Source of the DNA: Paenibacillus qinlingensis
GTDB lineage: Bacteria > Bacillota > Bacilli > Paenibacillales > NBRC-103111
Reading direction: 5' to 3'
Assembly (NCBI RefSeq): GCF_013204845.1
Contig: NZ_JABMKY010000019.1
Coordinates: 62,001 to 126,000, forward strand
DNA length: 64,000 nucleotides
Shown piece after piece: positions 1 to 64,000 of the stretch (positions within the stretch are counted from its first letter, which is position 1; every line of letters starts with the position of its first letter). Position numbers and translations under genes: made by a program. The notes below the pieces were generated by a model. That model saw only the letters and a program-made list of their open reading frames with translations, was not told where the DNA came from and did not search any database.

Positions 1-28
1 GTTCAACTACGATGGCGAAGACATCTAA
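1..28 (+). CDS. possible 3' end of an upstream gene (partial)
   Basis: The first bases read in frame from position 2 as FNYDGEDI followed by TAA at 26-28. This would be the C-terminal tail of a gene that starts outside the window. The stretch is too short to identify, and the assignment rests only on an open frame ending in a stop at a plausible distance from the next promoter. Confidence 0.2.
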
Positions 29-209
29 AAGCTCCAAACGTTTCCCTCATCTCTATATGTGAAATAGTTATAAGTAGATATAAAAAAACGGCACTTCCAT
101 TATAAGCGTGAAAGAGGTACGATGTACATGTCACAAATTAGCTATATTTCGTGGACCTTTGTGTATAATCATTGACTGAATTGGCAAAATAGGCGTGGAT
201 GATTATGGG

Positions 210-238
210 TTGACGCTCGTTTGCGGCGAGAGTACAAT
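210..238 (+). promoter_or_regulatory. sigma-A type promoter of the sdh operon
   Basis: TTGACG at 210-215 and TACAAT at 233-238 are separated by exactly 17 bp, a good vegetative promoter about 80 bp upstream of the sdhC start. A TATAAT at 164-169 has no convincing -35 partner. Confidence 0.6.
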
Positions 239-316
239 GATATGTGGCTTGTTTTGTCAAAACTTGTCGGATGTTTGTTGTGATTGAATTTTGTTGAGGG
301 GGGAATTGGTTACATT

Positions 317-970
317 ATGAGTAATTCGTATTACTTTCGAAAGATCCACTCGTTACTAGGTGTCATTCCGGTGGGCTTCTTTCTTCTTGAGCATTTGCTC
401 ACTAATTATGAAGCGACCAAAGGACCTGAAGCCTTCCTGGATCAAATTAACTGGTTGAACGATTTGCCGTTACGATTGTTATTGGAAATCGTGGGAATCT
501 GGCTTCCACTTCTTTACCATGCCGTTTATGGACTTTATGTAGCGTATCAATCACGTAATAACGTATCAAGCTACGGGTATTTCCGTAATACGATGTTTAT
601 GTTGCAACGTGTGACAGGGGTGCTTACATTCTTGTTCATCGTATGGCATCTATTCGAGACTCGCGTTCAGGTTGCCCTAGGCAACGTGGCGCATGAAGCT
701 CTTGGCAATACGATGCATGATATTGCGACGAATCCAGTTATCTTCACGTTATATCTAGTTGGGATTGTTTCTGCAACATTCCATTTCACGAACGGCCTAT
801 GGTCATTCCTTGTGAGCTGGGGGATTACAATTGGACCGCGTGCGCAACGCTTTTCGACGATCATTACAATGGGCTTGTTCGTTCTAATGACGGTGATGTT
901 TATAATGTCATTAACTGCGTTTACAGGTACAGAATTTTCAGTTCCAGTAGAAGCGCATACGGGGAAATAA
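317..970 (+). CDS. sdhC: succinate dehydrogenase cytochrome b558 subunit
   Basis: Membrane anchor of succinate:quinone oxidoreductase (complex II). It binds haem b and passes electrons from the SdhAB iron-sulfur clusters to menaquinone in the cytoplasmic membrane. The 217-residue product has five hydrophobic segments and scattered histidines (for example in the MRKIHS-like N-terminus and the IVWHLF segment), as in the single-subunit, five-helix anchor of Bacillus, so no sdhD is expected. I chose ATG at 317, preceded by GAGGGGGG at 296-303. An in-frame TTG at 284 lacks a better ribosome site. It is first in the operon, 16 bp before sdhA. Confidence 0.93.
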   Translation: MSNSYYFRKIHSLLGVIPVGFFLLEHLLTNYEATKGPEAFLDQINWLNDLPLRLLLEIVGIWLPLLYHAVYGLYVAYQSRNNVSSYGYFRNTMFMLQRVTGVLTFLFIVWHLFETRVQVALGNVAHEALGNTMHDIATNPVIFTLYLVGIVSATFHFTNGLWSFLVSWGITIGPRAQRFSTIITMGLFVLMTVMFIMSLTAFTGTEFSVPVEAHTGK

Positions 971-986
971 GGGAGGGTGAACAGAA

Positions 987-2750
987 GTGGCTAATTCAAA
1001 AATCATCGTCGTCGGCGGAGGCCTTGCGGGACTCATGGCGACAATTAAAGCGGCAGAGGCCGGAGTTCATGTGCAATTGTTCTCCTTGGTTCCTGTTAAA
1101 CGTTCCCACTCCGTATGTGCGCAAGGCGGCATTAACGGTGCGGTGAATACGAAGGGTGAAGGTGACTCCACATGGGAGCACTTTGACGATACAGTTTACG
1201 GGGGAGATTTCTTAGCGAATCAACCTCCTGTTAAAGCATTATGCGACGCGGCTCCAGGAATCATTCACTTGATGGACCGTATGGGCGTTATGTTTAACCG
1301 TACACCAGAAGGTTTGCTTGATTTCCGTCGTTTCGGTGGTACCAAATATCACCGTACAGCATTCGCTGGCGCAACTACGGGTCAACAATTGCTGTATGCG
1401 CTTGACGAGCAAGTTCGTCGTTGGGAAACAGCAGGTCTTGTGACGAAATTCGAGCACTGGGAATTCCTGGGTTCGGTTATTGATGACGATGGCGTATGCC
1501 GTGGTATTGCAGCACAAGATTTGCGTAGCATGGAAATTCAAACGTTCCCAGCTGACGCGGTTATCTTGGCAACAGGTGGTCCTGGGATCATTTTCGGGAA
1601 AACAACGAATTCCGTCATTAACACAGGTACAGCAGCAAGTGCGGTTTACCAACAAGGCGTGAAATACGCGAATGGTGAAATGATTCAAATTCACCCAACG
1701 GCGATTCCGGGAGACGACAAGCTGCGCTTGATGTCCGAATCCGCACGTGGTGAGGGCGGACGTATTTGGACGTACAAAGACGGTAAGCCGTGGTACTTCC
1801 TTGAAGAGAAATACCCAGCCTACGGTAACCTTGTTCCTCGTGATATTGCAACGCGTGAGATTTTCTCCGTGTGTATTGATCAGAAGCTTGGTATTAATGG
1901 CGAGAACATGGTGTACTTGGATCTTTCTCATAAAGACCCGAAAGAGCTTGATATTAAGCTCGGCGGTATTATGGAAATTTACGAGAAGTTCATGGGCGAT
2001 GACCCGCGTAAAATTCCGATGAAAATTTTCCCAGCGGTTCATTATTCGATGGGCGGCATGTGGGTTGACTATAACATGATGACAAACATTCCAGGCCTAT
2101 TCGCAGCAGGTGAGTGTGAGTATCAGCATCACGGTGCAAACCGTTTGGGCGCGAACTCCCTCGTTTCCGCGATCTACGACGGCATGGTTTCTGGTCCTAA
2201 AGCGGTCGAGTATATTCGCGGCTTATCCAAGCATGCGGATGATACGTCCTCGATTATTTATGATCGTGAGAAGAAACGCCATCAAGATCGTTATGAGAGC
2301 TTGCTCAAAATGAACAATGGTACGGAAAATGCGTACGTGCTTCATAAAGAGCTTGGCGACATGATGAATGCGAATATGACGGTGGTTCGTTACAATGACC
2401 GTTTGACAGAAACGATCGGCAAGATCAAGGATTTGAAAGAGCGTTACAACAACATCAACATCACAGATACGGCACGTTGGAACAACCAAGGGGTTGCGTT
2501 CACACGCCAACTTTGGAACATGTTCGAGCTTGCTGAAGCGATGACTGTTGGTGCCTTGATGCGTGATGAGAGTCGTGGCGCGCATTATAAGCCTGATTTC
2601 CCAGAACGTGATGATGATAACTTCATGAAAACGACAATCGCAGACTGGACGCCAGATGGTCCTAAGATTTCGTATGATGAAATTGATGTATCGTTGATTA
2701 AACCTCGTAAACGTGACTACTCCACGGAGAAGAAAAAGGAGGGATCCTGA
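987..2750 (+). CDS. sdhA: succinate dehydrogenase flavoprotein subunit
   Basis: Catalytic subunit that oxidises succinate to fumarate in the TCA cycle, with FAD bound covalently. The 587-residue protein starts with a dinucleotide-binding motif (VVGGGLAGLMA, residues 8-18). The conserved RSHSVCAQGG segment places the FAD-linked histidine at residue 41. The substrate-site segments HRTAFAGATTGQ and SARGEGG are present, and the C-terminal domain is the family's usual length. Start is GTG at 987, behind GGGAGG at 971-976. The gene lies between the anchor and the iron-sulfur subunit with 2 bp to sdhB, so the three are cotranscribed. Confidence 0.97.
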   Translation: MANSKIIVVGGGLAGLMATIKAAEAGVHVQLFSLVPVKRSHSVCAQGGINGAVNTKGEGDSTWEHFDDTVYGGDFLANQPPVKALCDAAPGIIHLMDRMGVMFNRTPEGLLDFRRFGGTKYHRTAFAGATTGQQLLYALDEQVRRWETAGLVTKFEHWEFLGSVIDDDGVCRGIAAQDLRSMEIQTFPADAVILATGGPGIIFGKTTNSVINTGTAASAVYQQGVKYANGEMIQIHPTAIPGDDKLRLMSESARGEGGRIWTYKDGKPWYFLEEKYPAYGNLVPRDIATREIFSVCIDQKLGINGENMVYLDLSHKDPKELDIKLGGIMEIYEKFMGDDPRKIPMKIFPAVHYSMGGMWVDYNMMTNIPGLFAAGECEYQHHGANRLGANSLVSAIYDGMVSGPKAVEYIRGLSKHADDTSSIIYDREKKRHQDRYESLLKMNNGTENAYVLHKELGDMMNANMTVVRYNDRLTETIGKIKDLKERYNNINITDTARWNNQGVAFTRQLWNMFELAEAMTVGALMRDESRGAHYKPDFPERDDDNFMKTTIADWTPDGPKISYDEIDVSLIKPRKRDYSTEKKKEGS

Positions 2751-2752
2751 TC

Positions 2753-3517
2753 ATGGCGGAGACATTAAGCGCAACGAAAACCGTGAAGTTTATCGTGACT
2801 CGTCAAGAGAGTCCGGATTCCAAACCGTACACAGAGGAGTTTGAAGTTCCTTATCGCGCGAACATGAACGTGATCAGCGGTTTGATGGAAGTTCAGCGTA
2901 ACCCTAAGAATGCGAATGGCGACAAAACAACTCCGGTATGTTGGGAATCCAACTGTCTGGAAGAAGTGTGTGGCGCTTGTTCCATGGTCATCAATGGTAA
3001 GCCGCGTCAAGCTTGTTCCGCGTTAGTAGATAAGCTTGAGCAGCCGATTCGTGTAGCGCCAATGAGCACATTCCCTGTAATGCGTGACCTTGTTATCGAC
3101 CGTGGACGCATGTTCAATGCGTTGAAAAAGGTTAAAGCATGGGTTCCAATCGATGGAACATACGACCTTGGTCCTGGACCGCGTATGGCTGAGTCGAAGC
3201 GTCAATGGGCTTATGAGTTGTCCAAATGTATGACATGCGGCGTGTGTTTGGAAGCTTGTCCGAACGTAAACGACAAAAACTCGTTTATCGGGCCTTCTGC
3301 ACTTTCCCAAGTTCGTCTATTCAACGCTCACCCAACGGGTGAGATGAACAAAGACGAGCGTTTGGATACGCTGATGACAGACGGCGGTATCGAAGGCTGC
3401 GGTAACTCGCAGAACTGCGTACGTTCCTGTCCGAAGGGTATTCCGCTTACGACGTCGATCGCTGCTTTGAATGCGGACACGACGAAGCACTTGTTCAAGA
3501 AATGGTTAGGCGTGTAA
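2753..3517 (+). CDS. sdhB: succinate dehydrogenase iron-sulfur subunit
   Basis: Electron-transfer subunit of complex II linking the flavin of SdhA to the haem/quinone site of SdhC. The 254-residue product carries an N-terminal [2Fe-2S] ferredoxin domain with cysteines in CWESNCLEEVCGAC and a later C (residues about 62-85). A C-terminal domain contains CMTCGVCLEACP and CGNSQNCVRSCPKG for the [4Fe-4S] and [3Fe-4S] clusters. ATG at 2753 follows AAGGAGGG at 2737-2744. It is the last gene of the operon, followed by a rho-independent terminator. Confidence 0.96.
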   Translation: MAETLSATKTVKFIVTRQESPDSKPYTEEFEVPYRANMNVISGLMEVQRNPKNANGDKTTPVCWESNCLEEVCGACSMVINGKPRQACSALVDKLEQPIRVAPMSTFPVMRDLVIDRGRMFNALKKVKAWVPIDGTYDLGPGPRMAESKRQWAYELSKCMTCGVCLEACPNVNDKNSFIGPSALSQVRLFNAHPTGEMNKDERLDTLMTDGGIEGCGNSQNCVRSCPKGIPLTTSIAALNADTTKHLFKKWLGV

Positions 3518-3531
3518 GATGCGCTGAAATG

Positions 3532-3576
3532 AAGTCCGTCCTCCTGGAATTGGGAGTGGCGGGCTTTTTTGTTTTT
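3532..3576 (+). terminator. rho-independent terminator of sdhCAB
   Basis: AAGTCCGTC at 3532-3540 pairs, with two G-U pairs, with GGCGGGCTT at 3558-3566. CTCC/GGGAG pairs inside, and a T-rich run follows from 3565. Confidence 0.75.
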
Positions 3577-3609
3577 GATGGTGGGAGTAGGGCGGCAGTT
3601 TTGAGAGGA

Positions 3610-3930
3610 AATAAGAACTCGTAGAGTTCTTATTCGGCGAGAACGGTAGCTTTGGGAGGAAATAAGAACGCTTCGCGTTCTTATTTCTGGCGCAAGCGCG
3701 GGGAAAGCACGGAGAAGCGGAAAATAAGAACTCACGGAGTTCTTATTCGGCGAGAACGGCAGCTTTGGGAGGAAATAAGAACGCTTCGCGTTCTTATTTC
3801 TGGCGCAAGCGCGGGGAAAGCACGGAGAAGCGGAATATAAGAACTCGCGGAGTTCTTATTCAGTGGGAACGGCCGCTTTGGGAGGAAATAAGAACGTTTC
3901 GCGTTCTTATTTCTGGCGCAAGTGCGGGGA
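3610..3930. repeat. 113-bp tandem repeat of paired hairpins (almost three copies)
   Basis: Units begin at 3610, 3723 and about 3836 with a 113-bp period. Each unit holds two perfect hairpins. One is AATAAGAACTC-nnn-GAGTTCTTATT (3610-3634, 3723-3747, and trimmed at 3838-3858). The other is AAATAAGAACGC-TTC-GCGTTCTTATTT (3660-3686, 3773-3799, and about 3886-3912). The intervening sequence is nearly identical between units. Short open frames here are translations of the repeat. It resembles REP-like intergenic elements; no function is visible. Confidence 0.85.
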
Positions 3931-3959
3931 TCACCCTCGCCGAGTCTTACATTTCGGAC

Positions 3960-3990
3960 AACAAAAAGACCTGAGTCAGACTCTCAGGTC
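3960..3990 (-). terminator. terminator for the minus-strand small gene at 4011-4211
   Basis: GACCTGAG at 3968-3975 and CTCAGGTC at 3983-3990 form an 8-bp perfect stem. On the minus strand it is followed by a run of T (complement of the A-run at 3963-3967). Confidence 0.65.
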
Positions 3991-4010
3991 ATCTGGATCA
4001 TGTGTAGAGG

Positions 4011-4211
4011 TTAGTGCGCTGCGGGGCAGTCGGGTGATTCTGGTGCGTCATACTTATTTATAGGGGACATCAAGTGAGGGTGCTGGGAAGAATAATACGA
4101 CGACCTAGGTTCGGCAAGATCAGATGAAGCTGCTCCAGTTGAACTAATGGGCGCTGCGGGTTGGATGTGCTTTTTATCTAACATGTGAATGTGGAAATGA
4201 ATCGATTGCAT
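4011..4211 (-). CDS. small histidine/serine-rich protein, unknown
   Basis: A 66-residue product that I do not recognise. ATG at 4211 is preceded on the minus strand by GGAGGTG with 5 bases between, an excellent ribosome site. A minus-strand promoter is visible upstream (TTGTCA and TATTAT, spacer about 18, within 4230-4275), and a matching minus-strand terminator lies just downstream. It is therefore a complete small transcription unit despite its length. The N-terminus is rich in His and Ile (MQSIHFHIHML) and the rest is rich in Ser, Ala and Pro. No membrane segment is evident. It is divergent from the riboswitch-controlled operon. Confidence 0.6.
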   Translation of the reverse strand: MQSIHFHIHMLDKKHIQPAAPISSTGAASSDLAEPRSSYYSSQHPHLMSPINKYDAPESPDCPAAH

Positions 4212-4301
4212 CGCGACACCTCCATATAGATGCTTTATATGTTATATAATATTACGTAAACACTCATTTTGACAACATAATATTTATTTATGTTATATAT
4301 A

Positions 4302-4330
4302 TTGACATGAACGGCTAATCTAAGTATGAT
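4302..4330 (+). promoter_or_regulatory. strong sigma-A promoter of the riboswitch-led ABC operon
   Basis: TTGACA at 4302-4307 and TATGAT at 4325-4330 with a 17-bp spacer, about 50 bp upstream of the conserved riboswitch core. Confidence 0.75.
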
Positions 4331-4378
4331 ATAGACAAAAGTAAGAAAACGAAGAAACAACCGCATAGCAAACTTGTT

Positions 4379-4512
4379 TTCTAGGGTTCCGCGATAGAAT
4401 GAAGGCTATCGGTCAGGTCCAAGAGAAGACACACGATGAGCAATTCATCGTGCACACGGAGGGATAAAAGCCCGGGAGGATATCAGGATATGATATCATT
4501 CCGGGCTTTTTC
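4379..4512 (+). promoter_or_regulatory. guanidine-I riboswitch (ykkC class) with terminator expression platform
   Basis: The leader carries the conserved blocks of the guanidine-I aptamer in order: CTAGGGTTCCG at 4381-4391, GGTCCAAGAG at 4416-4425, and CACGGAGGGATAAAAGCCCG ending near 4474, then GGAGG. AAGCCCGG at 4468-4475 can instead pair with CCGGGCTT at 4501-4508, with GATATCA/TGATATC pairing inside and a T-run to 4512, which makes a terminator. The 3' side of the aptamer and the 5' side of the terminator are the same bases, so ligand binding should prevent termination. That is an ON switch. The identification is from motif recall, not a covariance search. Confidence 0.88.
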
Positions 4513-4545
4513 CTTATCATTTTATACAGAGAGGGAGTTCGGAGA

Positions 4546-5565
4546 ATGAGACAAAAAACAATATTTCTGATGTTGGCGGTATTATTAACTTTTACAGTAA
4601 TTAGCGGGTGTGGTAGTAAAGAGGCGAGTACGACAGCAGGAGGCAGCAAAGAACCGATCAAATTGGCACTTAGTCCATGGCCAGGCTGGTTCGTGTGGTA
4701 TCTCGTGAAGGAGAAGGGCTTTTTCGAGAAAAATGGCGTGAACGTGGATCTGGTTTGGTTCCCTGTATACAGTGACTCCTTATCCGCACTTGCTTCAGGT
4801 AAAGTGGATGCAAATAGTCAAACGTTGAGCGATACACTAGCTCCAGCAAGCAAAGGCATTAAGCTGAAAGCTGTGCTGGTTAATGATAACTCCAATGGCG
4901 GCGACGGTGTTGTCGTGAAGCCAAGTATCAACTCTTTGAAAGATTTGAAAGGTAAGAAAGTTGCAACGGAGCTTGGAACCGTCGATCATCTTCTGATGCT
5001 GACAGCGCTTGAGAAAGCAGGTTTAGCAGAGAAGGATGTCTCTTATACGAATATGACAGTCAACGATGCAGGGCCAGCGTTCATAGCGGGTAATTTGGAT
5101 GCTGCGGTACTCTGGGAACCCTTCCTAAGCAAAGCCATTCAAGAGGGGAAAGGGAAGTTGCTCTTCTCATCCAAGGATACACCGGGACTGATTCCTGACT
5201 TGCTCGTATTTAAAGAAGAAATTACAAAAAATCGTCCAGACGATGTGAAGAAAATCATTAACGCTTGGTTCGACGCATTGGACTACTGGAAAGCGAACCC
5301 AGAAGAATCACTGAAAATTATGGCTAAAGCGGCAGAGACGCCGCTCGATGAATACAAAGCTGGTGTGGATAGCGTGAAGATTTTCCAATTGGAAGATAAC
5401 GTCAAAGCATTCGCCAAAGCGGATTCCTACGAGTCCCTAGCATTTACTTCTGTAAAGACAGCCGAATTCTTAAAAGGCTTGGATATGCTGAGTACAATTC
5501 CCAAAGCGGAAACCTTCTTGGATGGCCATTTTGTAGAGGAAGTCATGAAGGAACGCAAGAAATAA
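4546..5565 (+). CDS. ABC importer substrate-binding lipoprotein (NitT/TauT type)
   Basis: Extracytoplasmic solute receptor of an importer of the nitrate/sulfonate/taurine family. The N-terminus is a lipoprotein signal with a lipobox ending ISGC at about residue 22. The mature part has the SsuA/ThiY-like fold signature, with an early aromatic-rich LSPWPGWFVW segment, KDLKGKKVA and a mid-protein LDAAVLWEPF. ATG at 4546 follows GAGGGAG. It is the first gene behind the guanidine-I riboswitch. Importers of this type are known companions of that riboswitch, so guanidine or a guanidino compound is a more likely ligand than sulfonates. That substrate is inferred from context, not from residues. Confidence 0.88.
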   Translation: MRQKTIFLMLAVLLTFTVISGCGSKEASTTAGGSKEPIKLALSPWPGWFVWYLVKEKGFFEKNGVNVDLVWFPVYSDSLSALASGKVDANSQTLSDTLAPASKGIKLKAVLVNDNSNGGDGVVVKPSINSLKDLKGKKVATELGTVDHLLMLTALEKAGLAEKDVSYTNMTVNDAGPAFIAGNLDAAVLWEPFLSKAIQEGKGKLLFSSKDTPGLIPDLLVFKEEITKNRPDDVKKIINAWFDALDYWKANPEESLKIMAKAAETPLDEYKAGVDSVKIFQLEDNVKAFAKADSYESLAFTSVKTAEFLKGLDMLSTIPKAETFLDGHFVEEVMKERKK

Positions 5566-5587
5566 AGGCTGAACAGGAGGTCTGCAG

Positions 5588-6406
5588 ATGGAAACGCTGG
5601 TGAAAAAAAGACGTAAGTCCACATTGTTTGCCATACGAGGAGAAATTAGCCGTAAATCATATTTGTCAGGTGTCTTGCTTATCATTGCAGTTCTGTTGTT
5701 GTTCTGGAGCGTGATGAGCTACGGCAACTTGGTCAATCGTACTTTCCTTCCAACACCGGATCAGGTGCTCCGGCAGTTTGGGATTCAACTACAGAACCCG
5801 GTGTTCTGGCAAAATGTTTGGATTAGTATTTTCCGAGTGGGCGGTGGATTCTTGCTCGCTTGTATCATTGGTATACCGCTGGGGATTCTTGCGGGTACGT
5901 ATAAGTTTGCAGAAGCTATCCTAGTACCACCAACGGAGTTCATTCGGTATATGCCTGCGACAGCTTTCATTCCCTTGATCATGGTGTGGGCGGGGATTGG
6001 CGAATGGGCGAAAGTCCTCGTAATCTTCCTGGGATGTTTCTTCCAATTGATGCTGATGGTTGCAGATAATACACGTTCGGTTTCTAATGATCTACTGCAA
6101 ACTTCGTATACATTAGGTGCGAAACGCTGGCAAGTGATCGAAAAGGTGCTGATTCCTGCACTGTTGCCTGATTTGATGAACACGCTGCGCTTAATTATTG
6201 GGTGGGCTTGGACGTATCTGGTTGTAGCTGAGTTGGTTGCGGCTAGCAGTGGTCTTGGATTTTCGATCATGAAGGCGCAGAGGTTCTTGAACACGGATCA
6301 AATTTTTGTAGGTATTATTGCGATTGGATTGCTAGGCTTACTGACAGATCGTACATTTGCCTATTGTCATAAGCGATTTTTCCCATGGTTGGAAGGAGGG
6401 CGTTAA
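5588..6406 (+). CDS. ABC importer permease (NitT/TauT type)
   Basis: Membrane component of the importer, 272 residues with about six hydrophobic segments. It has the cytoplasmic coupling region typical of the BPD_transp_1 family (TLGAKRWQVIEKVLIPALLPDLM, around residues 177-199), which contacts the ATPase. ATG at 5588 follows AGGAGG at 5576-5581. The gene sits between the receptor and ATPase genes with 22 bp and 1 bp gaps, so the operon makes a complete importer. Substrate specificity cannot be read from the sequence. Confidence 0.9.
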   Translation: METLVKKRRKSTLFAIRGEISRKSYLSGVLLIIAVLLLFWSVMSYGNLVNRTFLPTPDQVLRQFGIQLQNPVFWQNVWISIFRVGGGFLLACIIGIPLGILAGTYKFAEAILVPPTEFIRYMPATAFIPLIMVWAGIGEWAKVLVIFLGCFFQLMLMVADNTRSVSNDLLQTSYTLGAKRWQVIEKVLIPALLPDLMNTLRLIIGWAWTYLVVAELVAASSGLGFSIMKAQRFLNTDQIFVGIIAIGLLGLLTDRTFAYCHKRFFPWLEGGR

Positions 6407-6407
6407 G

Positions 6408-7232
6408 ATGGAAGCATTGAACCTAGATTACAACAACGTGCCTTCTGAGGGGACAAATGCAGGTGTCGGTGTGCGAAAAATTGAAGCAGTCGATGTTACG
6501 AAGGTATACAGTACGAAGAAGTCGCAATTCGTAGCTTTGGATCGTGTGTCCTTTCACGTGAATGCGCATGAGTTTGTCAGTTTTGTTGGGCCTTCTGGCT
6601 GTGGGAAGTCTTCCTTATTGCGAATTATTGCTGGACTAGAACCCTTGACGATGGGGGATCTGAGTATCAACGGTCATGAGATTGAAGGTCCTGGCGCTGA
6701 CCGAGGCATGGTCTTCCAGAGCTATACGTTATTCCCATGGTTATCTGTTAGGGAGAATATTGAATTCGGATTGACGTTGAAGGGTGTTCCTCTGTTCGAA
6801 AAGAGAGCCATATCCGATCACTTCATGGAGCTAGTCGGGTTGCATAAGTTCGCGAAATCTTTGCCGAAGGAGCTATCGGGCGGGATGAAGCAGCGGGTCG
6901 CGATTGCACGAGCTTTGGCGAATAATCCGGATGTGCTGCTCATGGATGAACCGTTCGGAGCGCTGGATCCTCAAACGAAAAATGCCATGCAGGAGTTGTT
7001 GCTGCGCATTTGGGAAAAGGAGAAAACGACGGTTGTGTTCATCACGCACGATATCGAGGAAGCCATTTTCTTATCGCAGCGGGTGTATGTGATGCAGGCG
7101 CATCCCGGAACGATCCGCAGTGAGATCGTCATACCGCGCGGACTGCGGCAGGTTGAGGATGTGAAGGATTCCGAAGCTTTCGTGAAGCTGAAAAAGCAGA
7201 TCATTTCGTTGATTGGGCATCACGACGAGTAA
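6408..7232 (+). CDS. ABC importer ATP-binding protein (NitT/TauT type)
   Basis: Cytoplasmic ATPase driving the importer. The 274-residue protein shows Walker A GPSGCGKSS, Q-loop FQSYTLFPW, signature LSGGMKQR, Walker B VLLMDEP and an H-loop in FITHD, in the usual order. I chose ATG at 6408, two bases after the permease stop and behind GGAAGGAGGG. An in-frame upstream ATG at 6357 lies inside the permease gene and would add a non-homologous leader. A strong terminator follows, closing the operon started by the riboswitch. Confidence 0.93.
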   Translation: MEALNLDYNNVPSEGTNAGVGVRKIEAVDVTKVYSTKKSQFVALDRVSFHVNAHEFVSFVGPSGCGKSSLLRIIAGLEPLTMGDLSINGHEIEGPGADRGMVFQSYTLFPWLSVRENIEFGLTLKGVPLFEKRAISDHFMELVGLHKFAKSLPKELSGGMKQRVAIARALANNPDVLLMDEPFGALDPQTKNAMQELLLRIWEKEKTTVVFITHDIEEAIFLSQRVYVMQAHPGTIRSEIVIPRGLRQVEDVKDSEAFVKLKKQIISLIGHHDE

Positions 7233-7242
7233 GTGCAATAGA

Positions 7243-7278
7243 GGCACCATAGCAGAGTGATCTGCTGTGGTGCCTTTT
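7243..7278 (+). terminator. terminator of the ABC importer operon
   Basis: GGCACCATAGCAGA at 7243-7256 pairs with TCTGCTGTGGTGCC at 7261-7274 (loop GTGA), followed by TTTT. Confidence 0.9.
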
Positions 7279-7377
7279 GTGCTGGGACGACTGGGGGAAG
7301 CATATCAGCAGGCGCAGCTGGTTCGGTGGGAGGTGATATGCGATAGTAGGTAGTAGATAGTAAATAGTAGATAAGCG

Positions 7378-7456
7378 AAATAACTGGAAATTATCCAGCT
7401 ATTTTGGGAGGATGTACAGGTTTTATAGAAATAACTGGAAAACATCCAGCTATTTT
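7378..7456. repeat. two copies of a short hairpin repeat between convergent operons
   Basis: AAATAACTGGA...TCCAGCTATTTT occurs at 7378-7405 and again at 7429-7456 (51-bp period). Each copy can fold as a stem with one mismatch. Related AACTGGA/TCCAGTTA pieces occur near 7555 and at 50.2-50.4 kb. The rest of 7279-7611 holds a short purine-rich AGTAGATAGTA-like microsatellite at about 7343-7372 and no gene. Confidence 0.6.
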
Positions 7457-7611
7457 GAGTCATTTTGCTCAAAAAGCGCAGAAATGAATAAATTAGCTAC
7501 ATGAAATCCATCTAATTCTGATTTTCTTCAATATATCAAGAATTTAGATGGAGGTTTTCCAGTTAATCATTTTAACTGCGCAAAGCTTACCGAGATCCTG
7601 TCCCCTACCAC

Positions 7612-8400
7612 TTAGTCAGATTGTGGAGCCGATGCTAGAACAGGGAAAAGCCTCCCCTTAAGGAGTTCGCCTTCCTGAAAGCCGGAGCCTCGGGTCAGCT
7701 CATGATTGCTTTTGCTATTAAAAGTGGCATTCTCCGGCATATAGACGATGGTCAAGACTCGGCGTGGTTTGTCAGACTGGTTGGCATGCGCATAATGAAA
7801 AGTAAGTCCGTGATGAAGTGTGAAGCTGCCGCGTTTGAGTGGTACGTTGACAGGTCTGCGGAGGTTCGTACCACTATCCTTGGTGAGTTCGAGTAAATCG
7901 ATCGGATGGAGGAAGTCGACATTGGTTAATTTTCCTTCTTTGTGAGAGCCGGGGATGAAGGATAAGCAGCCGTTAACCTCATCCACATCATGCATAGGTA
8001 ACCATAGAGTTAAAACATTGGATTCATGCATGGGGAAATAAGTGGCATCCTGATGCCAAGGGGTAGGCTTGGAATCTCCGGGCATTTTCCAGAAAGCTTG
8101 ATCATGGAACAAGCGGACGCCGGTTGAACCGGAAAATTGCCTGGCAATATCCGCAAGTTTGGGACTTAGCACGTAGAGGGCCATACCCGCAGAGTCACGC
8201 CATGTATTCATTTTGCTGTTTAGAATTTTGAAGTAGTCGGAGTCCTTCTCCACGCTTTGTGTATGTTCGCCTTCAATCGCCATGACCTCGTCGAGGTAAG
8301 CGCTCAGCTCATTGATTTCCTTTCCTGACAAGACATCCTCTAACTGGACAAAACCGTTTTCTTCATAAAATGCGATTTTTTCTGCGGGTACTTGAAACAT
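7612..8400 (-). CDS. PhyH-family Fe(II)/2-oxoglutarate dioxygenase
   Basis: A 262-residue member of the phytanoyl-CoA dioxygenase family, which hydroxylates diverse small molecules using Fe(II), O2 and 2-oxoglutarate. Visible metal ligands are the HxD pair in PWHQDATYFP and a distal His in the TLHHGLTFHYAHAN segment. An Arg for 2-oxoglutarate follows (KPRRVLT). ATG at 8400 follows AGAGGTGA. It is the last gene of the seven-gene minus-strand operon, 12 bp after the FAH-family gene. With a Rieske oxygenase in the same operon, the pathway probably has two oxidative steps. Substrate unknown. Confidence 0.85.
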   Translation of the reverse strand: MFQVPAEKIAFYEENGFVQLEDVLSGKEINELSAYLDEVMAIEGEHTQSVEKDSDYFKILNSKMNTWRDSAGMALYVLSPKLADIARQFSGSTGVRLFHDQAFWKMPGDSKPTPWHQDATYFPMHESNVLTLWLPMHDVDEVNGCLSFIPGSHKEGKLTNVDFLHPIDLLELTKDSGTNLRRPVNVPLKRGSFTLHHGLTFHYAHANQSDKPRRVLTIVYMPENATFNSKSNHELTRGSGFQEGELLKGRLFPVLASAPQSD

Positions 8401-8412
8401 GGGGTCACCTCT

Positions 8413-9291
8413 TTATTTAGGATAGGATAAGCCGATAACTGGATTGACTAACGGAAGTAGTCCACTGATCTGACATTCCGCTCGGTCGCCGCTCACAATG
8501 GCAGTTGAGCCAGGAGTGCCGGTCATAATAATGTCCCCTGGCAGCAGTGTCATCAGCTGCGAGAAGTAGGACACCAGAAACCATGGCGAATAATACGAGT
8601 TACTGACACTATTCTGATGAATAACGTCGCCATTTCGCTTCGTTTCCACTGTTAAAGTTGTGAAATCCGGAATTTCGTCTAACGTAACCAGTTCGGGGCC
8701 GAAGCTAAAAAAAGTATCAAAGCATTTGGACTTCCCTAAGAAACGGGGGTTTTTCGCATGAATATCTTGTGCTGTCATATCTAACGTAGGCGTTATGCCC
8801 GCAATGAAGTTGTGTGCCTCGTCCTCTTTAATGTCCTTGCACGTCTTCCCGATGATGATGCCAATTTCTCCTTCGGCTGTAACATGGTTCGATTGTTTCG
8901 GAAGTATGATTGCATCTCCCGGACCGATTAGACTCGTATCCGGCTTCATGAAGATGATAGGGTCAGCAACTGGGGGTGTTGATGCAAGATCTTCAACCTT
9001 TTGACGATAATTCATTCCAATGCCCCATATTTTTCTAGGATATCGGTATAATGGTGCGCAAACGACGTCATCCCATTTCTGAGTTATCCTTTCCAGCAGT
9101 CTGTCAACATCGCTCTGTTGAAGCCATGTACGTAAACGTGTTTGCTCATCATTTTGCAATATAAGCCATACGCTCTCAGACCAAACTGTGCCTGCGGATT
9201 CATTGAGAGATTTAACGGGAATTACGCCATTCTTGCGAACAATTGCAGCCTCCTCACCTCGCTCGGTCCGAATGGATACTAATCTCATCAT
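8413..9291 (-). CDS. fumarylacetoacetate hydrolase-family protein
   Basis: A 292-residue enzyme of the FAH superfamily. These are metal-dependent C-C hydrolases, decarboxylases or hydratases that act on 2-oxo acids late in catabolic pathways. The C-terminal catalytic domain shows the typical metal-binding acidic residues in TAEGEIGIIIGK, then the NFIAGITPTLDMTAQD block, a K in FLGKSKCFDTF, and the terminal IMTGTPGS motif. The start (ATG at 9291 or 9288) follows AAGGAG and lies inside the end of the creatininase gene, a 38-bp overlap suggesting translational coupling. The exact reaction cannot be assigned. Confidence 0.85.
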   Translation of the reverse strand: MMRLVSIRTERGEEAAIVRKNGVIPVKSLNESAGTVWSESVWLILQNDEQTRLRTWLQQSDVDRLLERITQKWDDVVCAPLYRYPRKIWGIGMNYRQKVEDLASTPPVADPIIFMKPDTSLIGPGDAIILPKQSNHVTAEGEIGIIIGKTCKDIKEDEAHNFIAGITPTLDMTAQDIHAKNPRFLGKSKCFDTFFSFGPELVTLDEIPDFTTLTVETKRNGDVIHQNSVSNSYYSPWFLVSYFSQLMTLLPGDIIMTGTPGSTAIVSGDRAECQISGLLPLVNPVIGLSYPK

Positions 9292-10117
9292 GTGGCTCCT
9301 TCGGGGTTTGGAATGAATTCAACTGCGCGATGTCAAAATCACAAAGCTCTGCGAGTGCCTGCGCCAATTGATCGGTAATGCGCTCCATGAATAAAGTCCC
9401 TTTGTCGGCAGTTGCTGAAGTAGCATCGCCCATGACACCTGAGGCTGATATGTCCGCTGTTTTCCATGCAAATCGAACCTTCCCCTCTAGTGTCAAATAA
9501 CGGTATTTCTGCATGTCAGGAATTTCCTTCACAGCGTAAGCGTCGCTTACCCAATGGGGCTTGATGGCTTTCAAAAGCGATGTCTCATAGTCACCGCCAT
9601 GAATGCCGAACTCACGTTCTACATCCGTTAACATATCTTCAAAGCTATCAAGCTGATGCGGCATGATATAGAAGACGGTCATCCCTGTTGCGATTCTGAT
9701 TTCGCGTGAGACAAGGTTGAGTAAATCGACATTGCCGCCATGTGAGTTGAGCAGCAGCAGCTTGCGGAACCCGCTAAGATGTAAGCTGTGTGCGATATCC
9801 ATGATCACATGCTGCAGCGTAGAAGAGGAGAGGGAGATTGTTCCCGCAAAACCGGTATGCTCATTGCTCTTTCCATAGGCGAGAGGAGGTAGCAGCCAAA
9901 GGGGGAGATCCGTGTCCAACTTCTCCATCGTTCTTGTCAACAGTGCCTCACCAATGAGGGCGTCCGTCATAACAGGAAGATGAGGACCATGCTGCTCAAC
10001 AGCACCAATCGATAAAATGACAAGCGCCTTCTCCTTGGGCAATTCGGCTATTTCTCTGGAAGATAATCGGGGCAAAAAGCGCGCTTCCCACGCCGTACCC
10101 TCGTATCTGCTGAACAT
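9254..10117 (-). CDS. creatininase-family amidohydrolase
   Basis: A 287-residue member of the creatininase/creatinine amidohydrolase family of Zn/Mn-dependent enzymes that open cyclic amides or deformylate small amides. The family signature is clear: SIGAVEQHGPHLPVMTD near the N-terminus (metal ligands E, H and D), NEHTGFAGTISL, LLLNSHGGN and the late IHGGDYETS. I chose ATG at 10117 because GAGGTGATC precedes it. An in-frame ATG at 10144 has no ribosome site. Neighbours are amidase, isochorismatase and Rieske genes. No creatinase or sarcosine oxidase is present, so creatinine itself is not supported as the substrate. Confidence 0.88.
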   Translation of the reverse strand: MFSRYEGTAWEARFLPRLSSREIAELPKEKALVILSIGAVEQHGPHLPVMTDALIGEALLTRTMEKLDTDLPLWLLPPLAYGKSNEHTGFAGTISLSSSTLQHVIMDIAHSLHLSGFRKLLLLNSHGGNVDLLNLVSREIRIATGMTVFYIMPHQLDSFEDMLTDVEREFGIHGGDYETSLLKAIKPHWVSDAYAVKEIPDMQKYRYLTLEGKVRFAWKTADISASGVMGDATSATADKGTLFMERITDQLAQALAELCDFDIAQLNSFQTPKEPHDEISIHSDRAR

Positions 10118-10159
10118 GTTGATCACCTCTTCCAATAGTTTCATGTTGGTTTATTTAGA

Positions 10160-11233
10160 TTATGAATTGCTTTTTGCTCTTTCTAAAATGGTTACGGTGA
10201 GTGCAGACGGGTCTCGAGGTCTTGTCATTTCTGTTTCGCCATGATCGGCAAGGAGCTTTAATAGCATCTCACGCATTAAAATACCAGGTTGGTCCGAGTA
10301 CATGTGTGTTTCCATTCTCATCCGGATATCCAACGGGAAGTCACTTTCTGTGCTTTCGAGAACGGCCATATCCTCATCGACAACGGCTCGGTCAAAAGCG
10401 ATGACCGTCGCAGCAGGGACATCTGTCTCCTTGTCGCTGCGATACACGAATTGTACGAGGATGCAGGAATCGTTATCTATTGGTGTGGAGCAGGTGACAA
10501 TAGAGTGCACCAGGCCATTCGGATAGGTCATATCGGATTGGCGGATAAAAGGCATGAACCATTGCCCAGACACGGTTCGTGTCGTTGTGGCACCTTCCAC
10601 ATTGATTGCCTTCACTTTGTCGTTCAGCTTGTTCGTTACGCCGAGCTCTGTAAAAGTTTCGAAGCCCCAGGCATTCGGGGTAATCTTGATTTTGGGAGGC
10701 ACGGGATCATTCTTGTCTCCAAATGTATTATGGTGAACGAATGCAACGTGAGCACCGTCAAAGGAATTTTCCATCAGACGCATGCCTGCACAGTGGATCA
10801 CTTCATAGAACTGATCGATCTGTCGGAAGGACGGATCATCTGCTCTTTTGAACTCAGGAATACCCATTAATGGTTCATCTAATGCAACCCAGACATAGCC
10901 GTAACGCTCTTCGCAGCGGTATGCTTTGATTTTATAAGCCTTGGGAGGGTCCTCTAGTTGGGATTGTGGGAAATAGGTGCATTTCCCATCACGATTAAAG
11001 GACCAACCATGATAGGGACAAACCACACAACCATTCTCAACAGTTCCACCTGACAACTTTGCTGTGCGGTGGCAGCATCGGTCGATAGCAGCGGCGGGCT
11101 GGCCTTTCTCATCGAGCCATAGAACAACTTTCTCGCCGAGCATGGTAATGGATTGAGGGCCATTTTGCAGATGGGAGACAGGGAGTACAGGGTAATAAAA
11201 TTTCTTTAAAACAGGTTGTTGGGCTTGCAGCAT
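10160..11233 (-). CDS. Rieske non-haem iron oxygenase, alpha-subunit type
   Basis: A 357-residue oxygenase with an N-terminal Rieske [2Fe-2S] domain: C-x-H within CCHRTAKLSGG and C-x-x-H within VCPYHGWSFN, residues about 52-78. The C-terminal domain contains NSFDGAHVAFVHHNTFG, which supplies the D/H/H mononuclear iron site of the pheophorbide a oxygenase/vanillate demethylase (VanA)-like group. Such enzymes hydroxylate or N/O-demethylate substrates with electrons from a separate reductase, and none is encoded nearby. ATG at 11233 follows GAAGGAGGA. It sits mid-operon between the amidase and the creatininase-like gene. Confidence 0.88.
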   Translation of the reverse strand: MLQAQQPVLKKFYYPVLPVSHLQNGPQSITMLGEKVVLWLDEKGQPAAAIDRCCHRTAKLSGGTVENGCVVCPYHGWSFNRDGKCTYFPQSQLEDPPKAYKIKAYRCEERYGYVWVALDEPLMGIPEFKRADDPSFRQIDQFYEVIHCAGMRLMENSFDGAHVAFVHHNTFGDKNDPVPPKIKITPNAWGFETFTELGVTNKLNDKVKAINVEGATTTRTVSGQWFMPFIRQSDMTYPNGLVHSIVTCSTPIDNDSCILVQFVYRSDKETDVPAATVIAFDRAVVDEDMAVLESTESDFPLDIRMRMETHMYSDQPGILMREMLLKLLADHGETEMTRPRDPSALTVTILERAKSNS

Positions 11234-11266
11234 AGGTGTTCCTCCTTCGTTTATAGCGTTTTATAC

Positions 11267-12448
11267 TTACTGGATGCAGATGGGTTGCAGGTACTCTTGA
11301 AATAATTCGTGTGACCACTCCAGCAGTTTGAGATCTTGACCACGGCCTGCAAGGATGGATAACCCGATGGGACAACCGTCAAGCTGACCTAGTGGTAGAG
11401 TGATTTGTGGTAAACCCGCTAGACCTGCTATACATCCAAGCTGGAGAATACGGCTCCGATAATGACCATCCTCGCCAGGAAAGGGAGCTGGTCCTGGTGC
11501 TGTTGGGAGGATCAGAATTGTATCTTCGCCGAGCAGTTCTTGCACTGCTTGTTGTATCTGGTTTTTTTTGATGCTCTGCTGTATATAATCAGCTTGTTGT
11601 ATCGAGCTAGCCCAGTCGAAACGTTCCTTAATGGCAGGATCGAAATCTGGCTGTGTCTGCTGGATCCAATTACTATGCTCTCGCCATATTTCATAACCTT
11701 GTACTGTGCGGAAGGAGGATACCCAAGTGGGAAGTCCTTCTGAGGCAACAGTCATCCATTCGCAGGGAAAAAGGTTCTCCAAACGGTGTAGATGATGCGT
11801 CATGGTTTCCAGATAACCCGGCTCGGTCATCGCCCAAGCCTCTTGGTCGAAGAGGACGCGACTGAAACGGGGACTAGCTGTTTTTGAACTAAGCAGAACC
11901 TTCCCAACGTGTAAAAGTGTCTCCGTATCACGAGCCATCCACCCGACGGTGTCGAAGCTGGGAGCTAGTGGAATCACACCTTCTAATGCAACAGCGCCAT
12001 GTGAAGGTCGAAAGCCGATGATACCGCAATAAGCGGCTGGAATTCGAACTGATCCTGCGGTGTCGGTGCCTAGTGCGAAATCAACGAACCCGCTGGCGAC
12101 GGCGGATGCTGAACCGCTGGAGGAACCGCCGGGAATGCGGCCCGGAGCCAATGGATTCAGAGGTGTTACGTAATGAATGTTTTCGCCGCTAAGGCTGAAC
12201 ATCAGCTCGTCCGTAAGCGTCATGCCTTGTAATTCAGCGCCTTTGTCAAGCAATTGCTCGATCACTTTAGCATGGCGTGTGGCAATTTCATGAGTACGCA
12301 GCCAATCAGGATTTCCAGCGGAATTCGTATGGCCACGGACAGAGAAAACATCTTTAACGGCAAAGGTTTTTCCCTTTAAGAGTCCTGACAATGTAGGTTG
12401 TACGTGGATGTCACGTTCAATAAATGGGTGCCTATTGCTGCTTTTCAT
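11267..12448 (-). CDS. amidase signature-family hydrolase
   Basis: A 393-residue amidase that hydrolyses an amide to acid and ammonia by a Ser-cisSer-Lys triad. The GGSSSGSASAVASG signature is present with downstream LGTDTAGSVRIPA, and the catalytic Lys lies in the N-terminal FAVKDVF segment. ATG at 12448 follows AGGAGGTTATCC. It is shorter than GatA (about 480), fitting a small-molecule amidase and not Glu-tRNA amidotransferase; no gatC or gatB is nearby. It would release nitrogen in the pathway encoded by this operon. Confidence 0.87.
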   Translation of the reverse strand: MKSSNRHPFIERDIHVQPTLSGLLKGKTFAVKDVFSVRGHTNSAGNPDWLRTHEIATRHAKVIEQLLDKGAELQGMTLTDELMFSLSGENIHYVTPLNPLAPGRIPGGSSSGSASAVASGFVDFALGTDTAGSVRIPAAYCGIIGFRPSHGAVALEGVIPLAPSFDTVGWMARDTETLLHVGKVLLSSKTASPRFSRVLFDQEAWAMTEPGYLETMTHHLHRLENLFPCEWMTVASEGLPTWVSSFRTVQGYEIWREHSNWIQQTQPDFDPAIKERFDWASSIQQADYIQQSIKKNQIQQAVQELLGEDTILILPTAPGPAPFPGEDGHYRSRILQLGCIAGLAGLPQITLPLGQLDGCPIGLSILAGRGQDLKLLEWSHELFQEYLQPICIQ

Positions 12449-12470
12449 GGATAACCTCCTTGCAGGGCGC

Positions 12471-12899
12471 TTATTTCTTTAAGCTTAGTCCTCGCAAAAC
12501 GGCGAGATCTTCCTCATCTAAGCTAACCTCAGGTCCTGACTTGATTAATTTGGAAAAGCCCTCATCCGGAAGCATAGTCGTCAATACGTACAACCGTCCC
12601 TTGCCAGTGTTGATTACTTGATGGTTGTTTCCAGGAGGAACAACGAAAAATGAACTCGTCTGGATGGGGATTTCCATATCCCCCATAATCGCAATCCCTT
12701 CTCCAGCAAGCACATAAAAGTATTCATAAGCCTTAGAATGCTCATTAGGCGGCGTTTGTCCGTCTACATCGAAGATTTCAATAACAGAAACAAAGGGGAC
12801 TTGCGTCTCATCACATAAAAGAACGAATTTATTACTGTCTTTGCTAGAAATTTTGTGTACGGGGCATCCCTCAAAGTGTCCTGCGATTCCGAGTTGCAT
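12471..12899 (-). CDS. cupin-domain protein
   Basis: A 142-residue single-cupin protein. The two metal-binding motifs are recognisable: PPNEHSKAYEYFYVLAGEG, then PPGNNHQVINTGKG. I chose ATG at 12899 because AGAGGAG lies 7 bases upstream. An in-frame ATG at 12905 is too close to that site, and a longer reading to 13028 runs into the upstream gene. The start overlaps the end of the isochorismatase-like gene by 29 bp. It could be a dioxygenase, an isomerase or a ligand-binding protein; function not assignable. Confidence 0.8.
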   Translation of the reverse strand: MQLGIAGHFEGCPVHKISSKDSNKFVLLCDETQVPFVSVIEIFDVDGQTPPNEHSKAYEYFYVLAGEGIAIMGDMEIPIQTSSFFVVPPGNNHQVINTGKGRLYVLTTMLPDEGFSKLIKSGPEVSLDEEDLAVLRGLSLKK

Positions 12900-13677
12900 A
12901 GTCATTCTCCTCTCTAGTAGGTGTGGCGATAGCTTCCAGCATATCAGTGGAATTTGCCACAAAGCCGTAGCATTGCTGAATGTTATATAGTGTAGCCTCG
13001 GTACAAAATGCAGGTGAGGTCGTCGCACAGCAGTCTTCTAATAAAATGCTGTCATATCCGAGGCACACCGCGTCTTGTAAAGTAGCCATGACGCACTGAT
13101 CGATGTTGACGCCTGCAAACAGGATGGTGTCGATCGCCAAATTGCGCAGTATGCTGTCGAGCGGGGTATCCCAAAATCCGCTCATCCGATATTTATCAAC
13201 ATGGATGTCATCGACTTCGATATGCAGCCCATCTACGGGCGCAGCGCCCCAGCTTCCTTGCTCGAGTACATGCGAGCCGTTATGAGGTAGTGGTTCACCG
13301 ATGCCAGTGCCCTCGCCTGTCGCATTGTACACATGCAGAACGGATGGGCAGAGGTTAAGCCGGTCGGGGCGATTGCCCCAATTGAGCCAGATTACAGGTA
13401 CTTCTGCTAAACGTAGAGCTGGTAGGAGCTTATTAAGAGGATCAATTGGCTTTAAAAGGAGCTGCGTGTTGCCCCCGATATGGTCGAGCCACCCGCCGAC
13501 GCTGCAAAAGTCATTTTGCATATCAACCACAATAATCGCCGTGCGTTGCAAATCAAGCGTAAGCTTGCGTGAGGCTACAGGGAATGTAATAGGTTGTGGC
13601 GGCTTGGGCGTGCGCTGTAGGATGACGTTATTTTTCGATACCTGCCAATAGCTAGAGGGGGTACCCAATTTGTGCAT
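12871..13677 (-). CDS. isochorismatase-like cysteine hydrolase
   Basis: A 268-residue cysteine hydrolase of the isochorismatase/N-carbamoylsarcosine amidohydrolase superfamily. The catalytic triad positions are visible: Asp in IIVVDMQNDF, Lys in HVDKYRMSGFWDTPL, and Cys in GVNIDQCVMATLQDA. A long N-terminal leader (about 45 residues) precedes the domain. ATG at 13677 follows GAGGTGATAGC. It is the first gene of the operon and divergent from the PucR-type regulator. Relatives hydrolyse ureido or amide bonds such as carbamoylsarcosine, nicotinamide or biuret, consistent with a nitrogen-rich substrate. Confidence 0.87.
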   Translation of the reverse strand: MHKLGTPSSYWQVSKNNVILQRTPKPPQPITFPVASRKLTLDLQRTAIIVVDMQNDFCSVGGWLDHIGGNTQLLLKPIDPLNKLLPALRLAEVPVIWLNWGNRPDRLNLCPSVLHVYNATGEGTGIGEPLPHNGSHVLEQGSWGAAPVDGLHIEVDDIHVDKYRMSGFWDTPLDSILRNLAIDTILFAGVNIDQCVMATLQDAVCLGYDSILLEDCCATTSPAFCTEATLYNIQQCYGFVANSTDMLEAIATPTREENDYATRNRRTL

Positions 13678-13885
13678 GCTATCACCTCGATTGTTTCATT
13701 CATAAATGGCGTTATGTCTTGCCTTCATCATAAGCCTAGGATGAAATTTATGTAAATATAGATAACATAAGTTTGGGTTACAACCTAAAAAATTCTTTGT
13801 CGTTTGTTTTAAAACCAATTCATGTTATATTAATTGACATTAAAGGCGTCTTAACTGCCACTTTTACAGGAAAGGGGTGTTATTC

Positions 13886-15469
13886 ATGAATATCACGGTA
13901 CAAGAAGCAATGACCATATATCCTTTATCCGAAGGGAAAATCGTGGCTGGGGCGGGAGGCATTTCGCGGATGATCAGCGCCTTAAATCTCATGGACGCCC
14001 CTGACATTTATAATTGGATGAAGCAGGGGGAGTTACTGCTGACAACAGGCTATGCCATGAAGGATTCTTCAGAGCTGTTTGTAGAATTATTACATAACCT
14101 CAATGAACGGGGTTCAGCCGGTTTGGGCATTAAGCTTGGACGTTATTGGAAAGAAATTCCTAGTACTGTGTTAAAGGAAGCGGACAGGTTGAACTTTCCT
14201 TTAATTGAACTGCCGTTTGAAATCACGTTCTCAGAGCAAATTACTGCGCTTTTTGGGGCGCAATTTGAAAGAAATACGAAGAAACTGAATCAAGTACTCG
14301 ATATACAAAAGCAATTGGTCGATTTCGCCTTACAGGCGAATGAGCGCTCCAATTATTTTGAGGAAATTCAAGCCATTCTCCAATGTCCCTTTGCTGTTGT
14401 TGATGTACTGGGGAACCTTTTGTATAATGCAACAAGCGTAAGTCAGAAGGAACTACTTTCCCAATGGCCTTGGCAGCCGGAATATCGTTTAAGCCGGATG
14501 CTGGGCCAACTCACGTATCATATTCCTCTTTGGAAAAATAGCCAATTACTCGGATACTTTCTCGTGATGTCGTCAAGTTTAAGAAACTCAAGCTCGGATA
14601 AAGGGGTTTATCATCAGGCTGCAGTCATACTTTCCTATCATCTTGAAGAGATTCAGCTTCATCAGACGCTAACCATTGACCTTCGATTGGGTGAAGCGAT
14701 TGAGCGCTATTTACAAGGAAGCTTATCGCTGGATGAGGTAGAGGAGCGAGCAAAGAGGCTGTCAGGAGACTTCTGGAAGGGAGCTTATCTCTGCATCGTA
14801 ACACCGTTAAATGAGATGTCTTTGCATGAGCAGGTTCAGAAAAAAGTGTTCATTCGACAACTTCAAGATGCCATGAAAGATGCTCCGCCGCTGACAGAAC
14901 TAACCTCCCATCATATGTTTGTACATAGCAAGCTGTTCTCTCTCATTCAAATCCCGGATAAACTGGGGGCCAACTTTACGACTATAAAGCGGATTGCGGG
15001 CAGCTATTCACAGCTCCTGAGGTTCCTTCTGAATGGGTCACCGTCCTCCTATATCAGCTCCATAAAACGAACATTAGAGAACTTCATGGTCGGGTACGAG
15101 GAATGCATGGAAACTCAACGACTTAGTGAGCAATTCGCGATAGATGAGCCAGACATTTATTTCTCGAATCTTGAATTCACCTATTTGCTTCGGCATGTAC
15201 CTGCTGCGGTTATGAAAGCCTATACGAATACCCTCCTCCAACCCTTATTGCAAAAGGATGAGGAGTATATCACCGAAATGCTGAGGACGATCGGGTCCTA
15301 TTTTGAACATAATGGCCTTATTAATGAAACGGCGAAGGACTTATTCATTCATCGGAATACCGTGTTATATCGGCTGGAGAAGATCGGTGAGTTGCTTCAT
15401 CTAGATCTCAAAAATCCCAATGATCTGCTGCGAATTAAACTTGCACTCTTGTTTAAACAACTTCTATGA
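13886..15469 (+). CDS. PucR-family transcriptional regulator
   Basis: A 527-residue activator of the PucR/CdaR type. It has an N-terminal purine-catabolism-like sensor (residues 1 to about 125, LTVQEA...GGISRMISALNLMDAPD), a central GGDEF-like region, and a C-terminal helix-turn-helix with the family hallmark ETAKDLFIHRNTVLYRLEKI. ATG at 13886 lies 8 bases after GGAAAGGGG; the GTG at 13877 overlaps that site. It is divergent from the seven-gene catabolic operon, with about 200 bp between. In B. subtilis PucR controls purine and ureide catabolism, so it most likely senses the pathway substrate and controls the divergent operon. Confidence 0.88.
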   Translation: MNITVQEAMTIYPLSEGKIVAGAGGISRMISALNLMDAPDIYNWMKQGELLLTTGYAMKDSSELFVELLHNLNERGSAGLGIKLGRYWKEIPSTVLKEADRLNFPLIELPFEITFSEQITALFGAQFERNTKKLNQVLDIQKQLVDFALQANERSNYFEEIQAILQCPFAVVDVLGNLLYNATSVSQKELLSQWPWQPEYRLSRMLGQLTYHIPLWKNSQLLGYFLVMSSSLRNSSSDKGVYHQAAVILSYHLEEIQLHQTLTIDLRLGEAIERYLQGSLSLDEVEERAKRLSGDFWKGAYLCIVTPLNEMSLHEQVQKKVFIRQLQDAMKDAPPLTELTSHHMFVHSKLFSLIQIPDKLGANFTTIKRIAGSYSQLLRFLLNGSPSSYISSIKRTLENFMVGYEECMETQRLSEQFAIDEPDIYFSNLEFTYLLRHVPAAVMKAYTNTLLQPLLQKDEEYITEMLRTIGSYFEHNGLINETAKDLFIHRNTVLYRLEKIGELLHLDLKNPNDLLRIKLALLFKQLL

Positions 15470-15563
15470 TTCTCGTTCGATTGTCGTTCTATTGTAGGTG
15501 ATTTGACGAGCAATCCCCTTCTAGCTACAATGAGTTTAAGCGTTTCAAGAATGAGGGTATGGG

Positions 15564-16625
15564 ATGAAAAAAAGTAAACAAGCTACCATCGTCGATGTTG
15601 CCTCTGAGGCAGGCGTGTCCATTGCGACGGTGTCGAATGTTATTAACCGTAGGAAGGTTCCGATGTCACCGGAAACCATTCGCAAAGTAGAAGAAGCGGT
15701 CGTACGACTAGGATATCGCCGAAATGTTATGGCAACGAATTTAAGTCGGCGACGCTCGAATGAGTTAGGATTGATTCTTCCGCATTTTGGCGGGTATTAT
15801 GGCAGATTTGCTGAGAAGCTGGAGCAGAGGTTTCACAGTTACGGCTATCATTTATCTGTATTCTCTGCGGCAGGCATGGATCCTGAAGTGGAAACGCGGC
15901 ATATAGAGCATTTACTGCAACGACGAGTAGACGGATTAGTGTCCCATGGTTTGGCGATCAGCATGCATTCCACGCAGCAGTTAGTAGGTGAAGGCACGCC
16001 ACTTGTCATCTTTAACGGCTGGGGGTGGCCGAATGAGATTACGAAGCTGGCGGTGAATTTGGATTTCGCCAAGGCTTCGAGCCAGGCTGTTCAGTATTTT
16101 CTTTCACATGGCTGCCGTGCTGTTTTCTATGCGGGAAGACGTAAGGGAATGGGTGCGAATGAACAACGAATCCAGGGGTTTTTGGCTGGGCTTGGTGACC
16201 GATCGGAGACGATCGTGCATGCGCTTTTGGATGCCGGAGAGTTAGGCGTGGCCGGTACTCTGAAAGAGGCGATTCGTGTGAGCGGTGAGCTGCGACCTAT
16301 CGGCATTTACACGTTCAATGATGCGTTAGCGCTAGAATTGATTGCTGAATGCCATGCGAGAGGCATCCGTGTTCCCGAGGATGTACAGCTCATTGGGATG
16401 GATAATGAGCATTTTGCAAAAGCGAGCATTCCTTCCATTACGAGCTTCGAGATGCCAGTCGAGCTGCAAACACGATTAGTGGCGGCTTTCCTGATGCGGC
16501 AGATGGGTGAAGACGTAGACGTAGAAAGTGCGATGGAGCTGGATTCCTATCTGGCTCAGATGAAGGGGCATGAGCTGCTCATCGATATGGAGATGGTTGT
16601 GCGTAAATCTACGCATAACGAATAA
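15564..16625 (+). CDS. LacI-family transcriptional regulator
   Basis: A 353-residue repressor with an N-terminal LacI helix-turn-helix (ATIVDVASEAGVSIATVSNV, residues about 8-27) and a periplasmic-binding-protein-like ligand domain (GLILPHFGGYYGRF, AVFYAGRRKG, GIYTFNDALALE). ATG at 15564 follows GAGGGTATGGG at moderate strength. It lies 94 bp after the PucR gene on the same strand and ends at a terminator. The target is unknown: the catabolic operon or a distant sugar operon are both possible. Confidence 0.87.
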   Translation: MKKSKQATIVDVASEAGVSIATVSNVINRRKVPMSPETIRKVEEAVVRLGYRRNVMATNLSRRRSNELGLILPHFGGYYGRFAEKLEQRFHSYGYHLSVFSAAGMDPEVETRHIEHLLQRRVDGLVSHGLAISMHSTQQLVGEGTPLVIFNGWGWPNEITKLAVNLDFAKASSQAVQYFLSHGCRAVFYAGRRKGMGANEQRIQGFLAGLGDRSETIVHALLDAGELGVAGTLKEAIRVSGELRPIGIYTFNDALALELIAECHARGIRVPEDVQLIGMDNEHFAKASIPSITSFEMPVELQTRLVAAFLMRQMGEDVDVESAMELDSYLAQMKGHELLIDMEMVVRKSTHNE

Positions 16626-16670
16626 AACCGTTAGTCACCTTGGGAGAGGTGATCAACGGTTTATTTGTTT
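16625..16670 (+). terminator. terminator after the LacI regulator
   Basis: AAACCGTT at 16625-16632 with AACGGTTT at 16655-16662, and AGTCACCT/AGGTGAT pairing inside, followed by a T-rich tract. It may also serve the convergent CDF gene. Confidence 0.75.
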
Positions 16671-16719
16671 ATTTGGCTTGGAAGGAAGCATCCATCCAGT
16701 TGGTTATTCTAAGCGGGGG

Positions 16720-17688
16720 TTAGGCGCGCGTGTGGTTTTGTTGTTTCAGCTGCTTTTGCTGCCGCAGAAAATCTTTCCCGTATTCCCCGTGCGGATTAAT
16801 GCCCGCGTGTTCGATTTGAATCGTGGCATGCTCGATGCCGTACTTGCTCTTCAGCGTCTCATTAATAGCGAGGATGACACAAAATGGCTGAATGCTGGGA
16901 CTGATAAACACATGCGCAGTCAGGGAATAATGGTCGGTCGAAACCGCCCAGAGATGCATTTCGTGGACATCTTCTACGCCTTCAACTTTTGCGATCACGG
17001 AGCGGATTTCGTCTAGATTGAACTTTTCAGGGACGGATTCCATCAGGATCATGAAGGATTCTCGAATGATTTTGCTACCACCTGTAAAAATAATGCCCCC
17101 AATCACAATCGAAATTAACGGATCGAACCAGAGAAGACCTGAGTAATAAATTACAATGGCCGAAATGATGACACCTACCGAGCTTAATAAATCCCCGAAA
17201 AAATGCCAGAGCGCGCTTTGCACATTCAGATTGTCTTCCTCCTTGACGCTGTTATGGAGAACCAACGTGAGAACGAGGTTGACGACGAATCCGATCGAGG
17301 CAATGCCAAGCATGAGTCCCAATTGTATCGGTTGGGGGTGGAGGACACGTTGAACGGCTTCAATACAAATCCCCAAAGCGATGATGCAAAGCGCTAATCC
17401 GTTGAGGAAAGAAGCGACAATTTCAAAGCGCAAGAATCCGAACGTGAAGCGAGCATTGGGTTGGCGCGTAGCTAGTTGGATGGCAACCATGCTCAAACCA
17501 AGCGCAATAACATCAGAGATCATATGAGCCGAATCGGATAAAAGAGCAAGGGAATTGGAAAGCAGCCCTCCGATAATTTCAACAAGCGTAAAAAAGGCAG
17601 TTAATATGAGGGTGACCCATAGGGTTTTTCTTGACTTACTTTGTTCTTTCACATGGTGGAGATGATGATAGTCATACTCGACGCTCAT
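16720..17688 (-). CDS. cation diffusion facilitator (metal efflux transporter)
   Basis: A 322-residue CDF/CzcD-type protein exporting Zn(II), Co(II) or similar divalent cations in exchange for protons. It has six hydrophobic segments. The metal-site HD pairs are seen in TM2 (LLSDSAHMISD, residues about 49-59) and TM5 (LSSVGVIISA/WHFFGDLLSS region). A C-terminal cytoplasmic domain of the CDF fold has metal-binding His in DVHEMHLWAVSTDHYSL. The N-terminus is His-rich (YDYHHLHHVKEQ). ATG at 17688 follows AAGGAGGAACCCT. It is preceded by a PerR/Fur-like palindrome. Confidence 0.92.
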   Translation of the reverse strand: MSVEYDYHHLHHVKEQSKSRKTLWVTLILTAFFTLVEIIGGLLSNSLALLSDSAHMISDVIALGLSMVAIQLATRQPNARFTFGFLRFEIVASFLNGLALCIIALGICIEAVQRVLHPQPIQLGLMLGIASIGFVVNLVLTLVLHNSVKEEDNLNVQSALWHFFGDLLSSVGVIISAIVIYYSGLLWFDPLISIVIGGIIFTGGSKIIRESFMILMESVPEKFNLDEIRSVIAKVEGVEDVHEMHLWAVSTDHYSLTAHVFISPSIQPFCVILAINETLKSKYGIEHATIQIEHAGINPHGEYGKDFLRQQKQLKQQNHTRA

Positions 17689-17703
17689 AGGGTTCCTCCT
17701 TAT

Positions 17704-17718
17704 TTAGAATAATTCTAA
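17704..17718. promoter_or_regulatory. 7-1-7 palindrome resembling a PerR/Fur-family operator
   Basis: TTAGAAT-A-ATTCTAA is a perfect 7-1-7 inverted repeat 16 bp upstream of the CDF start. It closely resembles the Bacillus Per box (TTATAAT-N-ATTATAA). A second dyad, ATACT-T-AGTAT, lies at about 17726-17736. Fur-family control of the metal exporter is inferred. Confidence 0.55.
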
Positions 17719-17747
17719 TTAGTGTATACTTAGTATATGCCACTTAA

Positions 17748-17930
17748 GTGAAACGTGCAACTGGAATTGGGGAGGAATTTGAAGGTAAGGTGGAAGAGAA
17801 GTGCGAAGAGAAGTGCGAAGAGAAGGGTGAGGATGAGTGCGAAGAGAAGAGTGAGGATGAGTACGGAAAGAAGGATGAGGATACGAATCAAGAAAAGGGC
17901 GAAGAAAATAAAGCGTTTTCTAATTTGTAA
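17748..17930 (+). repeat. low-complexity purine repeat, possible small Glu/Lys/Cys-rich ORF
   Basis: Degenerate 12-24 bp units of GAAGAGAAGTGC and GAGGATGAGTGC type run for about 130 bp. One frame (GTG at 17748) gives a 60-residue acidic protein of E, K and C runs; another gives an Arg/Lys-rich protein. Neither has a convincing ribosome site. It is best read as a microsatellite-like expansion next to the CDF promoter region; coding potential is doubtful. Confidence 0.4.
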
Positions 17931-18048
17931 CAGAAATGAAATATTTCTGTTATGGTTCCATAATGTTCACTTGGTAATATAATAAACAAGACCCCCTTTT
18001 TAATATAAACTTTTAGAACCCGGCCCCGTTGGCTGGGTTCCTTTTTTT
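17921..18048 (+). ncRNA. repeated element with C-rich tract and terminator, copy A (candidate small RNA)
   Basis: Contains a GTAACA-N15-TGTTAT dyad (17927-17953, here with a 10-bp perfect stem), TATAAT at 17978-17983, AAACAAGACCCCC (17984-17996), a short AT-rich linker, and a hairpin (GAACCC at 18016-18021 with GGGTTC at 18035-18040) ending in seven T. The same order and near-identical core occur twice more at 53.1-53.4 kb. Conservation of a TATAAT, a C-rich single-stranded tract and a terminator, without an ORF, is what a short regulatory RNA would show. No family name is claimed. Confidence 0.5.
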
Positions 18049-18053
18049 GTTCT

Positions 18054-18092
18054 AGCACAAATAACCCTTGTGGGGTAAGGGTTTATGGTGCT
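18054..18092. other. nested hairpin just downstream of the repeated element
   Basis: AGCAC at 18054-18058 with GTGCT at 18088-18092, and AACCCTT at 18063-18069 with AAGGGTT at 18077-18083. No T-run follows. Role unknown; it marks the left edge of the AT-rich island. Confidence 0.35.
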
Positions 18093-18125
18093 TAGGCTTA
18101 TATTAAAAAGGAGTTCAGAAGCATT

Positions 18126-18147
18126 TGAAATGATTTTGAAATGATTC
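18126..18147. repeat. left copy of a 22-23 bp repeat flanking the island
   Basis: TGAAATGATTTTGAAATGAT followed by TC is repeated with one extra T as the 23-mer at 34051-34073. The two bracket the 16-kb conflict-gene island. Confidence 0.45.
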
Positions 18148-18213
18148 TTTCGTCATTCCGTTCTATATCCTTAAATTTTTTGAAACTGTAACGAAATAAA
18201 GGGAAGGAAACAT

Positions 18214-18595
18214 CTATGTTTCACTTACTTGGGAGGGTTGCGTCCCTCGGTTTATTACATTATCATACAGATTAACAAATTCATTGTGAGCAGAATTATA
18301 TGATAGATAACTGGAATCTAAATCATCCATCTCATGTGAAAATTTAGATTCACTAATTAATGCAGTAACCCTCAAGAGTAAACCCTGAAGAATGATCCTC
18401 AGTTGGTGGCTTTAATTCTAGACTTAAGTGCGAAAATAAATTATTTGCTTTACTTTTTAAACATTTTAATGCTAACCAATCTTCAACACCCAAACTATTT
18501 TCCCTCCTAAATATTATTCGATAAATAAATTCATTCCAAATTCCTTCAATCCAATAAACTCCCGTTAGATTAACGCAGCTGTTTAGTCTACAACT
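18214..18595 (-). pseudogene. frameshifted remnant of an unknown gene
   Basis: On the minus strand a frame is open from 18595 to a TAG at 18353-18355 and reads like protein (a VYWIEGIWNEFIYRIIF segment, then LGVEDWLALKCLKSKANNLF). Near 18385-18400 the adjacent frame takes over with equally protein-like text (ILQGLLLRVTALIS, then HEMDDLDSSYLSYN) and ends at TAG 18214-18216. An internal TTG at 18493 has AGGAGGG upstream, so a 46-residue product from the first half is possible. The simplest reading is one gene of at least 120 codons broken by a single-base frameshift and lacking its 5' end. I do not recognise the family. Confidence 0.5.
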
Positions 18596-19196
18596 TTATT
18601 TTCACAAGATATTTCAAGTAATAACTATCAATTATTAAAGTGTTTTTTCAAAAAAAAGGGGAATTATCATTAGGTTTATTCTCATATCAACACTAATTGA
18701 ACATAGAAAAATGAATACGAAAAATTAAGTAATAGAAGTTATATGCATGTCTTTTGAAGGGAAATAAGGATAATTGTCGAATATTGGAATATAGTACTTA
18801 AGATAAATTTATTTGGAAAGCTATTTAAGTTAGAAGACTAAATAATTCGTTGAAGCTTCATTGGCAAAAGTAATTGTTTAAAAGAACTGGAGTCGCTAAA
18901 CAAATTCAGCTTACCGCCGTGTATTGAAAATGAAATCACTCAAACCCATGAGAGTGTGGCCGTGAAGGTACATCAACTTATATTTTAAATTAGGACTTAC
19001 CCAGATGGAGAGAAGGGGCTGAGCACAATGCTCAGCCCCACTCTTGGTTGCAATCTGTAAATCAATCCGTATTAATACGAGTGTTTTAGTTTACACGGAT
19101 GAACTGAACAATGAAATTGAAAAAGTAAAAGTAATTTAGAAGAAGTACATTATGTGTCCATCTTGATAGATATAATGAATAGTAGGTGGTGAGAAA
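18596..19196. other. AT-rich gene-free interval with a strong hairpin
   Basis: No supported gene. A perfect 11-bp stem, GGGGCTGAGCA (19015-19025) and TGCTCAGCCCC (19029-19039) with loop CAA, lacks a T-run. ATTCAGCTTACC...ATTGAAAATGAAAT at 18904-18936 matches 28 of 33 positions at 34079-34111. TATAAT at 19171-19176 may be the -10 of the downstream operon, although no good -35 is seen. Confidence 0.45.
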
Positions 19197-20120
19197 ATGA
19201 ATGCAAGCATTGATTACAATGGAAACAAAGGATTTAGGCTACTGAATATTTATGAGAGGCTTAATAAAGGTGAAATTATAGCAAAAGTAGAACTTGCTGA
19301 ATGTTTTGGAGTTACTCAAAAAACCATTCAAAGAGATATTGCTGATCTTCGTGCATATTTAGCGGAGACACATTTTGCTGTGAATAAGGTGTCGATTAAA
19401 TACAACAAGATTAAAAATGGATATTATCTTATTAGAGTAGAACGAGATTGGCTGAAAAATGAAGAAATTATGGCTCTGTGTAAGATTTTATTAGAAAGCC
19501 GGGCTTTCTGTAAAGATGAAATAGATCGTCTTATTAGTAAACTTTTAACTCAAGTAGTGCCAATAGACCGTAAGAGTGTTGAAAATATGATAAGAAGTGA
19601 ACAACATCATTATGTTCCATTACGCCATGAGAAGCAATTGTTTGGTATCTTGTGGGAACTAGCTCAGTTTATTACAAGTAATGAAATAGCACAGTTTTCT
19701 TACACAAGACAAGATGGTTTTATTAAGAAAAGAATGGTAAAGCCAGTTGCCATTATGTTTTCGGAGTATTATTTTTATCTTGCAGCTTATTTGGTAGATG
19801 GAAGCAAGGACTTTCCTACTATTTTCCGTATTGATCGTATAAGTGAATTACTAGGAACGAAGCAGAAATTTAATATCCCTTATAAGGACAAATTCAATGA
19901 GGGAGAGTTTCGTAAAAGAGTACAATTTATGTATTCAGGTGAACTTAGAAAAATTAAATTTGAATTTTGCGGTCCTTCAATTGAGGCTGTACTAGATAGA
20001 CTACCAACCGCAGAAATTATTACAGAGCGAGATGGTGTTTATACAGTAAAAGCTGAGGTTTATGGTAATGGAATTGATATGTGGTTGAGAAGCCAAGGAG
20101 ACAAAATAAAAGTATTATAA
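19197..20120 (+). CDS. HTH/WYL-domain transcriptional regulator
   Basis: A 307-residue regulator with an N-terminal DeoR-like helix-turn-helix (KVELAECFGVTQKTIQRDIADL, residues about 31-52). A WYL-type ligand-sensing domain follows (SNEIAQFSYTRQ, then YYFYLAAYLVDGSKDFPTIFRIDRI, where FYL stands in the usual WYL position), with a C-terminal extension. WYL proteins often control phage-defence and toxin loci, sensing nucleic acids or nucleotides. ATG at 19197 follows AGGTGGTGAG. It lies 11 bp upstream of the dynamin-like gene on the same strand, so it is probably the autoregulating first gene of the operon. Confidence 0.85.
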   Translation: MNASIDYNGNKGFRLLNIYERLNKGEIIAKVELAECFGVTQKTIQRDIADLRAYLAETHFAVNKVSIKYNKIKNGYYLIRVERDWLKNEEIMALCKILLESRAFCKDEIDRLISKLLTQVVPIDRKSVENMIRSEQHHYVPLRHEKQLFGILWELAQFITSNEIAQFSYTRQDGFIKKRMVKPVAIMFSEYYFYLAAYLVDGSKDFPTIFRIDRISELLGTKQKFNIPYKDKFNEGEFRKRVQFMYSGELRKIKFEFCGPSIEAVLDRLPTAEIITERDGVYTVKAEVYGNGIDMWLRSQGDKIKVL

Positions 20121-20131
20121 GGAGCGTTTTC

Positions 20132-22129
20132 ATGATAACTGATTACAAACAAAAAAGAGAAAGTGTACTCAATGTTTTTTCATCTTATACCGATATATTT
20201 GAACATTTGAACGAACTAATCCCTCAAAATATTACTTATCAAGCTGAAAATATTAAAAATAATAAGTTTATCCTGATGGTTGCTGGAGAAGCAAAGAGTG
20301 GAAAATCAACTTTTATCAATGCATATTTAGGTAAAGAAGTCTTACCAATGGATGTTAAACAGTGTACTAGTGCAATAATCGAAATTGAATATGGTGAAAC
20401 GTACGAATTGATTGCAGAATATGCTCAAGCACCCAAAAAGAGATTAATTAAAGAAAGTGAAATAATAGATTTTCTAACAAATCATGCTGCTTTGAAGGAT
20501 GAGTATAGAGCAATTCCTGTTGCAGCAATTAATCATGAACTTTTAATAAAATATAACGGTAATCCTCCCAAGCGGATTGTAGAAGACTTAATCCTGGGAG
20601 TTAAAGATGATAACTTATATAATTTATCTGATAATGATTATACAAAAAGAATAAAGAATTATATTGAGGAAAATAGAAGTGGTTGGAAAAATATTGTAAC
20701 AAATATTCAAATAAAATGGCCACTGGATCAACCTTTTAAGGGGATCACAATTATCGATAGTCCTGGTATTAATGCAATTGGAAGAGTAGGTCAGATCACG
20801 GAAGAATACATTGAAAAAGCTAATGCAATAATTTTTGTGAAGTCATTAAGTGGACAAGCATTAGAATCTTCAGCATTTAAAAAGTTTCTTCAAACAAAAA
20901 GTGCTGATAAGCACAAGGATACTATTTATCTTGTTCTAACAGGGGCATCGGATAAAAGTGAACTAGAACTAAATAAGTTGCTTTCAGAAGCCAAAAATAT
21001 TTACAGCGAAATTCCTCAAAAAAGAATAATAAATGTAGATAGTAAATTACAGCTTATATTAAATCTATGTGCTAGTAAATCTGAAGATGACATCGATAAG
21101 TATTTTGATGATGCAGAAAAAAATGGAACACTTTTCCCTACAGCTGAGCGGCATTGGCTAAAAAGCAAGTGCCGTAAAGAGGCTTTTGTTGAATTGATGG
21201 AGCAACAATCTAATTTTTCAAGGGTCAATATGGCCTTGGAAGAGTTTGCGCGAAAAGCTCAATATTTTGCGTTACAAGAGCTTCTATTGTCAATAAGTAA
21301 ATCTTATATAAAAATTATTGAAAAACTGAAAGAAAATATTGATTTAAATGAGCTTAAGATTACTGATCCAAAAGAATTGGAAAGAAAGATTCATCAAAAA
21401 AATGAAGAAATTAGCGAGATACGTAGAAAAATGAATGAGAGTATTGAAATAATTATTAATGATTATTCTGATTCAAAAACAGGGAAAATAATTCTCGAAG
21501 CAAATAAATCTATAGATGAATATAATAGTCAATTAAGTAAAATATCCGGAAAATCAATGAGTGAACTAGAAAAGCTTTCTTTTAATAGAATCGATGAACT
21601 TGGAAATTTTAAGAAAACCTTGGGAAACGAGATCATTCAAAAATGTAACGATGAGCTGATAAAAATAACAGCTGAGAACGAGATCATTCATCCATCGTTT
21701 ATGGAGCCAGACTTTTCTCAAGGTGATTTTCTAGCGTTGAAAAACAGTACCGAAGGTGAGGCGGTTACGTATCGATCTATAGAAGAAGGAGCTACGTTCA
21801 AGAAAACTCGTACAGTTTCTGAATATTCAAAAGATATGCATTTTGAGTTGGTGAAAGATAGTATTATGAAACGCTTATTAATAATAAAGAACGATATTAT
21901 TAATGATTTGCAAGATTATACAATAGAAGTAACAAAAATATACAAGATGAAATTAAGGGAGAACGCAGATGAGAAGAAAGCTGAGTATGATAATTTGTTA
22001 GAAAAAAAAGTGGAAAACGATATCATCCAGAAAGAAATAGAAGCTAAAAAAACTTCTATTGAACTACTGGTACAAAATTTGAATATAATTACGACTTTAA
22101 ACGGAGGTATACGTAGTTATGTCAGCTAA
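20132..22129 (+). CDS. dynamin-like GTPase
   Basis: A 665-residue GTPase of the dynamin superfamily, which polymerise on and remodel or guard membranes. G1 is AGEAKSGKST (residues 51-60), G2 the T in KQCTSAIIEIE, G3 DSPG (209-212), followed by a YIEKANAIIFV block typical of bacterial dynamins. The C-terminal 350 residues are charged, helical and coiled-coil-like (KIHQKNEEISEIRRKMNESI). No transmembrane segment is present; the next gene supplies one. ATG at 20132 follows AAGGAGCG. The longer frame back to 20081 lies within the WYL gene. Several defence systems use dynamin-like proteins; this one could act in abortive infection or membrane surveillance. Confidence 0.82.
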   Translation: MITDYKQKRESVLNVFSSYTDIFEHLNELIPQNITYQAENIKNNKFILMVAGEAKSGKSTFINAYLGKEVLPMDVKQCTSAIIEIEYGETYELIAEYAQAPKKRLIKESEIIDFLTNHAALKDEYRAIPVAAINHELLIKYNGNPPKRIVEDLILGVKDDNLYNLSDNDYTKRIKNYIEENRSGWKNIVTNIQIKWPLDQPFKGITIIDSPGINAIGRVGQITEEYIEKANAIIFVKSLSGQALESSAFKKFLQTKSADKHKDTIYLVLTGASDKSELELNKLLSEAKNIYSEIPQKRIINVDSKLQLILNLCASKSEDDIDKYFDDAEKNGTLFPTAERHWLKSKCRKEAFVELMEQQSNFSRVNMALEEFARKAQYFALQELLLSISKSYIKIIEKLKENIDLNELKITDPKELERKIHQKNEEISEIRRKMNESIEIIINDYSDSKTGKIILEANKSIDEYNSQLSKISGKSMSELEKLSFNRIDELGNFKKTLGNEIIQKCNDELIKITAENEIIHPSFMEPDFSQGDFLALKNSTEGEAVTYRSIEEGATFKKTRTVSEYSKDMHFELVKDSIMKRLLIIKNDIINDLQDYTIEVTKIYKMKLRENADEKKAEYDNLLEKKVENDIIQKEIEAKKTSIELLVQNLNIITTLNGGIRSYVS

Positions 22130-22715
22130 TATTGAAAACAATGTTAATATTTTAATTGATGAAATTGCAAAAGAAATTGCAAATATTAAAGTGTCTTCAA
22201 AAAACTATGATGTGACCACAAGAGAAATATGTTCCTATGTATCTTCGAAAGTTGCGGCCCAATGTAAAGGATTAATGTCAACTTTATATACAGAGTTATC
22301 GAGTGAAACACTAAAAGGTGAAATTTTTAAAGATAATGCAAATAAAAATAAGTTTTACGATTTGGATTTGCGATCCCATATTTATGAAAAATACAATTTT
22401 GAACCAGCAAATAAAATTAACTTTAAGGCTGCAAATTCTCAACTTGTTGCATTAGGTATTCCTGTTGGTGTATTTGGAATTGGTGTTGCATTAACTTTAT
22501 CACTATCTAACATAATTGTTATTCCAGTAGCATTGGTAGTAGCGGTTCTATTGTATCCAGTAATTAAGAAGGGATTGGATAGTTTCAATAAACAACAATA
22601 TTATGCTACAGTGCAAAAATATATGAATGGTTTGAAAATAGAATTGCTATCATGGTTTGACTCTATTCAAACCTATTATCTAAAGCAGGTAGATGAGTTA
22701 ATTAAGACTTTATAG
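22119..22715 (+). CDS. small membrane protein, predicted partner of the dynamin-like GTPase
   Basis: A 198-residue protein with no family I recognise. The N-terminal half is helical and polar. Residues about 110-150 form two close hydrophobic segments (LVALGIPVGVFGIGVALTL and IIVIPVALVVAVLLYPVI), a hairpin like the membrane paddle of bacterial dynamins. The C-terminus is again amphipathic. ATG at 22119 has CGGAGG upstream and overlaps the GTPase gene by 11 bp, implying coupled translation. It is likely the detached membrane-anchoring module of the preceding GTPase; this is inference from topology and position. Confidence 0.7.
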   Translation: MSANIENNVNILIDEIAKEIANIKVSSKNYDVTTREICSYVSSKVAAQCKGLMSTLYTELSSETLKGEIFKDNANKNKFYDLDLRSHIYEKYNFEPANKINFKAANSQLVALGIPVGVFGIGVALTLSLSNIIVIPVALVVAVLLYPVIKKGLDSFNKQQYYATVQKYMNGLKIELLSWFDSIQTYYLKQVDELIKTL

Positions 22716-22725
22716 GAGATGCAAA

Positions 22726-25700
22726 ATGTCAGATAATCAATTGTTGAAATTATCATCAGAACTTCAATCAGAGTTTGCATTAGATACCCAAATAATAGCA
22801 AATCAGACTATTGAATTATTAACTGAGTTTTATCCAATGTATATCAACGGAGATGAAGTAAATGAAACGAATGTCGAAAATGATACAGCAGGAATATTAA
22901 ACTCTCTTCAATTTTATAAAATTGATTCTTGTACTATTGAAAAAACAGAAGATATAGCAAAGTTTCTGAATGAAAAAATGCAAAAGTTTATCTCTGCTTT
23001 ATATTCCATTGGAATTTCATTTTGTTATGGGGTGAAATCTGATGGAAATAAATGCGACCTTGTTATAGGTATAAGTGGAAACACTAACAGTAGACTAGCT
23101 AAAAAAGTAATTGAAGGACTTTTATCTGGCATTAATCTTATTGATTGTAAAGATGATTTTCATTTTAAAAACTCAAACACACATTTCGGAATGATTAACG
23201 GGATACCATCTTTACTTATTGATAATAGACTACAGAAATTCGATTTAAGCTCTGTTATTAAAGCATTAAATGGTGAAAAGTTTACAGTCTTAATTATGGC
23301 TAAGCCGATTAGTGGTCAGGTTTTACAAAGTAAAAAAAGTACTGCTATTCAAATTAGAGATAATTGCATGTCAATAAGTAAAAGAAATGTTTCAAGGCAA
23401 CAAAATATTACAAGAACAGAAAATGAAGCATTTTCTAATGGAACCCAAAGTAATATTAATGTAAATGTTAACGGTGGAGCTATTGGATTAGCTACAGGAG
23501 CAGGAATTGGTCTTGCAGTTGGAGGTCCGGGTGGTGCAATTATTGGCGGTGGAATAGGAATGTTAGTAGGACAGAGTGTTAGTGGTGGCTATAGTAAAGG
23601 AATAAGCGATAGCTATAGTAAATCTATCTCTGAAGCTATTAGTGAAGGTGGATCTATGTCTTTAGATATCCAAAATGGGTTTGCCATAGAGCTAATGAAA
23701 TTAGCCGATAATTGTTTAGAAAGATTAAAACTTGGTCATAACACAGGTTTTTGGCAAACATCACTTACATATTCCGCAGATAATAAAATGGCAAGAGATT
23801 TGATACAAGGCTGTATATATGGTGAAATTGCAAAACCAAATCCTGAGCTACTGCCTCCTAGAATATATCAATTAGCTAATGAAGATTTAAGTTATGCGAT
23901 AAGGGAGCAGCACGTACTAATCCCAAAAGGGTTATTTTCTGAAGAAAACTCCAGCACTTCAATATGTAGTTATATTAGTTCGCAGGAGTTAAGTGCTATA
24001 TGTGCAATTCCTCAGGAAAATTCACCTGCATTTGAACTAAAAGAGGGAACTTTTTATCCTTTAATAGCTCCAAATGTAGCTGATAGAAGCAAAATAGAAA
24101 TTGGAAATATTTGCGATGGTGAAAGAGCTTTAACAAATATTAGTTTTTCGTTTTCTAACGAAGACCTTAATAAACATACTTTTGTGTGCGGTATTACGGG
24201 GAGCGGAAAAACGAATACTGTCAAGGAAATACTAAGGAAATCAGGGAAACCATTTTTGGTTATCGAATCTGCCAAAAAAGAATACAGAAATTTGAAAGCA
24301 AAAAATAATAATATTGTAGTTTATACTTTAGGGAAACCTGAAATTAACTGTCCACAAATTAACCCGTTTTATATTCTGCCAGGTATTAGTCCACAAATGC
24401 ACATAGACTTATTAAAGGATTTATTCAATGCATCATTTTCATTTTATGGCCCGATGCCATATATTTTAGAAAAATGCTTACATAACATATATACAAAAAA
24501 AGGTTGGAATTTAACTCTTGGTTATCATCCTTATTTAGTTAATAAAAAAAGTCAATTAGATTTGTTTGATGCAAGTATTATTGCAGAAAAGTATAGTAAT
24601 TCTACACATACATATATATTTCCAACTATGAGTGATTTAAAAGAGGAAATAGAAAACTATATACTCCACGAACTCGAATATGATGGAGAAATGTCTGGAA
24701 ACATTAAAACCGCAATTAAAACCCGTCTTGAAAGTTTATGTGTTGGAGCCAAGGGGTATATGTATAACACAACCAATGTGCTCAACTGGACAGATATATT
24801 GGCTTCAAAATGTGTTTTTGAAATGGAAGGTTTGGCGGATGATTCAGATAAAGCATTTTCTGTTGGTCTACTTGTGATTTTCATAAGTGAACAAAGACAA
24901 GTTGAAAAAGAAATAGAACAAAACACTGATGCTGAACTGAAGCACTTGCTCGTCATTGAAGAAGCACACAGGCTTTTAAAGAATGTGGAAACTGAGAAAA
25001 CTAGTGAAAATATGGGTAATCCAAAAGGAAAAGCGGTTGAACATTTTACAAACATGATTGCTGAAATGCGATCTTATGGTCAGGGGGTAATTATTGCAGA
25101 GCAAATTCCAACAAAAATTGCTCCTGATGTAATAAAAAATACTTCTAATAAGATAGTCCACAGGATTGTATCAGCTGACGATCAAGCAGTTATCAGCAAC
25201 TCAATATGCATACCAACTGAAAAAGGAATATATTTAGGTGTTCAAAAAACTGGATATGCATTATGTCATAAAGAAGGAATGTCTTTGCCTGTATCAGTAA
25301 AAGTCTCAAGAGTTGAGAACTGCCTGATTAAAGATGCAGACCTGTATATGAGGGATGTTGCAGAAAGATTTGAAAGTATTAATGAGAGTGCCGTTTCAGA
25401 TGCTCTAGGTAAAATATTTGAACTAAAAAGTATTCCTCTTTTAGCAAATTTAATGATTTCCAACTATGAAGTATGCTATCAAGCAATTAGTTTGACAAAA
25501 GAATTATTGTTTAAAAAATCTAAAGAAAATAACGTTAGTTTCATTTCAGGAACAAACGGAAAAGATACTATTTCATTATTATTATCTAAATCAATTTTGA
25601 AAATAGTTACTTGGGGTGTTTTCTCAAACAATGAAGTTATTGATTCAAAAATATCCGATGCATTAATAGAAACAATTAAATCACCTCATGAAAGTGCTAT

Positions 25701-25923
25701 TATAAACTTAAAAGATGTTCTATCGACATTTTATAGTGAGGACACGAAAAAAAGAGGCATAAACATTATTGTCGAATTAGTGTTTAATTATTACTATTCA
25801 CAAAACCAATCAGATGTAAATCTTAATGACATTATTTCACAGTGGTTTGTAGTGAACGATGAGGACACGATTAATGAGATCATTAATTGTGTTATGAAAA
25901 GAGGTTGTGCAATTGGCGCTTGA
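22726..25923 (+). CDS. HerA-like (DUF87) ATPase with glycine-zipper segment
   Basis: A 1065-residue ATPase of the HerA/FtsK class, hexameric motors that pump DNA or protein. Walker A is GITGSGKT (489-496) and Walker B LLVIEEAH (741-748). A sensor-like region follows (AEMRSYGQGVIIAEQIPTKI) with an arginine-finger-like NKIVHRI. The N-terminal 240 residues are unrecognised. Residues 249-283 are a glycine zipper (GGAIGLATGAGIGLAVGGPG and following), able to insert in or pack against membrane, then a Ser-rich SYSKSISEAIS repeat. The C-terminal 200 residues are helical and unknown. ATG at 22726 follows ATAGGAG. It is cotranscribed with the dynamin pair and the toxin nuclease, so it may deliver or activate the nuclease. 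Confidence 0.85.
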   Translation: MSDNQLLKLSSELQSEFALDTQIIANQTIELLTEFYPMYINGDEVNETNVENDTAGILNSLQFYKIDSCTIEKTEDIAKFLNEKMQKFISALYSIGISFCYGVKSDGNKCDLVIGISGNTNSRLAKKVIEGLLSGINLIDCKDDFHFKNSNTHFGMINGIPSLLIDNRLQKFDLSSVIKALNGEKFTVLIMAKPISGQVLQSKKSTAIQIRDNCMSISKRNVSRQQNITRTENEAFSNGTQSNINVNVNGGAIGLATGAGIGLAVGGPGGAIIGGGIGMLVGQSVSGGYSKGISDSYSKSISEAISEGGSMSLDIQNGFAIELMKLADNCLERLKLGHNTGFWQTSLTYSADNKMARDLIQGCIYGEIAKPNPELLPPRIYQLANEDLSYAIREQHVLIPKGLFSEENSSTSICSYISSQELSAICAIPQENSPAFELKEGTFYPLIAPNVADRSKIEIGNICDGERALTNISFSFSNEDLNKHTFVCGITGSGKTNTVKEILRKSGKPFLVIESAKKEYRNLKAKNNNIVVYTLGKPEINCPQINPFYILPGISPQMHIDLLKDLFNASFSFYGPMPYILEKCLHNIYTKKGWNLTLGYHPYLVNKKSQLDLFDASIIAEKYSNSTHTYIFPTMSDLKEEIENYILHELEYDGEMSGNIKTAIKTRLESLCVGAKGYMYNTTNVLNWTDILASKCVFEMEGLADDSDKAFSVGLLVIFISEQRQVEKEIEQNTDAELKHLLVIEEAHRLLKNVETEKTSENMGNPKGKAVEHFTNMIAEMRSYGQGVIIAEQIPTKIAPDVIKNTSNKIVHRIVSADDQAVISNSICIPTEKGIYLGVQKTGYALCHKEGMSLPVSVKVSRVENCLIKDADLYMRDVAERFESINESAVSDALGKIFELKSIPLLANLMISNYEVCYQAISLTKELLFKKSKENNVSFISGTNGKDTISLLLSKSILKIVTWGVFSNNEVIDSKISDALIETIKSPHESAIINLKDVLSTFYSEDTKKRGINIIVELVFNYYYSQNQSDVNLNDIISQWFVVNDEDTINEIINCVMKRGCAIGA

Positions 25924-26563
25924 ATTGCTAACTAAATTAGTATCTGAGGTTGCAAAAACAGATATCAGCAAAGAATTTACAAAAAAGCTTGAAGCTTCAG
26001 AGTTGAAAAAAGCTATGTCAGTTATCGAGCAGATAGAAAAAGTTAAAAATATGCCATTGCAACAACTTGAACTTTTAAATGATAAAATTGCATCGGAAAA
26101 TACAACTGAAGTAAAAAAAGGGTTAAGCGATGAAGAAAAGACAAAAATAAAAAAAGAAACGGATTGGTCAGATAAAATTATTGATGCTATGGGATCCATA
26201 GAAGAATATGAAATTTACAAGAAAGCTGGTTTGCAAGAAGCTGAAATTGACGGTAAAAAATGTCTTATTAGAACTGATATTGATATGGATCAAAAAGACG
26301 AATTCGGCAGAACTAATAAAGAAAGAATGGAAAATGGTCAATCTCCAATTAGCAAAAATGGTGAGACGGTAGAACTACACCATATAGGACAAAAATCTGA
26401 TTCACCCCTTGCTGAATTGACCACTAAAGAGCATCGCGGAGTAGGAAATGATACTATTCTTCATGATAAGCAAAAAGAATCAGAAATCGATAGGAATGAA
26501 TTTAAAAAAGTGCGCGAAATTCATTGGGAAAGTAGAGCCAATGAGCAGAAGGGAGTAAAATGA
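25913..26563 (+). CDS. LHH-type HNH/Endo VII toxin nuclease
   Basis: A nuclease of about 216 residues. Its C-terminal 130 residues match the LHH-type HNH domain found at the ends of LXG and other polymorphic toxins: WSDKIIDAMGSIEEYEIYK, DQKDEFGRTNKERMENG, VELHHIGQKSDSPLAELT with the catalytic His pair, EHRGVGNDTILHD. The first 75 residues are a coiled-coil-like leader, not an LXG or RHS delivery domain. TTG at 25913 is 8 bases after AAGAGG and overlaps the HerA gene end by 11 bp; GTG at 25907 is an alternative. The stop overlaps the SUKH immunity gene (ATGA). As a free-standing gene behind a HerA ATPase it is unusual. Confidence 0.87.
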   Translation: MALELLTKLVSEVAKTDISKEFTKKLEASELKKAMSVIEQIEKVKNMPLQQLELLNDKIASENTTEVKKGLSDEEKTKIKKETDWSDKIIDAMGSIEEYEIYKKAGLQEAEIDGKKCLIRTDIDMDQKDEFGRTNKERMENGQSPISKNGETVELHHIGQKSDSPLAELTTKEHRGVGNDTILHDKQKESEIDRNEFKKVREIHWESRANEQKGVK

Positions 26564-26961
26564 TGGAGAATATTATTAGTGCCATTGAAAAACTTCGGAA
26601 TTTAAGGCATTTAGAGGCAGCAACAGATGAACAAATAGAACTAGCACAAAGGCAATTAGGCTTACTTTTTTCCGTAGATTTTAAGCAATATTTAAAAAAA
26701 TATGGAGTTATATCAGCTAAAGGTATTGAACTCACAGGTATTACGTCATCGCCACGATTGAATGTAGTTGAAGTAACAAAGAGTGAACGTGAATTAAATA
26801 AGATTCCAAACGATTTATATGTTATTGAAAACATAGCAATTGAAGGAATAATATTGCTCCAAAATAGTTTAGGCGAGATTTATGAACTCACTCATAATTC
26901 AAAAATACAAAAGAAATACAATAGTATTTATGAATATCTTGAAACTGAACACAACAATTAA
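26560..26961 (+). CDS. SMI1/KNR4 (SUKH) family immunity protein
   Basis: A 133-residue protein of the SUKH superfamily, the commonest immunity family for nuclease toxins. It shows the typical early block (ATDEQIELAQRQLGLLFSVDFKQYLKKYG), a central strand with a hydrophobic-polar alternation (PNDLYVIENIAIEGIILLQN), and the terminal SIYEYLE motif. ATG at 26560 overlaps the nuclease stop by 4 bp, behind AAGGGAG. It should bind and inhibit the LHH nuclease encoded immediately upstream, based on family precedent and coupling. It is the last gene of the operon. Confidence 0.87.
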   Translation: MMENIISAIEKLRNLRHLEAATDEQIELAQRQLGLLFSVDFKQYLKKYGVISAKGIELTGITSSPRLNVVEVTKSERELNKIPNDLYVIENIAIEGIILLQNSLGEIYELTHNSKIQKKYNSIYEYLETEHNN

Positions 26962-26987
26962 ATTCCTAATATTTTTAGTAAAGGGGT

Positions 26988-27212
26988 ATGACAAAGTCTA
27001 ATGTAGGTTACCTTTCTCCAAAAGAAAAAACTTTTAATTCAAGGGTTTATTCCACCGCGGCAAATGGAAGCCAAATCTTTAAAGAACAGTAGCCATTTGA
27101 ACAAATCGCTAATAATATAAATGATTTTGTTTATTCAGTTTATTTAACTCTAACAATGATTTTCAATATACTCCGTCAGAACGATATTCGTGTAATCTTC
27201 GCGAAGATGTAA
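26988..27212 (+). pseudogene. small ORF interrupted by an in-frame TAG
   Basis: ATG at 26988 behind AAGGGG opens a 34-codon frame (ending ANGSQIFKEQ) that meets TAG and then stays open for 40 more codons (PFEQIANNINDFVY...) to TAA at 27210-27212. A broken small gene, possibly another immunity protein, is one reading. Chance is not excluded. The rest of 26962-27449 shows no gene. Confidence 0.3.
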
Positions 27213-27449
27213 TATATTGTGATAACGATTATAGGCTTTATAGTTAAAATTCTTTGTAGGACTGCCCCTCCGTCAATTGACTAGAATAGAGTTTGCTCCA
27301 AAGAATAGCGTTCTTTTATCAATGTCTTATCGTTTAAACAACTAGATTTCTATATTTACGAGTTTACCATCGGCTATTTTGGCATGTATGTCTAAGATGG
27401 ATGGATTGCTTGTCATGCAAAGTATCTTTGTCTAAATAGGGGATTAACA

Positions 27450-27599
27450 GTGGAAGCTCCCGTAAGTAGAGAATCGTCAGAATCGATCAACGTATTATTC
27501 GGAAATGTAAGAAATACGTTGTTGTTCTCATCACTGCCGAAAAATCTTTTGAATACAAAGTCATTTCGAGGATCACAACTATATCAACGAATAACGTAG
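27450..27599 (+). CDS. 49-residue ORF leading the helicase/GHKL operon, unknown
   Basis: GTG at 27450 lies 7 bases after AGGGG and opens a 49-residue frame of protein-like composition (EAPVSRESSESINVLFGNV near the start, NTLLFSSLPKNLLN in the middle) ending at TAG 27597-27599. That is 18 bp before the helicase ATG, so the helicase ribosome site directly follows its stop. The position suggests a small first gene of the operon or a leader peptide. No family recognised; it could also be the tail of a decayed gene. Confidence 0.4.
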   Translation: MEAPVSRESSESINVLFGNVRNTLLFSSLPKNLLNTKSFRGSQLYQRIT

Positions 27600-27617
27600 A
27601 AAAGAGGAGAAATTCAT

Positions 27618-30059
27618 ATGTATGAAAGTATTTTTGCAAGATGGGAGAATTTCGAAAAATTAGATATTGAAAATAATTTATCGATATTATTCCAGTATGC
27701 AGTTTTATTTAGAAATTGGGAAAAAGCATATGAATTAAGGAGGAATATTGATATAAATAAGGTTTCTTATAAACCAGTAGTTATAAATGACGAGATCGTT
27801 TTTATTGAACATAAGAGCATTACTATAAAAAATTGTATAGCGTGGAATTTTGGGTATTTAAAAAAATATGATGAAAATAATAAAATTAATATGGAAAGCA
27901 GTCTTTTAAACGGCGTATCTGACATGAAAGAGCTTGCTTATTATTCGGATAAGATTGACGAGGGAAACGACGTTTTCGATTTATTTTTTTTGAAAGAACA
28001 ACCAATGTTTGATGTTATATATTATAAACAACAGGAGAAGGCGTCAAAACAGATAAAGGCTTTAAATATAAATTTGATCTTTGATGAAGTAGGGACAGGG
28101 AAGACTGTATCGGCCTTATACTGTGTGAGGGATATTATTAGTGAAAGACAGGAAGACGCAAAAATACTTATTATTTGCCCAAACAACAAAAAAAATGAAT
28201 GGTTAAAGGATATTGAACGTCAACTTGGAAGATATACGCACTTAGTAGAAAATACCGATAACGAAAATATATACTATCATGAACAGAAAAAACTATATTT
28301 TCAAAATCATGAGCCTTGTATTTTTATTGAAGGGCAAAAAACCAAAGAGACCAAAGCAACTCTTAACAGTTGGACAAACGATACGAAATGGGACTTAGTC
28401 GTTATCGATGAAGGTCATTTGTGTTTTGATAATTACAAACAACTTAGAGCAAAGAGAGCCGTACTTTTAACTGCAACACCTATTGTTGTCAATTCCGCAG
28501 CTACAGGCGGGGTGTTGGATATTTCCAAAATAAGGACAATACCTGAATATGCTACATTGCTTAATGGTATAACAGATAGCAACAATGTTTGCGCAGCTAA
28601 TTTATTTGAAAATAACTATAATAAATTACCTGCTGATGATAAGAGTAGATTTTTTACTTGTCTTTTTAGAGAAGACTTAGACATCCCTTCAAAAAGACGC
28701 GAAATTAAGTTTTTGGTGTGTAAGAGATGGCCAGATAGATCTCATTATCTTGATGTGCTTCGAGAAGTAAAGGGTGGAATGACCGGGCTTGTTTACGAAC
28801 AAGATGATGACTATCTAATTGAAGGGATTTTTGGAAGCTTCAAATCGGAAATTGAGGAGAAAGGTTATTTAATTGGCCAAAGACCGAGAATCACAAATCA
28901 CAAGTATGAAGAATTGAAGTCATACATAAATAACACCGAAACGCAATCGTATATTATTTTTTGCAACTATAAATTTGTAGCAAATAATATTTATAATAAA
29001 TTCATAAACGATCAAGGTACTTTAAAGAATATTGGAAATACCATTTTTGTAAAAAAATATGGTAGCGATAACTGTGAAGTATTTCCCAAAGATAACAGTG
29101 TTAACAAAGATAATATTTTCGATTATCTAATGATGAATATAGAAGCAGGTAAGCGTGTCATATTTATTACGACTGGGGCTTCTGGGGGTACGGGTTTAAA
29201 CCTTGGAAAGTTTGACGGAGTTATCAATTATGAGTTGCCATTTACGTGCATAGAGCTTGAACAAAGGTTTGGTAGAGTTGATAGACTAAATAATAAAGTT
29301 CAAAGCAAAAAAATGATTTTTATTCTCAATGAGCATGAAAATCCTATGCTTCGATACAGTACCCTTAAAATTAGCGAGACGTGTAAGCATATGCCAATTA
29401 GAAATACAGTTTTATTTTACCCCGAATTTATTAAAGAAAGTATAAAAGGGCTACTCACCGAATTAGAAAAGTGCAAAATAGAACTTGAACAAAACAATGG
29501 TTTTTTAAGTGTTCTAGAAAAGTATACAGAGGTTTTAGAAGCGCATAAAAATTTAGCTAAACGTCTGATTGATTACGCATTTAAGAAAAGAAGCGTAGAA
29601 GATTTTGAAGAAGATGTTAGCGATATAAAAGAATTTGCCGAGGTGTTTAATGATAATTTAACCGCAGTTTTTTCAGTTATAAACAAAAAGCGAAACTTTT
29701 ATGCTTTGATAGATGAGGTGGAAAATTGGAAAAATCTTTTGGGGGCAGATACTCAAATAGACACCAAAGCGGTAGCTGCTAGTTTAGAAAAAAGTGACGA
29801 TGAATTAAGCGAGTATACTCAAAGAGATGGTAACCTTATAAGTAGTGAAGTTGTCGTACAAGATATGAGTAAGAGCAAAAGCATTGACGAATTATGGCAA
29901 GCCGGAGATGTGAATTTCAAAATAAATTGTCAAATGAACGAACTCACGAACTTAAAAGAAAAAGTAATTAGTCAAGAAGGCACAAGTGGTATTTTTTATA
30001 TTTACAACAAAAAATATATTCGCCAGACAGTAGCTGACTTTAGACGAGGGGAGGTATGA
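27618..30059 (+). CDS. SNF2-like superfamily 2 helicase
   Basis: An 813-residue DNA/RNA-dependent ATPase. Motif I is DEVGTGKT (156-163), motif Ia region ILIICPNN, motif II DEGH (264-267), and motif III LLTATP (283-288). In the second RecA domain, motif V is GGTGLNL (523-529) and motif VI QRFGRVDR (549-556). The DEGH box and the order of motifs fit SNF2/RapA-like translocases. The N-terminal 150 residues and the C-terminal 250 helical residues are unassigned, and no nuclease motif is seen. ATG at 27618 follows AGAGGAG. It is 7 bp upstream of the GHKL ATPase gene. Helicase plus GHKL pairs recur in defence loci; a specific named system is not claimed. Confidence 0.88.
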   Translation: MYESIFARWENFEKLDIENNLSILFQYAVLFRNWEKAYELRRNIDINKVSYKPVVINDEIVFIEHKSITIKNCIAWNFGYLKKYDENNKINMESSLLNGVSDMKELAYYSDKIDEGNDVFDLFFLKEQPMFDVIYYKQQEKASKQIKALNINLIFDEVGTGKTVSALYCVRDIISERQEDAKILIICPNNKKNEWLKDIERQLGRYTHLVENTDNENIYYHEQKKLYFQNHEPCIFIEGQKTKETKATLNSWTNDTKWDLVVIDEGHLCFDNYKQLRAKRAVLLTATPIVVNSAATGGVLDISKIRTIPEYATLLNGITDSNNVCAANLFENNYNKLPADDKSRFFTCLFREDLDIPSKRREIKFLVCKRWPDRSHYLDVLREVKGGMTGLVYEQDDDYLIEGIFGSFKSEIEEKGYLIGQRPRITNHKYEELKSYINNTETQSYIIFCNYKFVANNIYNKFINDQGTLKNIGNTIFVKKYGSDNCEVFPKDNSVNKDNIFDYLMMNIEAGKRVIFITTGASGGTGLNLGKFDGVINYELPFTCIELEQRFGRVDRLNNKVQSKKMIFILNEHENPMLRYSTLKISETCKHMPIRNTVLFYPEFIKESIKGLLTELEKCKIELEQNNGFLSVLEKYTEVLEAHKNLAKRLIDYAFKKRSVEDFEEDVSDIKEFAEVFNDNLTAVFSVINKKRNFYALIDEVENWKNLLGADTQIDTKAVAASLEKSDDELSEYTQRDGNLISSEVVVQDMSKSKSIDELWQAGDVNFKINCQMNELTNLKEKVISQEGTSGIFYIYNKKYIRQTVADFRRGEV

Positions 30060-30066
30060 TCACACG

Positions 30067-33000
30067 ATGAACAATGAGAGCGTGTTAGATGCTATAAAAA
30101 TTTTCTATATGTCCCCTCAAAAATACACTAAGGATAGACAGAACTTACAGAACAAAATAAATCTTTTAGACGACTACCTCAAGGGTCATGATACAGAAGA
30201 AGGACGCAACCTATTCACGGCATTTAGTGAAGTATATTCAGGCAAAGATAATCTGAGAGTTCCTATTATTGATACCGTATACAAAACAATTAAAGATGAT
30301 TTGGGGCTTAGTGCAACAAGATTATACAGAGAAATATATTTTAATGAAATTATTCAAAATGCAAATGATTTACCAAATTCAGAAGACGTGATGATAACCC
30401 TTGACGAAGATGAGAAACATTTTGTTGTTAGTTTTGAATATAACGACATCGGGTTTGATACAAGAAATTTAATTGGTTTTGTCAATACAGAAATAAGGGT
30501 GAAAAAGTCTGAGCTAGCATCTACGGGTAAACATGGTGTCGGAATTAAATCACTCTTTTACTTTGTGGACAGGCTGACCATTGAAAGCAACGTAAAAATA
30601 GACGTTGTTATAGAAACAAAGACGGTTGAAGAAGTCCAAGAGACAGAATCTGTTTCTTGTGAAATTGAGTATAATCACAATCGTGTCAATAATAATAAAA
30701 CGAAACTCACAATCGTTTTTGCAAAAGATAAAGAATGTGCGGGTTTTAACATTGTAAAGCTAAAAGAATTTATAAGTACCTGTTTAAGCGGACAGACTGT
30801 TTCCGAAAAAACAATAGAAACTTATTTTTTTGGAACGGAACAAGCGGGTTCTATATTTGATGCACGGGCATTACTTTTTACTGACAAAAATAAAAATAAA
30901 GAAAATGGTATCAAAAGGATTGCCTTTAAAAAAAGTGATGGTTCTATGTTGTTTGAATTATTTAGAAATGATGATACAGAAAAACACATAGAGCATAATA
31001 ATATTCAATTTTGTAAACAATCTATAGGTTATAAAATCGCTAATTGTGATAAAAAGATATTTGAGGACTACATCGTATTCACCACTTTTTCCGAAAATAA
31101 GGATAAACAAAATATCAGTTTTGCATTTCCATCTAGGCTAACTTCAGAGAGTGAACGTTACTATTCAACATACTATATACCAGATGAAATACCAAAGTAT
31201 CGCTTAAATGTACTCGTGAATTCAGAATATTCAAATGTTTCTAGGACGAAACTCACTGATGGTAATGAGGCTGAATTAAGAAAGATTCATACAGAGATTG
31301 CATTCAATATTAAAAAAGCATATTGGTTTATGGCAGAAAAAGTGGTTGGAGAATCGAAGCTTGGAATAGAGATTAGTGTTTTGTTTCATGGATTGCTTCA
31401 ATTGTTTTATGGTCAAAATAATATTGAAATTAACATAAATGATCTTAACGGAATAAATAATCGTTACTTACCAAAGTACAAAAACAACACCAATTTTGAT
31501 ACATACATAGCCTTTAAAAGAGATGTTAAAGAAAAATATGAAAAGGTTACTATTGGTCAGAAAATTGTAGATACGATAGAAATAAATCGTTTTTACGATG
31601 ATATCATTGTTTCAAATGATTCCTTATTATATGACAGTGAATTGTTTATAGAGGAAATTAAACCTATTTATGAGATTGCGTTTGATAAAAATGATTTTTT
31701 ATTAAGAAGCATACTTAATACTGCTGGTAATGTTAGGGATATGCTTTATTATAGAGTAACAAGTGAATTTCCAAAGGATTCAAATCAAATGTTTACCGAT
31801 AAAATAGTTGACGACTGGCATCAAGTACTAAACAAACAACTAGTAAATTCTTCTTTTCTAATGATAGGGCGATACAAACTTCATAATAGAATAAATATTA
31901 ATGGGAAAATAACAGGTGCCTCTTTTTTTGAGTATCTATTCAATGATAATGATGATATACAAAGTCCTAAAGATTCTTCGGAATACCCAACTTTTAGGCA
32001 TGCACAAAATGGCTTATATAATGAAGAATATAAAGAATTAAGATTTAAACTCTGGCAACTAATGGTGAATCGAAAAATTGAGGACTGCAATGCAGAGGTT
32101 TTCGATAATGTCAATGAAAGTGATTTAGTGAAAAAACACTACTGTCCAAATAGCTCTTCATGTATAGGGAATATGTGTTTTTATTATTCGGATCATTATA
32201 ATGCTTATACGGCATATTGTGTTAGTCCCAAAATATATAGGTATGATTATGAACCTCAGTATGAAAACAGTTCAGATGTGTTTGGAAAGAATGAAACAAA
32301 ATTATTTGTAGATAAATTGATTGAAGAGGCAGAATTGAAAAATAATGTTACAGAGGACCTAGGGCACTTAATCTTATCAAACAATCGAGTTCCGCCTCAT
32401 TTGGATTATGGATACAGGAAAGAGGCATATGTTGATGAACGAGTAATAAAGATCAGATTGTTTAATATCGATTTTTTGAAAACCATATATGCACATGACT
32501 TTAATGATTTCAAATTCTATATGTGTAAATTATTTGATAATGTTGCTGCCAAACGTAAGTATTCTCCACCGTTTAAGCTACTGACATCTAAAAATGAAAG
32601 GATTTTATTTGATTTTAGTGTAAACAATCTTTCAGAAATATTCTCTTTCTTCTATCCAAGGCTAGAGCGAGACCTAGAACATTCTCAGTATTATCATTAT
32701 GATTTTAAAACAAAGCTAGTAAATGAGTTTATAAATAATAGTTGTGGCTATGAATTTTTTGACTTTTTAAAACAACGGACAGGTTATGATGTTTATGTAA
32801 CTCAAACTACAAGTTGTAAATCATCGAATGAAATAATGTTTATTCACGACAACAAAATACAATTGATTCACAAAAAAGATCCTGTAGAAGTGGGATGTGT
32901 CACCAATGCTGATAAAAAAATATACATTGTACATGGCCCAGATCTTGACATGAAGGAAGCTGTAATAAAAACCTTCAAATATGCAAAAATAAGCACAGAT

Positions 33001-33492
33001 ATTATTAACTTTTGCGAATCATTTGTAAGTTCAAATTCATCAGAGACTATATTTGGAGAGGCATACAATAATATTAAATCTATTAAATGTTGCACAAATG
33101 ATCATGCAAGAAAATTTAAGGGAATAATCGACAGCTCGAAAATCTCTTGCAGTGGAATGGTTAAATTGCTTTTATCAAGAGGAAACAACAATAATAAATG
33201 TAGCTGTTGTTGTAAAAATATTGATTATGACAAAGGTAAATTAATAATAGTAAATAATAGCGATAATGATACACAAGCTAATTATCCGCAAATTATATCA
33301 GTTGTTTGTCCTGAATGTAAAACAATAATTTCTAATAGTTTAGAATCTGCACAAATTTGTAAAGAGGGTGAAACTCATTTTGTGAACTATCAGTGTCGTA
33401 TACATAACTCAGTTCAATCTAAAATTGTTATGTTTCGGTCACAGTTAACTGATGGCAATTTGTCAATTTGCTATGCTCCAGCTTGTAATTGA
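30067..33492 (+). CDS. large GHKL (sacsin/Hsp90-like) ATPase with zinc-knuckle-like C-terminus
   Basis: An 1141-residue protein. The Bergerat ATP-binding fold lies at residues about 85-260: N-box EIIQNAND (94-101), G1 DIGF (127-130, where DxGxG is usual, so the second Gly is lost), and G2 TGKHGVGIKS (153-162). This is closest to the sacsin/DUF3883-associated GHKL group and unlike histidine kinases. The long central region is unrecognised, with an isolated cysteine cluster near 697-706 (CPNSSSCIGNMC). Near the C-terminus, NKCSCCCKN and, about 45 residues later, CPEC look like a zinc ribbon. ATG at 30067 is 7 bp after the helicase stop. Probably the sensor or regulatory ATPase of the pair. Confidence 0.82.
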   Translation: MNNESVLDAIKIFYMSPQKYTKDRQNLQNKINLLDDYLKGHDTEEGRNLFTAFSEVYSGKDNLRVPIIDTVYKTIKDDLGLSATRLYREIYFNEIIQNANDLPNSEDVMITLDEDEKHFVVSFEYNDIGFDTRNLIGFVNTEIRVKKSELASTGKHGVGIKSLFYFVDRLTIESNVKIDVVIETKTVEEVQETESVSCEIEYNHNRVNNNKTKLTIVFAKDKECAGFNIVKLKEFISTCLSGQTVSEKTIETYFFGTEQAGSIFDARALLFTDKNKNKENGIKRIAFKKSDGSMLFELFRNDDTEKHIEHNNIQFCKQSIGYKIANCDKKIFEDYIVFTTFSENKDKQNISFAFPSRLTSESERYYSTYYIPDEIPKYRLNVLVNSEYSNVSRTKLTDGNEAELRKIHTEIAFNIKKAYWFMAEKVVGESKLGIEISVLFHGLLQLFYGQNNIEININDLNGINNRYLPKYKNNTNFDTYIAFKRDVKEKYEKVTIGQKIVDTIEINRFYDDIIVSNDSLLYDSELFIEEIKPIYEIAFDKNDFLLRSILNTAGNVRDMLYYRVTSEFPKDSNQMFTDKIVDDWHQVLNKQLVNSSFLMIGRYKLHNRININGKITGASFFEYLFNDNDDIQSPKDSSEYPTFRHAQNGLYNEEYKELRFKLWQLMVNRKIEDCNAEVFDNVNESDLVKKHYCPNSSSCIGNMCFYYSDHYNAYTAYCVSPKIYRYDYEPQYENSSDVFGKNETKLFVDKLIEEAELKNNVTEDLGHLILSNNRVPPHLDYGYRKEAYVDERVIKIRLFNIDFLKTIYAHDFNDFKFYMCKLFDNVAAKRKYSPPFKLLTSKNERILFDFSVNNLSEIFSFFYPRLERDLEHSQYYHYDFKTKLVNEFINNSCGYEFFDFLKQRTGYDVYVTQTTSCKSSNEIMFIHDNKIQLIHKKDPVEVGCVTNADKKIYIVHGPDLDMKEAVIKTFKYAKISTDIINFCESFVSSNSSETIFGEAYNNIKSIKCCTNDHARKFKGIIDSSKISCSGMVKLLLSRGNNNNKCSCCCKNIDYDKGKLIIVNNSDNDTQANYPQIISVVCPECKTIISNSLESAQICKEGETHFVNYQCRIHNSVQSKIVMFRSQLTDGNLSICYAPACN

Positions 33493-33658
33493 TGACTTTG
33501 ATTAGAAGGTGAATTTGAACGCTGTCATATATTTGTTTTGTATTAGGATGGCTTTTTATAAAGTAATTTCAGAAAATTTTAACGTGCTAGACATACAGGT
33601 GACAGAGATTATGGGACATAAAAAGCCTGCTTGAGACTACGGTTTAAGGGAGGAGAAG

Positions 33659-33808
33659 ATGAATCCGTAAGATCTTCTGGAAGCAATAGAAACGAGTGAG
33701 GATAGGGTTTTCGAAGCTTCAACACCCAGTATATCCAAAGCAGAAAGCATCGTCATAAGCAAGCACAAGAAAGAGCTGTTGGAGGTTCTCAAACAGCCCT
33801 ATCCTTGA
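33659..33808 (+). pseudogene. small broken ORF (MNP-stop, then 45 open codons)
   Basis: AAGGGAGGAG precedes ATG at 33659, but the fourth codon is TAA. The frame then continues with protein-like residues (DLLEAIETSEDRVFEASTPS and on to KELLEVLKQPYP) to TGA at 33806-33808. A strong ribosome site followed by an immediate stop suggests a recently inactivated small gene. Family not recognised. Confidence 0.35.
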
Positions 33809-33891
33809 GAAAAAACGCAACAACACCATAAAAAGACTCGGATTTATATTCTTTTCTGGATTACTATCGACATGTCACTGCGTGAATGAAG

Positions 33892-33965
33892 GAGCCGCCG
33901 TATAACGAATGGTTCCAACGGTGGTGTGGGAGATCTGTTAATCAACTATTGTGGAACCTCCTACC
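33892..33965 (+). mobile_element. probable group II intron 3' remnant (domains V-VI)
   Basis: GAGCCGCCGT (33892-33901) pairs, with G-U pairs, with ACGGTGGTGT (33918-33927) around an inner AAC-GAAT-GGTT hairpin. This is the shape of domain V, including the AGC triad. It is followed by GGGAG...CTCC (33928-33961), resembling domain VI, and the ending CTACC. The ACGGTGGTGTGGGAG text is characteristic of bacterial group II introns as I remember them. No intron reverse transcriptase is present, so it would be a relic. Confidence 0.45.
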
Positions 33966-34050
33966 TAATCTGAATTGAGAGCCCCACCTTGTCTTCTCAG
34001 TAATTCAGGTAGCAGCAGATGCTCTTTTCCATTTATCTAGTGGTTATTAT

Positions 34051-34111
34051 TGAAATGATTTTTGAAATGATTTGAGAGATTCAGCTTTCCACGGCGCATT
34101 GAAAATGAAAT
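34051..34111. repeat. right flank repeats matching the left side of the island
   Basis: 34051-34073 is the 23-bp partner of 18126-18147 (one T indel). 34079-34111 matches 18904-18936 at 28 of 33 bases. The two blocks are adjacent here but about 760 bp apart on the left. Confidence 0.5.
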
Positions 34112-34204
34112 TCTTTCATTTTCAGAAAACGCCAAAACCTTGCCACATGGCTTTACAGCTCACTTTTCCCTATCACTCAAACCTTAAAAAATCACCAAAA
34201 TCTC

Positions 34205-34238
34205 GGAACCAACGCCCTCTTGATTGGGTTCCTTTTTT
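34205..34238 (+). terminator. terminator at the right edge of the island
   Basis: GGAACC at 34205-34210 pairs with GGTTCC at 34227-34232, followed by TTTTTT. The GGGTTCCTTTTTT end is identical to the terminator of repeated element A at the left edge (18035-18047). Confidence 0.6.
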
Positions 34239-34444
34239 GTGTCTGAGGTTCTATAATAATCGTCTATACAACGAAGTTCGGCAAATAACGAAGCGGCCTT
34301 AATTATTCTCAGAAATTGTGTTAAAATTTGTATAAAATTCAGCAACAAGCTGCTAGCCCTACAATAGATTACATAAAAGAGCACGCATCAGTTTCGGCCT
34401 GTAGGGGAATGGATTTCAATGCCGATAAGTAGGGAATGGTGATC

Positions 34445-36496
34445 ATGGCAAATGAAAAGGAAGCACCCGTTTCAAGCCCGCAGCTGACAGCAATGAGCAT
34501 GATCGATGAGCGCCAGGATCAGTTTATTGGAGGTCGGAGTGAGCAGCTTGAGCTATTTAGACGCAGTATCACGGAGGGTGCCGTAGAAGGCAAGACCATC
34601 TGGAACCTATATGGTACGGCTGGTGTTGGAAAAAGCTTTCTTCTTGATTCGTTTCGCAGGCAGGCGCTGCGAGCAGGGGCCATCATGTTGTATCTGGACA
34701 GCCGTGATTTTAATCATAAAGGCGATATGTTTTGCCGGGAGCTGTTGTTGCAGCTGACACCGGGTGAGAGGGTACTGCACCGGAATCCGGTGGAAGTCTG
34801 CTTGTCCAAACTTAAAGAGTTAGCCTCAGAAGTGAAGATAGTCCTAGCCTTAGACACCTATGAGGAAATGGGTGAGTTGGACGGCTGGCTGCGAGATCAG
34901 TTTATTAAATGGCTGCCAGACAACATGCTGCTGTTGATCGCAGGTAGATATAAGCTGAAAGGGACATGGATCGTTTCCCCCGCCATCCGGGAGCGCTTAC
35001 TATTTATGCCGCTCGGAAATTTAACTCATGCGGAAAGCGCAGTTTATTTGAATCAATGTGGCATTACGGAAGGTCAACAAATTGAACGGATCTGGTTTAA
35101 AACAGGTGGTCATCCGCTCGCTCTTTCGCTGGCTGCTGATGTTAATCCTAACGTGGACTGGATGCATACCTCAACGGAAGATACGGGATGGTTTGATCAT
35201 TTAGCCAAGGCGTGGCTACGCGAGGTGCCTGATGCTCATTTGCGGAAAGTGGTAGAGGCGGCAGCGGTGCTGCTTCGTATCAATCGCGAGGTATTGCAGG
35301 TTATTATGGACCAAGAAATGGATGACGAAACCTTTGGTCACTTGATCTCGTTGTCTTTTGTCCGCAAGACAGAACGAGGCTGGATGCTGCACGACTTGAT
35401 GCGGCTCGCAATGCGCAAGCAACTGGAAGAGCGAACCCCGGTTTATTTTGAACGGCTCAGGGGACGAGCAGCGCAATATTATGCAGCACGGATACGTCAT
35501 TCCGCGCCGTACCGAAGAACCGATTGGGAAGTAGGAGAGCTTTTTTATTATACGGGCATACCTCTCATACGTACACTAATTCAATCATACTCCAGGGGCC
35601 AGTATACTTGGGAGCCATTGACGCTAGCTAATCTGCACGAAGGTGAAGCTTATTTGCGTCTAAGGCTTGATCAAGCGACCCCGCTAAAGCTGACGGGCAT
35701 GGATCCGGAGACGGATCTATCGTACGAAGAGTTTGAAGGGAAGGAGGATATGACGCTTACGATCAAGCATTTGGATTTACGCACTTGGGTCAATCAAGAT
35801 CAACAAGCGGCCATGCTCCTTCGTTCCGCAGATGGGAGAACGGCTGGTCTTGCTGTCATCGTTCCTATTGACAAGTCGACGTTGCCCGTACTGCTTGATG
35901 ATCCGTTCGCGAACCCTTATATATCCTCCTTGTCGAAGGAAGAAATCAAACTTTTGGAGGTTGATCCTCCTGATAAGGCCGGCTGGTTTATACGGACAAT
36001 TGATTACGTGGATTGGCAAAATCCGGATATGGTTATAGAGACGATGTATTTGATGTTTTCGTATATGTGTTCGGGCGGTATATTTATTACCTCCCCTCCG
36101 CCTTTGGGATTTTTTCGTGAAGCACATTTGAATCTCGGATTTCAATTGGTACCAGGTATTATCCATCACAATTATGATGACAAGACACCTACACCGACTT
36201 TCGTACTGGATACCCGTGGAGATAAGTTGGAGGCATTTTTACGCTTTTTATTAAAAAGAGGTGGGTTCCCGGATGAGCTGCACGTATCTAATGGACAGGA
36301 CTTTCAGTTGACGAAAAGGGAACGGGAGGTCGTTGCCCTTGTTCTCGATGGGTTAACCAATTTGGAAATTGCCAGAGCCCTGTATGTCAGCGAAATTACA
36401 GTTAAGAAGCATGTTAGCTCTATCTACAGTAAGCTCTCCGTAAAGGGAAGGACCCAATTAATCAAGCTGCTAGCTAGTAATCCGTTAATAAGCTGA
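34445..36496 (+). CDS. STAND-type ATPase/LuxR transcriptional regulator
   Basis: A 683-residue regulator. It has an N-terminal NTPase with Walker A YGTAGVGKSFLLD (residues about 55-67) and a Walker B-like IVLALDTYEEM, as in STAND/NACHT-type signal ATPases. A long helical middle part follows, then a C-terminal LuxR/GerE helix-turn-helix (LTKREREVVALVLDG, NLEIARALYVSEITVKKHVSSI, residues about 620-665). ATG at 34445 is 10 bases after AGGG; the ATG at 34436 is too close to it. GC-rich codon use contrasts with the AT-rich island just upstream, so it belongs to the core side. It probably controls the small operon and surface protein downstream, which is inferred. Confidence 0.83.
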   Translation: MANEKEAPVSSPQLTAMSMIDERQDQFIGGRSEQLELFRRSITEGAVEGKTIWNLYGTAGVGKSFLLDSFRRQALRAGAIMLYLDSRDFNHKGDMFCRELLLQLTPGERVLHRNPVEVCLSKLKELASEVKIVLALDTYEEMGELDGWLRDQFIKWLPDNMLLLIAGRYKLKGTWIVSPAIRERLLFMPLGNLTHAESAVYLNQCGITEGQQIERIWFKTGGHPLALSLAADVNPNVDWMHTSTEDTGWFDHLAKAWLREVPDAHLRKVVEAAAVLLRINREVLQVIMDQEMDDETFGHLISLSFVRKTERGWMLHDLMRLAMRKQLEERTPVYFERLRGRAAQYYAARIRHSAPYRRTDWEVGELFYYTGIPLIRTLIQSYSRGQYTWEPLTLANLHEGEAYLRLRLDQATPLKLTGMDPETDLSYEEFEGKEDMTLTIKHLDLRTWVNQDQQAAMLLRSADGRTAGLAVIVPIDKSTLPVLLDDPFANPYISSLSKEEIKLLEVDPPDKAGWFIRTIDYVDWQNPDMVIETMYLMFSYMCSGGIFITSPPPLGFFREAHLNLGFQLVPGIIHHNYDDKTPTPTFVLDTRGDKLEAFLRFLLKRGGFPDELHVSNGQDFQLTKREREVVALVLDGLTNLEIARALYVSEITVKKHVSSIYSKLSVKGRTQLIKLLASNPLIS

Positions 36497-36555
36497 CTCC
36501 TGCCCCCTTTTTCATCACACGGACTGAATAAGACTGTTTATATAGCCTATTTATG

Positions 36556-36588
36556 AAGCCCACACCCCTTTTGGGGTGTGGGCTTTTT
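36556..36588 (+). terminator. terminator of the STAND-LuxR gene
   Basis: AAGCCCACACCCC (36556-36568), loop TTTT, GGGGTGTGGGCTT (36573-36585), then T-run. Confidence 0.9.
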
Positions 36589-36628
36589 GGGTTCTGCTCC
36601 TGATCGATTTGCCTAGTATAAGTCGGAT

Positions 36629-36646
36629 ATTATACGTTCGTATAAT
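36629..36646. promoter_or_regulatory. perfect inverted repeat, candidate operator
   Basis: ATTATACG-TT-CGTATAAT lies upstream of the DUF2269/SDR operon. The size suits a TetR- or MarR-type dimer, or a LuxR-type site for the upstream regulator. It is not followed by a T-run, so it is unlikely to be a terminator. Confidence 0.4.
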
Positions 36647-36725
36647 TTAGAAATCAGAATGGTCATGTTAAATTACTTGTTAAGTGAGCTGACTGGCTAA
36701 GGTGGTTGAATGAAAGGGGGATTGC

Positions 36726-36755
36726 ATGATGGCCTACACCGACCAGGAGCTCTAA
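36726..36755 (+). CDS. nine-codon ORF, possible leader peptide or gene remnant
   Basis: ATG at 36726, 5 bases after GAAAGGGGG, encodes MMAYTDQEL then TAA, 38 bp before the next gene. The ribosome site is strong, yet the frame stops at once. It could be a leader peptide or the start of a deleted gene. Confidence 0.25.
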   Translation: MMAYTDQEL

Positions 36756-36792
36756 ATGTTATGCGAATAGGAAGAAAGATGGAGGATTTCAC

Positions 36793-37248
36793 ATGAAATG
36801 GCTTGTTCTAATTCATATCGTGTCAGCGATTCTTGGCATTGGACCTACTTACTTTGGTCATATTTTACTCAGAAGGAGCCAGAACAATGAGCAGCTTCGA
36901 CAATCTCTGGCACTTTTTCAGCAACTCAACTATTTCCCGAAAATTGGAGGTACCCTTGCTGTCGTTTCTGGTGTGGCGCTCGTTGCTTTGGCAGGGTGGA
37001 AATTCTCGGATTTATGGATTCTAAGTTCACTCGTGCTGTATGTAATTATTCAGGTTGTGGTGGTGGGAATGCTGACGCCTGTCATGACTCAGTTGAATCA
37101 ATGGCTGAGCGAAGAGAAAAGTAAAACAATTGATCCAGATACAGAAGCTGACAAAGGGGCTCTGCTTACCAAAGCCAATAAGCTCTACAACACAGCATCC
37201 ATCATGGGTACGGTATTAATTATTCTTATGATTGTTAAACCAATGTGA
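36793..37248 (+). CDS. DUF2269-like membrane protein
   Basis: A 151-residue integral membrane protein with four hydrophobic segments (VLIHIVSAILGIGPTYF, GTLAVVSGVALVALAG, WILSSLVLYVIIQVVVVGML, TASIMGTVLIILMIV). The start KWLVLIHIVSAILGIGPTYFG resembles the DUF2269 family, of unknown function. ATG at 36793 follows TGGAGG. It is first of three closely spaced genes (59-bp and 36-bp gaps) ahead of the large SLH-RHS gene. Confidence 0.7.
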   Translation: MKWLVLIHIVSAILGIGPTYFGHILLRRSQNNEQLRQSLALFQQLNYFPKIGGTLAVVSGVALVALAGWKFSDLWILSSLVLYVIIQVVVVGMLTPVMTQLNQWLSEEKSKTIDPDTEADKGALLTKANKLYNTASIMGTVLIILMIVKPM

Positions 37249-37307
37249 ATGAAACACAATGGCTGATTTAGAAAGAACGGCACATCTAATATTAGGAGGA
37301 AATGGTA

Positions 37308-38060
37308 ATGACAAATTTAGTTGGAAAAGTAGCTTTCGTATCTGGAGGGGCCAGAGGAATCGGAGCGGCTGCGGCCCTTATGCTGGCTAAGCAGGGTGCT
37401 AAGGTTGCCGTTAATTATATTCAGCAAGAGGCTGCTGCGCAGGCCATCGTAGATCAGATTCGCGACGCTGGTGGAGAAGCCATGCTGGCGAGGGCTGACG
37501 TGCGTGATGCGGAACAGGTAAATGAGGTTGTAACTCGTATTCAAACAACGCTTGGGGACATCGATATTCTGGTTAGCAATGCCCATATGAGCTTCGTAAT
37601 GAAACCGCTGATTGGGATGCTATGGGAGGAGTTTGCTCAGAAGCTCAATGATGAGATGAAGGCGAATTTTACGTTGACGCAAGCAATTGTACCTCGCATG
37701 ATCGCCAGGGAATATGGAAGAATTATCTACATTTCTAGTGATGCAGCCGATGGGCCGCTGCCTTACATGGGGGCACACGGAACGGCTAAATCAGCATTGA
37801 ATGCATTCGCCAAATACGTAGCGTTAGAGAATGCTCCCTATGGAATAACGGCCAATGTGGTTTCACCTGGACTCGTCCAAACGGATGCTTCCAGTGTTAC
37901 GCCTGAGTCGGTTAAGCAGCAGCTTGCAGCCATGACACCGCTGCAGAGGGTAGCTGTACCGGATGACGTGTCGGGTGTGATTGCTTTCCTAGCCAGTGAG
38001 GAAAGCCGATTCCTAACAGGTACATGTACGAGTGTAAACGGTGGAATCAAAATGGGGTAA
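37308..38060 (+). CDS. short-chain dehydrogenase/reductase
   Basis: A 250-residue NAD(P)-dependent oxidoreductase of the SDR (FabG-like) family. The cofactor motif is SGGARGIG at residues about 12-19, followed by an NAH in place of NAG and catalytic-site text IIYISSDAADGPLPYMGAHGTAK. The family Ser is present, but the expected YxxxK tyrosine is replaced by HGTAK, so the His position is unusual and activity may be altered. The C-terminus is the usual SVNGGIKMG-type end. I chose ATG at 37308, 8 bases after AGGAGG; ATG 37302 is too close. Substrate unknown. Confidence 0.83.
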   Translation: MTNLVGKVAFVSGGARGIGAAAALMLAKQGAKVAVNYIQQEAAAQAIVDQIRDAGGEAMLARADVRDAEQVNEVVTRIQTTLGDIDILVSNAHMSFVMKPLIGMLWEEFAQKLNDEMKANFTLTQAIVPRMIAREYGRIIYISSDAADGPLPYMGAHGTAKSALNAFAKYVALENAPYGITANVVSPGLVQTDASSVTPESVKQQLAAMTPLQRVAVPDDVSGVIAFLASEESRFLTGTCTSVNGGIKMG

Positions 38061-38096
38061 GTCCGAGACAAATATTAACCATAAAGGTGGATGCAT

Positions 38097-38462
38097 ATGG
38101 CAAGGAATATGATCGTTTGGTCTACATTTTATTTTGTAATTGGTGTCGTTATGGGGATGGTTATGTCCATATCAGAAGTCCATACACTATCCCCGGTTCA
38201 TGCACACATTAATTTATTGGGATGGGTGTCGATGGCGCTGGGCGGTATCCTCTATCACTTGTTTCCTGCTGCAGCGAATTCTATGTTGGGTAAGTGGCAT
38301 TTCTGGCTGCATGTGATCGGTATTCCGCTCATGATGGCTGGATTGGCTGGTTTGCTCTCTTCAGGAAATTCGCAATTTATTATCGCAACGTCCATTGGTG
38401 GCATTTGCGTTGTGATTGGAGCCATATTCTTGTTTATCAATGCGGCACGTTATGTGAAATAA
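38097..38462 (+). CDS. small haem-copper-oxidase-subunit-I-like membrane protein
   Basis: A 121-residue protein with four hydrophobic segments. The PVHAHINLLGWVSMALGGILYHLFP segment resembles small relatives of cytochrome c oxidase subunit I that keep a His-x-His in the membrane but lack the full catalytic site. It may bind haem or a gas ligand; this is inference. ATG at 38097 is 6 bases after AAGGTGG. It is third in the small operon, 31 bp before the SLH-RHS gene. Confidence 0.65.
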   Translation: MARNMIVWSTFYFVIGVVMGMVMSISEVHTLSPVHAHINLLGWVSMALGGILYHLFPAAANSMLGKWHFWLHVIGIPLMMAGLAGLLSSGNSQFIIATSIGGICVVIGAIFLFINAARYVK

Positions 38463-38493
38463 ATCCAGAATGAGCTAGTGAGGTGGTGCTTAA

Positions 38494-41400
38494 ATGTGTT
38501 TGATGAATAACAGATTATTGACGAAAAGGCTGAGTTCCTTGCTGCTTGTCCTGTCCTTGTTCGTTCAGGTATTTCTACCTTACGGGGGTGAGCAGGTTGT
38601 TGTGGCCAGTGATGTCGGATTAAGCATACAGAATCCGGAGGAGCGTATGCCAGCTTGGGCCAAGGAATCGATTGCCGAAATGACACAGCTTCGTGTTATC
38701 CAAGGATACGAAGATGGTACGTTTCGAGCTGAACGCACTGTGACGCGTGCCGAAATGGCCGCGATGCTGCTTCGCTTCGTGCAATCAACTGCCATGAAGC
38801 TGCAAGAAACGCAAGCGCCGACTTTCCAAGACGTCGGGCACGAGTGGTTTGCGGAAGAAGTTCGCCGGGCAGCTCGTCTTGGCATTGTCCAAGGTAATGA
38901 AGCAGGCCAATTCAGACCAGAAGCTGAAGTAAGCCGCCAAGAGTCAGCGGTAATGCTCAATCGCGTGGTGCAGCAGACGGTAACCGGGACCTTGTCCTTG
39001 AGTGACAAGAGCTTGATCCCAGCGTGGGCCCAGACAGCCGTTGCTGCTTTGGTCGAAGCTGGTGTCATGCAAGGGTATGAAGATAATACCTTCCAAGGGC
39101 AACGGAATATAACGCGGGCGGAAGTAGCTGTTATTCTTCATCGGGCTAAGAAGCTAGCGAGCGTAGGTGGTGATGTAACATCTGCGCCGCTCACGATCAA
39201 GGTCAGCCAGACGGATGGATCTATTCTGCAAGCAGCTGATGTATTCATCCACGAGAAAGGGAAGCGGATGTACAAAGCCTGGGGACGTACCGATGAGCAG
39301 GGCGCTTGGGTGGCTTCAATACCTTATGGAGACTACGATGTACATGTCGTGAAAGAAGGGTATGCAGGCTATCAGTCTGTCGTGTATGAGAAGGGACGAA
39401 CGGATCTAGCACTTACCGCTCAGCCATCCGCGCAAATTGAGGGAACCGTCCTGGGTGTGGACGGGAAGCCGGCGGTTGGCACAATCCTTTCGTTTACGAC
39501 CAACCCAACGTTCTATGCAGTCACGGGTTTGGACGGTACGTTCCGTGCTAATGTGCTGCCGGATAAGACGTATCGCTTGACGCTCGTTGAAGATGCAGGC
39601 CTGTCGCGCATCGTTGCAGAAGGCGGAGGAACAGCGGCTATTTATGGAGCGAGCCCTTCTACGTTTCCAGGCCTGTCGCTGCTGGATACGGAGCAATCTC
39701 AGTTAACAGACTGCAGCTGTCATAAATATGACGCCCTCCAGACGTTTACATCATTAGGTGCAGGACAATCGTTAACGATAGGTCATGTTTCAATAGATGG
39801 CGCACGGCCTATTCCCTCGGGAGGGGGGAGTGGCGGAGGATCAGGCACAGGAAATAACAATGGGAACCGTGACACAACTCCGCCGATCGCTCCTGCAGCT
39901 TTAACCGGTACGGCTGGCGATAGCGTGGTGAGTTTAAGCTGGACAGCGAACACCGAGAGCGATCTGATGGGATATAAGGTGTATGCGTCGACCGACGATG
40001 GTGCTACTTGGACATCAAGAGCCAATGTAGCTGGCGGAAGCGTGACAACGTATTCTGTGAGTGGACTCACGAACGGGGTAACGTATCTATTCGCGATCAC
40101 AGCGGTGGATGCATCAGGCAACGAGTCAGCGAAGTCTGCTGGGTTTATCGCAACACCGCAAGCACCTCCAGTAGGAACGAAACCGGCTGCACCTTCTGGC
40201 TTAACAGGTAAGGCTGGCAATACGCTGGTTACGTTACAATGGTTGGCGAACAGCGAGGCTAACCTTGCGGGTTATGAGGTTCATTATTCCTCAGACAACG
40301 GTGTATCCTGGATAAACGGCCCCCAATTGGGCAAATTGACGGAAGCTTCCGTTACAGGCTTGACGAACGGGACGGCATATAGCTTCACCGTGACAGCAAT
40401 GAATTCAGCCGGTCAACGCTCGGACCGATCAGTCCCGATCACACTTACGCCGAAGGAATCGAATGGTACGCCGGATCCTGTTGAGGTAGCTACGCAAATA
40501 CCGACGACGGCACTGCCAACTTTTCATTCCACAGTTCAATTTCTGTATGCGGGAAGTGAGCCGGTGCAGACGGGGGTCGCTGAAGGAGCTATAGAAGCTA
40601 GTCTTGTATCTGTTGTTCGTGGCCAAGTGCTGGATTCAGCAGGCGAGCCATTGGCAGGCGTACTGATTAGTATTCTTGACCATAATGAGTTGGGCGTGAC
40701 GAGGAGCCGCGCCGACGGAATATTCGATCTAGCGGTAAACGGAGGCGGTATCCTGACGATACAATTAACCAAAGAGGGATACATGCCCGTTCAGCGTAAA
40801 GTAACAGTAACTGCCGGGAGATACGAGACACTGCCAGATGTGATACTGAAAGCATACGACACGAAGGTAACGGTTGTTGACTTGAATACGGCTGTTGACG
40901 TTCAAGCAGCTCAAGGCTCCCAAGTAACCGATGCAGATGGGACTAGACAGCCTACGGTTATTTTTCCAGAGGGGACGTCTGCAACGATGACGTTGTCGGA
41001 TGGCTCTAGCGTGCCTTTGACCGAAATCCACCTCCGTGCGACTGAATATACCGTCGGGGAGAATGGGATGAACGCGATGCCAGGTGACCTTCCTGATTTT
41101 GTCGGCTACACCCATGCCGTTGAATTGTCAGCTGATGAGGCTGTGCAAGCGGGAGCAACCGAGGTTCGCTTTAATCAACCATTATTTTACTATGTAGAAA
41201 ATTACCTGAAATTCCCAGTTGGTGAGACTGTACCCATGGGCTATTACGACCGTGAAGCTGGACGATGGGTTGCATCGGACAACGGAAAGGTCATCAGCAT
41301 CCTAAGTGTTGACGAGGGAATTGCCACCATTGATTCGGATGGGGATGGAGCGATTGACAGCGCTGATAAGCTAGCCGTTCTTGGTTTTACGGATAAGGAA

Positions 41401-44400
41401 AGACAGCAGCTAGCTGATATGTACACCGCTGGTCAAAGCTTGTGGCGCGTTCCGATTGAACACTTCACCCCTTGGGATTGCAATTGGCCATATGGTCCAC
41501 CGCTTGATGCGGAGCCTCCTGTTGACCAGGACCCGAACAGTGAGCATGACGAGTTAGACCCTTGTGAACAAGCGGGATCCATTATTGGTTGCCAGAATCA
41601 AAGCTTAGGGCAAGCGATTCCGATTGAAGGCACAGGAATGAACTTGAATTATACGAGTACGAGAACCCCAGGATACAAGAGTAGATCGAAGCTTACGATT
41701 CCAGTCAGCGGAGATTCAATTCCTAGTTCGCTGCGTTCCATGACGGTCACAGTCGAAATCGGAGGTAAATCGTACAGAAAAACCTTCAATCCGGCTCCTA
41801 ATGTCACCCATACGCTTCAGTGGGATGGCATAGATGCTTATGAGCGGAAGCTGATTGGCTCACATCCCTACAAGGTTACCGTATCGAATAACTACAACTT
41901 TCAATACTATGCAGCCACGAGTGATTTTCAGCAAAGCTTTGGACGGCTTAGCGCATCAGGGGTCGTAATTGGTGGAGTGAGAGAGACAACGACAATACCC
42001 GTTTCACGTGTCTGGTATGGTTCCTTGGAAAGTCCAAATAATCCGTTTGAGCAGGTGGGAATCGCTGGCTGGAGTTTGGATGCCCATCATATGCTGAGCT
42101 TCGAAGAGAATACCATGTATGAAGGAGACCGTAACAAGAAAACAGTGTCTCATAAAAGTCTGAACAAACTGGATCTATCTGGGCTTGGAGATGGCTTCCG
42201 CCCCGATGGTCAAATCATAACTCCCGGACCTGGAAATTCCGTTTATTTCACAGCAAGTGGAGGTATTAAAAATGGCTGGTATCCGCAAATTGTTGCACGT
42301 CTTAATCATGATGGAAGCTTTCAAAAGAGTGAGGAATTTCCGTCTGAGAGTTACATGCTGATAAGTTCAGACTCCCTCGGGAACGTGTATCGGTACTCAC
42401 CAACGAAGAAGCAGATATACCTCAAGAAATCAGACGAGATATATTGGTCAGTTTTTGCGGGAACGGGTAACGCTGTAAACAGAGATATTATCGATGGGGC
42501 TAAAGCCGTAGAATCGGATTTGTATACAGTCTTCAGCATGGCTGCAGCGTCGGATGGATCCTTATATGTGTCAGGGAACAACCAGGTTTCTAGGCAAAAT
42601 ATCTTTTACCGGATTGGCACTGACGGCCGCATTCAGTTCATGGGCAGTGGTGAAGGAGCAGACAGCGGAAAGGCCAATAAGAAAACGATTGGCGAAGTAG
42701 TTTCAGTCATAGCAGGACCGGACGGTTCTGTTTATATTCACGATCGCATTTACGATAACTTTAATCACATGCAGTATGCTTCAAGAGTAAGAAAAATAAA
42801 TGCAGATGGCGTAATAACCAAGATAGCAGGGAAATCACCAAATACGTATACGGGCAATTATGAGGTTAATCACGGTGTAGCTGCCAATAAGGCGCTATTT
42901 TATATGCTGAAGATGTACCTTGATGGAGAAGGAAACATTTTGTTCACAGCATTGAAAAATAACTGGGAACCAGAAAAGCTATACAAAGTTAAGGATGGCA
43001 TTGTAGAGGAAGTTAGCCTTGAGCATGCTAGAGCAACGTCTAAAGCTTATCTTTCATTGGCAACGATAGATTATAACGGCAGTTATCTGTATGCGGGTTC
43101 TGGCAACATCTACCGGGTTGACAGCTCTAAGCTCTTGCAAGCTGAAATTTCGGAGGAAGATGGTTTGTCGGTTAATGTTTTTGATTTAACAACTGGCAAG
43201 ATCCTGCATAATGAAAGTGTTTTGTCCGGAGCTAAACTGAAAGCATTCTCCTATGATAATGACGGACGCCTCCTGTCGATATCGGATCGCAGTGGAAATT
43301 TGACACGCATAGAGCGTGATACGCAAGGCAAGCCAACAGCGATTATCGCGCCAGGTGGACAACGAACGATCTTAGAGGTGGATAGCAGCGGGGAACTTAG
43401 CTCCATTACGAACCCGGCAGGCGAGACTTATCGGATGCAGTATGAAGGAGGACTGCTCATCGCGTATACGGATCCAGTGCAAGGTGTGAACCAGTACGAC
43501 TACGATGACAACGGGCTGCTGGTGAAGGCGACCAATCCGGAGGGCGGCATCAAAACGCTGCACAAATCCATCCTCAACAAAGGTTCTCTTGTTACCTTTA
43601 CGGATCCTAGCAATCGTACTACGACATACGAGACCGTGGTCGCGGACGGGAAAACACTGTATACGTTGATAGATTCGAACGGGGCTAGAACGTTAACAGA
43701 GAAGATTGGTGAGCAGAGTGAAATGGCAACACTGCCAGACGGTACCAAGATCAGTAAGAAATTCGGGACGGATCCAAGGTTCGGTAAAAATACGCCATTC
43801 GTTTCGGAACTGACTTACACCTCGCCCGACGGTAAAGTAACTACATTTAAGGAAGAACGATCCGCAGTAATCAATAATAACAACGAGTTGGTATCGTATA
43901 CGGTCAAGCATACATTGAACGGTGATGTATTCACGATCCAATACGATGGGGGAAATCATAAATTCACGGAAACAACGGCAGAGGGTACGAAGACTGAAAC
44001 CTATTTGGATGGAAAAGACAGGGTTATCAAGGTGGCCTGGCCGGGAACGGACCTCTTCCCAATTGAATCCTTCTACGATGCTCTTGGTCGGTTGGAGCGG
44101 GTTCAACAAGGTGAAAAATGGATTAGCTACACGTATAACGCACAAAATCTGATTGAGAAGGAGACCGATGCCTTCGGCAGTGTGAAAACATATGAGTATG
44201 ACACTGCAGGACGCATCGCCTCTATTACGACCCCTGGCAATAAGGTATATCGCAAAGGATACGATGATCTTGGCAGCCTAACAGGGATCACGATGCCTGA
44301 CGGTTCAAAATATGAACAGCAATTCAATAAGCTGGGGCAATTCGATGGCTTCGCCCCTGAAGGCTCAGGCCTTTGGTACAATCCGGAGTATGACAATGGC

Positions 44401-46284
44401 CGTAATCTTGTGAATACGACGATGCAAAGCGGTCGAGTCATTGACCATGTGTTAGAAACAAGTGGAGGCAAGCGGCCTGTTGGCATCAACGATGCGGATA
44501 TACAGCGAACGTTTACGTACGTGGGTCAGTCGGATTTTGCCAAAACAATTGAAAGTGTGATGCCGTCGGACCGCTCGAGACAACAAAAGATTGCCTATGA
44601 ATATTCAGGGGAAAACATCAAATCGATGGTACTGACAGGTAAAACTAATGCTTCGTTCAGTTATGTCTATGACGATTTCTTCAACATGACGAATATAGCC
44701 ATGACGGTCGGTGGCGTGGTGTATAACACACCTTTCCAATACGATAACGAAGACAACCTGACGAAGTTTGGTGCTTTCCAATTCAATCGAGGCGGTCCGT
44801 TGAAGGCAGTCAGCTCCATAGCTGATGGCAAGATGGATATTCAAGTGGCTTACGACAAGTATGGCAAGATCGACAGCGTCACCTATTCATTGAAGGGAAG
44901 TCAGGTATATAAGGCGGCCTATACGTATGATAAGAGAGGTTTCGTGACGGACATCACCGTCGATTCTGCGAAAGGCAGGGAGAACACTCACTATGAGTAC
45001 GATCTGGATGGACAGCTGAAAGGCATGACATGGACGGATCCGGGAGGCACAGCGGTTACGGAAGCGTACAGTTATGATGCCAATAAAAATCGGATCACAA
45101 GTCAAGTGAGCGGTGCTGCACAAGTGGTTAGCAACTACGGAGATCACGATGTGTTAGCGCGTGTTGGAGCACTTGCCTACAGCTTCGATACAGACGGATT
45201 TCTTACACAAAGGGGTTCCGATACGTTTACCTATGGAGTTCGAGGTGAGTTGCTGGAAGCGACTGTGTCGAGTGCTGTGAATGGCATCACGACTAATCAA
45301 TCCGTTACAGGCGTTACTTATATGAACGCGTTGGCGAATGGCACCTACAAGTATACGTATGACGGCCTAAGCCGAAGAGTGGCGAAGGAAGACAGTATAG
45401 GACGTAAGACACAATATATATATGGGAATCCCGATTCCTTGCAACTGATGACAGCATCAATAGATTCAAACGGACAGCCGACAATGTATTCCTACAATGA
45501 GATGGGTCTTCTCATCGCGTTGGAACGTGCTGGGAAGCGCTACTATGTGGTGACTGACGCTGTAGGCACTCCTCAGCTGGTGGTGGATGAAAACGGCGTA
45601 ACCGTGAAGGAGCTGCGTTATGATAGTTATGGCGGTTTGCAATCCGATTCGAATCCGTTATTTGAGCTGCTAATTGGTTATGCCGGCGGTCTGGAGGATC
45701 GGGATACGGGACTCGTGCGCTTTGGCTTCCGTGACTATGACCCAGTTTCGGGTCGATGGACAGCAAGAGATCCTATTCTTCTGGAAAGCGGACAAACCAA
45801 TATGTATGCCTATGTGAATAACAACCCGATTATGTTCCGGGATCCTTGTGGACAATTATGTGTGGGAGCATCTGTGTATGCCGTTGTCGGGATTGGTGGC
45901 AAAGTATGCATTACGGAGGAAGGCGTATCTGCCTGCGGCGACACTGGGTTTGGCGTAGGGCTTGGACTTGAAGTTTCTCCATTCGAAGATATTGCCAAGA
46001 ATGAACTCTCCTTGGAGGCAATGGCTAAGCTGACGGCCGGAATCGGAAATTTACAGGCAGGTTACAAATTAGGTCAGGATTTAGATACCAAATGTCGAAC
46101 AGATGGACCTATTTTAAGAGCGGAAGCAGGACCTTTCCGTGTCGATTTACTTAAGCCTAAGAAGTCGGCGGTGAAGGGCAAAGAAGCCGACCTGCAAAAG
46201 AAAATTAAAGATCTGTTTAAGAAAAGCGGTATGAAAGCAGAAGCTTCCATTAAGGCGAAATTGTGCAGTAATCTCCGCTGGTAG
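38494..46284 (+). CDS. giant SLH-FN3-RHS surface protein with variable C-terminal tip
   Basis: A 2596-residue secreted surface protein. In order: signal peptide (about 1-35); three S-layer homology domains (about 45-225, with GYEDGTFRAERTVTRAEMA and GYEDNTFQGQRNITRAEVA motifs) that bind cell-wall polymer; a carboxypeptidase-regulatory-like beta domain; a Gly-rich linker; two fibronectin type III domains (TPPIAPAALTGTAGD..., KPAAPSGLTGKAGN...); a second regulatory-like domain; a beta-propeller-like region; then many RHS/YD repeats. The RHS core ends with the hallmark LVRFGFRDYDPVSGRWTARD around residue 2410. The last 150 residues are a Cys-containing tip, unlike the nuclease tips I know. ATG at 38494 follows GTGAGGTGG. 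Likely a cell-surface toxin or adhesin. Confidence 0.92.
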   Translation: MCLMNNRLLTKRLSSLLLVLSLFVQVFLPYGGEQVVVASDVGLSIQNPEERMPAWAKESIAEMTQLRVIQGYEDGTFRAERTVTRAEMAAMLLRFVQSTAMKLQETQAPTFQDVGHEWFAEEVRRAARLGIVQGNEAGQFRPEAEVSRQESAVMLNRVVQQTVTGTLSLSDKSLIPAWAQTAVAALVEAGVMQGYEDNTFQGQRNITRAEVAVILHRAKKLASVGGDVTSAPLTIKVSQTDGSILQAADVFIHEKGKRMYKAWGRTDEQGAWVASIPYGDYDVHVVKEGYAGYQSVVYEKGRTDLALTAQPSAQIEGTVLGVDGKPAVGTILSFTTNPTFYAVTGLDGTFRANVLPDKTYRLTLVEDAGLSRIVAEGGGTAAIYGASPSTFPGLSLLDTEQSQLTDCSCHKYDALQTFTSLGAGQSLTIGHVSIDGARPIPSGGGSGGGSGTGNNNGNRDTTPPIAPAALTGTAGDSVVSLSWTANTESDLMGYKVYASTDDGATWTSRANVAGGSVTTYSVSGLTNGVTYLFAITAVDASGNESAKSAGFIATPQAPPVGTKPAAPSGLTGKAGNTLVTLQWLANSEANLAGYEVHYSSDNGVSWINGPQLGKLTEASVTGLTNGTAYSFTVTAMNSAGQRSDRSVPITLTPKESNGTPDPVEVATQIPTTALPTFHSTVQFLYAGSEPVQTGVAEGAIEASLVSVVRGQVLDSAGEPLAGVLISILDHNELGVTRSRADGIFDLAVNGGGILTIQLTKEGYMPVQRKVTVTAGRYETLPDVILKAYDTKVTVVDLNTAVDVQAAQGSQVTDADGTRQPTVIFPEGTSATMTLSDGSSVPLTEIHLRATEYTVGENGMNAMPGDLPDFVGYTHAVELSADEAVQAGATEVRFNQPLFYYVENYLKFPVGETVPMGYYDREAGRWVASDNGKVISILSVDEGIATIDSDGDGAIDSADKLAVLGFTDKERQQLADMYTAGQSLWRVPIEHFTPWDCNWPYGPPLDAEPPVDQDPNSEHDELDPCEQAGSIIGCQNQSLGQAIPIEGTGMNLNYTSTRTPGYKSRSKLTIPVSGDSIPSSLRSMTVTVEIGGKSYRKTFNPAPNVTHTLQWDGIDAYERKLIGSHPYKVTVSNNYNFQYYAATSDFQQSFGRLSASGVVIGGVRETTTIPVSRVWYGSLESPNNPFEQVGIAGWSLDAHHMLSFEENTMYEGDRNKKTVSHKSLNKLDLSGLGDGFRPDGQIITPGPGNSVYFTASGGIKNGWYPQIVARLNHDGSFQKSEEFPSESYMLISSDSLGNVYRYSPTKKQIYLKKSDEIYWSVFAGTGNAVNRDIIDGAKAVESDLYTVFSMAAASDGSLYVSGNNQVSRQNIFYRIGTDGRIQFMGSGEGADSGKANKKTIGEVVSVIAGPDGSVYIHDRIYDNFNHMQYASRVRKINADGVITKIAGKSPNTYTGNYEVNHGVAANKALFYMLKMYLDGEGNILFTALKNNWEPEKLYKVKDGIVEEVSLEHARATSKAYLSLATIDYNGSYLYAGSGNIYRVDSSKLLQAEISEEDGLSVNVFDLTTGKILHNESVLSGAKLKAFSYDNDGRLLSISDRSGNLTRIERDTQGKPTAIIAPGGQRTILEVDSSGELSSITNPAGETYRMQYEGGLLIAYTDPVQGVNQYDYDDNGLLVKATNPEGGIKTLHKSILNKGSLVTFTDPSNRTTTYETVVADGKTLYTLIDSNGARTLTEKIGEQSEMATLPDGTKISKKFGTDPRFGKNTPFVSELTYTSPDGKVTTFKEERSAVINNNNELVSYTVKHTLNGDVFTIQYDGGNHKFTETTAEGTKTETYLDGKDRVIKVAWPGTDLFPIESFYDALGRLERVQQGEKWISYTYNAQNLIEKETDAFGSVKTYEYDTAGRIASITTPGNKVYRKGYDDLGSLTGITMPDGSKYEQQFNKLGQFDGFAPEGSGLWYNPEYDNGRNLVNTTMQSGRVIDHVLETSGGKRPVGINDADIQRTFTYVGQSDFAKTIESVMPSDRSRQQKIAYEYSGENIKSMVLTGKTNASFSYVYDDFFNMTNIAMTVGGVVYNTPFQYDNEDNLTKFGAFQFNRGGPLKAVSSIADGKMDIQVAYDKYGKIDSVTYSLKGSQVYKAAYTYDKRGFVTDITVDSAKGRENTHYEYDLDGQLKGMTWTDPGGTAVTEAYSYDANKNRITSQVSGAAQVVSNYGDHDVLARVGALAYSFDTDGFLTQRGSDTFTYGVRGELLEATVSSAVNGITTNQSVTGVTYMNALANGTYKYTYDGLSRRVAKEDSIGRKTQYIYGNPDSLQLMTASIDSNGQPTMYSYNEMGLLIALERAGKRYYVVTDAVGTPQLVVDENGVTVKELRYDSYGGLQSDSNPLFELLIGYAGGLEDRDTGLVRFGFRDYDPVSGRWTARDPILLESGQTNMYAYVNNNPIMFRDPCGQLCVGASVYAVVGIGGKVCITEEGVSACGDTGFGVGLGLEVSPFEDIAKNELSLEAMAKLTAGIGNLQAGYKLGQDLDTKCRTDGPILRAEAGPFRVDLLKPKKSAVKGKEADLQKKIKDLFKKSGMKAEASIKAKLCSNLRW

Positions 46285-46372
46285 GAATAAAAAGAAATGA
46301 ATAAGCTGATTCATATCCCGCCCGATTGGTTAAATCTTCTTATAAAGAGTTTACAATCGGGAGGGATGAAGC

Positions 46373-46474
46373 TTGAGTAAAAAACTCGCAAAGCGCAGAC
46401 GTTCACCTCTGGCCTTATATCTAGCAGCGCTTACAATTACCGTGGCAATCAGTCGCATAGAAGAAGTAAACTAA
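46373..46474 (+). CDS. 33-residue single-span membrane peptide
   Basis: TTG at 46373, 8 bases after GGGAGGG, encodes 33 residues: a basic N-terminus (KKLAKRRRS) then a hydrophobic span (PLALYLAALTITVAIS), ending at TAA 46472-46474. CCCGATTG (46321-46328) and CAATCGGG (46354-46361) could fold over the ribosome site. It lies between the RHS gene and a terminator. A small protein related to RHS immunity or secretion is possible but unproven. Confidence 0.45.
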   Translation: MSKKLAKRRRSPLALYLAALTITVAISRIEEVN

Positions 46475-46510
46475 CTTGAGGCGGTTTCCTTGCATACTTA
46501 TATGAAATAA

Positions 46511-46537
46511 AAAAAGCCCAATGAATGGGCTTTTTTT
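46511..46537. terminator. bidirectional terminator
   Basis: AAAAAGCCCA - ATGAA - TGGGC followed by seven T, with an A-run on the other side, so it can serve both the RHS unit and the convergent 46597-47202 gene. Confidence 0.8.
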
Positions 46538-46596
46538 GCTGTTAGAGCGTCAGGGGCAAGAGTGAGTACTGGTCACATGGATCTTTTACCCTCATT

Positions 46597-47202
46597 TTAA
46601 TCAAATTGAACTTCCTGATCCAAAATGATCTCTTTAGGCGGAGACTCCATTGGGCTGGCATACGGAATTAAGGCAAAATGTAAACCCTCTAAGTTATCAG
46701 GCAAACGGGGTGTGACGAGAAATGTGATTTGTGTATGCCCGCCGCCGCCCCTAGAGCCATTTCTCATGACACGATATAGTTCAGGACCTATTACATCAAG
46801 TTGGAGTTGTGGTCGAAAATTGCCAAAATGATCATCGAGTTGAATAAGCTTGATTTCAACATAGACAATACTGCTGTGTTGATGCTGCATGGTATGTGTC
46901 AATGTATAGGAAAAGTCTCCAACGACGGTTTTCTTCATGATGGGTACGACATGTTCCAAATCACCTGGTTCATTCGGCATGACAGGGTAATGCTCATTTA
47001 AACTGTTAAGAAGCCAGTTAATTTGTGGAATTTCAATACCGAATCGTGTTGACCATTCTTGAAGGACTTCCTTTTGTGGGTAAAATCGTCTGCCTTTGGC
47101 AAGGGATTTACGCTCCGTTAGCAATTGCAGCAGTGATTCATCAATCTTCTTCATGCCATCATTGTATTCATTGGGGACTCTTTGCAATTCGGACCAACCC
47201 AT
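46597..47202 (-). CDS. conserved-looking hypothetical protein
   Basis: A 201-residue protein I do not recognise. The N-terminal helix MKKIDESLLQLLTERKSLAKGR resembles the first helix of AroQ-type chorismate mutases (ID..L..LL..R...A), but the rest, a beta-rich C-terminal half (YVEIKLIQLDD, ITFLVTPRLPDNLEGLHFALIPY), does not. ATG at 47202 follows GGAGGTACACAACG on the minus strand; an in-frame ATG at 47235 lacks a ribosome site. Monocistronic, closed by the bidirectional terminator. It may bind a small molecule; function unknown. Confidence 0.7.
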   Translation of the reverse strand: MGWSELQRVPNEYNDGMKKIDESLLQLLTERKSLAKGRRFYPQKEVLQEWSTRFGIEIPQINWLLNSLNEHYPVMPNEPGDLEHVVPIMKKTVVGDFSYTLTHTMQHQHSSIVYVEIKLIQLDDHFGNFRPQLQLDVIGPELYRVMRNGSRGGGGHTQITFLVTPRLPDNLEGLHFALIPYASPMESPPKEIILDQEVQFD

Positions 47203-47394
47203 CGTTGTGTACCTCCATTTTCCAGTAGTATCCATATAGTATAACGGTTAGTGAATGGTAGGAAAAGTTTTGTGATAAGTTCCCCTACATTTCTGGACGA
47301 TTCCCCATGTTTTCGGGACGGAAGCCCAAGCAAGACAAGTACGAATGATGCTACTCTTTAGGTAATCTTTTAATAAAAAGGAGTTGCCTAAATC

Positions 47395-48456
47395 ATGAAT
47401 TCAACGTATGCAAATCACGCCAATAAGGTATGGCAAGAAATGATAAAGGATCATTCTGGCGAATGGGGAATGGATATTCATCACTGGGACTGGGTGCCTG
47501 GTGTGGGTGTGATTGCTATGCTGGAGTATTACGAAGCAACTCACAATCCCGAGGTAATCGCTTATTTGCAGGAGTGGGTGAAGCAGAATAGTGAGAAAGC
47601 GAAAGGCACGAAGGTAATCAATTCGATTGCACCTTATGCCATTTTCCCGGCTTTATATCGTGTTACGAATGATGCTTGGTTCCGAGATGAAGCGGTTCGG
47701 GTAGCAGAGTGGCTGATTAAGGACACACCAAGAACGCGTGAAGATGCTTTCGAGCATACGGTCACGGAAAATGTGGCATTTGCTGAACAAGTGTGGGCGG
47801 ATACGATTTTTATGGCGGTTCTATTCCTAGCGCGCACGGCGTCTTTGGTGGGCAGTCAGGTTTATGCGGAGGAAGCATTGAACCAGGTGCTAATTCATCT
47901 GAGATTGCTGCAGGATGAGGAGACGAATGTTCTTTTCCACGGTTGGAATTGCGGGTCGGGTGATCATATGTCAGCGGCGCGCTGGACGAGAGCAAATGCT
48001 TGGATTGCTGCAGGTATTCCGATGATTGTGAAGGAAATTGATCAGCTTGTTGCTATTCCGGAAGAACTTAAGGAACGATACGGACGCCTAATGTCAGGGT
48101 TGCTTGCGTACCAGCAGGAAGATGGACTTTGGAGCACGGTGATGGATCAACCTCATTTTTATCGGGAAGTGTCGGGAAGCGCAGGCATCGCTTATGGCCT
48201 GTTGAAAGGTACGGAGCTTGGTCTAATCCCTCGTCTAGAAGAAACAGCTGCCTCTGTGGAACTAGTGTTTACTTCGATTGTACCCTATATTACGGAGGAA
48301 GGTATCGTGAATGGGGTATCTGGTGGGACACCTGTGATGCCAACGATTCAGGCCTATCAAGACGATATTTCAACGTATCCAACGTTATATGGACAAGGCC
48401 TTGTGTTGATGCTATTGGCTGAGGCACTCCAAATGGAGAAGAGTGAACATGAATAG
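47395..48456 (+). CDS. GH105 unsaturated rhamnogalacturonyl/glucuronyl hydrolase
   Basis: A 353-residue alpha6/alpha6-toroid glycosidase of family GH105. It removes the unsaturated uronic acid left at the non-reducing end by polysaccharide lyases, in the cytoplasm (no signal peptide). Family text is clear: the catalytic general acid Asp in EQVWADTIFMA (D136), the DWVPGVGVIAMLEYYEAT start, and HGWNCGSGDHMSAARWTRANAW. ATG at 47395 follows AAAAGGAG. The stop overlaps the next gene by 8 bp. It fits use of pectin or another uronate polymer, together with the GH2 glucuronidase at 54.5-56.2 kb. Confidence 0.9.
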   Translation: MNSTYANHANKVWQEMIKDHSGEWGMDIHHWDWVPGVGVIAMLEYYEATHNPEVIAYLQEWVKQNSEKAKGTKVINSIAPYAIFPALYRVTNDAWFRDEAVRVAEWLIKDTPRTREDAFEHTVTENVAFAEQVWADTIFMAVLFLARTASLVGSQVYAEEALNQVLIHLRLLQDEETNVLFHGWNCGSGDHMSAARWTRANAWIAAGIPMIVKEIDQLVAIPEELKERYGRLMSGLLAYQQEDGLWSTVMDQPHFYREVSGSAGIAYGLLKGTELGLIPRLEETAASVELVFTSIVPYITEEGIVNGVSGGTPVMPTIQAYQDDISTYPTLYGQGLVLMLLAEALQMEKSEHE

Positions 48457-50137
48457 AGACAAAATAATGAAAGCTATTCAAGTTAATGAGAAGCAGTATG
48501 ATGCTAGTGTCAAATTAATCCGGACACCGCTCACGTCGACGTATCATACGGCACTTAAGCCGGATACGCATCCTATGGTGTACGCGTTATATCCTTCCAC
48601 CTGTTATGCGTATGATTTACTCCGTTACGGCGGAGAAGACTTTGCGCAAAGAGCGGCAGAAATTCTAGAGGTTGTTATTGCCCAACAGGATAAAGTAGCA
48701 AGCAGCAATTCGTATGGAATTTGGCCATACTTTTTCGAAGAGTCGCTGGATGAAATGGATCGTCCAGACTGGAATATGGCGGATTTTCAAGGGAAGAAAT
48801 TAGTTCTTATCTTGAAAAATTATTCAAAATCTCTTCCTGAGGCTTTAGTCGAACAAATTCGTGAAGCTATTTATTGCGCCTGCCAAGCGATCATCCGACG
48901 AGATGTGGGGCCGCATTATACGAACATTGCGATTATGGGGGCGTTTGTTACGTTGGTTGGCGGCGAGGTGCTTGGCGATAACGAGATTCGCAGCTACGGG
49001 GAGCAACGCCTGCAGCGATTTCATGCATTTACATCAGGAATCGGTACTTTTACCGAGTATAACAGTCCTTGTTATTCGCCAATTGCGATTGAAGAATTGG
49101 ATAGCATCTATCAAGAATCGGTTACCCCTGCGGCCGTAACTCTTGCTGAGCAATTGTTGGACATTGCTTGGGAGATGGTTGCAAAGCATTTCCACCCAGC
49201 GACCGGTGAATGGGGCGGTCCGTACAGTCGCACCTATAACACATTGCTGGCGGAGCGAGAGAAGCATTTCCTGGGAAATGCGCTCAGTGGCGAATTGTCT
49301 GCGATTCGCTGCCCTGACAAGTATCAGGCTTATTTTACCTCCAATGAGGAGCGGTATTTCATTGAGCCAACGATGATGGAAGCAGAAGCGGGATATCAGA
49401 ACTATGCGACGACGTATCAAAATGAGAAATTTTCGCTTGGAAGCTACACGATTGGCAGTATGTGGAATCAGCGTCGCAACTTGCTAGGCTTCGTGGATGT
49501 TGGTGGCAAGAAAGTGTTCGTGCAGTTGCAATTTCTGAAAGATGGGAAGGACTTTTGCTCTGCTATTTTTACTGGCGTGCAGTCACATAATCAGGTGCTG
49601 TTCGGCTTTAATTTGGCCACAGATAATGGCGCTTGGCATCAGGAGCTAGATGTGATCAATGGCAAGTTTCAAGCGAATGATTTGCGCATTCGGTTGCTCC
49701 TCGGCGGGGAAATGGAAGAACTTGAGCTTCCAACTGTTGTGGAAGGGAAAAGTTTGACGACGATGCTTGGACGAGATACGCAGCTTCGAGTGGCAGCTGT
49801 TCTGGAGGAGTCGGACTACGGAACACTCGAGGTATCAGTGGAGCGTAGTGAAGATGCACTTCATTTGGATTATGTTATCTATACTGGCGAGATGAAGTCT
49901 TTTGATTTCCATGCGATTCAAAAAGCCGTATGGATCTTCGCATTATCGCTTGGCGAGGTTGATGGCACGCTATCGGCGGTTGATGTTCAGCTTGAGGCCG
50001 ATTCTGTGAGGGCTACAATAGGTGTTCAGGAGGAGAAGATGTCGATTGTGGTACCGACGGCACCAGGGAAGACGTGGGACTTCTACCGAAATAACCGCGT
50101 ACAACTGCCGCAGAATTTGCTTGAACGCGTGCAGTAG
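48449..50137 (+). CDS. unknown cytoplasmic protein coupled to GH105, toroid-lyase-like
   Basis: A 562-residue protein with no signal peptide. The N-terminal 330 residues are helical with repeated aromatic clusters (YALYPSTCYAYDLLRYGG, NMADFQGKKLVL, GTFTEYNSPCYSPIAIEEL, HPATGEWGGPYSRTYNTLL). The C-terminal part is beta-rich. This layout resembles alpha/alpha-toroid polysaccharide lyases or heparinase-like proteins with a beta-sandwich, but I cannot match a family. Candidate catalytic residues are in EYNSPCY and GGPYSRTYN. ATG at 48449 overlaps the GH105 gene by 8 bp. A role in breaking the same uronate oligosaccharide is inferred. Confidence 0.65.
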   Translation: MNRDKIMKAIQVNEKQYDASVKLIRTPLTSTYHTALKPDTHPMVYALYPSTCYAYDLLRYGGEDFAQRAAEILEVVIAQQDKVASSNSYGIWPYFFEESLDEMDRPDWNMADFQGKKLVLILKNYSKSLPEALVEQIREAIYCACQAIIRRDVGPHYTNIAIMGAFVTLVGGEVLGDNEIRSYGEQRLQRFHAFTSGIGTFTEYNSPCYSPIAIEELDSIYQESVTPAAVTLAEQLLDIAWEMVAKHFHPATGEWGGPYSRTYNTLLAEREKHFLGNALSGELSAIRCPDKYQAYFTSNEERYFIEPTMMEAEAGYQNYATTYQNEKFSLGSYTIGSMWNQRRNLLGFVDVGGKKVFVQLQFLKDGKDFCSAIFTGVQSHNQVLFGFNLATDNGAWHQELDVINGKFQANDLRIRLLLGGEMEELELPTVVEGKSLTTMLGRDTQLRVAAVLEESDYGTLEVSVERSEDALHLDYVIYTGEMKSFDFHAIQKAVWIFALSLGEVDGTLSAVDVQLEADSVRATIGVQEEKMSIVVPTAPGKTWDFYRNNRVQLPQNLLERVQ

Positions 50138-50149
50138 GCAGGGCACGAA

Positions 50150-50186
50150 AGAGGTGCAGGAATTATTTCCTGCGCCTCTATTTCTG
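50150..50186 (+). terminator. terminator of the GH105 operon
   Basis: AGAGGTGCAGGAA (50150-50162), loop TTA, TTTCCTGCGCCTCT, then ATTTCT. Closes the two-gene operon. Confidence 0.8.
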
Positions 50187-50302
50187 CGTTCGCTATTTTA
50201 ACTGGAAAATAGGTTGTTAATTTCGCTGAAATTTCCATCAATTTCGAATTAGATGGATGATATGTAGCTAATCTAGCGGAATCAGGCGAAATTGAACCTT
50301 TT

Positions 50303-50387
50303 GGCTGAATTTACCTGCATAAAATCCAGTTATTACCTGATTTGAGAGGTATCAGGCTGATTTAGCTGCATAAAATCCAGTTATTTG
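50303..50387. repeat. duplicated intergenic TCCAGTTA element
   Basis: GGCTGAWTTWRCTGCATAAAATCCAGTTATT (as degenerate text) occurs twice, ending near 50333 and 50385. It is related to the AACTGGA/TCCAG hairpins at 7.4 kb. The interval 50187-50404 has no gene. Confidence 0.5.
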
Positions 50388-50404
50388 GCAGTAAACGTTT
50401 GGTA

Positions 50405-51298
50405 CTAGTTTGATTTAATGAGTCGTTTAAAAGCCTCAACACGGTACTGCTTTGGCGTTAAGCCGGTTTCCTTTTTGAACACGTGGAAGAAATGCGACAT
50501 GTCGCCAAATCCGACAGCAGCTGAAACCTCTGAGATGGCTAAATCGGTCTCCACCAGCAACCGTTTCGCTTTATTCAGCCGGTACTCGATAAGAAACTGT
50601 TTGATGGTCGTACCCGTAGTCTCTTTGAATAAGGTGAAAAGCTGCGAACGCGAGACTGGGAATCGTGTCACAAGATCTTCTATTAACAAAGGTTCTTGAT
50701 GATGACCAATCAAGTAAGAAAGCACATCGCTAATGAGGTGCTGATCACCAGTATGTTTCAGGGTATGTTCGTCTTGCAGGCCAAATATGATTAGGAAAAA
50801 ATCTGCGATGCATCGCAGCACAACCAGTTCATAGCCCAACTCGTGCTTAACTAGCGCCTGTGTCAGCTCAGCGAATAGGGTCTGGACACGATCAAACTGT
50901 TGGGCGCTCAGGAAAAAATGATTGGAATCCGGATGATGCTCGGCGAGCAGTCGAGGGATAGATAGATCCGATAGCTTGCAAATGGTGTGCAATTGATCTA
51001 AATAAGACTCATCTATGGAAAAGACATAACGATGGAATTCTTTGCTATGTCCATGGAACGGTCGATGAATAACATTCGGATGAATGATCGTAAGGCTGCC
51101 TGCGTGAAGCGGATACAATCGATCACCTACGATATTAGTGCCTGTACCCTGCAAAACGAGATAGATCTCGTATCCGTTATGCGAATGCAATAACTGCTGT
51201 TCTAGCGGAATTGTCCGAAATTCACAGTGAACGGGATAGGTAGCCAGAAAATGATTCGTATAATCATCGATAGCGAAGCTAACAGATTCATTTTCCAT
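50405..51298 (-). CDS. AraC-family regulator with cupin sensor
   Basis: A 297-residue regulator. The N-terminal AraC-type cupin has LLHSHNGYEIYLVLQGTG (residues about 33-50) and NVIHRPFHGHSKEFHRYVF. The C-terminal double helix-turn-helix has FPVSRSQLFTLFKETTGT and ISEVSAAVGFGDMSHFFHVFKKETGLTPKQYR. It converges on the GH105 operon and lies 2 bp downstream of corA on the same strand, so it may be expressed by read-through. ATG at 51298 has only a weak TAAGG nearby. Probably senses a sugar and controls the GH105 operon, inferred from position. Confidence 0.87.
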   Translation of the reverse strand: MENESVSFAIDDYTNHFLATYPVHCEFRTIPLEQQLLHSHNGYEIYLVLQGTGTNIVGDRLYPLHAGSLTIIHPNVIHRPFHGHSKEFHRYVFSIDESYLDQLHTICKLSDLSIPRLLAEHHPDSNHFFLSAQQFDRVQTLFAELTQALVKHELGYELVVLRCIADFFLIIFGLQDEHTLKHTGDQHLISDVLSYLIGHHQEPLLIEDLVTRFPVSRSQLFTLFKETTGTTIKQFLIEYRLNKAKRLLVETDLAISEVSAAVGFGDMSHFFHVFKKETGLTPKQYRVEAFKRLIKSN

Positions 51299-51300
51299 CC

Positions 51301-52251
51301 TTATTTAAACCAACCCTTACTCTGAAACCAAGCGAACATCCAAATGCCTATCCCGAGCATAATGGCGAGTACGGCGAAATATCCCCAATGCCATTCTAAT
51401 TCAGGCATGTAAGTAAAATTCATCCCATACAGCCCAGCAATAAACGTCAATGGCATGAAAATCGTCGTAATAACCGTCAATGTTTTCATAATGGTATTCA
51501 TCCGATTGGAGTTGAGCGAGATGAAGCTATCGCGAATATCCGCTGTAATCTCACGGTTCGAGTCGACCATTTCAGAGAGCTTGAGGAGATGATCGTGAAT
51601 ATCTGTGAAAAAAACGAGATGCTCACGTACCTGTTCAATGCGATCTGAACTGATGATTCGATATAGCAGGTCACGCATCGGGACGATGGTACGACGTAAT
51701 TTCAATAATTGGGAACGAATTTCAAAAACCTGGTTCATTAATGCATCAATGGCTTCGGCATTCATTTTATTTTCCATATCATCGAGCAGATCTTCAATTT
51801 GATAGACACTAGGGAAATATTGATCGACGAGATTATCTAGAATTAAATACGCGGCATAGATCTGCCCCTGATTTCGCAGACTTTCTTGCTGCGACACCCG
51901 GCTCCAAGCATCTTCTATTTCTCGCGATTCGTGCAAATGGAAGGTGACAATATAGTTGCTGCCGAGATACATATCCACTTCTTCCGCATCCAGCGTTTTG
52001 GGATCGATGGCGTGCATGACGAAGAAATGAACGTCCTGATAGTGATCTACTTTCGGTCGTTGCATGAAATGAAAGCAGTCCTCGATGGTGAGGGGATGGA
52101 AATGGAAATGATCCTTGAGATTTAAAGCTTCTTTTTCATCTGGATTATAGAAATCAACCCAGTACCACCGAATCGTGGGGGCTGATAATTCCTCAAGTGG
52201 GAGATCATGGATCACGGCATAATCTGTTGTGACGGCAAGCGTTCGTATCAT
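51301..52251 (-). CDS. corA: CorA-type magnesium/cobalt channel
   Basis: A 316-residue CorA-family divalent cation channel. A long cytoplasmic N-terminal alpha/beta domain is followed by a helical stalk (REITADIRDSFISLNSNRMNTIMKTLTVI) and two C-terminal transmembrane helices. The conserved pore signature YGMNF is at the end of TM1, followed by acidic TYMPELEWHWG. ATG at 52251 follows AGGAGCCCTAT. No Mg riboswitch leader is visible in the 90 bp upstream. Ni or Co transport, as in some relatives, cannot be excluded. Confidence 0.92.
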   Translation of the reverse strand: MIRTLAVTTDYAVIHDLPLEELSAPTIRWYWVDFYNPDEKEALNLKDHFHFHPLTIEDCFHFMQRPKVDHYQDVHFFVMHAIDPKTLDAEEVDMYLGSNYIVTFHLHESREIEDAWSRVSQQESLRNQGQIYAAYLILDNLVDQYFPSVYQIEDLLDDMENKMNAEAIDALMNQVFEIRSQLLKLRRTIVPMRDLLYRIISSDRIEQVREHLVFFTDIHDHLLKLSEMVDSNREITADIRDSFISLNSNRMNTIMKTLTVITTIFMPLTFIAGLYGMNFTYMPELEWHWGYFAVLAIMLGIGIWMFAWFQSKGWFK

Positions 52252-52342
52252 ATAGGGCTCCTAGCATATCTTTTTTTTCATAGGCATTTGCTTCATTTTA
52301 CCATACAATAGAGTAAGATCAGAATGGAAAGAGGGACCTGCG

Positions 52343-53089
52343 ATGAAGCTCTCCGTTTGTATGGATGCGCTCTATAAGGGGCGTGATTTTAGGGAAAGTG
52401 TGAATGAACTGAAAGAGATTGGTTACGATACAATTGAGTTCTGGTCCTGGTGGCAAAAGGATATTGACGTCGTCGCTGATGCTGTGGCTGAAGCGGGAGT
52501 TTCGATTTCGACATTTTGCACGAAGTTCGCGAGTTTGGTTGATCCAACTCAGCGTAATGTCTATCTCGAAGGACTCATCGAATCGATCGCTGTTGCGAAG
52601 CGACTGAATTGCACGAAGCTCATTACCCAAGTTGGACAAGAGATCGAAGGGGTGTCGCGAGAAGCTCAGACGCAATCGCTGATCGAGGGGCTGCGGGCTT
52701 GTGTGCCACTTTTGGAAAAAGAGGGCGTAACGCTGCTAATTGAACCGCTGAACACGCGTGTTAATCATCAAGGGTATTTCTTGGCTTCATCCGAAGAAGC
52801 TTTCGATATTATCAAACAAGTAGGAAGCCCTTATGTGAAAGTTTTGTTCGATATCTACCATCAACAAATCACCGAAGGAAATGTAATCGCTAACCTACGT
52901 GAGAATATAGCGTGGATTGGCCATTTTCATGCAGCTGGCAACCCTGGTAGACACGAGCTCGACAATGGTGAGCTGAATTATGAGCAGATTTTCAGAGCCA
53001 TTGATGAGACTGGTTTTGAGGGGCATATGGGGCTGGAATATTTCCCATTAGAGGCGCCGGAGGTTGGGCTTCGAAAACTGCTAAAGTGA
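52343..53089 (+). CDS. hydroxypyruvate isomerase-like TIM-barrel protein
   Basis: A 248-residue xylose-isomerase-like TIM barrel closest to hydroxypyruvate isomerase (Hyi/OtnI). Such enzymes interconvert hydroxypyruvate and tartronate semialdehyde or related keto-acids. The metal-site Glu is in LLIEPLNTRVNHQGY, with an Asp in VKVLFDIYHQQI, HFHAAG, and a terminal Glu in MGLEYFP. ATG at 52343 follows AGAGGG. It is divergent from corA and otherwise isolated, followed by two copies of the repeated C-rich element. Confidence 0.85.
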   Translation: MKLSVCMDALYKGRDFRESVNELKEIGYDTIEFWSWWQKDIDVVADAVAEAGVSISTFCTKFASLVDPTQRNVYLEGLIESIAVAKRLNCTKLITQVGQEIEGVSREAQTQSLIEGLRACVPLLEKEGVTLLIEPLNTRVNHQGYFLASSEEAFDIIKQVGSPYVKVLFDIYHQQITEGNVIANLRENIAWIGHFHAAGNPGRHELDNGELNYEQIFRAIDETGFEGHMGLEYFPLEAPEVGLRKLLK

Positions 53090-53132
53090 GAACTATAGGG
53101 AGCGCGGCTGTCAGGTTGGAAAACACGAAACA

Positions 53133-53257
53133 TTTGTAACACAATTGGAACATTCTTGTTACAGTCCTCTAACATAGAAAGGGTATTATAATAAACAAGA
53201 CCCCCTTTTTTAATATAAACTTTGGACCTGGCCCCGTTGGCTAGGTCCCTTTTTTTA
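53133..53257 (+). ncRNA. repeated element with C-rich tract and terminator, copy B (candidate small RNA)
   Basis: GTAACA-N15-TGTTAC dyad (53136-53162), TATTATAAT (53184-53192), AAACAAGACCCCC, AT-rich linker, terminator hairpin (GGACCT...AGGTCC, about 53224-53248) with a T-run. It is in tandem with copy C, 152 bp apart, and shares the core with copy A at 17.9-18.0 kb. No good -35 hexamer is seen in any copy, so the upstream dyad could be an activator site. Confidence 0.5.
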
Positions 53258-53285
53258 TTTCAGAGCATGTCAGGTTCTAAACGAG

Positions 53286-53410
53286 ATGTAACACAATTGG
53301 AACATTCCCGTTACAGTCCTCTAACATAGAAAGGGTATTATAATAAACAAGACCCCCCTTTTTAATATAAACTTTGGACCTGGCCCCGTTGGCTAAGGTC
53401 CCTTTTTTTG
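53286..53410 (+). ncRNA. repeated element with C-rich tract and terminator, copy C (candidate small RNA)
   Basis: Near-identical to copy B: dyad GTAACA (53288-53293)/CGTTAC (53309-53314), TATTATAAT, AAACAAGACCCCCC with one more C, terminator and T-run to about 53408. Differences from B are mainly in loops and the C-tract. Confidence 0.5.
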
Positions 53411-53536
53411 TTTGAGTGAGTGGATCGTTCGGAGCAAGTTTATCGTTCTTGCCATTCACAATGCTTGTGACAGATTAGCGCAGCCAGTTCTTACTATATA
53501 AAATAAAAAGAACAGCCTCAGCTGCTCCTTTATTAC

Positions 53537-53806
53537 CTAGGTTTGAATACGAAAACGTTGCAGCAATAAATACCCGCTAGTGCTAGTCGTTCTTTTTTGA
53601 TAGACGATTTTGAAATCATCTAATAAACAACCCAATGCCGTACTAAGCAATCCATTGGTTACCAATGTAGCCCGGCAAGGTTGCGAACTGCCTATTACAC
53701 GTGCAGCAGTAATCCTCCGAGGGGAGCCGGCAATCAGAGGGTTTCTAGACCAACGAATCAATACTAAGTCAGGTTGACGAACAGCTTTTACGTTTACGCA
53801 AGCCAT
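53537..53806 (-). CDS. small basic protein, unknown
   Basis: An 89-residue protein I do not recognise, rich in Arg and hydrophobics (MACVNVKAVRQPDLVLIRWS at the start, GYLLLQRFRIQT at the end). ATG at 53806 has GAGGTGATAGG immediately upstream on the minus strand, a strong site; the in-frame GTG at 53815 overlaps it. No membrane segment is obvious. It stands alone between the repeated elements and the haemoglobin gene. Its ribosome site makes it a likely real gene. Confidence 0.55.
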   Translation of the reverse strand: MACVNVKAVRQPDLVLIRWSRNPLIAGSPRRITAARVIGSSQPCRATLVTNGLLSTALGCLLDDFKIVYQKRTTSTSGYLLLQRFRIQT

Positions 53807-53971
53807 TCCTATCACCTCGTTTCTAGTTAGTATCCGTATCTGTATATAGAATGCATGCTAGATAGACGGTGTGCGGGACAAAGGCGGAAATAGAAACCAT
53901 AGATAATTTCGCAAACTTCTGGATAATATAACTAGCTAGAAAGCTTTACATGTTGAAGGAGGATATACATA

Positions 53972-54334
53972 GTGAGTGAACCAACGTTATACGATAAGCT
54001 TGGCGGAGAAGGGGCCATTACGGCCGTGGTGGACTACTTCTATGAGCTGGTTTTGGCAGATGAGACCGTCAATCACTTTTTTAACAACACGGATATGGAA
54101 AAGCAGCGTAAGCATCAGGCGAAATTTTTTAGTTTTGCGTTAGGGGGACCGAATCAGTATACAGGGGCATCCATGGCCAAAGTGCATGCAGGGATGAATC
54201 TGCAGGAAGAGCATTTCAAAGCGATTACCACGCATCTGCATGATGCGCTTGCTCATTTTGAGGTGGGGGCAGATAAGATTGATCAAGTGTTGGCGAAGGT
54301 GTCTACGTTGAAGGACGATATTTTACATAAATAA
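53972..54334 (+). CDS. truncated haemoglobin, group I
   Basis: A 120-residue 2-on-2 globin. It has the group I start (TLYDKLGGEGAITAVVDYFYELVLAD), the distal-side FFNNTDMEKQRKHQAKFFSFALGGPNQYTG, and the proximal histidine in SMAKVHAGMNLQEEHF. Such proteins bind O2 or NO and protect respiration from nitrosative stress. GTG at 53972 follows GAAGGAGG with 9-bp spacing. Monocistronic, closed by a terminator. Confidence 0.93.
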   Translation: MSEPTLYDKLGGEGAITAVVDYFYELVLADETVNHFFNNTDMEKQRKHQAKFFSFALGGPNQYTGASMAKVHAGMNLQEEHFKAITTHLHDALAHFEVGADKIDQVLAKVSTLKDDILHK

Positions 54335-54349
54335 GTGTTGTTAAAAGGG

Positions 54350-54396
54350 AGGGTTTCCCAATGGCCATTTATATGGCGGGGAAATCCTTTTTTTTT
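54350..54396 (+). terminator. terminator of the haemoglobin gene
   Basis: GGGTTTCCC near 54351 pairs with GGGGAAATCC at 54378-54387, with GGCCAT/ATGGC inside, followed by a run of nine T. Confidence 0.8.
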
Positions 54397-54458
54397 GGAA
54401 TAAGTGTATATTCGCATCTTTGACAAGGTCGCATACACGAGGTCATTCTATTTGCAAA

Positions 54459-54491
54459 AAAGGGACTCAGCCACATAGGCTGAGTCCCTTT
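54459..54491 (-). terminator. terminator of the GH2 gene
   Basis: AAAGGGACTCAGCC (54459-54472), loop ACATA, GGCTGAGTCCCTTT (54478-54491). On the minus strand it is followed by a T-run. Confidence 0.9.
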
Positions 54492-54494
54492 CCC

Positions 54495-56207
54495 TTACCG
54501 TTCCGAGCGATAAATCTCCTTCACTAGGCGATAGGCCAATTTCGGCTTGCGATACTCGCTCAGCAATCCTTTATTATTGAAGCTCCGCGCGCGATCGCGG
54601 AAGTAAGGTCGGTCACTCCGCACATCGACGCGAATGTCGGCGAAGTGCCAAATGAGCGTCCCGACGATGCGAGGGTCGTCGCGGAAGATTTTCAAAGCGC
54701 GCGTAACGACATCGGCTTGATAGTCTTCGCTGAACAGGCGTGGCTCCCAGCCAGCATCGCCAAAAATCCCCGCCGCGCCGAACTCGCTCATGATCACAGG
54801 CTTGCCAGCGGCACCGTGCTTCTCCGCATTCAGGAAGTAGTTCTGCAGCATGGTACTAAATCCATCCACGCTGCCTTCATACCAGCCGTAATATTTGTTA
54901 ATCCCGATAACGTCAAAATACGATAATACGATATCTTCCTCCGGCTGCATTGTAGCGTAAGTGACGAGTCGGCTTGCGTCCATGCTGCGGATTTTGCTCA
55001 CGAAAGCCTTCGTCAGCTCTAGCGCTTCCTGGGTACGTGTATCGATTTCGTTGTGCGCTCCCCAGAAAATGATAGAAGGATGATGGTAGTCCCGATTGAT
55101 CATTTCGCCAAGCATGTGAACGCCGCGCTCTCTGAAGATCGGGCTTGCCAGCGTCTCCACACTCATGAAACAACCCCACATTGGAATCTCACTCCAGAGC
55201 AGCATCCCGTGCTCATCAAGCAGATCGATCCATAACTGGCTTTGCGGATAATGGGAGCCACGAACGATATTGCAGCCCATGTCGGTCAAAATGTCCAGAT
55301 CTTTCAACATCAGTTTCGGCGGGAAAGCAAATCCCCATTCGGGATGCTCCTCATGACGATTCACGCCTTGCAGGTACAACTTTTTACCATTGAGCAGAAT
55401 GTCACTGCCCTGAACCTCAACCGTACGGAAGCCAGTCCGATCGATAAGATCATCTTCACCAGCTTTGACAGTAAAGGTATAGAGTGCAGGCTGCCCGACA
55501 TCCCAACGCTTAATATTGGTCATGCTTCCACTCAGGGAAAGGCTAGTCGTTTGACCGGCTGTAATCGTGACAGGACCAGCGGAGAGGGAAAGTCCTTCCG
55601 TACTAGCACTTACCTCAAGCTGACAATCCTCTTGGCTTAGCGAACTGACTTGAATATGCAACTGAACATCGGCTGTATCGTCCTTTAATTGATAATCAAT
55701 TTTCAGGGAGTCAATGTAGACATCCGGAAGCTCCTGAAGTTCAACAGAACGAATGATCCCTCCGTAGGAGTGCCAGTCAGCGATATCTGTCGGCAAAGTT
55801 TGCCAATCAACGGTGTTATCCACGCGAATCACGAGTTCATGCTTGCCTGCAGTTAGGTGGGGAAGAATCATCGAGAACTGTGTAAACCCGCCAAAATGGT
55901 AGCCAATATGCTGCCCATCCACATACACATCCGCATGGTGAAGAATGCCTTCAAATACGAGTCGAATATTCGCGTCTTGCCGTGTATCAAAATAGGTGCG
56001 ATACCAAGCGGCACCAATATAATCGTAAGTACCTAACTCGTTATTCCAACAGGAAGGGACGACGGACTTTTTCGATCCGGCAGGGAAGGTTGATGCCCAC
56101 CCCTCAGAAACACCTTTATTGTCAGGATCCGTGATGAAATCCCATAAACCATCCAAAATTCGAGTAGGTCGTAAGTTATGCTGCTGAAAAGTACGTATCA
56201 CGAGCAT
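54495..56207 (-). CDS. uidA: GH2 beta-glucuronidase
   Basis: A 570-residue family GH2 glycosidase, most like beta-glucuronidase, releasing glucuronic acid from oligosaccharides or conjugates. It has an N-terminal sugar-binding jelly roll, an immunoglobulin-like middle domain, then the TIM barrel with the GH2 signature LQGVNRHEEHP. The acid/base Glu is E387 in WGAHNEID and the nucleophile E475 in IMSEFGAAG. No signal peptide, so it is cytoplasmic. ATG at 56207 follows GAAAGGGGC. It is divergent from an AraC regulator, 113 bp apart. Beta-galactosidase activity is a less likely alternative, given length and motif spacing. Confidence 0.87.
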   Translation of the reverse strand: MLVIRTFQQHNLRPTRILDGLWDFITDPDNKGVSEGWASTFPAGSKKSVVPSCWNNELGTYDYIGAAWYRTYFDTRQDANIRLVFEGILHHADVYVDGQHIGYHFGGFTQFSMILPHLTAGKHELVIRVDNTVDWQTLPTDIADWHSYGGIIRSVELQELPDVYIDSLKIDYQLKDDTADVQLHIQVSSLSQEDCQLEVSASTEGLSLSAGPVTITAGQTTSLSLSGSMTNIKRWDVGQPALYTFTVKAGEDDLIDRTGFRTVEVQGSDILLNGKKLYLQGVNRHEEHPEWGFAFPPKLMLKDLDILTDMGCNIVRGSHYPQSQLWIDLLDEHGMLLWSEIPMWGCFMSVETLASPIFRERGVHMLGEMINRDYHHPSIIFWGAHNEIDTRTQEALELTKAFVSKIRSMDASRLVTYATMQPEEDIVLSYFDVIGINKYYGWYEGSVDGFSTMLQNYFLNAEKHGAAGKPVIMSEFGAAGIFGDAGWEPRLFSEDYQADVVTRALKIFRDDPRIVGTLIWHFADIRVDVRSDRPYFRDRARSFNNKGLLSEYRKPKLAYRLVKEIYRSER

Positions 56208-56320
56208 TAAGCCCCTTTCATGTATGTTTCGTAAAGCGTATCATAGAAGAAGAGTTCATTTGAATGGATAAACCTCATCTCTATTTGTCAAAATCGCTAC
56301 AAGGCTGGTGAACGACGCCA

Positions 56321-57133
56321 TTGAATAACCATCGTATTTATCATCATCGGCTTTCGTATGAGAAGCCACCCGAACCTGGTTGGAAAGATATTCGCAATAC
56401 GACAGATGTGCACTCACTGTATTGGATTCGGAGTGGGGAAGGGGAGTTTCATCATGAGATGAATGAAGTTCCGCTGCATGTACAAGCCGGGAGTTTGTTT
56501 TATTTGAAGCCCGGGTTTAAACTAAACATGACTTCATCTACTGAGAATCCATTATGTATTAGGATGCTCCTATTCGATGCTTTTGATATCCCTTATGAGC
56601 ATCTTAATTGGCTTAAGCCGGTTCCTGTAGAGGAACTGCGGATCCCTTTTTATAAACCGTACACGTTAGAACAATCAGATTGGCTGGAAGCACAATTTAG
56701 TCGCTTATGGTCAATGAGAGGAACGGATCCGCATGAACGACAAGCGGAATTCCAATATGTCTTATCACGATTAATCCAATTTATGAAGGATACGGATACG
56801 TCTAGTGATCCCTACATGAAAGCCTTTCTGCAAGCGAAGCTGTGGTTGGAAACCTGCTATCATCAACCTATTCGGCTGGAAGAACTGGCGAAAACCTACC
56901 ATATCTCCGTGTCGCAATTACGCAAAATGTTTATGAAGCATGTGGGCATCTCGCCCAAGGCGTATTTAAATCAGATTCGGAATGAGCAGGCGAAGACGAT
57001 GCTTTTGCTAACCGATGAGCCCATGAAGGCGATCGCGGATGCTTGCGGATTTGCAGATGAGTTTCATTTTGGTAAAATGTTTCGAGTATGGAACGAGATT
57101 TCACCGGTTCGTTTTCGAACAATGAACAAATAG
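56321..57133 (+). CDS. AraC-family regulator, divergent from GH2
   Basis: A 270-residue regulator with an N-terminal cupin (SLYWIRSGEGEFHHEMNEVPLHVQAGSLFYLKPG) and a C-terminal AraC double helix-turn-helix (LEELAKTYHISVSQLRKMFMKHVGISPKAYLNQIR; MKAIADACGFADEFHFGKMFRVWNEISPVRFR). It starts at TTG 56321, the only reasonable codon, with a weak AAGGCTGG site. Divergent from the glucuronidase gene, so it most likely controls it in response to a uronide. It is 18 bp before the CYTH gene and may share its transcript. Confidence 0.86.
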   Translation: MNNHRIYHHRLSYEKPPEPGWKDIRNTTDVHSLYWIRSGEGEFHHEMNEVPLHVQAGSLFYLKPGFKLNMTSSTENPLCIRMLLFDAFDIPYEHLNWLKPVPVEELRIPFYKPYTLEQSDWLEAQFSRLWSMRGTDPHERQAEFQYVLSRLIQFMKDTDTSSDPYMKAFLQAKLWLETCYHQPIRLEELAKTYHISVSQLRKMFMKHVGISPKAYLNQIRNEQAKTMLLLTDEPMKAIADACGFADEFHFGKMFRVWNEISPVRFRTMNK

Positions 57134-57151
57134 AGAGGGGCTAACCGAATT

Positions 57152-57643
57152 ATGGGTGCCGAGATTGAAAGAAAGTATTTATTGCCCGCATTTCCTGCGG
57201 CTGAACTAGCGAATAACGAGTTGACCCAAGTGTCTAAGCAATACATTTATCAGACGTATTTGGCCTTCTCGGACGATCAAGAAATTCGCGTACGCCAGCT
57301 GGTAGACAGCTCTGGAGAATCACACTATACGCACACGTTCAAGTCAGGACATGGGATGGTTCGAGAAGAAGTAGAGTACAGCATCACGGAGCCTATCTAT
57401 AAACAGCTGCTTGAGCGAACTGGATTAATTCCATTAGAGAAGATTCGTACGACCCTCGAAGCGGATGGGGTTACTTATGAAATCGATGAGTATAAACAAA
57501 TTGACCTGCTTGTCGTTGAAGTCGAATTCCCAAATTTGGAGGCTGCGCAGCAGTTTGTACCACCGGGTTGGTTCGGCAGAGAGTTGGGCTCGGAGGAAGA
57601 GTTTCGTAATAAATCAATGTGGGTAGCTTTACAGAAACGCTAA
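57152..57643 (+). CDS. CYTH-domain protein
   Basis: A 163-residue CYTH (class IV adenylate cyclase/thiamine triphosphatase) tunnel-fold protein. The signature is EIERKYLL at residues 4-11. Paired basic and acidic residues in EIRVRQL, THTFKSGHGMVREEVEYSI and YEIDEYKQIDLLVVEVEF line a metal/triphosphate tunnel. Bacterial members hydrolyse tripolyphosphate or thiamine triphosphate; the substrate here is unknown. ATG at 57152 follows AGAGGGG with a longer spacer. Confidence 0.88.
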   Translation: MGAEIERKYLLPAFPAAELANNELTQVSKQYIYQTYLAFSDDQEIRVRQLVDSSGESHYTHTFKSGHGMVREEVEYSITEPIYKQLLERTGLIPLEKIRTTLEADGVTYEIDEYKQIDLLVVEVEFPNLEAAQQFVPPGWFGRELGSEEEFRNKSMWVALQKR

Positions 57644-57670
57644 TTCCGTGGGAAATGGTGGTAGAAAACG

Positions 57671-58264
57671 ATGCCTAGACCGCAATTGATTCTTGATGTT
57701 GCTGGCGTACTTGTGACGAATTTTTCACCGCAAGCTTGGAGCGGGTTTTCAAGTGGGGAGGATGACGGGGCGCTGGTTTCCTTGCCTCATCGGTTTAAGG
57801 AAATTAAGAATGATCTGTGGGTCGGTACAATGACAGAAGAGGGCTTCTGGATTTGGCTGAACGAATTGTTCCCAAATCTGGCCTCCAAGGTGGATCGTTC
57901 TTGGATTCTCCAGCAATTAAAGCCATTAACAGCGATGGAGCATGTGGAGGCTTGGAGTCAACACGCAGATATTCACTTGCTGAGTAATCATCGGATCGAG
58001 TGGCTGACTCATCTGCTGGATCCTATTCTTCCTTTTTTGCGAAGCACAACCATCTCGAGTGAGGTTGGCTACTGTAAACCTAATCGTGAGGTTTACGAAA
58101 GGGTTCAAACACATTTTCCGAAAGAGCACGCGGCGGTCTTGTTTGTAGATGATCAAGAGAAAAACCTTGTGCCAGCGAGATCTTTGGGTTGGAATACGTT
58201 ACTGGCCGATGCTGAAGAGGCTTGGATGGATCAGGTTACTACTTTTTTAAATGATAGGGCATAG
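57671..58264 (+). CDS. HAD-superfamily hydrolase
   Basis: A 197-residue HAD phosphatase-like protein. Motif I is LDVAGVL (nucleophile D8; the second Asp is Ala, as in the DxGG-type HAD-IA subgroup). Motif II Ser or Thr is in HLLSNHRIEW, motif III Lys in VGYCKPNREVYERV, and motif IV is VLFVDDQEKNLVPARSLGW. ATG at 57671 follows GGTGG. It lies 27 bp after the CYTH gene, possibly cotranscribed. Substrate unknown; loss of the general acid could favour haloacid or phosphosugar substrates, or a non-enzymatic role. Confidence 0.85.
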   Translation: MPRPQLILDVAGVLVTNFSPQAWSGFSSGEDDGALVSLPHRFKEIKNDLWVGTMTEEGFWIWLNELFPNLASKVDRSWILQQLKPLTAMEHVEAWSQHADIHLLSNHRIEWLTHLLDPILPFLRSTTISSEVGYCKPNREVYERVQTHFPKEHAAVLFVDDQEKNLVPARSLGWNTLLADAEEAWMDQVTTFLNDRA

Positions 58265-58409
58265 ATTGTTTCCTTCCCCTCCCAGATTCATTAGCGAAGT
58301 ATGAGTAAAAAACATGCTTATCTAAAAGTCTAGATAGAAGTTTTACAACAATTACTAGGTATCATCTAAGTATTGTAAGAACTTCTAAAGGAATTGCGAG
58401 GGGCCATCT

Positions 58410-58823
58410 ATGAATTTAATCGACTATTACCGTCAACAGTTTGTCGAGTTAACTGCCCAGTTTGAGAAAGTATGGGAGGAAGATTTGCATTATAAATTTG
58501 GTTATCTTTGGCGTTCACATGTGAGTTCCTCGTATAAAGAAATGTTCCAGATGACACAAACGAGACAAGAACCGCTTTATTTGATGTATGCCATGGAACT
58601 TCCCGAGTCTTATAAAAGAACGAACATTAGCGATGTTATCAAAAATGTAACTTCAGCCTACGAACTTTCCATGTATGTATTCTCAAGCAAAATTATGTTG
58701 ACATCCTGTGTTTCCATTGAAAATTTACAGCAAACTTCATTAGGCTTCATTAATCATGCTCGTGCGGAGATGATTGATTTAGTCTTCTCTGCGATTAAAC
58801 AAGTAGATTATGAAACTGTGTAG
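58410..58823 (+). CDS. hypothetical protein, 137 residues
   Basis: A helical, soluble-looking protein that I do not recognise. It has aromatic-rich text early (LIDYYRQQFVELTAQFEKVW, then YKFGYLWRSH) and a mixed hydrophobic middle (MYVFSSKIMLTSCVSIENL). ATG at 58410 follows GCGAGGGG with 7-bp spacing. The preceding 145 bp lack a gene. It is followed by the hybrid kinase gene 68 bp downstream and could be its partner, but nothing in the sequence shows this. Confidence 0.7.
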   Translation: MNLIDYYRQQFVELTAQFEKVWEEDLHYKFGYLWRSHVSSSYKEMFQMTQTRQEPLYLMYAMELPESYKRTNISDVIKNVTSAYELSMYVFSSKIMLTSCVSIENLQQTSLGFINHARAEMIDLVFSAIKQVDYETV

Positions 58824-58891
58824 ACCATACATAATTCGACATCTATAATAGGTGTAGATAGACGAGACTGCAATCCGATGGGGTGAGTACG

Positions 58892-61800
58892 ATGTTGAGA
58901 GACTTATTAAACAATTTCTCGCTTGTTGCCGTATTTGTTTTTATATCGATTCAAATTTTTTACTCCCCCAAATTACAAAAGGCAGCACAATGGAAATTTC
59001 AGATTTTGGCAGGTATAGCGCACGGGCTATTCGGAGTTATGCTTGCTTATACTGGGGTCCATGTGAGCGAACGGCATATCCTAGATTTGAAAGCGGTTGC
59101 AATATTAATGGCTACGTTCATTGGTGGCAGCGTTTCTGGTTTTATTACTACAGTTATTATCATTATTGGCAGGACGATGATCGATCCAGCGGTTTTGTTT
59201 CGCGTATCGCTGCTAGGCTTCATTATATATGCAGGCTGTTTACTTATCCATTACTACATCAGAGATTACTGGAAGAAATGGTTCCTGCTCGTATTATGTC
59301 CTGTAAGCGTGTTATTCGTGGATATGGTCCTTATCTATAAGCTTCCTACGGAGCTTGTTATTCCGAATTTAGTTTTACATTTAGGGGCGGGCATGTTCGT
59401 TGCAGGACTTTTCCGTTACTTCTTACGCTCCGAAGAGCTCAAAAGGCAAGTACGACATATTCAACAGGAGCTATCTGATATTCTACGTTTCCAACCAGGT
59501 CTTACGTTTAAACTAAAAAAAATACAGAATTCGTTGGTATACACAATCATTGATGGTCAATTATTGCATCAGCTTGGGATTAAGCCAGATGACTTTTTCT
59601 ACAAGGATGTGCATGCGATTCCATCGTATTCGAAAGACGTTGCGCAATTTTTGCAATCCAAATATGAAGAAGCTTACCGAGGAAATCAAGTCTCCTATGA
59701 AATGGATGTACGTGGAAAAATCATTTTCACGACGTTACAGCCTGTTTTCGATGGTGAAGAGGTTGTTGAAGTCATAGGCTCGGCGACTGATGTTACGGAG
59801 AAGAGTCTTGCAGAACGTCGGATTCAGGAAAGTGAAGAGCGGAATCGGATTCTCGTAGAAAACTCGCAGGAGGGCATTCTGGGTTTTACAACGGAAGGCG
59901 AAATTACGTCAGTGAATCAAGCAGCAAGTCTACTTACACAAACTAGAGCTGAGGACATGCTAGGTCTTACAATGACTGCTTTTTTACCCTTATACGAGCA
60001 GGAGCTTTGGGAGCAGCACTTTCAAGAAGTGTTAACTAATGGTGATAATGTGAGATTCGAAATCGCGATTCCTTCGGCGGAGGGCCAGAGAAGAGACTAT
60101 CGGGTAACACTTTCAGCTTATCATCAGGCATCTGGTGAAGTGAAAGGGATTGTAGGTACGATTCACGATTTTACAGAAGCCTCTATGCGCCATGCGGCAG
60201 ATCAAGCCAATTTAGCGAAGAGTCATTTTATTGCCAAAATGAGTCATGAAATTCGAACGCCTTTGAATGGCATTATCGGGCTATCTCAGCTGTTAGGGAA
60301 GTCGCCGCTCTCCGAGCACCAGAAGCATTATTTAACCAATATTACCTCATCTTCGCATACGCTGTTAGGTATTATTAATGATGTGTTGGACTTTTCCAAA
60401 GTAGAAGCAGGCAAATTAGAAGTGGAACGAACGAGTTTTAATCTGGACGAGCTCTTGAAGGAGCTTTCCAGTATTTGTAGTGTACTATCAAAGAGTCAGC
60501 CCATAGAACTTATTTTCAGTACGCCTGCTGAGTTGCCCAGACGACTGCTTGGAGATCCGCTTCGGTTGAAGCAAGTATTGCTTAACCTCTGCAGCAATGC
60601 CATTAAATTTACGAGTGCAGGTTATGTGATGCTTCACATTGAGTTTGCTCCACGGGCATCCAGCGGGGAAATGATGCTGCGATTTAGCGTCGAAGACTCG
60701 GGGATTGGAATTTCGGCGGATCGACTTTCGTACATTTTTGAGCCTTTCTCTCAGGCGGATGGCTCAACAAGCCGCGAGTATGGAGGAACCGGTTTGGGAC
60801 TGCCGATCAGCCAACATTTGATCACGTTAATGGGCGGTGTGCTCCAAGCCGAAAGTATAATGGGAAGCGGGAGTCGTTTCTCATTTACCTTGCCTTTTCA
60901 AATTATAGAGCATAACGATCCGGATGAGTGGGACATTGGCGAGGGGAATGAGCCTTATCGTGTGCTGATTGTTGAGGATCATCCCCTTATGCGAAACAGC
61001 TTACAAGATACCTTAGAATCCTTCGCCCTCCTTGTAACGACGGTTCCTTCTTGGGATTCGTTGTTTAAACAACTAGGAGAGAAAATAGATGCGGAGGAAG
61101 ACTTTCAATGCCTCATCCTAGATATGGAAAGTGATGACATGTATGGTCTAGAGACTTGGGGTGCTCTCCTCGCTTCAATTCGCAGAGATCGAACGCGCTT
61201 AATTTGTCTGACTTCCTCTATGGGGAAGGAAGAGCTGCTTACCCTCCCTGAGGACATAAGGCCTGATGCCGTGCTGGTCAAACCGATTAGTCGACTAGAG
61301 CTATATCAGATGTTGGACTCTATGTTCCATCCAAAGCAGGAATCACGGGTGTCTGATCATGGACTGATGTCGAATCCTTCTGAGACTGAGGAGGAAAAGG
61401 GACACATTCTACTCGTTGAGGATAATGAAATTAATCAACAAGTGGCTATGGAGCTGCTCGAGGAACGCGGCTACAGGATTACGTTAGCGACTAATGGTCA
61501 AGAAGCATTGGACACGTTGGACAATGGCGAATTTGCGTTGGTTCTCATGGATATTCATATGCCAGTTATGGATGGCGTCGAGGCGACAAAACTTCTGCGT
61601 CTGAACCCAAGATTTCGCAAAATACCGATCATCGGGCTTACGGCTAACGTGGTGAAACAAGACCAAGAAGCGTACCTCCAAATAGGCATGAATGATGTGC
61701 TTAGCAAACCGCTGGATGTGAAGCTGCTGTTTCGAGTCATTCACAAATGGATGGAGCCCGAGAAGAGGAAGGAGCGCGAGCGGAGCTTCAAGCAACCGCA

Positions 61801-62164
61801 ACCGGCTGACGGAGAAGAACCCCCTTATTATCAAGGGATCGCCGCGATAGATTGGGAGGGTGCTTTGGCCCGAGTGGAGGGCAAAGAGAGTATTCTTCTC
61901 GTCATGCTGCAATTGTTCAAGAAAAATTACAGTGACTTCGCAGATCTGCTCTGGGTCCATCACCGCGAGGGCGACTGGGTTGCGGCCAAGAGAGCTGCGC
62001 ATACGTTAATCGGTGTTGCTGGCAGTTTATCCGCAGAAGCGTTGCATGCGGGAGCTGTGAAACTCCAAGCAACAATTCTCCTGAATGAGAATTATGAGGA
62101 CCAAATTGCCGAGATCGCATCGGAGATTGAAAGCATAATCGTTTGTATTCCGGATGAAGCATAA
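58892..62164 (+). CDS. membrane hybrid histidine kinase with two receivers and HPt
   Basis: A 1090-residue multi-step phosphorelay sensor. In order: a membrane sensor of about six helices of the 5TM-LYT type (1-190); two PAS-like domains (about 200-300 and 315-430); HisKA with the phospho-accepting H452 in SHEIRTPLNG; HATPase (NAIKFT, EDSGIGIS, GGTGLGLPIS); a receiver with D744 in LILDMES; a second receiver with D887 in VLMDIHMPVMDG; and an HPt domain with H1037 in AAHTLIGVAGSL. I chose ATG at 58892 behind GGGGTGAG; GTG at 58883 overlaps that site. No separate response regulator is adjacent, so the output partner is elsewhere. Confidence 0.9.
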   Translation: MLRDLLNNFSLVAVFVFISIQIFYSPKLQKAAQWKFQILAGIAHGLFGVMLAYTGVHVSERHILDLKAVAILMATFIGGSVSGFITTVIIIIGRTMIDPAVLFRVSLLGFIIYAGCLLIHYYIRDYWKKWFLLVLCPVSVLFVDMVLIYKLPTELVIPNLVLHLGAGMFVAGLFRYFLRSEELKRQVRHIQQELSDILRFQPGLTFKLKKIQNSLVYTIIDGQLLHQLGIKPDDFFYKDVHAIPSYSKDVAQFLQSKYEEAYRGNQVSYEMDVRGKIIFTTLQPVFDGEEVVEVIGSATDVTEKSLAERRIQESEERNRILVENSQEGILGFTTEGEITSVNQAASLLTQTRAEDMLGLTMTAFLPLYEQELWEQHFQEVLTNGDNVRFEIAIPSAEGQRRDYRVTLSAYHQASGEVKGIVGTIHDFTEASMRHAADQANLAKSHFIAKMSHEIRTPLNGIIGLSQLLGKSPLSEHQKHYLTNITSSSHTLLGIINDVLDFSKVEAGKLEVERTSFNLDELLKELSSICSVLSKSQPIELIFSTPAELPRRLLGDPLRLKQVLLNLCSNAIKFTSAGYVMLHIEFAPRASSGEMMLRFSVEDSGIGISADRLSYIFEPFSQADGSTSREYGGTGLGLPISQHLITLMGGVLQAESIMGSGSRFSFTLPFQIIEHNDPDEWDIGEGNEPYRVLIVEDHPLMRNSLQDTLESFALLVTTVPSWDSLFKQLGEKIDAEEDFQCLILDMESDDMYGLETWGALLASIRRDRTRLICLTSSMGKEELLTLPEDIRPDAVLVKPISRLELYQMLDSMFHPKQESRVSDHGLMSNPSETEEEKGHILLVEDNEINQQVAMELLEERGYRITLATNGQEALDTLDNGEFALVLMDIHMPVMDGVEATKLLRLNPRFRKIPIIGLTANVVKQDQEAYLQIGMNDVLSKPLDVKLLFRVIHKWMEPEKRKERERSFKQPQPADGEEPPYYQGIAAIDWEGALARVEGKESILLVMLQLFKKNYSDFADLLWVHHREGDWVAAKRAAHTLIGVAGSLSAEALHAGAVKLQATILLNENYEDQIAEIASEIESIIVCIPDEA

Positions 62165-62235
62165 GCTTTGGTGAAGGAACTGGGAAATAGTACCTTATGT
62201 AGATTCAATGTGATCCTACACTTGATTCCCACTTC

Positions 62236-62755
62236 ATAGCGTACGCTGTGTCCGTTAGCCGTTTCCCTCACCTGTAGCCCACCAGAACATCAACGCTAAC
62301 GGCTACCACGGCCGTTATTTGTCCAAATGGAGCGCCATTTCTACGCTAACGGCCACCACGGCCGTTATTTGTCCAAAACAGCTGATTCTAGCCCGATTTT
62401 CACTCCAAGTGTACGCTGTGTCCGTTAGCCGTTTCCCTCATGTGTAGCCCACCAGAACATCAACGCTAACGGCCACCACAGCCGTTATTTGTCCAAATGG
62501 AGCGCCCTTTGTGCGCTAACGGCCACCACGGCTGTTATTTCGTCTAAATGGAGCGCCCTTTCTGCGCTAACGGCCACCACGGCCGTTATTTGTCCAAATG
62601 CAGCACCCTTTCTATGCTAACGGCCACCAGTGCCGTTATTTCGTCCAAAACAGCTGATTCTAGCCCGATTTTCACTCCATAGCGTACGCTGTGTCCGTTA
62701 GCGAATCAGGAGCATCGAATTCGGTCAAATAGCGTCGCGTGTGTCCGTTAGCAGC
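62236..62755. repeat. nested intergenic repeats with CTAACGGCC hairpins
   Basis: About six to seven copies of GCTAACGGCCACCACGGCCG then TTATTTGTCCAAA are spaced about 57 bp apart; each can fold (AACGGCC/GGCCGTT). Longer blocks also repeat. TACGCTGTGTCCGTTAGCCG plus about 40 following bases occurs at about 62241 and 62410. CCAAAACAGCTGATTCTAGC plus about 15 bases occurs at about 62375 and 62646. The region 62165-62779 has no gene. Spacers between units are themselves repeated, so it is not CRISPR. Confidence 0.75.
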
Positions 62756-62779
62756 ACCGAACCCCGCCCCGCTCAACAG

Positions 62780-63436
62780 TCACAACTTCAACTGAAAAGT
62801 ACGGTATCGCTGACGTCCTCCAACAACAGTTAAGAGTTGCTTCTCAACTAGTTGATGCAGCACTCGCCTTGCATGTCGATCGGAGAGCCGAAGATGTTCG
62901 GCAATTTCTATCGGTGTAATGGGTCGAAGCAAACGACGAGCAAAACGTACTACTTCTGCTTCTGCCCAATCCAAGCTAGCAGACACATCGGCTGATAGGA
63001 ATCTACCGACGAATGACAGGATAAGTTGTTGGCATTGTTTCGGATCTTCTTTGATGGACAAATAAGCGATAGGCATAAAAGTCCACCCATCAAGGGTTAG
63101 CAAGCTATGTCGCATGCATAAATCTTTAAATCTTTTAACATCAAGATCTCTTGCATGCGATCCAAATCCCTGTATTTCAATTCCTCCTTTTACGCCGCCA
63201 GGCATATAGGCAAGATCCAGATAGCGGTAGCCATTATTGAAATCACGTACCTCCCACTCGGGGTATAAGTGATTGAAATTGCCGATGGCAGGAAACCAAA
63301 TACAACGTAAAAACTCAATTGTTCCGTGGCCCAACCCTTTTTCTAACAATTCAAGCCTTCGATGATTTACGTTCCCAGTCCCAGCGTGCGCAATCATTTC
63401 CTGCATCCATTCGTTATATTTTTCCTCAAATGACAT
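62780..63436 (-). CDS. PD-(D/E)XK-like domain fused to winged helix
   Basis: A 218-residue protein. Residues about 60-145 look like a Vsr/DUF559-type PD-(D/E)XK nuclease core: an Asp in YRYLDLAYMPGGVKGG, then IEIQGFGSHARDLDVKRFKDLCMR (E-x-Q and downstream Arg/Lys), and LTLDGWTFMPIAYL. Residues about 165-215 form a helix-turn-helix (ITPIEIAEHLRLSDRHARRVLHQLVEK) ending in a wing. Such proteins are found alone in Paenibacillaceae genomes and annotated variously. ATG at 63436 follows GAGGAGACTGAG. Nuclease activity, a DNA-binding regulator, or both are possible. Confidence 0.65.
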   Translation of the reverse strand: MSFEEKYNEWMQEMIAHAGTGNVNHRRLELLEKGLGHGTIEFLRCIWFPAIGNFNHLYPEWEVRDFNNGYRYLDLAYMPGGVKGGIEIQGFGSHARDLDVKRFKDLCMRHSLLTLDGWTFMPIAYLSIKEDPKQCQQLILSFVGRFLSADVSASLDWAEAEVVRFARRLLRPITPIEIAEHLRLSDRHARRVLHQLVEKQLLTVVGGRQRYRTFQLKL

Positions 63437-63471
63437 TCATCTCAGTCTCCTCTTCATTGTAAATAAACAAA

Positions 63472-63522
63472 CAAAAACCGTTCCACAGCATAGCTCATAA
63501 TGAGCGTTATGCAATGAAACGG
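63472..63522 (-). terminator. terminator of the minus-strand SDR gene
   Basis: CCGTT at 63478-63482 with AACGG at 63518-63522, and GCATAGCTCAT/ATGAGCGTTATGC pairing inside. On the minus strand it is followed by TTTTTGT. Confidence 0.7.
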
Positions 63523-63596
63523 CGTGTGCTTCACTCCGTATACCTTATTAACATTAGTATAAAAGAAAAGGACCAGTAATACTAGAATAAGTAATC

Positions 63597-64000
63597 CTAA
63601 ACGCCAGAATAGGCCATGAATCCGCCATCTACAGGGATCGTCGTACCCGTAACGAAGCGTGACATGTTGGAATCAGCCAACCACAGCAACGTGCCTAGTA
63701 AATCCTCCGGCTTACCAAAACGGCGCATCGGGGTATGGGCAATGATTTTATGGGACCGGTCCGTCAGACTGCCATCCTCTTTCATCAACAATTTGGCATT
63801 CTGCTCCGTCAAAAAGAATCCAGGTGCAATGGCATTCACACGAATGCCGCTTTCCGCCAAATGAACAGCTAACCATTTCGTAAAGTTATCAATAGCCGCT
63901 TTGGCAGCGCTATAGGCAGGAACTTTCGTCATTGGCGAAGGTGCGCTCATGGATGAGATATTGATCACGGTTGCACCCGTTTTGCCATGCATATGCTTGG
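63597..64000 (-). CDS. short-chain dehydrogenase, C-terminal part (cut by window end)
   Basis: The frame is open through the window end, so the N-terminal cofactor domain lies outside. The visible part of about 134 residues has the SDR active site ([10 protein letters not shown]..., [26 protein letters not shown]) with the Tyr-x-x-x-Lys motif, then [15 protein letters not shown] and the terminal [12 protein letters not shown]. The FFLTEQN segment and insert are typical of SDR-type D-mannonate oxidoreductases of uronate catabolism, which would suit the GH105 and GH2 genes nearby. That assignment is tentative. Confidence 0.85.

Follow-up and report, generated by a model that had tools for sequence, protein, structure and literature searches.

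Since 2008, pairs of GHKL ATPases and SF2 helicases have been predicted to act as conflict systems, and in 2025 a fusion of a GHKL ATPase with a nuclease was shown to be protective. The locus described here raises the question of how such a pair could halt an invader if no nuclease takes part, and it presents the question in its minimal, two-gene form, as a single 6-kb unit. Our best reading takes the pair for a variant of those 2008 GHKL-SF2 systems (PMC2292703), one that fits no named system tested. It was found in a window of 64,000 nucleotides (the whole stretch of DNA that was analysed) from Paenibacillus qinlingensis, in which the following features are considered:

27618 to 30059, forward strand: gene of a predicted SNF2-family DNA translocase (the helicase, P0001, 813 aa), based on Pfam, a structure model, Foldseek and conserved residues
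30067 to 33492, forward strand: gene of a GHKL ATPase (P0002, 1141 aa), based on the NCBIfam sacsin N-terminal model, a structure model, fold comparison and invariant residues
18049 to 34294, no strand: GC-poor genomic island containing the pair, based on the GC profile, flank mapping and PADLOC results for the occupants of the site
34049 to 34242, forward strand: right-boundary element, present as a single copy in its own genome
27450 to 27599, forward strand: tiny open reading frame (GTG start, 49 aa), most likely a chance one, based on Markov simulation and tblastn

An earlier note, made from the letters of the window alone, had placed the two genes 7 bp apart, within an island and next to another conflict operon, and our analysis agrees on all three points. 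The helicase stop codon lies at 30059 and the GHKL start at 30067; the GC content is 0.29–0.35 across 18–34 kb vs. ~0.47 outside, and homology to the sister genomes ends at ~18048 and restarts at ~34294/34412. In sister species the same site is occupied by Gabija together with Hachiman (G575) or by Avs2 (G511), as recognised by PADLOC, and the right-boundary element is matched at 79% where the island with Gabija and Hachiman ends. The neighbouring operon encodes a dynamin-like GTPase, a HerA-like ATPase, an LHH nuclease and a SUKH immunity protein, and was rejected as a part of the system, being absent beside the pair in the closest relative (G496) and in the other loci. The two ends of the island share a direct repeat of 14 bp (18034 and 34225), which sits within terminator-like stems and was therefore not taken as an att site; promoter and terminator scans gave no signal exceeding that of shuffled sequences. 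The tiny open reading frame, which the note had counted as preceding the pair, was discarded as a component: when the 656-bp gap was simulated with a first-order Markov model, the probability of a longest open reading frame of at least 49 aa was 0.55, and no tblastn match under an E-value of 5 was obtained in related loci.

Fourteen further loci encoding the GHKL protein were found across Bacillota (20–39% identity), and the helicase gene lies directly upstream on the same strand in 13 of them as well as in the window (14/15 loci). The sole unpaired locus lacks the helicase and has its GHKL gene in pieces, i.e., it is a decayed copy, so the linkage is real and old, and the two genes are linked rather than scattered and more than chance neighbours. 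Their spacing, measured from mechanical start codons, is mostly between -26 and +21 bp (-56 in L021), and the two gene trees agree in their well-supported groups. Helicases lacking a GHKL partner were searched for in the plasmid and viral collections plus three genomes: in the plasmid collection the only match of each protein was on one common plasmid, where the genes are adjacent, while the 42 viral matches of the helicase were weak and mostly limited to parts of the ATPase core. A phage or viral origin was rejected, as no GHKL relative was present in the phage collections or among IMG/VR viral contigs. The pair is rare and scattered among Gram-positive bacteria, at sites where antiviral genes gather, which gives it a strong defence context: it is flanked by complete Wadjet I and Wadjet II operons in an Oscillospiraceae locus (L013), TIR and PARG-like genes are found near the locus L023, and an Eco57I-type restriction-modification gene lies near the plasmid copy. 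IS remnants were also seen around the loci of relatives. We consider an anti-mobile-element role of the pair probable.

Neither PADLOC nor NCBIfam has a model that claims the pair, local matches of its ATPases being far under the curated cut-offs, and no named system pairing an SNF2 helicase with a GHKL protein was found in the mostly open-access literature searched; the earlier failure to equate the pair with a known system was thus borne out. The closest likeness is to the prokaryotic MORC/paraMORC operons, above all their SWI2/SNF2 class, in which GHKL proteins are paired with SF2 helicases including SNF2 and for which DNA looping has been proposed (PMC2292703). As in those operons, a GHKL ATPase followed by an S5 domain is encoded beside an SNF2-family helicase (an adjacent SF2 helicase in 14/15 loci), in a laterally mobile unit within a defence context. 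Unlike them, the pair comes without an HNH/EcoRII nuclease, Vsr, methylase or RAV DNA-binding gene, and its GHKL protein is large, has a C-terminal four-cysteine domain and an ATPase sequence of sacsin rather than MORC type. The S5 signature of MORC proteins, GhXhhpXXRhl (PMC2292703), is absent, the invariant S5 arginine R393 lying within N-x-S-R-T-K-L with N instead of G at position -8, and at this place the homologues do not fit it either; the ExxxH motif of paraMORC2 (C-terminal part of the S5 domain) is likewise missing. VcSduA (GHKL-Shedu, paraMORC3) also carries an N-terminal GHKL ATPase, mutation of which abolishes its anti-phage activity, but it has a PD-(D/E)xK DUF4263 nuclease and does not depend on a helicase (PMC12137116). 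DUF4263 was not detected in our GHKL family, where Pfam searches of ten C-termini gave no nuclease match and no D/E/K set is conserved.

The sole PADLOC model matching the GHKL protein was Tiamat TmtA (E-value 5.8e-8, over the ATP-binding domain), with residues 92–196 covering only positions 79–179 of a profile of 1486; TmtA models span 1486–1655 positions. Tiamat is a single-gene system not known to have an SNF2 partner. Among PADLOC and NCBIfam models, the helicase had its best local matches in DISARM DrmD, Dpd DpdE, BREX BrxHI/II, Hma HmaA and Zorya ZorD, which have the SNF2-type ATPase core in common with it. However, DrmD reached 55 bits against a cut-off of 610 and DpdE 69.5 bits against 500, the BrxH match was weak and local, and ZorD is similar at the level of the fold. 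None of the eight island proteins scanned was a DISARM partner, PglZ or BrxC, ZorA/B had no match among the island genes, and the partner genes of Dpd and Hma were likewise lacking. DISARM, Dpd, BREX, Zorya, Tiamat, GHKL-Shedu, MORC and paraMORC2/3 each fail on a defining feature, and the systems in the CoCoNuT and Dnd literature, checked for SNF2-GHKL or Hsp70 pairs, are different ones.

The helicase matches SNF2-rel_dom (2.8e-12) and Helicase_C (8.6e-8) in Pfam and contains the motifs DEVGTGK, DEGH, TATP and ELEQRFGRVDR. Its model (pLDDT 66.5) predicts an N-terminal helical domain, two RecA lobes (~137–600) and a helical C-terminus, with SMARCAD1, ISW1 and Mot1 as top Foldseek matches and ZorD and RapA lower in the list. 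The GHKL protein consists of an N-terminal helical segment, a Bergerat-fold ATPase with an S5 transducer (~61–469), a poorly modelled middle part (~470–890) and a C-terminal domain (~895–1141) bearing a four-cysteine cluster (C1045/C1048/C1081/C1084); a PDB sequence search with it gave no match. Within the ATPase module E94, N98, D127, G129, G157, G159, K161 and R393 are invariant in 14 proteins. The motifs of both ATPases had been called intact, which held, apart from a degenerate G1 box in the GHKL protein, which did not: each of the 14 aligned homologues has D127-x-G129-F130, so that the box is a conserved, family-wide variant.

Our preferred reading, with a probability of roughly 0.45, is that the two proteins form an immune system directed at incoming DNA (phage or plasmid) and do so with no nuclease encoded alongside them; a nuclease-free remodelling mechanism, taken by itself, falls somewhat short of even odds. 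By analogy with Hsp90, MutL, GyrB and MORC, the GHKL protein would probably be an ATP-gated dimeric clamp that, on closing, encircles DNA or a protein complex bound to it, and the SNF2 protein a translocase on double-stranded DNA that travels along the captured molecule, loads the clamp, or strips and repositions proteins. Repeated cycles might compact, tangle or silence the invader, whose transcription or replication would stop. The analysis itself shows the strict linkage of the genes, their intact ATPase motifs, the folds, the defence-island setting and the lack of conserved nuclease residues; the dimeric clamp, DNA as its substrate, silencing and the role in defence are inferred. MORC2 is an ATP-dependent DNA clamp and compactor (PMC12216690), and if the pair silences DNA through such clamping, bacteria would have their own counterpart of the MORC silencing seen in eukaryotes.

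A rather unlikely alternative is that the pair is a sensor or loading module passing the invader to an outside effector, either a host nuclease or, in Lachnospiraceae, the PIN-Hsp70 proteins encoded upstream in the same row of genes. Three Lachnospiraceae loci speak for it, as the pair there stands last in a cassette, directly downstream of four or five Hsp70-like ATPase genes, one of the Hsp70-like proteins being fused to a PIN domain, and one of these loci also encodes an MBL/RMMBL protein; an RNA-cleaving effector may therefore belong to some versions. Furthermore, nucleases accompany the ATPase and helicase in published MORC/paraMORC operons (PMC2292703). Outside Lachnospiraceae, however, no conserved third gene adjoins the pair, and the HerA/LHH nuclease operon of the window is missing from the closest relative. 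The claim that no nuclease or methylase gene accompanies the pair stands for the window, the closest relative and the other loci in that none is common to them, the PIN-Hsp70 protein being the sole candidate, and no element for self/non-self discrimination (methylase, modification sensor) was recognised. Hsp70 ATPases are known components of conflict operons (PMC7159879), but these centre on GTPases, tubulin or FNIII/GrpE, and in the passages found they are joined neither to an SNF2-GHKL module nor to a PIN-Hsp70 fusion. The fullest version of the preferred reading, in which incoming DNA is compacted or silenced by an Hsp90/MORC-like ATP clamp together with an SNF2 translocase and some gut bacteria extend these with four or five Hsp70-type ATPases, one PIN-fused, is tentative. 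Having Hsp70- and Hsp90-type ATPases encoded in a single operon, the extended form would be a 'chaperone-logic' defence system and would bring a chaperone-based architecture to the range of known defences.

The Hsp70-like partners also suit a second, unlikely explanation, a proteostasis or transcription conflict system in which the GHKL protein acts on proteins like Hsp90 or sacsin and a RapA-like SNF2 protein on RNA polymerase or the replisome, so that infection would be halted at a remodelled protein machine and not at the DNA. RapA gives the best PDB sequence matches of the helicase, and, judged by sequence, the GHKL protein is related to the sacsin-type family: the NCBIfam model of the sacsin N-terminal domain (NF047352) is matched by 12/12 members of the alignment A2 (E-value <= 0.001, best 5.2e-12), the window member (1.3e-8, 35.2 bits) lying under the curated cut-off of 50 bits. 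In fold comparisons, which rest on models from shallow input (11–12 sequences, mean pLDDT 61–67 for both proteins), residues 61–469 of the GHKL model (m074d71bf375b, pLDDT 61.5, residues 470–890 essentially unmodelled) match Hsp90, GyrB, MORC3 and sacsin SR1 with Z 10–11, the N and middle domains of Hsp90 among them (Z ~11). With Hsp90, GyrB and MORC scoring equally in Z, the substrate cannot be read from the fold. Against this explanation, the SNF2-type motors known from defence systems act on DNA.

The earlier note had left a choice between an effector hidden in the C-terminal regions and remodelling of nucleic acid; conservation disfavours a hidden nuclease and favours remodelling. That the system is of restriction type, its nuclease lying unrecognised in the middle or towards the C-terminus of the GHKL protein, e.g., as a diverged HNH/treble-clef at the CxxC...CxxC cluster, is very unlikely. 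The CxxC-x(n)-CxxC spacing does resemble that in the structural zinc knuckle of certain HNH nucleases, and HNH genes are frequent in published SNF2+MORC operons (PMC2292703). Yet past residue 470 polar conservation is confined to R602, Y603, Y655, K659 and the four cysteines (K470 lies at the module edge), and the last 670 residues contain no conserved His, Asp or Glu in 14 homologues, and hence no D/E/H set for a nuclease site, a conserved His occurring nowhere in the alignment. The C-terminal 300 residues of ten homologues gave no credible Pfam nuclease match, and we rejected a nuclease hidden in the GHKL C-terminus; neither Pfam nor the structure model revealed a nuclease domain in the helicase C-terminus. 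A fast-evolving effector without invariant residues could be hidden in residues 470–890.

That the genes serve a mobile element itself, in maintenance or in competition between elements, is highly improbable: the island, the plasmid copy and the IS remnants near relatives would agree with it, but the loci have no mobility gene in common, the phage and viral contig collections yielded no GHKL copy, and the pair keeps company with Wadjet, Gabija, Hachiman and Avs2.

The SNF2-family helicase and GHKL ATPase genes form a real, rare and strictly linked two-gene candidate defence system, located at the 3' end of a GC-poor island with the following features:

27618-30059, + strand: SNF2-family protein, 813 aa
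30067-33492, + strand: GHKL protein, 1141 aa
19197-20120: WYL regulator, preceding the dynamin/HerA operon
34049-34242: right-boundary element, 194 bp, non-coding, single copy in its own genome

The spacing of 7 bp given for the two genes in the earlier note was measured again between the two + strand ORFs, and the island described there was recovered as well (GC ~0.31 inside vs. 0.47 outside), together with the neighbouring conflict operon. The island genes 5' of the pair encode the WYL regulator, a dynamin-like GTPase together with its small partner, a HerA-like ATPase, and an LHH nuclease of the HNH/EndoVII type followed in this list by a SUKH immunity protein. A gap of 656 bp separates the HerA-LHH operon from the pair. 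The tiny ORF (49 aa) claimed for this gap was discounted: first-order Markov simulations put its length at chance level (P = 0.55), and no match was present in the related loci compared. In the closest relative (G496) the pair has an nrdR-like core gene on one side and IS remnants on the other, and the HerA-LHH operon is absent; the SNF2-GHKL pair by itself is therefore the unit.

Searching 395 genomes of the order recovered relatives in three genomes beyond the window's own, one of them a weak match of 93 residues only, while 398 genomes drawn from the phylum gave nothing beyond the window's own copy. In 84,980 species genomes, an alignment-based scan identified 12 loci, which belong to Oscillospiraceae, Lachnospiraceae, other Clostridia, Paenibacillus and Ureibacillus, and the pair was also found on one Lysinibacillus plasmid, where the only match per protein in the plasmid collection corresponded to adjacent genes. 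In 14 of the 15 distinct GHKL loci (window included; L018, with a partial helicase at a contig edge, is counted as linked), a helicase ORF immediately precedes the GHKL gene on its strand, mostly with an overlap or a gap of up to about 20 bp, so the neighbourhood survey called for in the earlier note returned a linked distribution. At the sole unlinked locus (L019, 9815-13143) the helicase is absent and a frameshift divides the GHKL gene between two frames, although its sequence is still 79-88% identical to intact relatives; this reads as decay following partner loss. The gene trees of both proteins agree on the strongly supported groups (window with G496; L020/L021/L022; L014 with the L012-L017 group), and the P. 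phytohabitans copy clusters with gut Clostridia, apart from the window copy, a placement that suggests lateral transfer.

Elsewhere, the pair is flanked on either side by Wadjet I and Wadjet II operons (L013, an Oscillospiraceae MAG, 1-22085), lies near TIR and PARG-like genes (L023), or, on the plasmid, has PD-(D/E)XK/UvrD genes 5' and an Eco57I-type gene 3'. In the window, left-flank homology to five same-genus genomes breaks off no more than about 20 bp from 18048; for two of these genomes, right-flank homology restarts at about 34294-34412. The left junction is occupied by Gabija (GajA 2.6e-172, GajB 2.4e-215) and Hachiman (HamB 6.2e-117, HamA 6.5e-20) in one sister-species genome (G575, L029), and by an Avs2-like gene (4.3e-172) in another (G511, L031). 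The site adjoins a CDF transporter gene and, within the genus, is a hot spot for defence systems. A 79%-identical copy of the 194-bp element borders the Gabija/Hachiman island (L029, 6368-6561); the element may mark a boundary of recombination or integration.

The structure model of the helicase (mean pLDDT 66.5) matches the SNF2 translocases SMARCAD1, ISW1 and Mot1, as well as ZorD and RapA, and its C-terminus is helical, without a nuclease domain. For the GHKL protein (mean pLDDT 61.5), most of the first 450 and last 240 residues are modelled well, the stretch between them poorly. Residues 61-469 match the GHKL+S5 modules of Hsp90, GyrB, MORC3 and Topo VI, and sacsin SR1 matches over the ATPase part, all with Z of about 10-11; with such ties the fold cannot choose among them. 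E94, N98, D127, G129, G157, G159 and K161 are invariant across homologues, as is R393 within an N-x-S-R motif, which, from Hsp90, we take to be the catalytic-loop arginine. The G1 box, described earlier as degenerate, reads D-x-G-F in every member and is hence a family trait. Among polar residues beyond the module, conservation is confined to K470, R602, Y603, Y655, K659 and the cysteines C1045, C1048, C1081 and C1084, which probably form a zinc-binding cluster. As no His, Asp or Glu is conserved in the homologues beyond the module, an HNH, PD-(D/E)xK, PLD or similar nuclease site is unlikely in that part of the GHKL protein; a Pfam scan of ten GHKL C-termini detected no nuclease.

The pair is probably a distant cousin, working alike, of the GHKL-SF2 conflict operons predicted in 2008. 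However, its GHKL protein lacks the signatures of MORC, paraMORC2 and paraMORC3, and the nucleases of MORC/paraMORC operons are missing. The helicase scores below the curated cut-offs of both DISARM DrmD and Dpd DpdE, the partner genes of DISARM, Dpd, BREX and Zorya are absent beside the pair, and only the ATP-binding domain is shared with Tiamat. The earlier failure to equate the pair with a known system is borne out, and a search confined to an open-access library returned no paper that names it.

GHKL+S5 proteins are ATP-gated dimers, and SNF2 proteins translocate along double-stranded DNA. MORC2 clamps and compacts DNA (PMC12216690), DNA looping in restriction was proposed for prokaryotic MORC/paraMORC operons with SF2 helicases, SNF2 included (PMC2292703), and a GHKL-Shedu protein requires its ATPase for phage defence (PMC12137116). 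Linkage, intact motifs, folds, defence context and the lack of a conserved nuclease site are established for the pair itself; combining the above precedents, we favour a candidate nuclease-free remodelling or silencing machine, which would capture DNA, translocate along it and compact it, with defence as the presumed outcome. Its main rivals are a sensor module whose effector comes from elsewhere, and a remodeller directed at protein or polymerase.

In three Lachnospiraceae the pair closes a long same-strand cassette (L083, L084 and L085 (reverse strand), running on into L016, L015 and L017) of conserved order: PIN-Hsp70 fusion (~780 aa), ~264-aa protein, Hsp70-like (~500 aa), 570-597-aa protein, Hsp70-like (561 aa), 470-485-aa protein, Hsp70-like (487 aa), helicase with an additional cysteine-rich N-terminal region, and GHKL. 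It contains four or five Hsp70-like ATPases (one PIN-fused) and three unknown proteins; G787 (L084) adds the fifth, a metallo-beta-lactamase/RMMBL protein and other genes. Spacings of 0-20 bp to the helicase suggest co-transcription, and PADLOC recognized no clear system in the cassette. Among 344 genomes of that order, just the centre genome itself, G786, gave a confident match to the 470-aa component; one further hit, at E 9e-4, can be disregarded. The cassette is therefore rare too.

The dynamin-like GTPase, its small partner (predicted to contain a hydrophobic stretch) and the HerA-like ATPase (1065 aa, with a glycine-zipper segment; residues 223-827 match NF033849 below the cut-off score) constitute a second candidate conflict operon at 20081-25923. 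Attached to it, the LHH nuclease and adjoining SUKH-5 gene (25907-26961) are a toxin-immunity type pair. In G496 (L089, 12664-16101), two dynamin-like GTPase genes follow the pair at a distance of ~8 kb downstream, without HerA/LHH genes. Outside the island, 38494-46284 encodes a 2596-aa protein with N-terminal S-layer-type and C-terminal RHS-type repeats.
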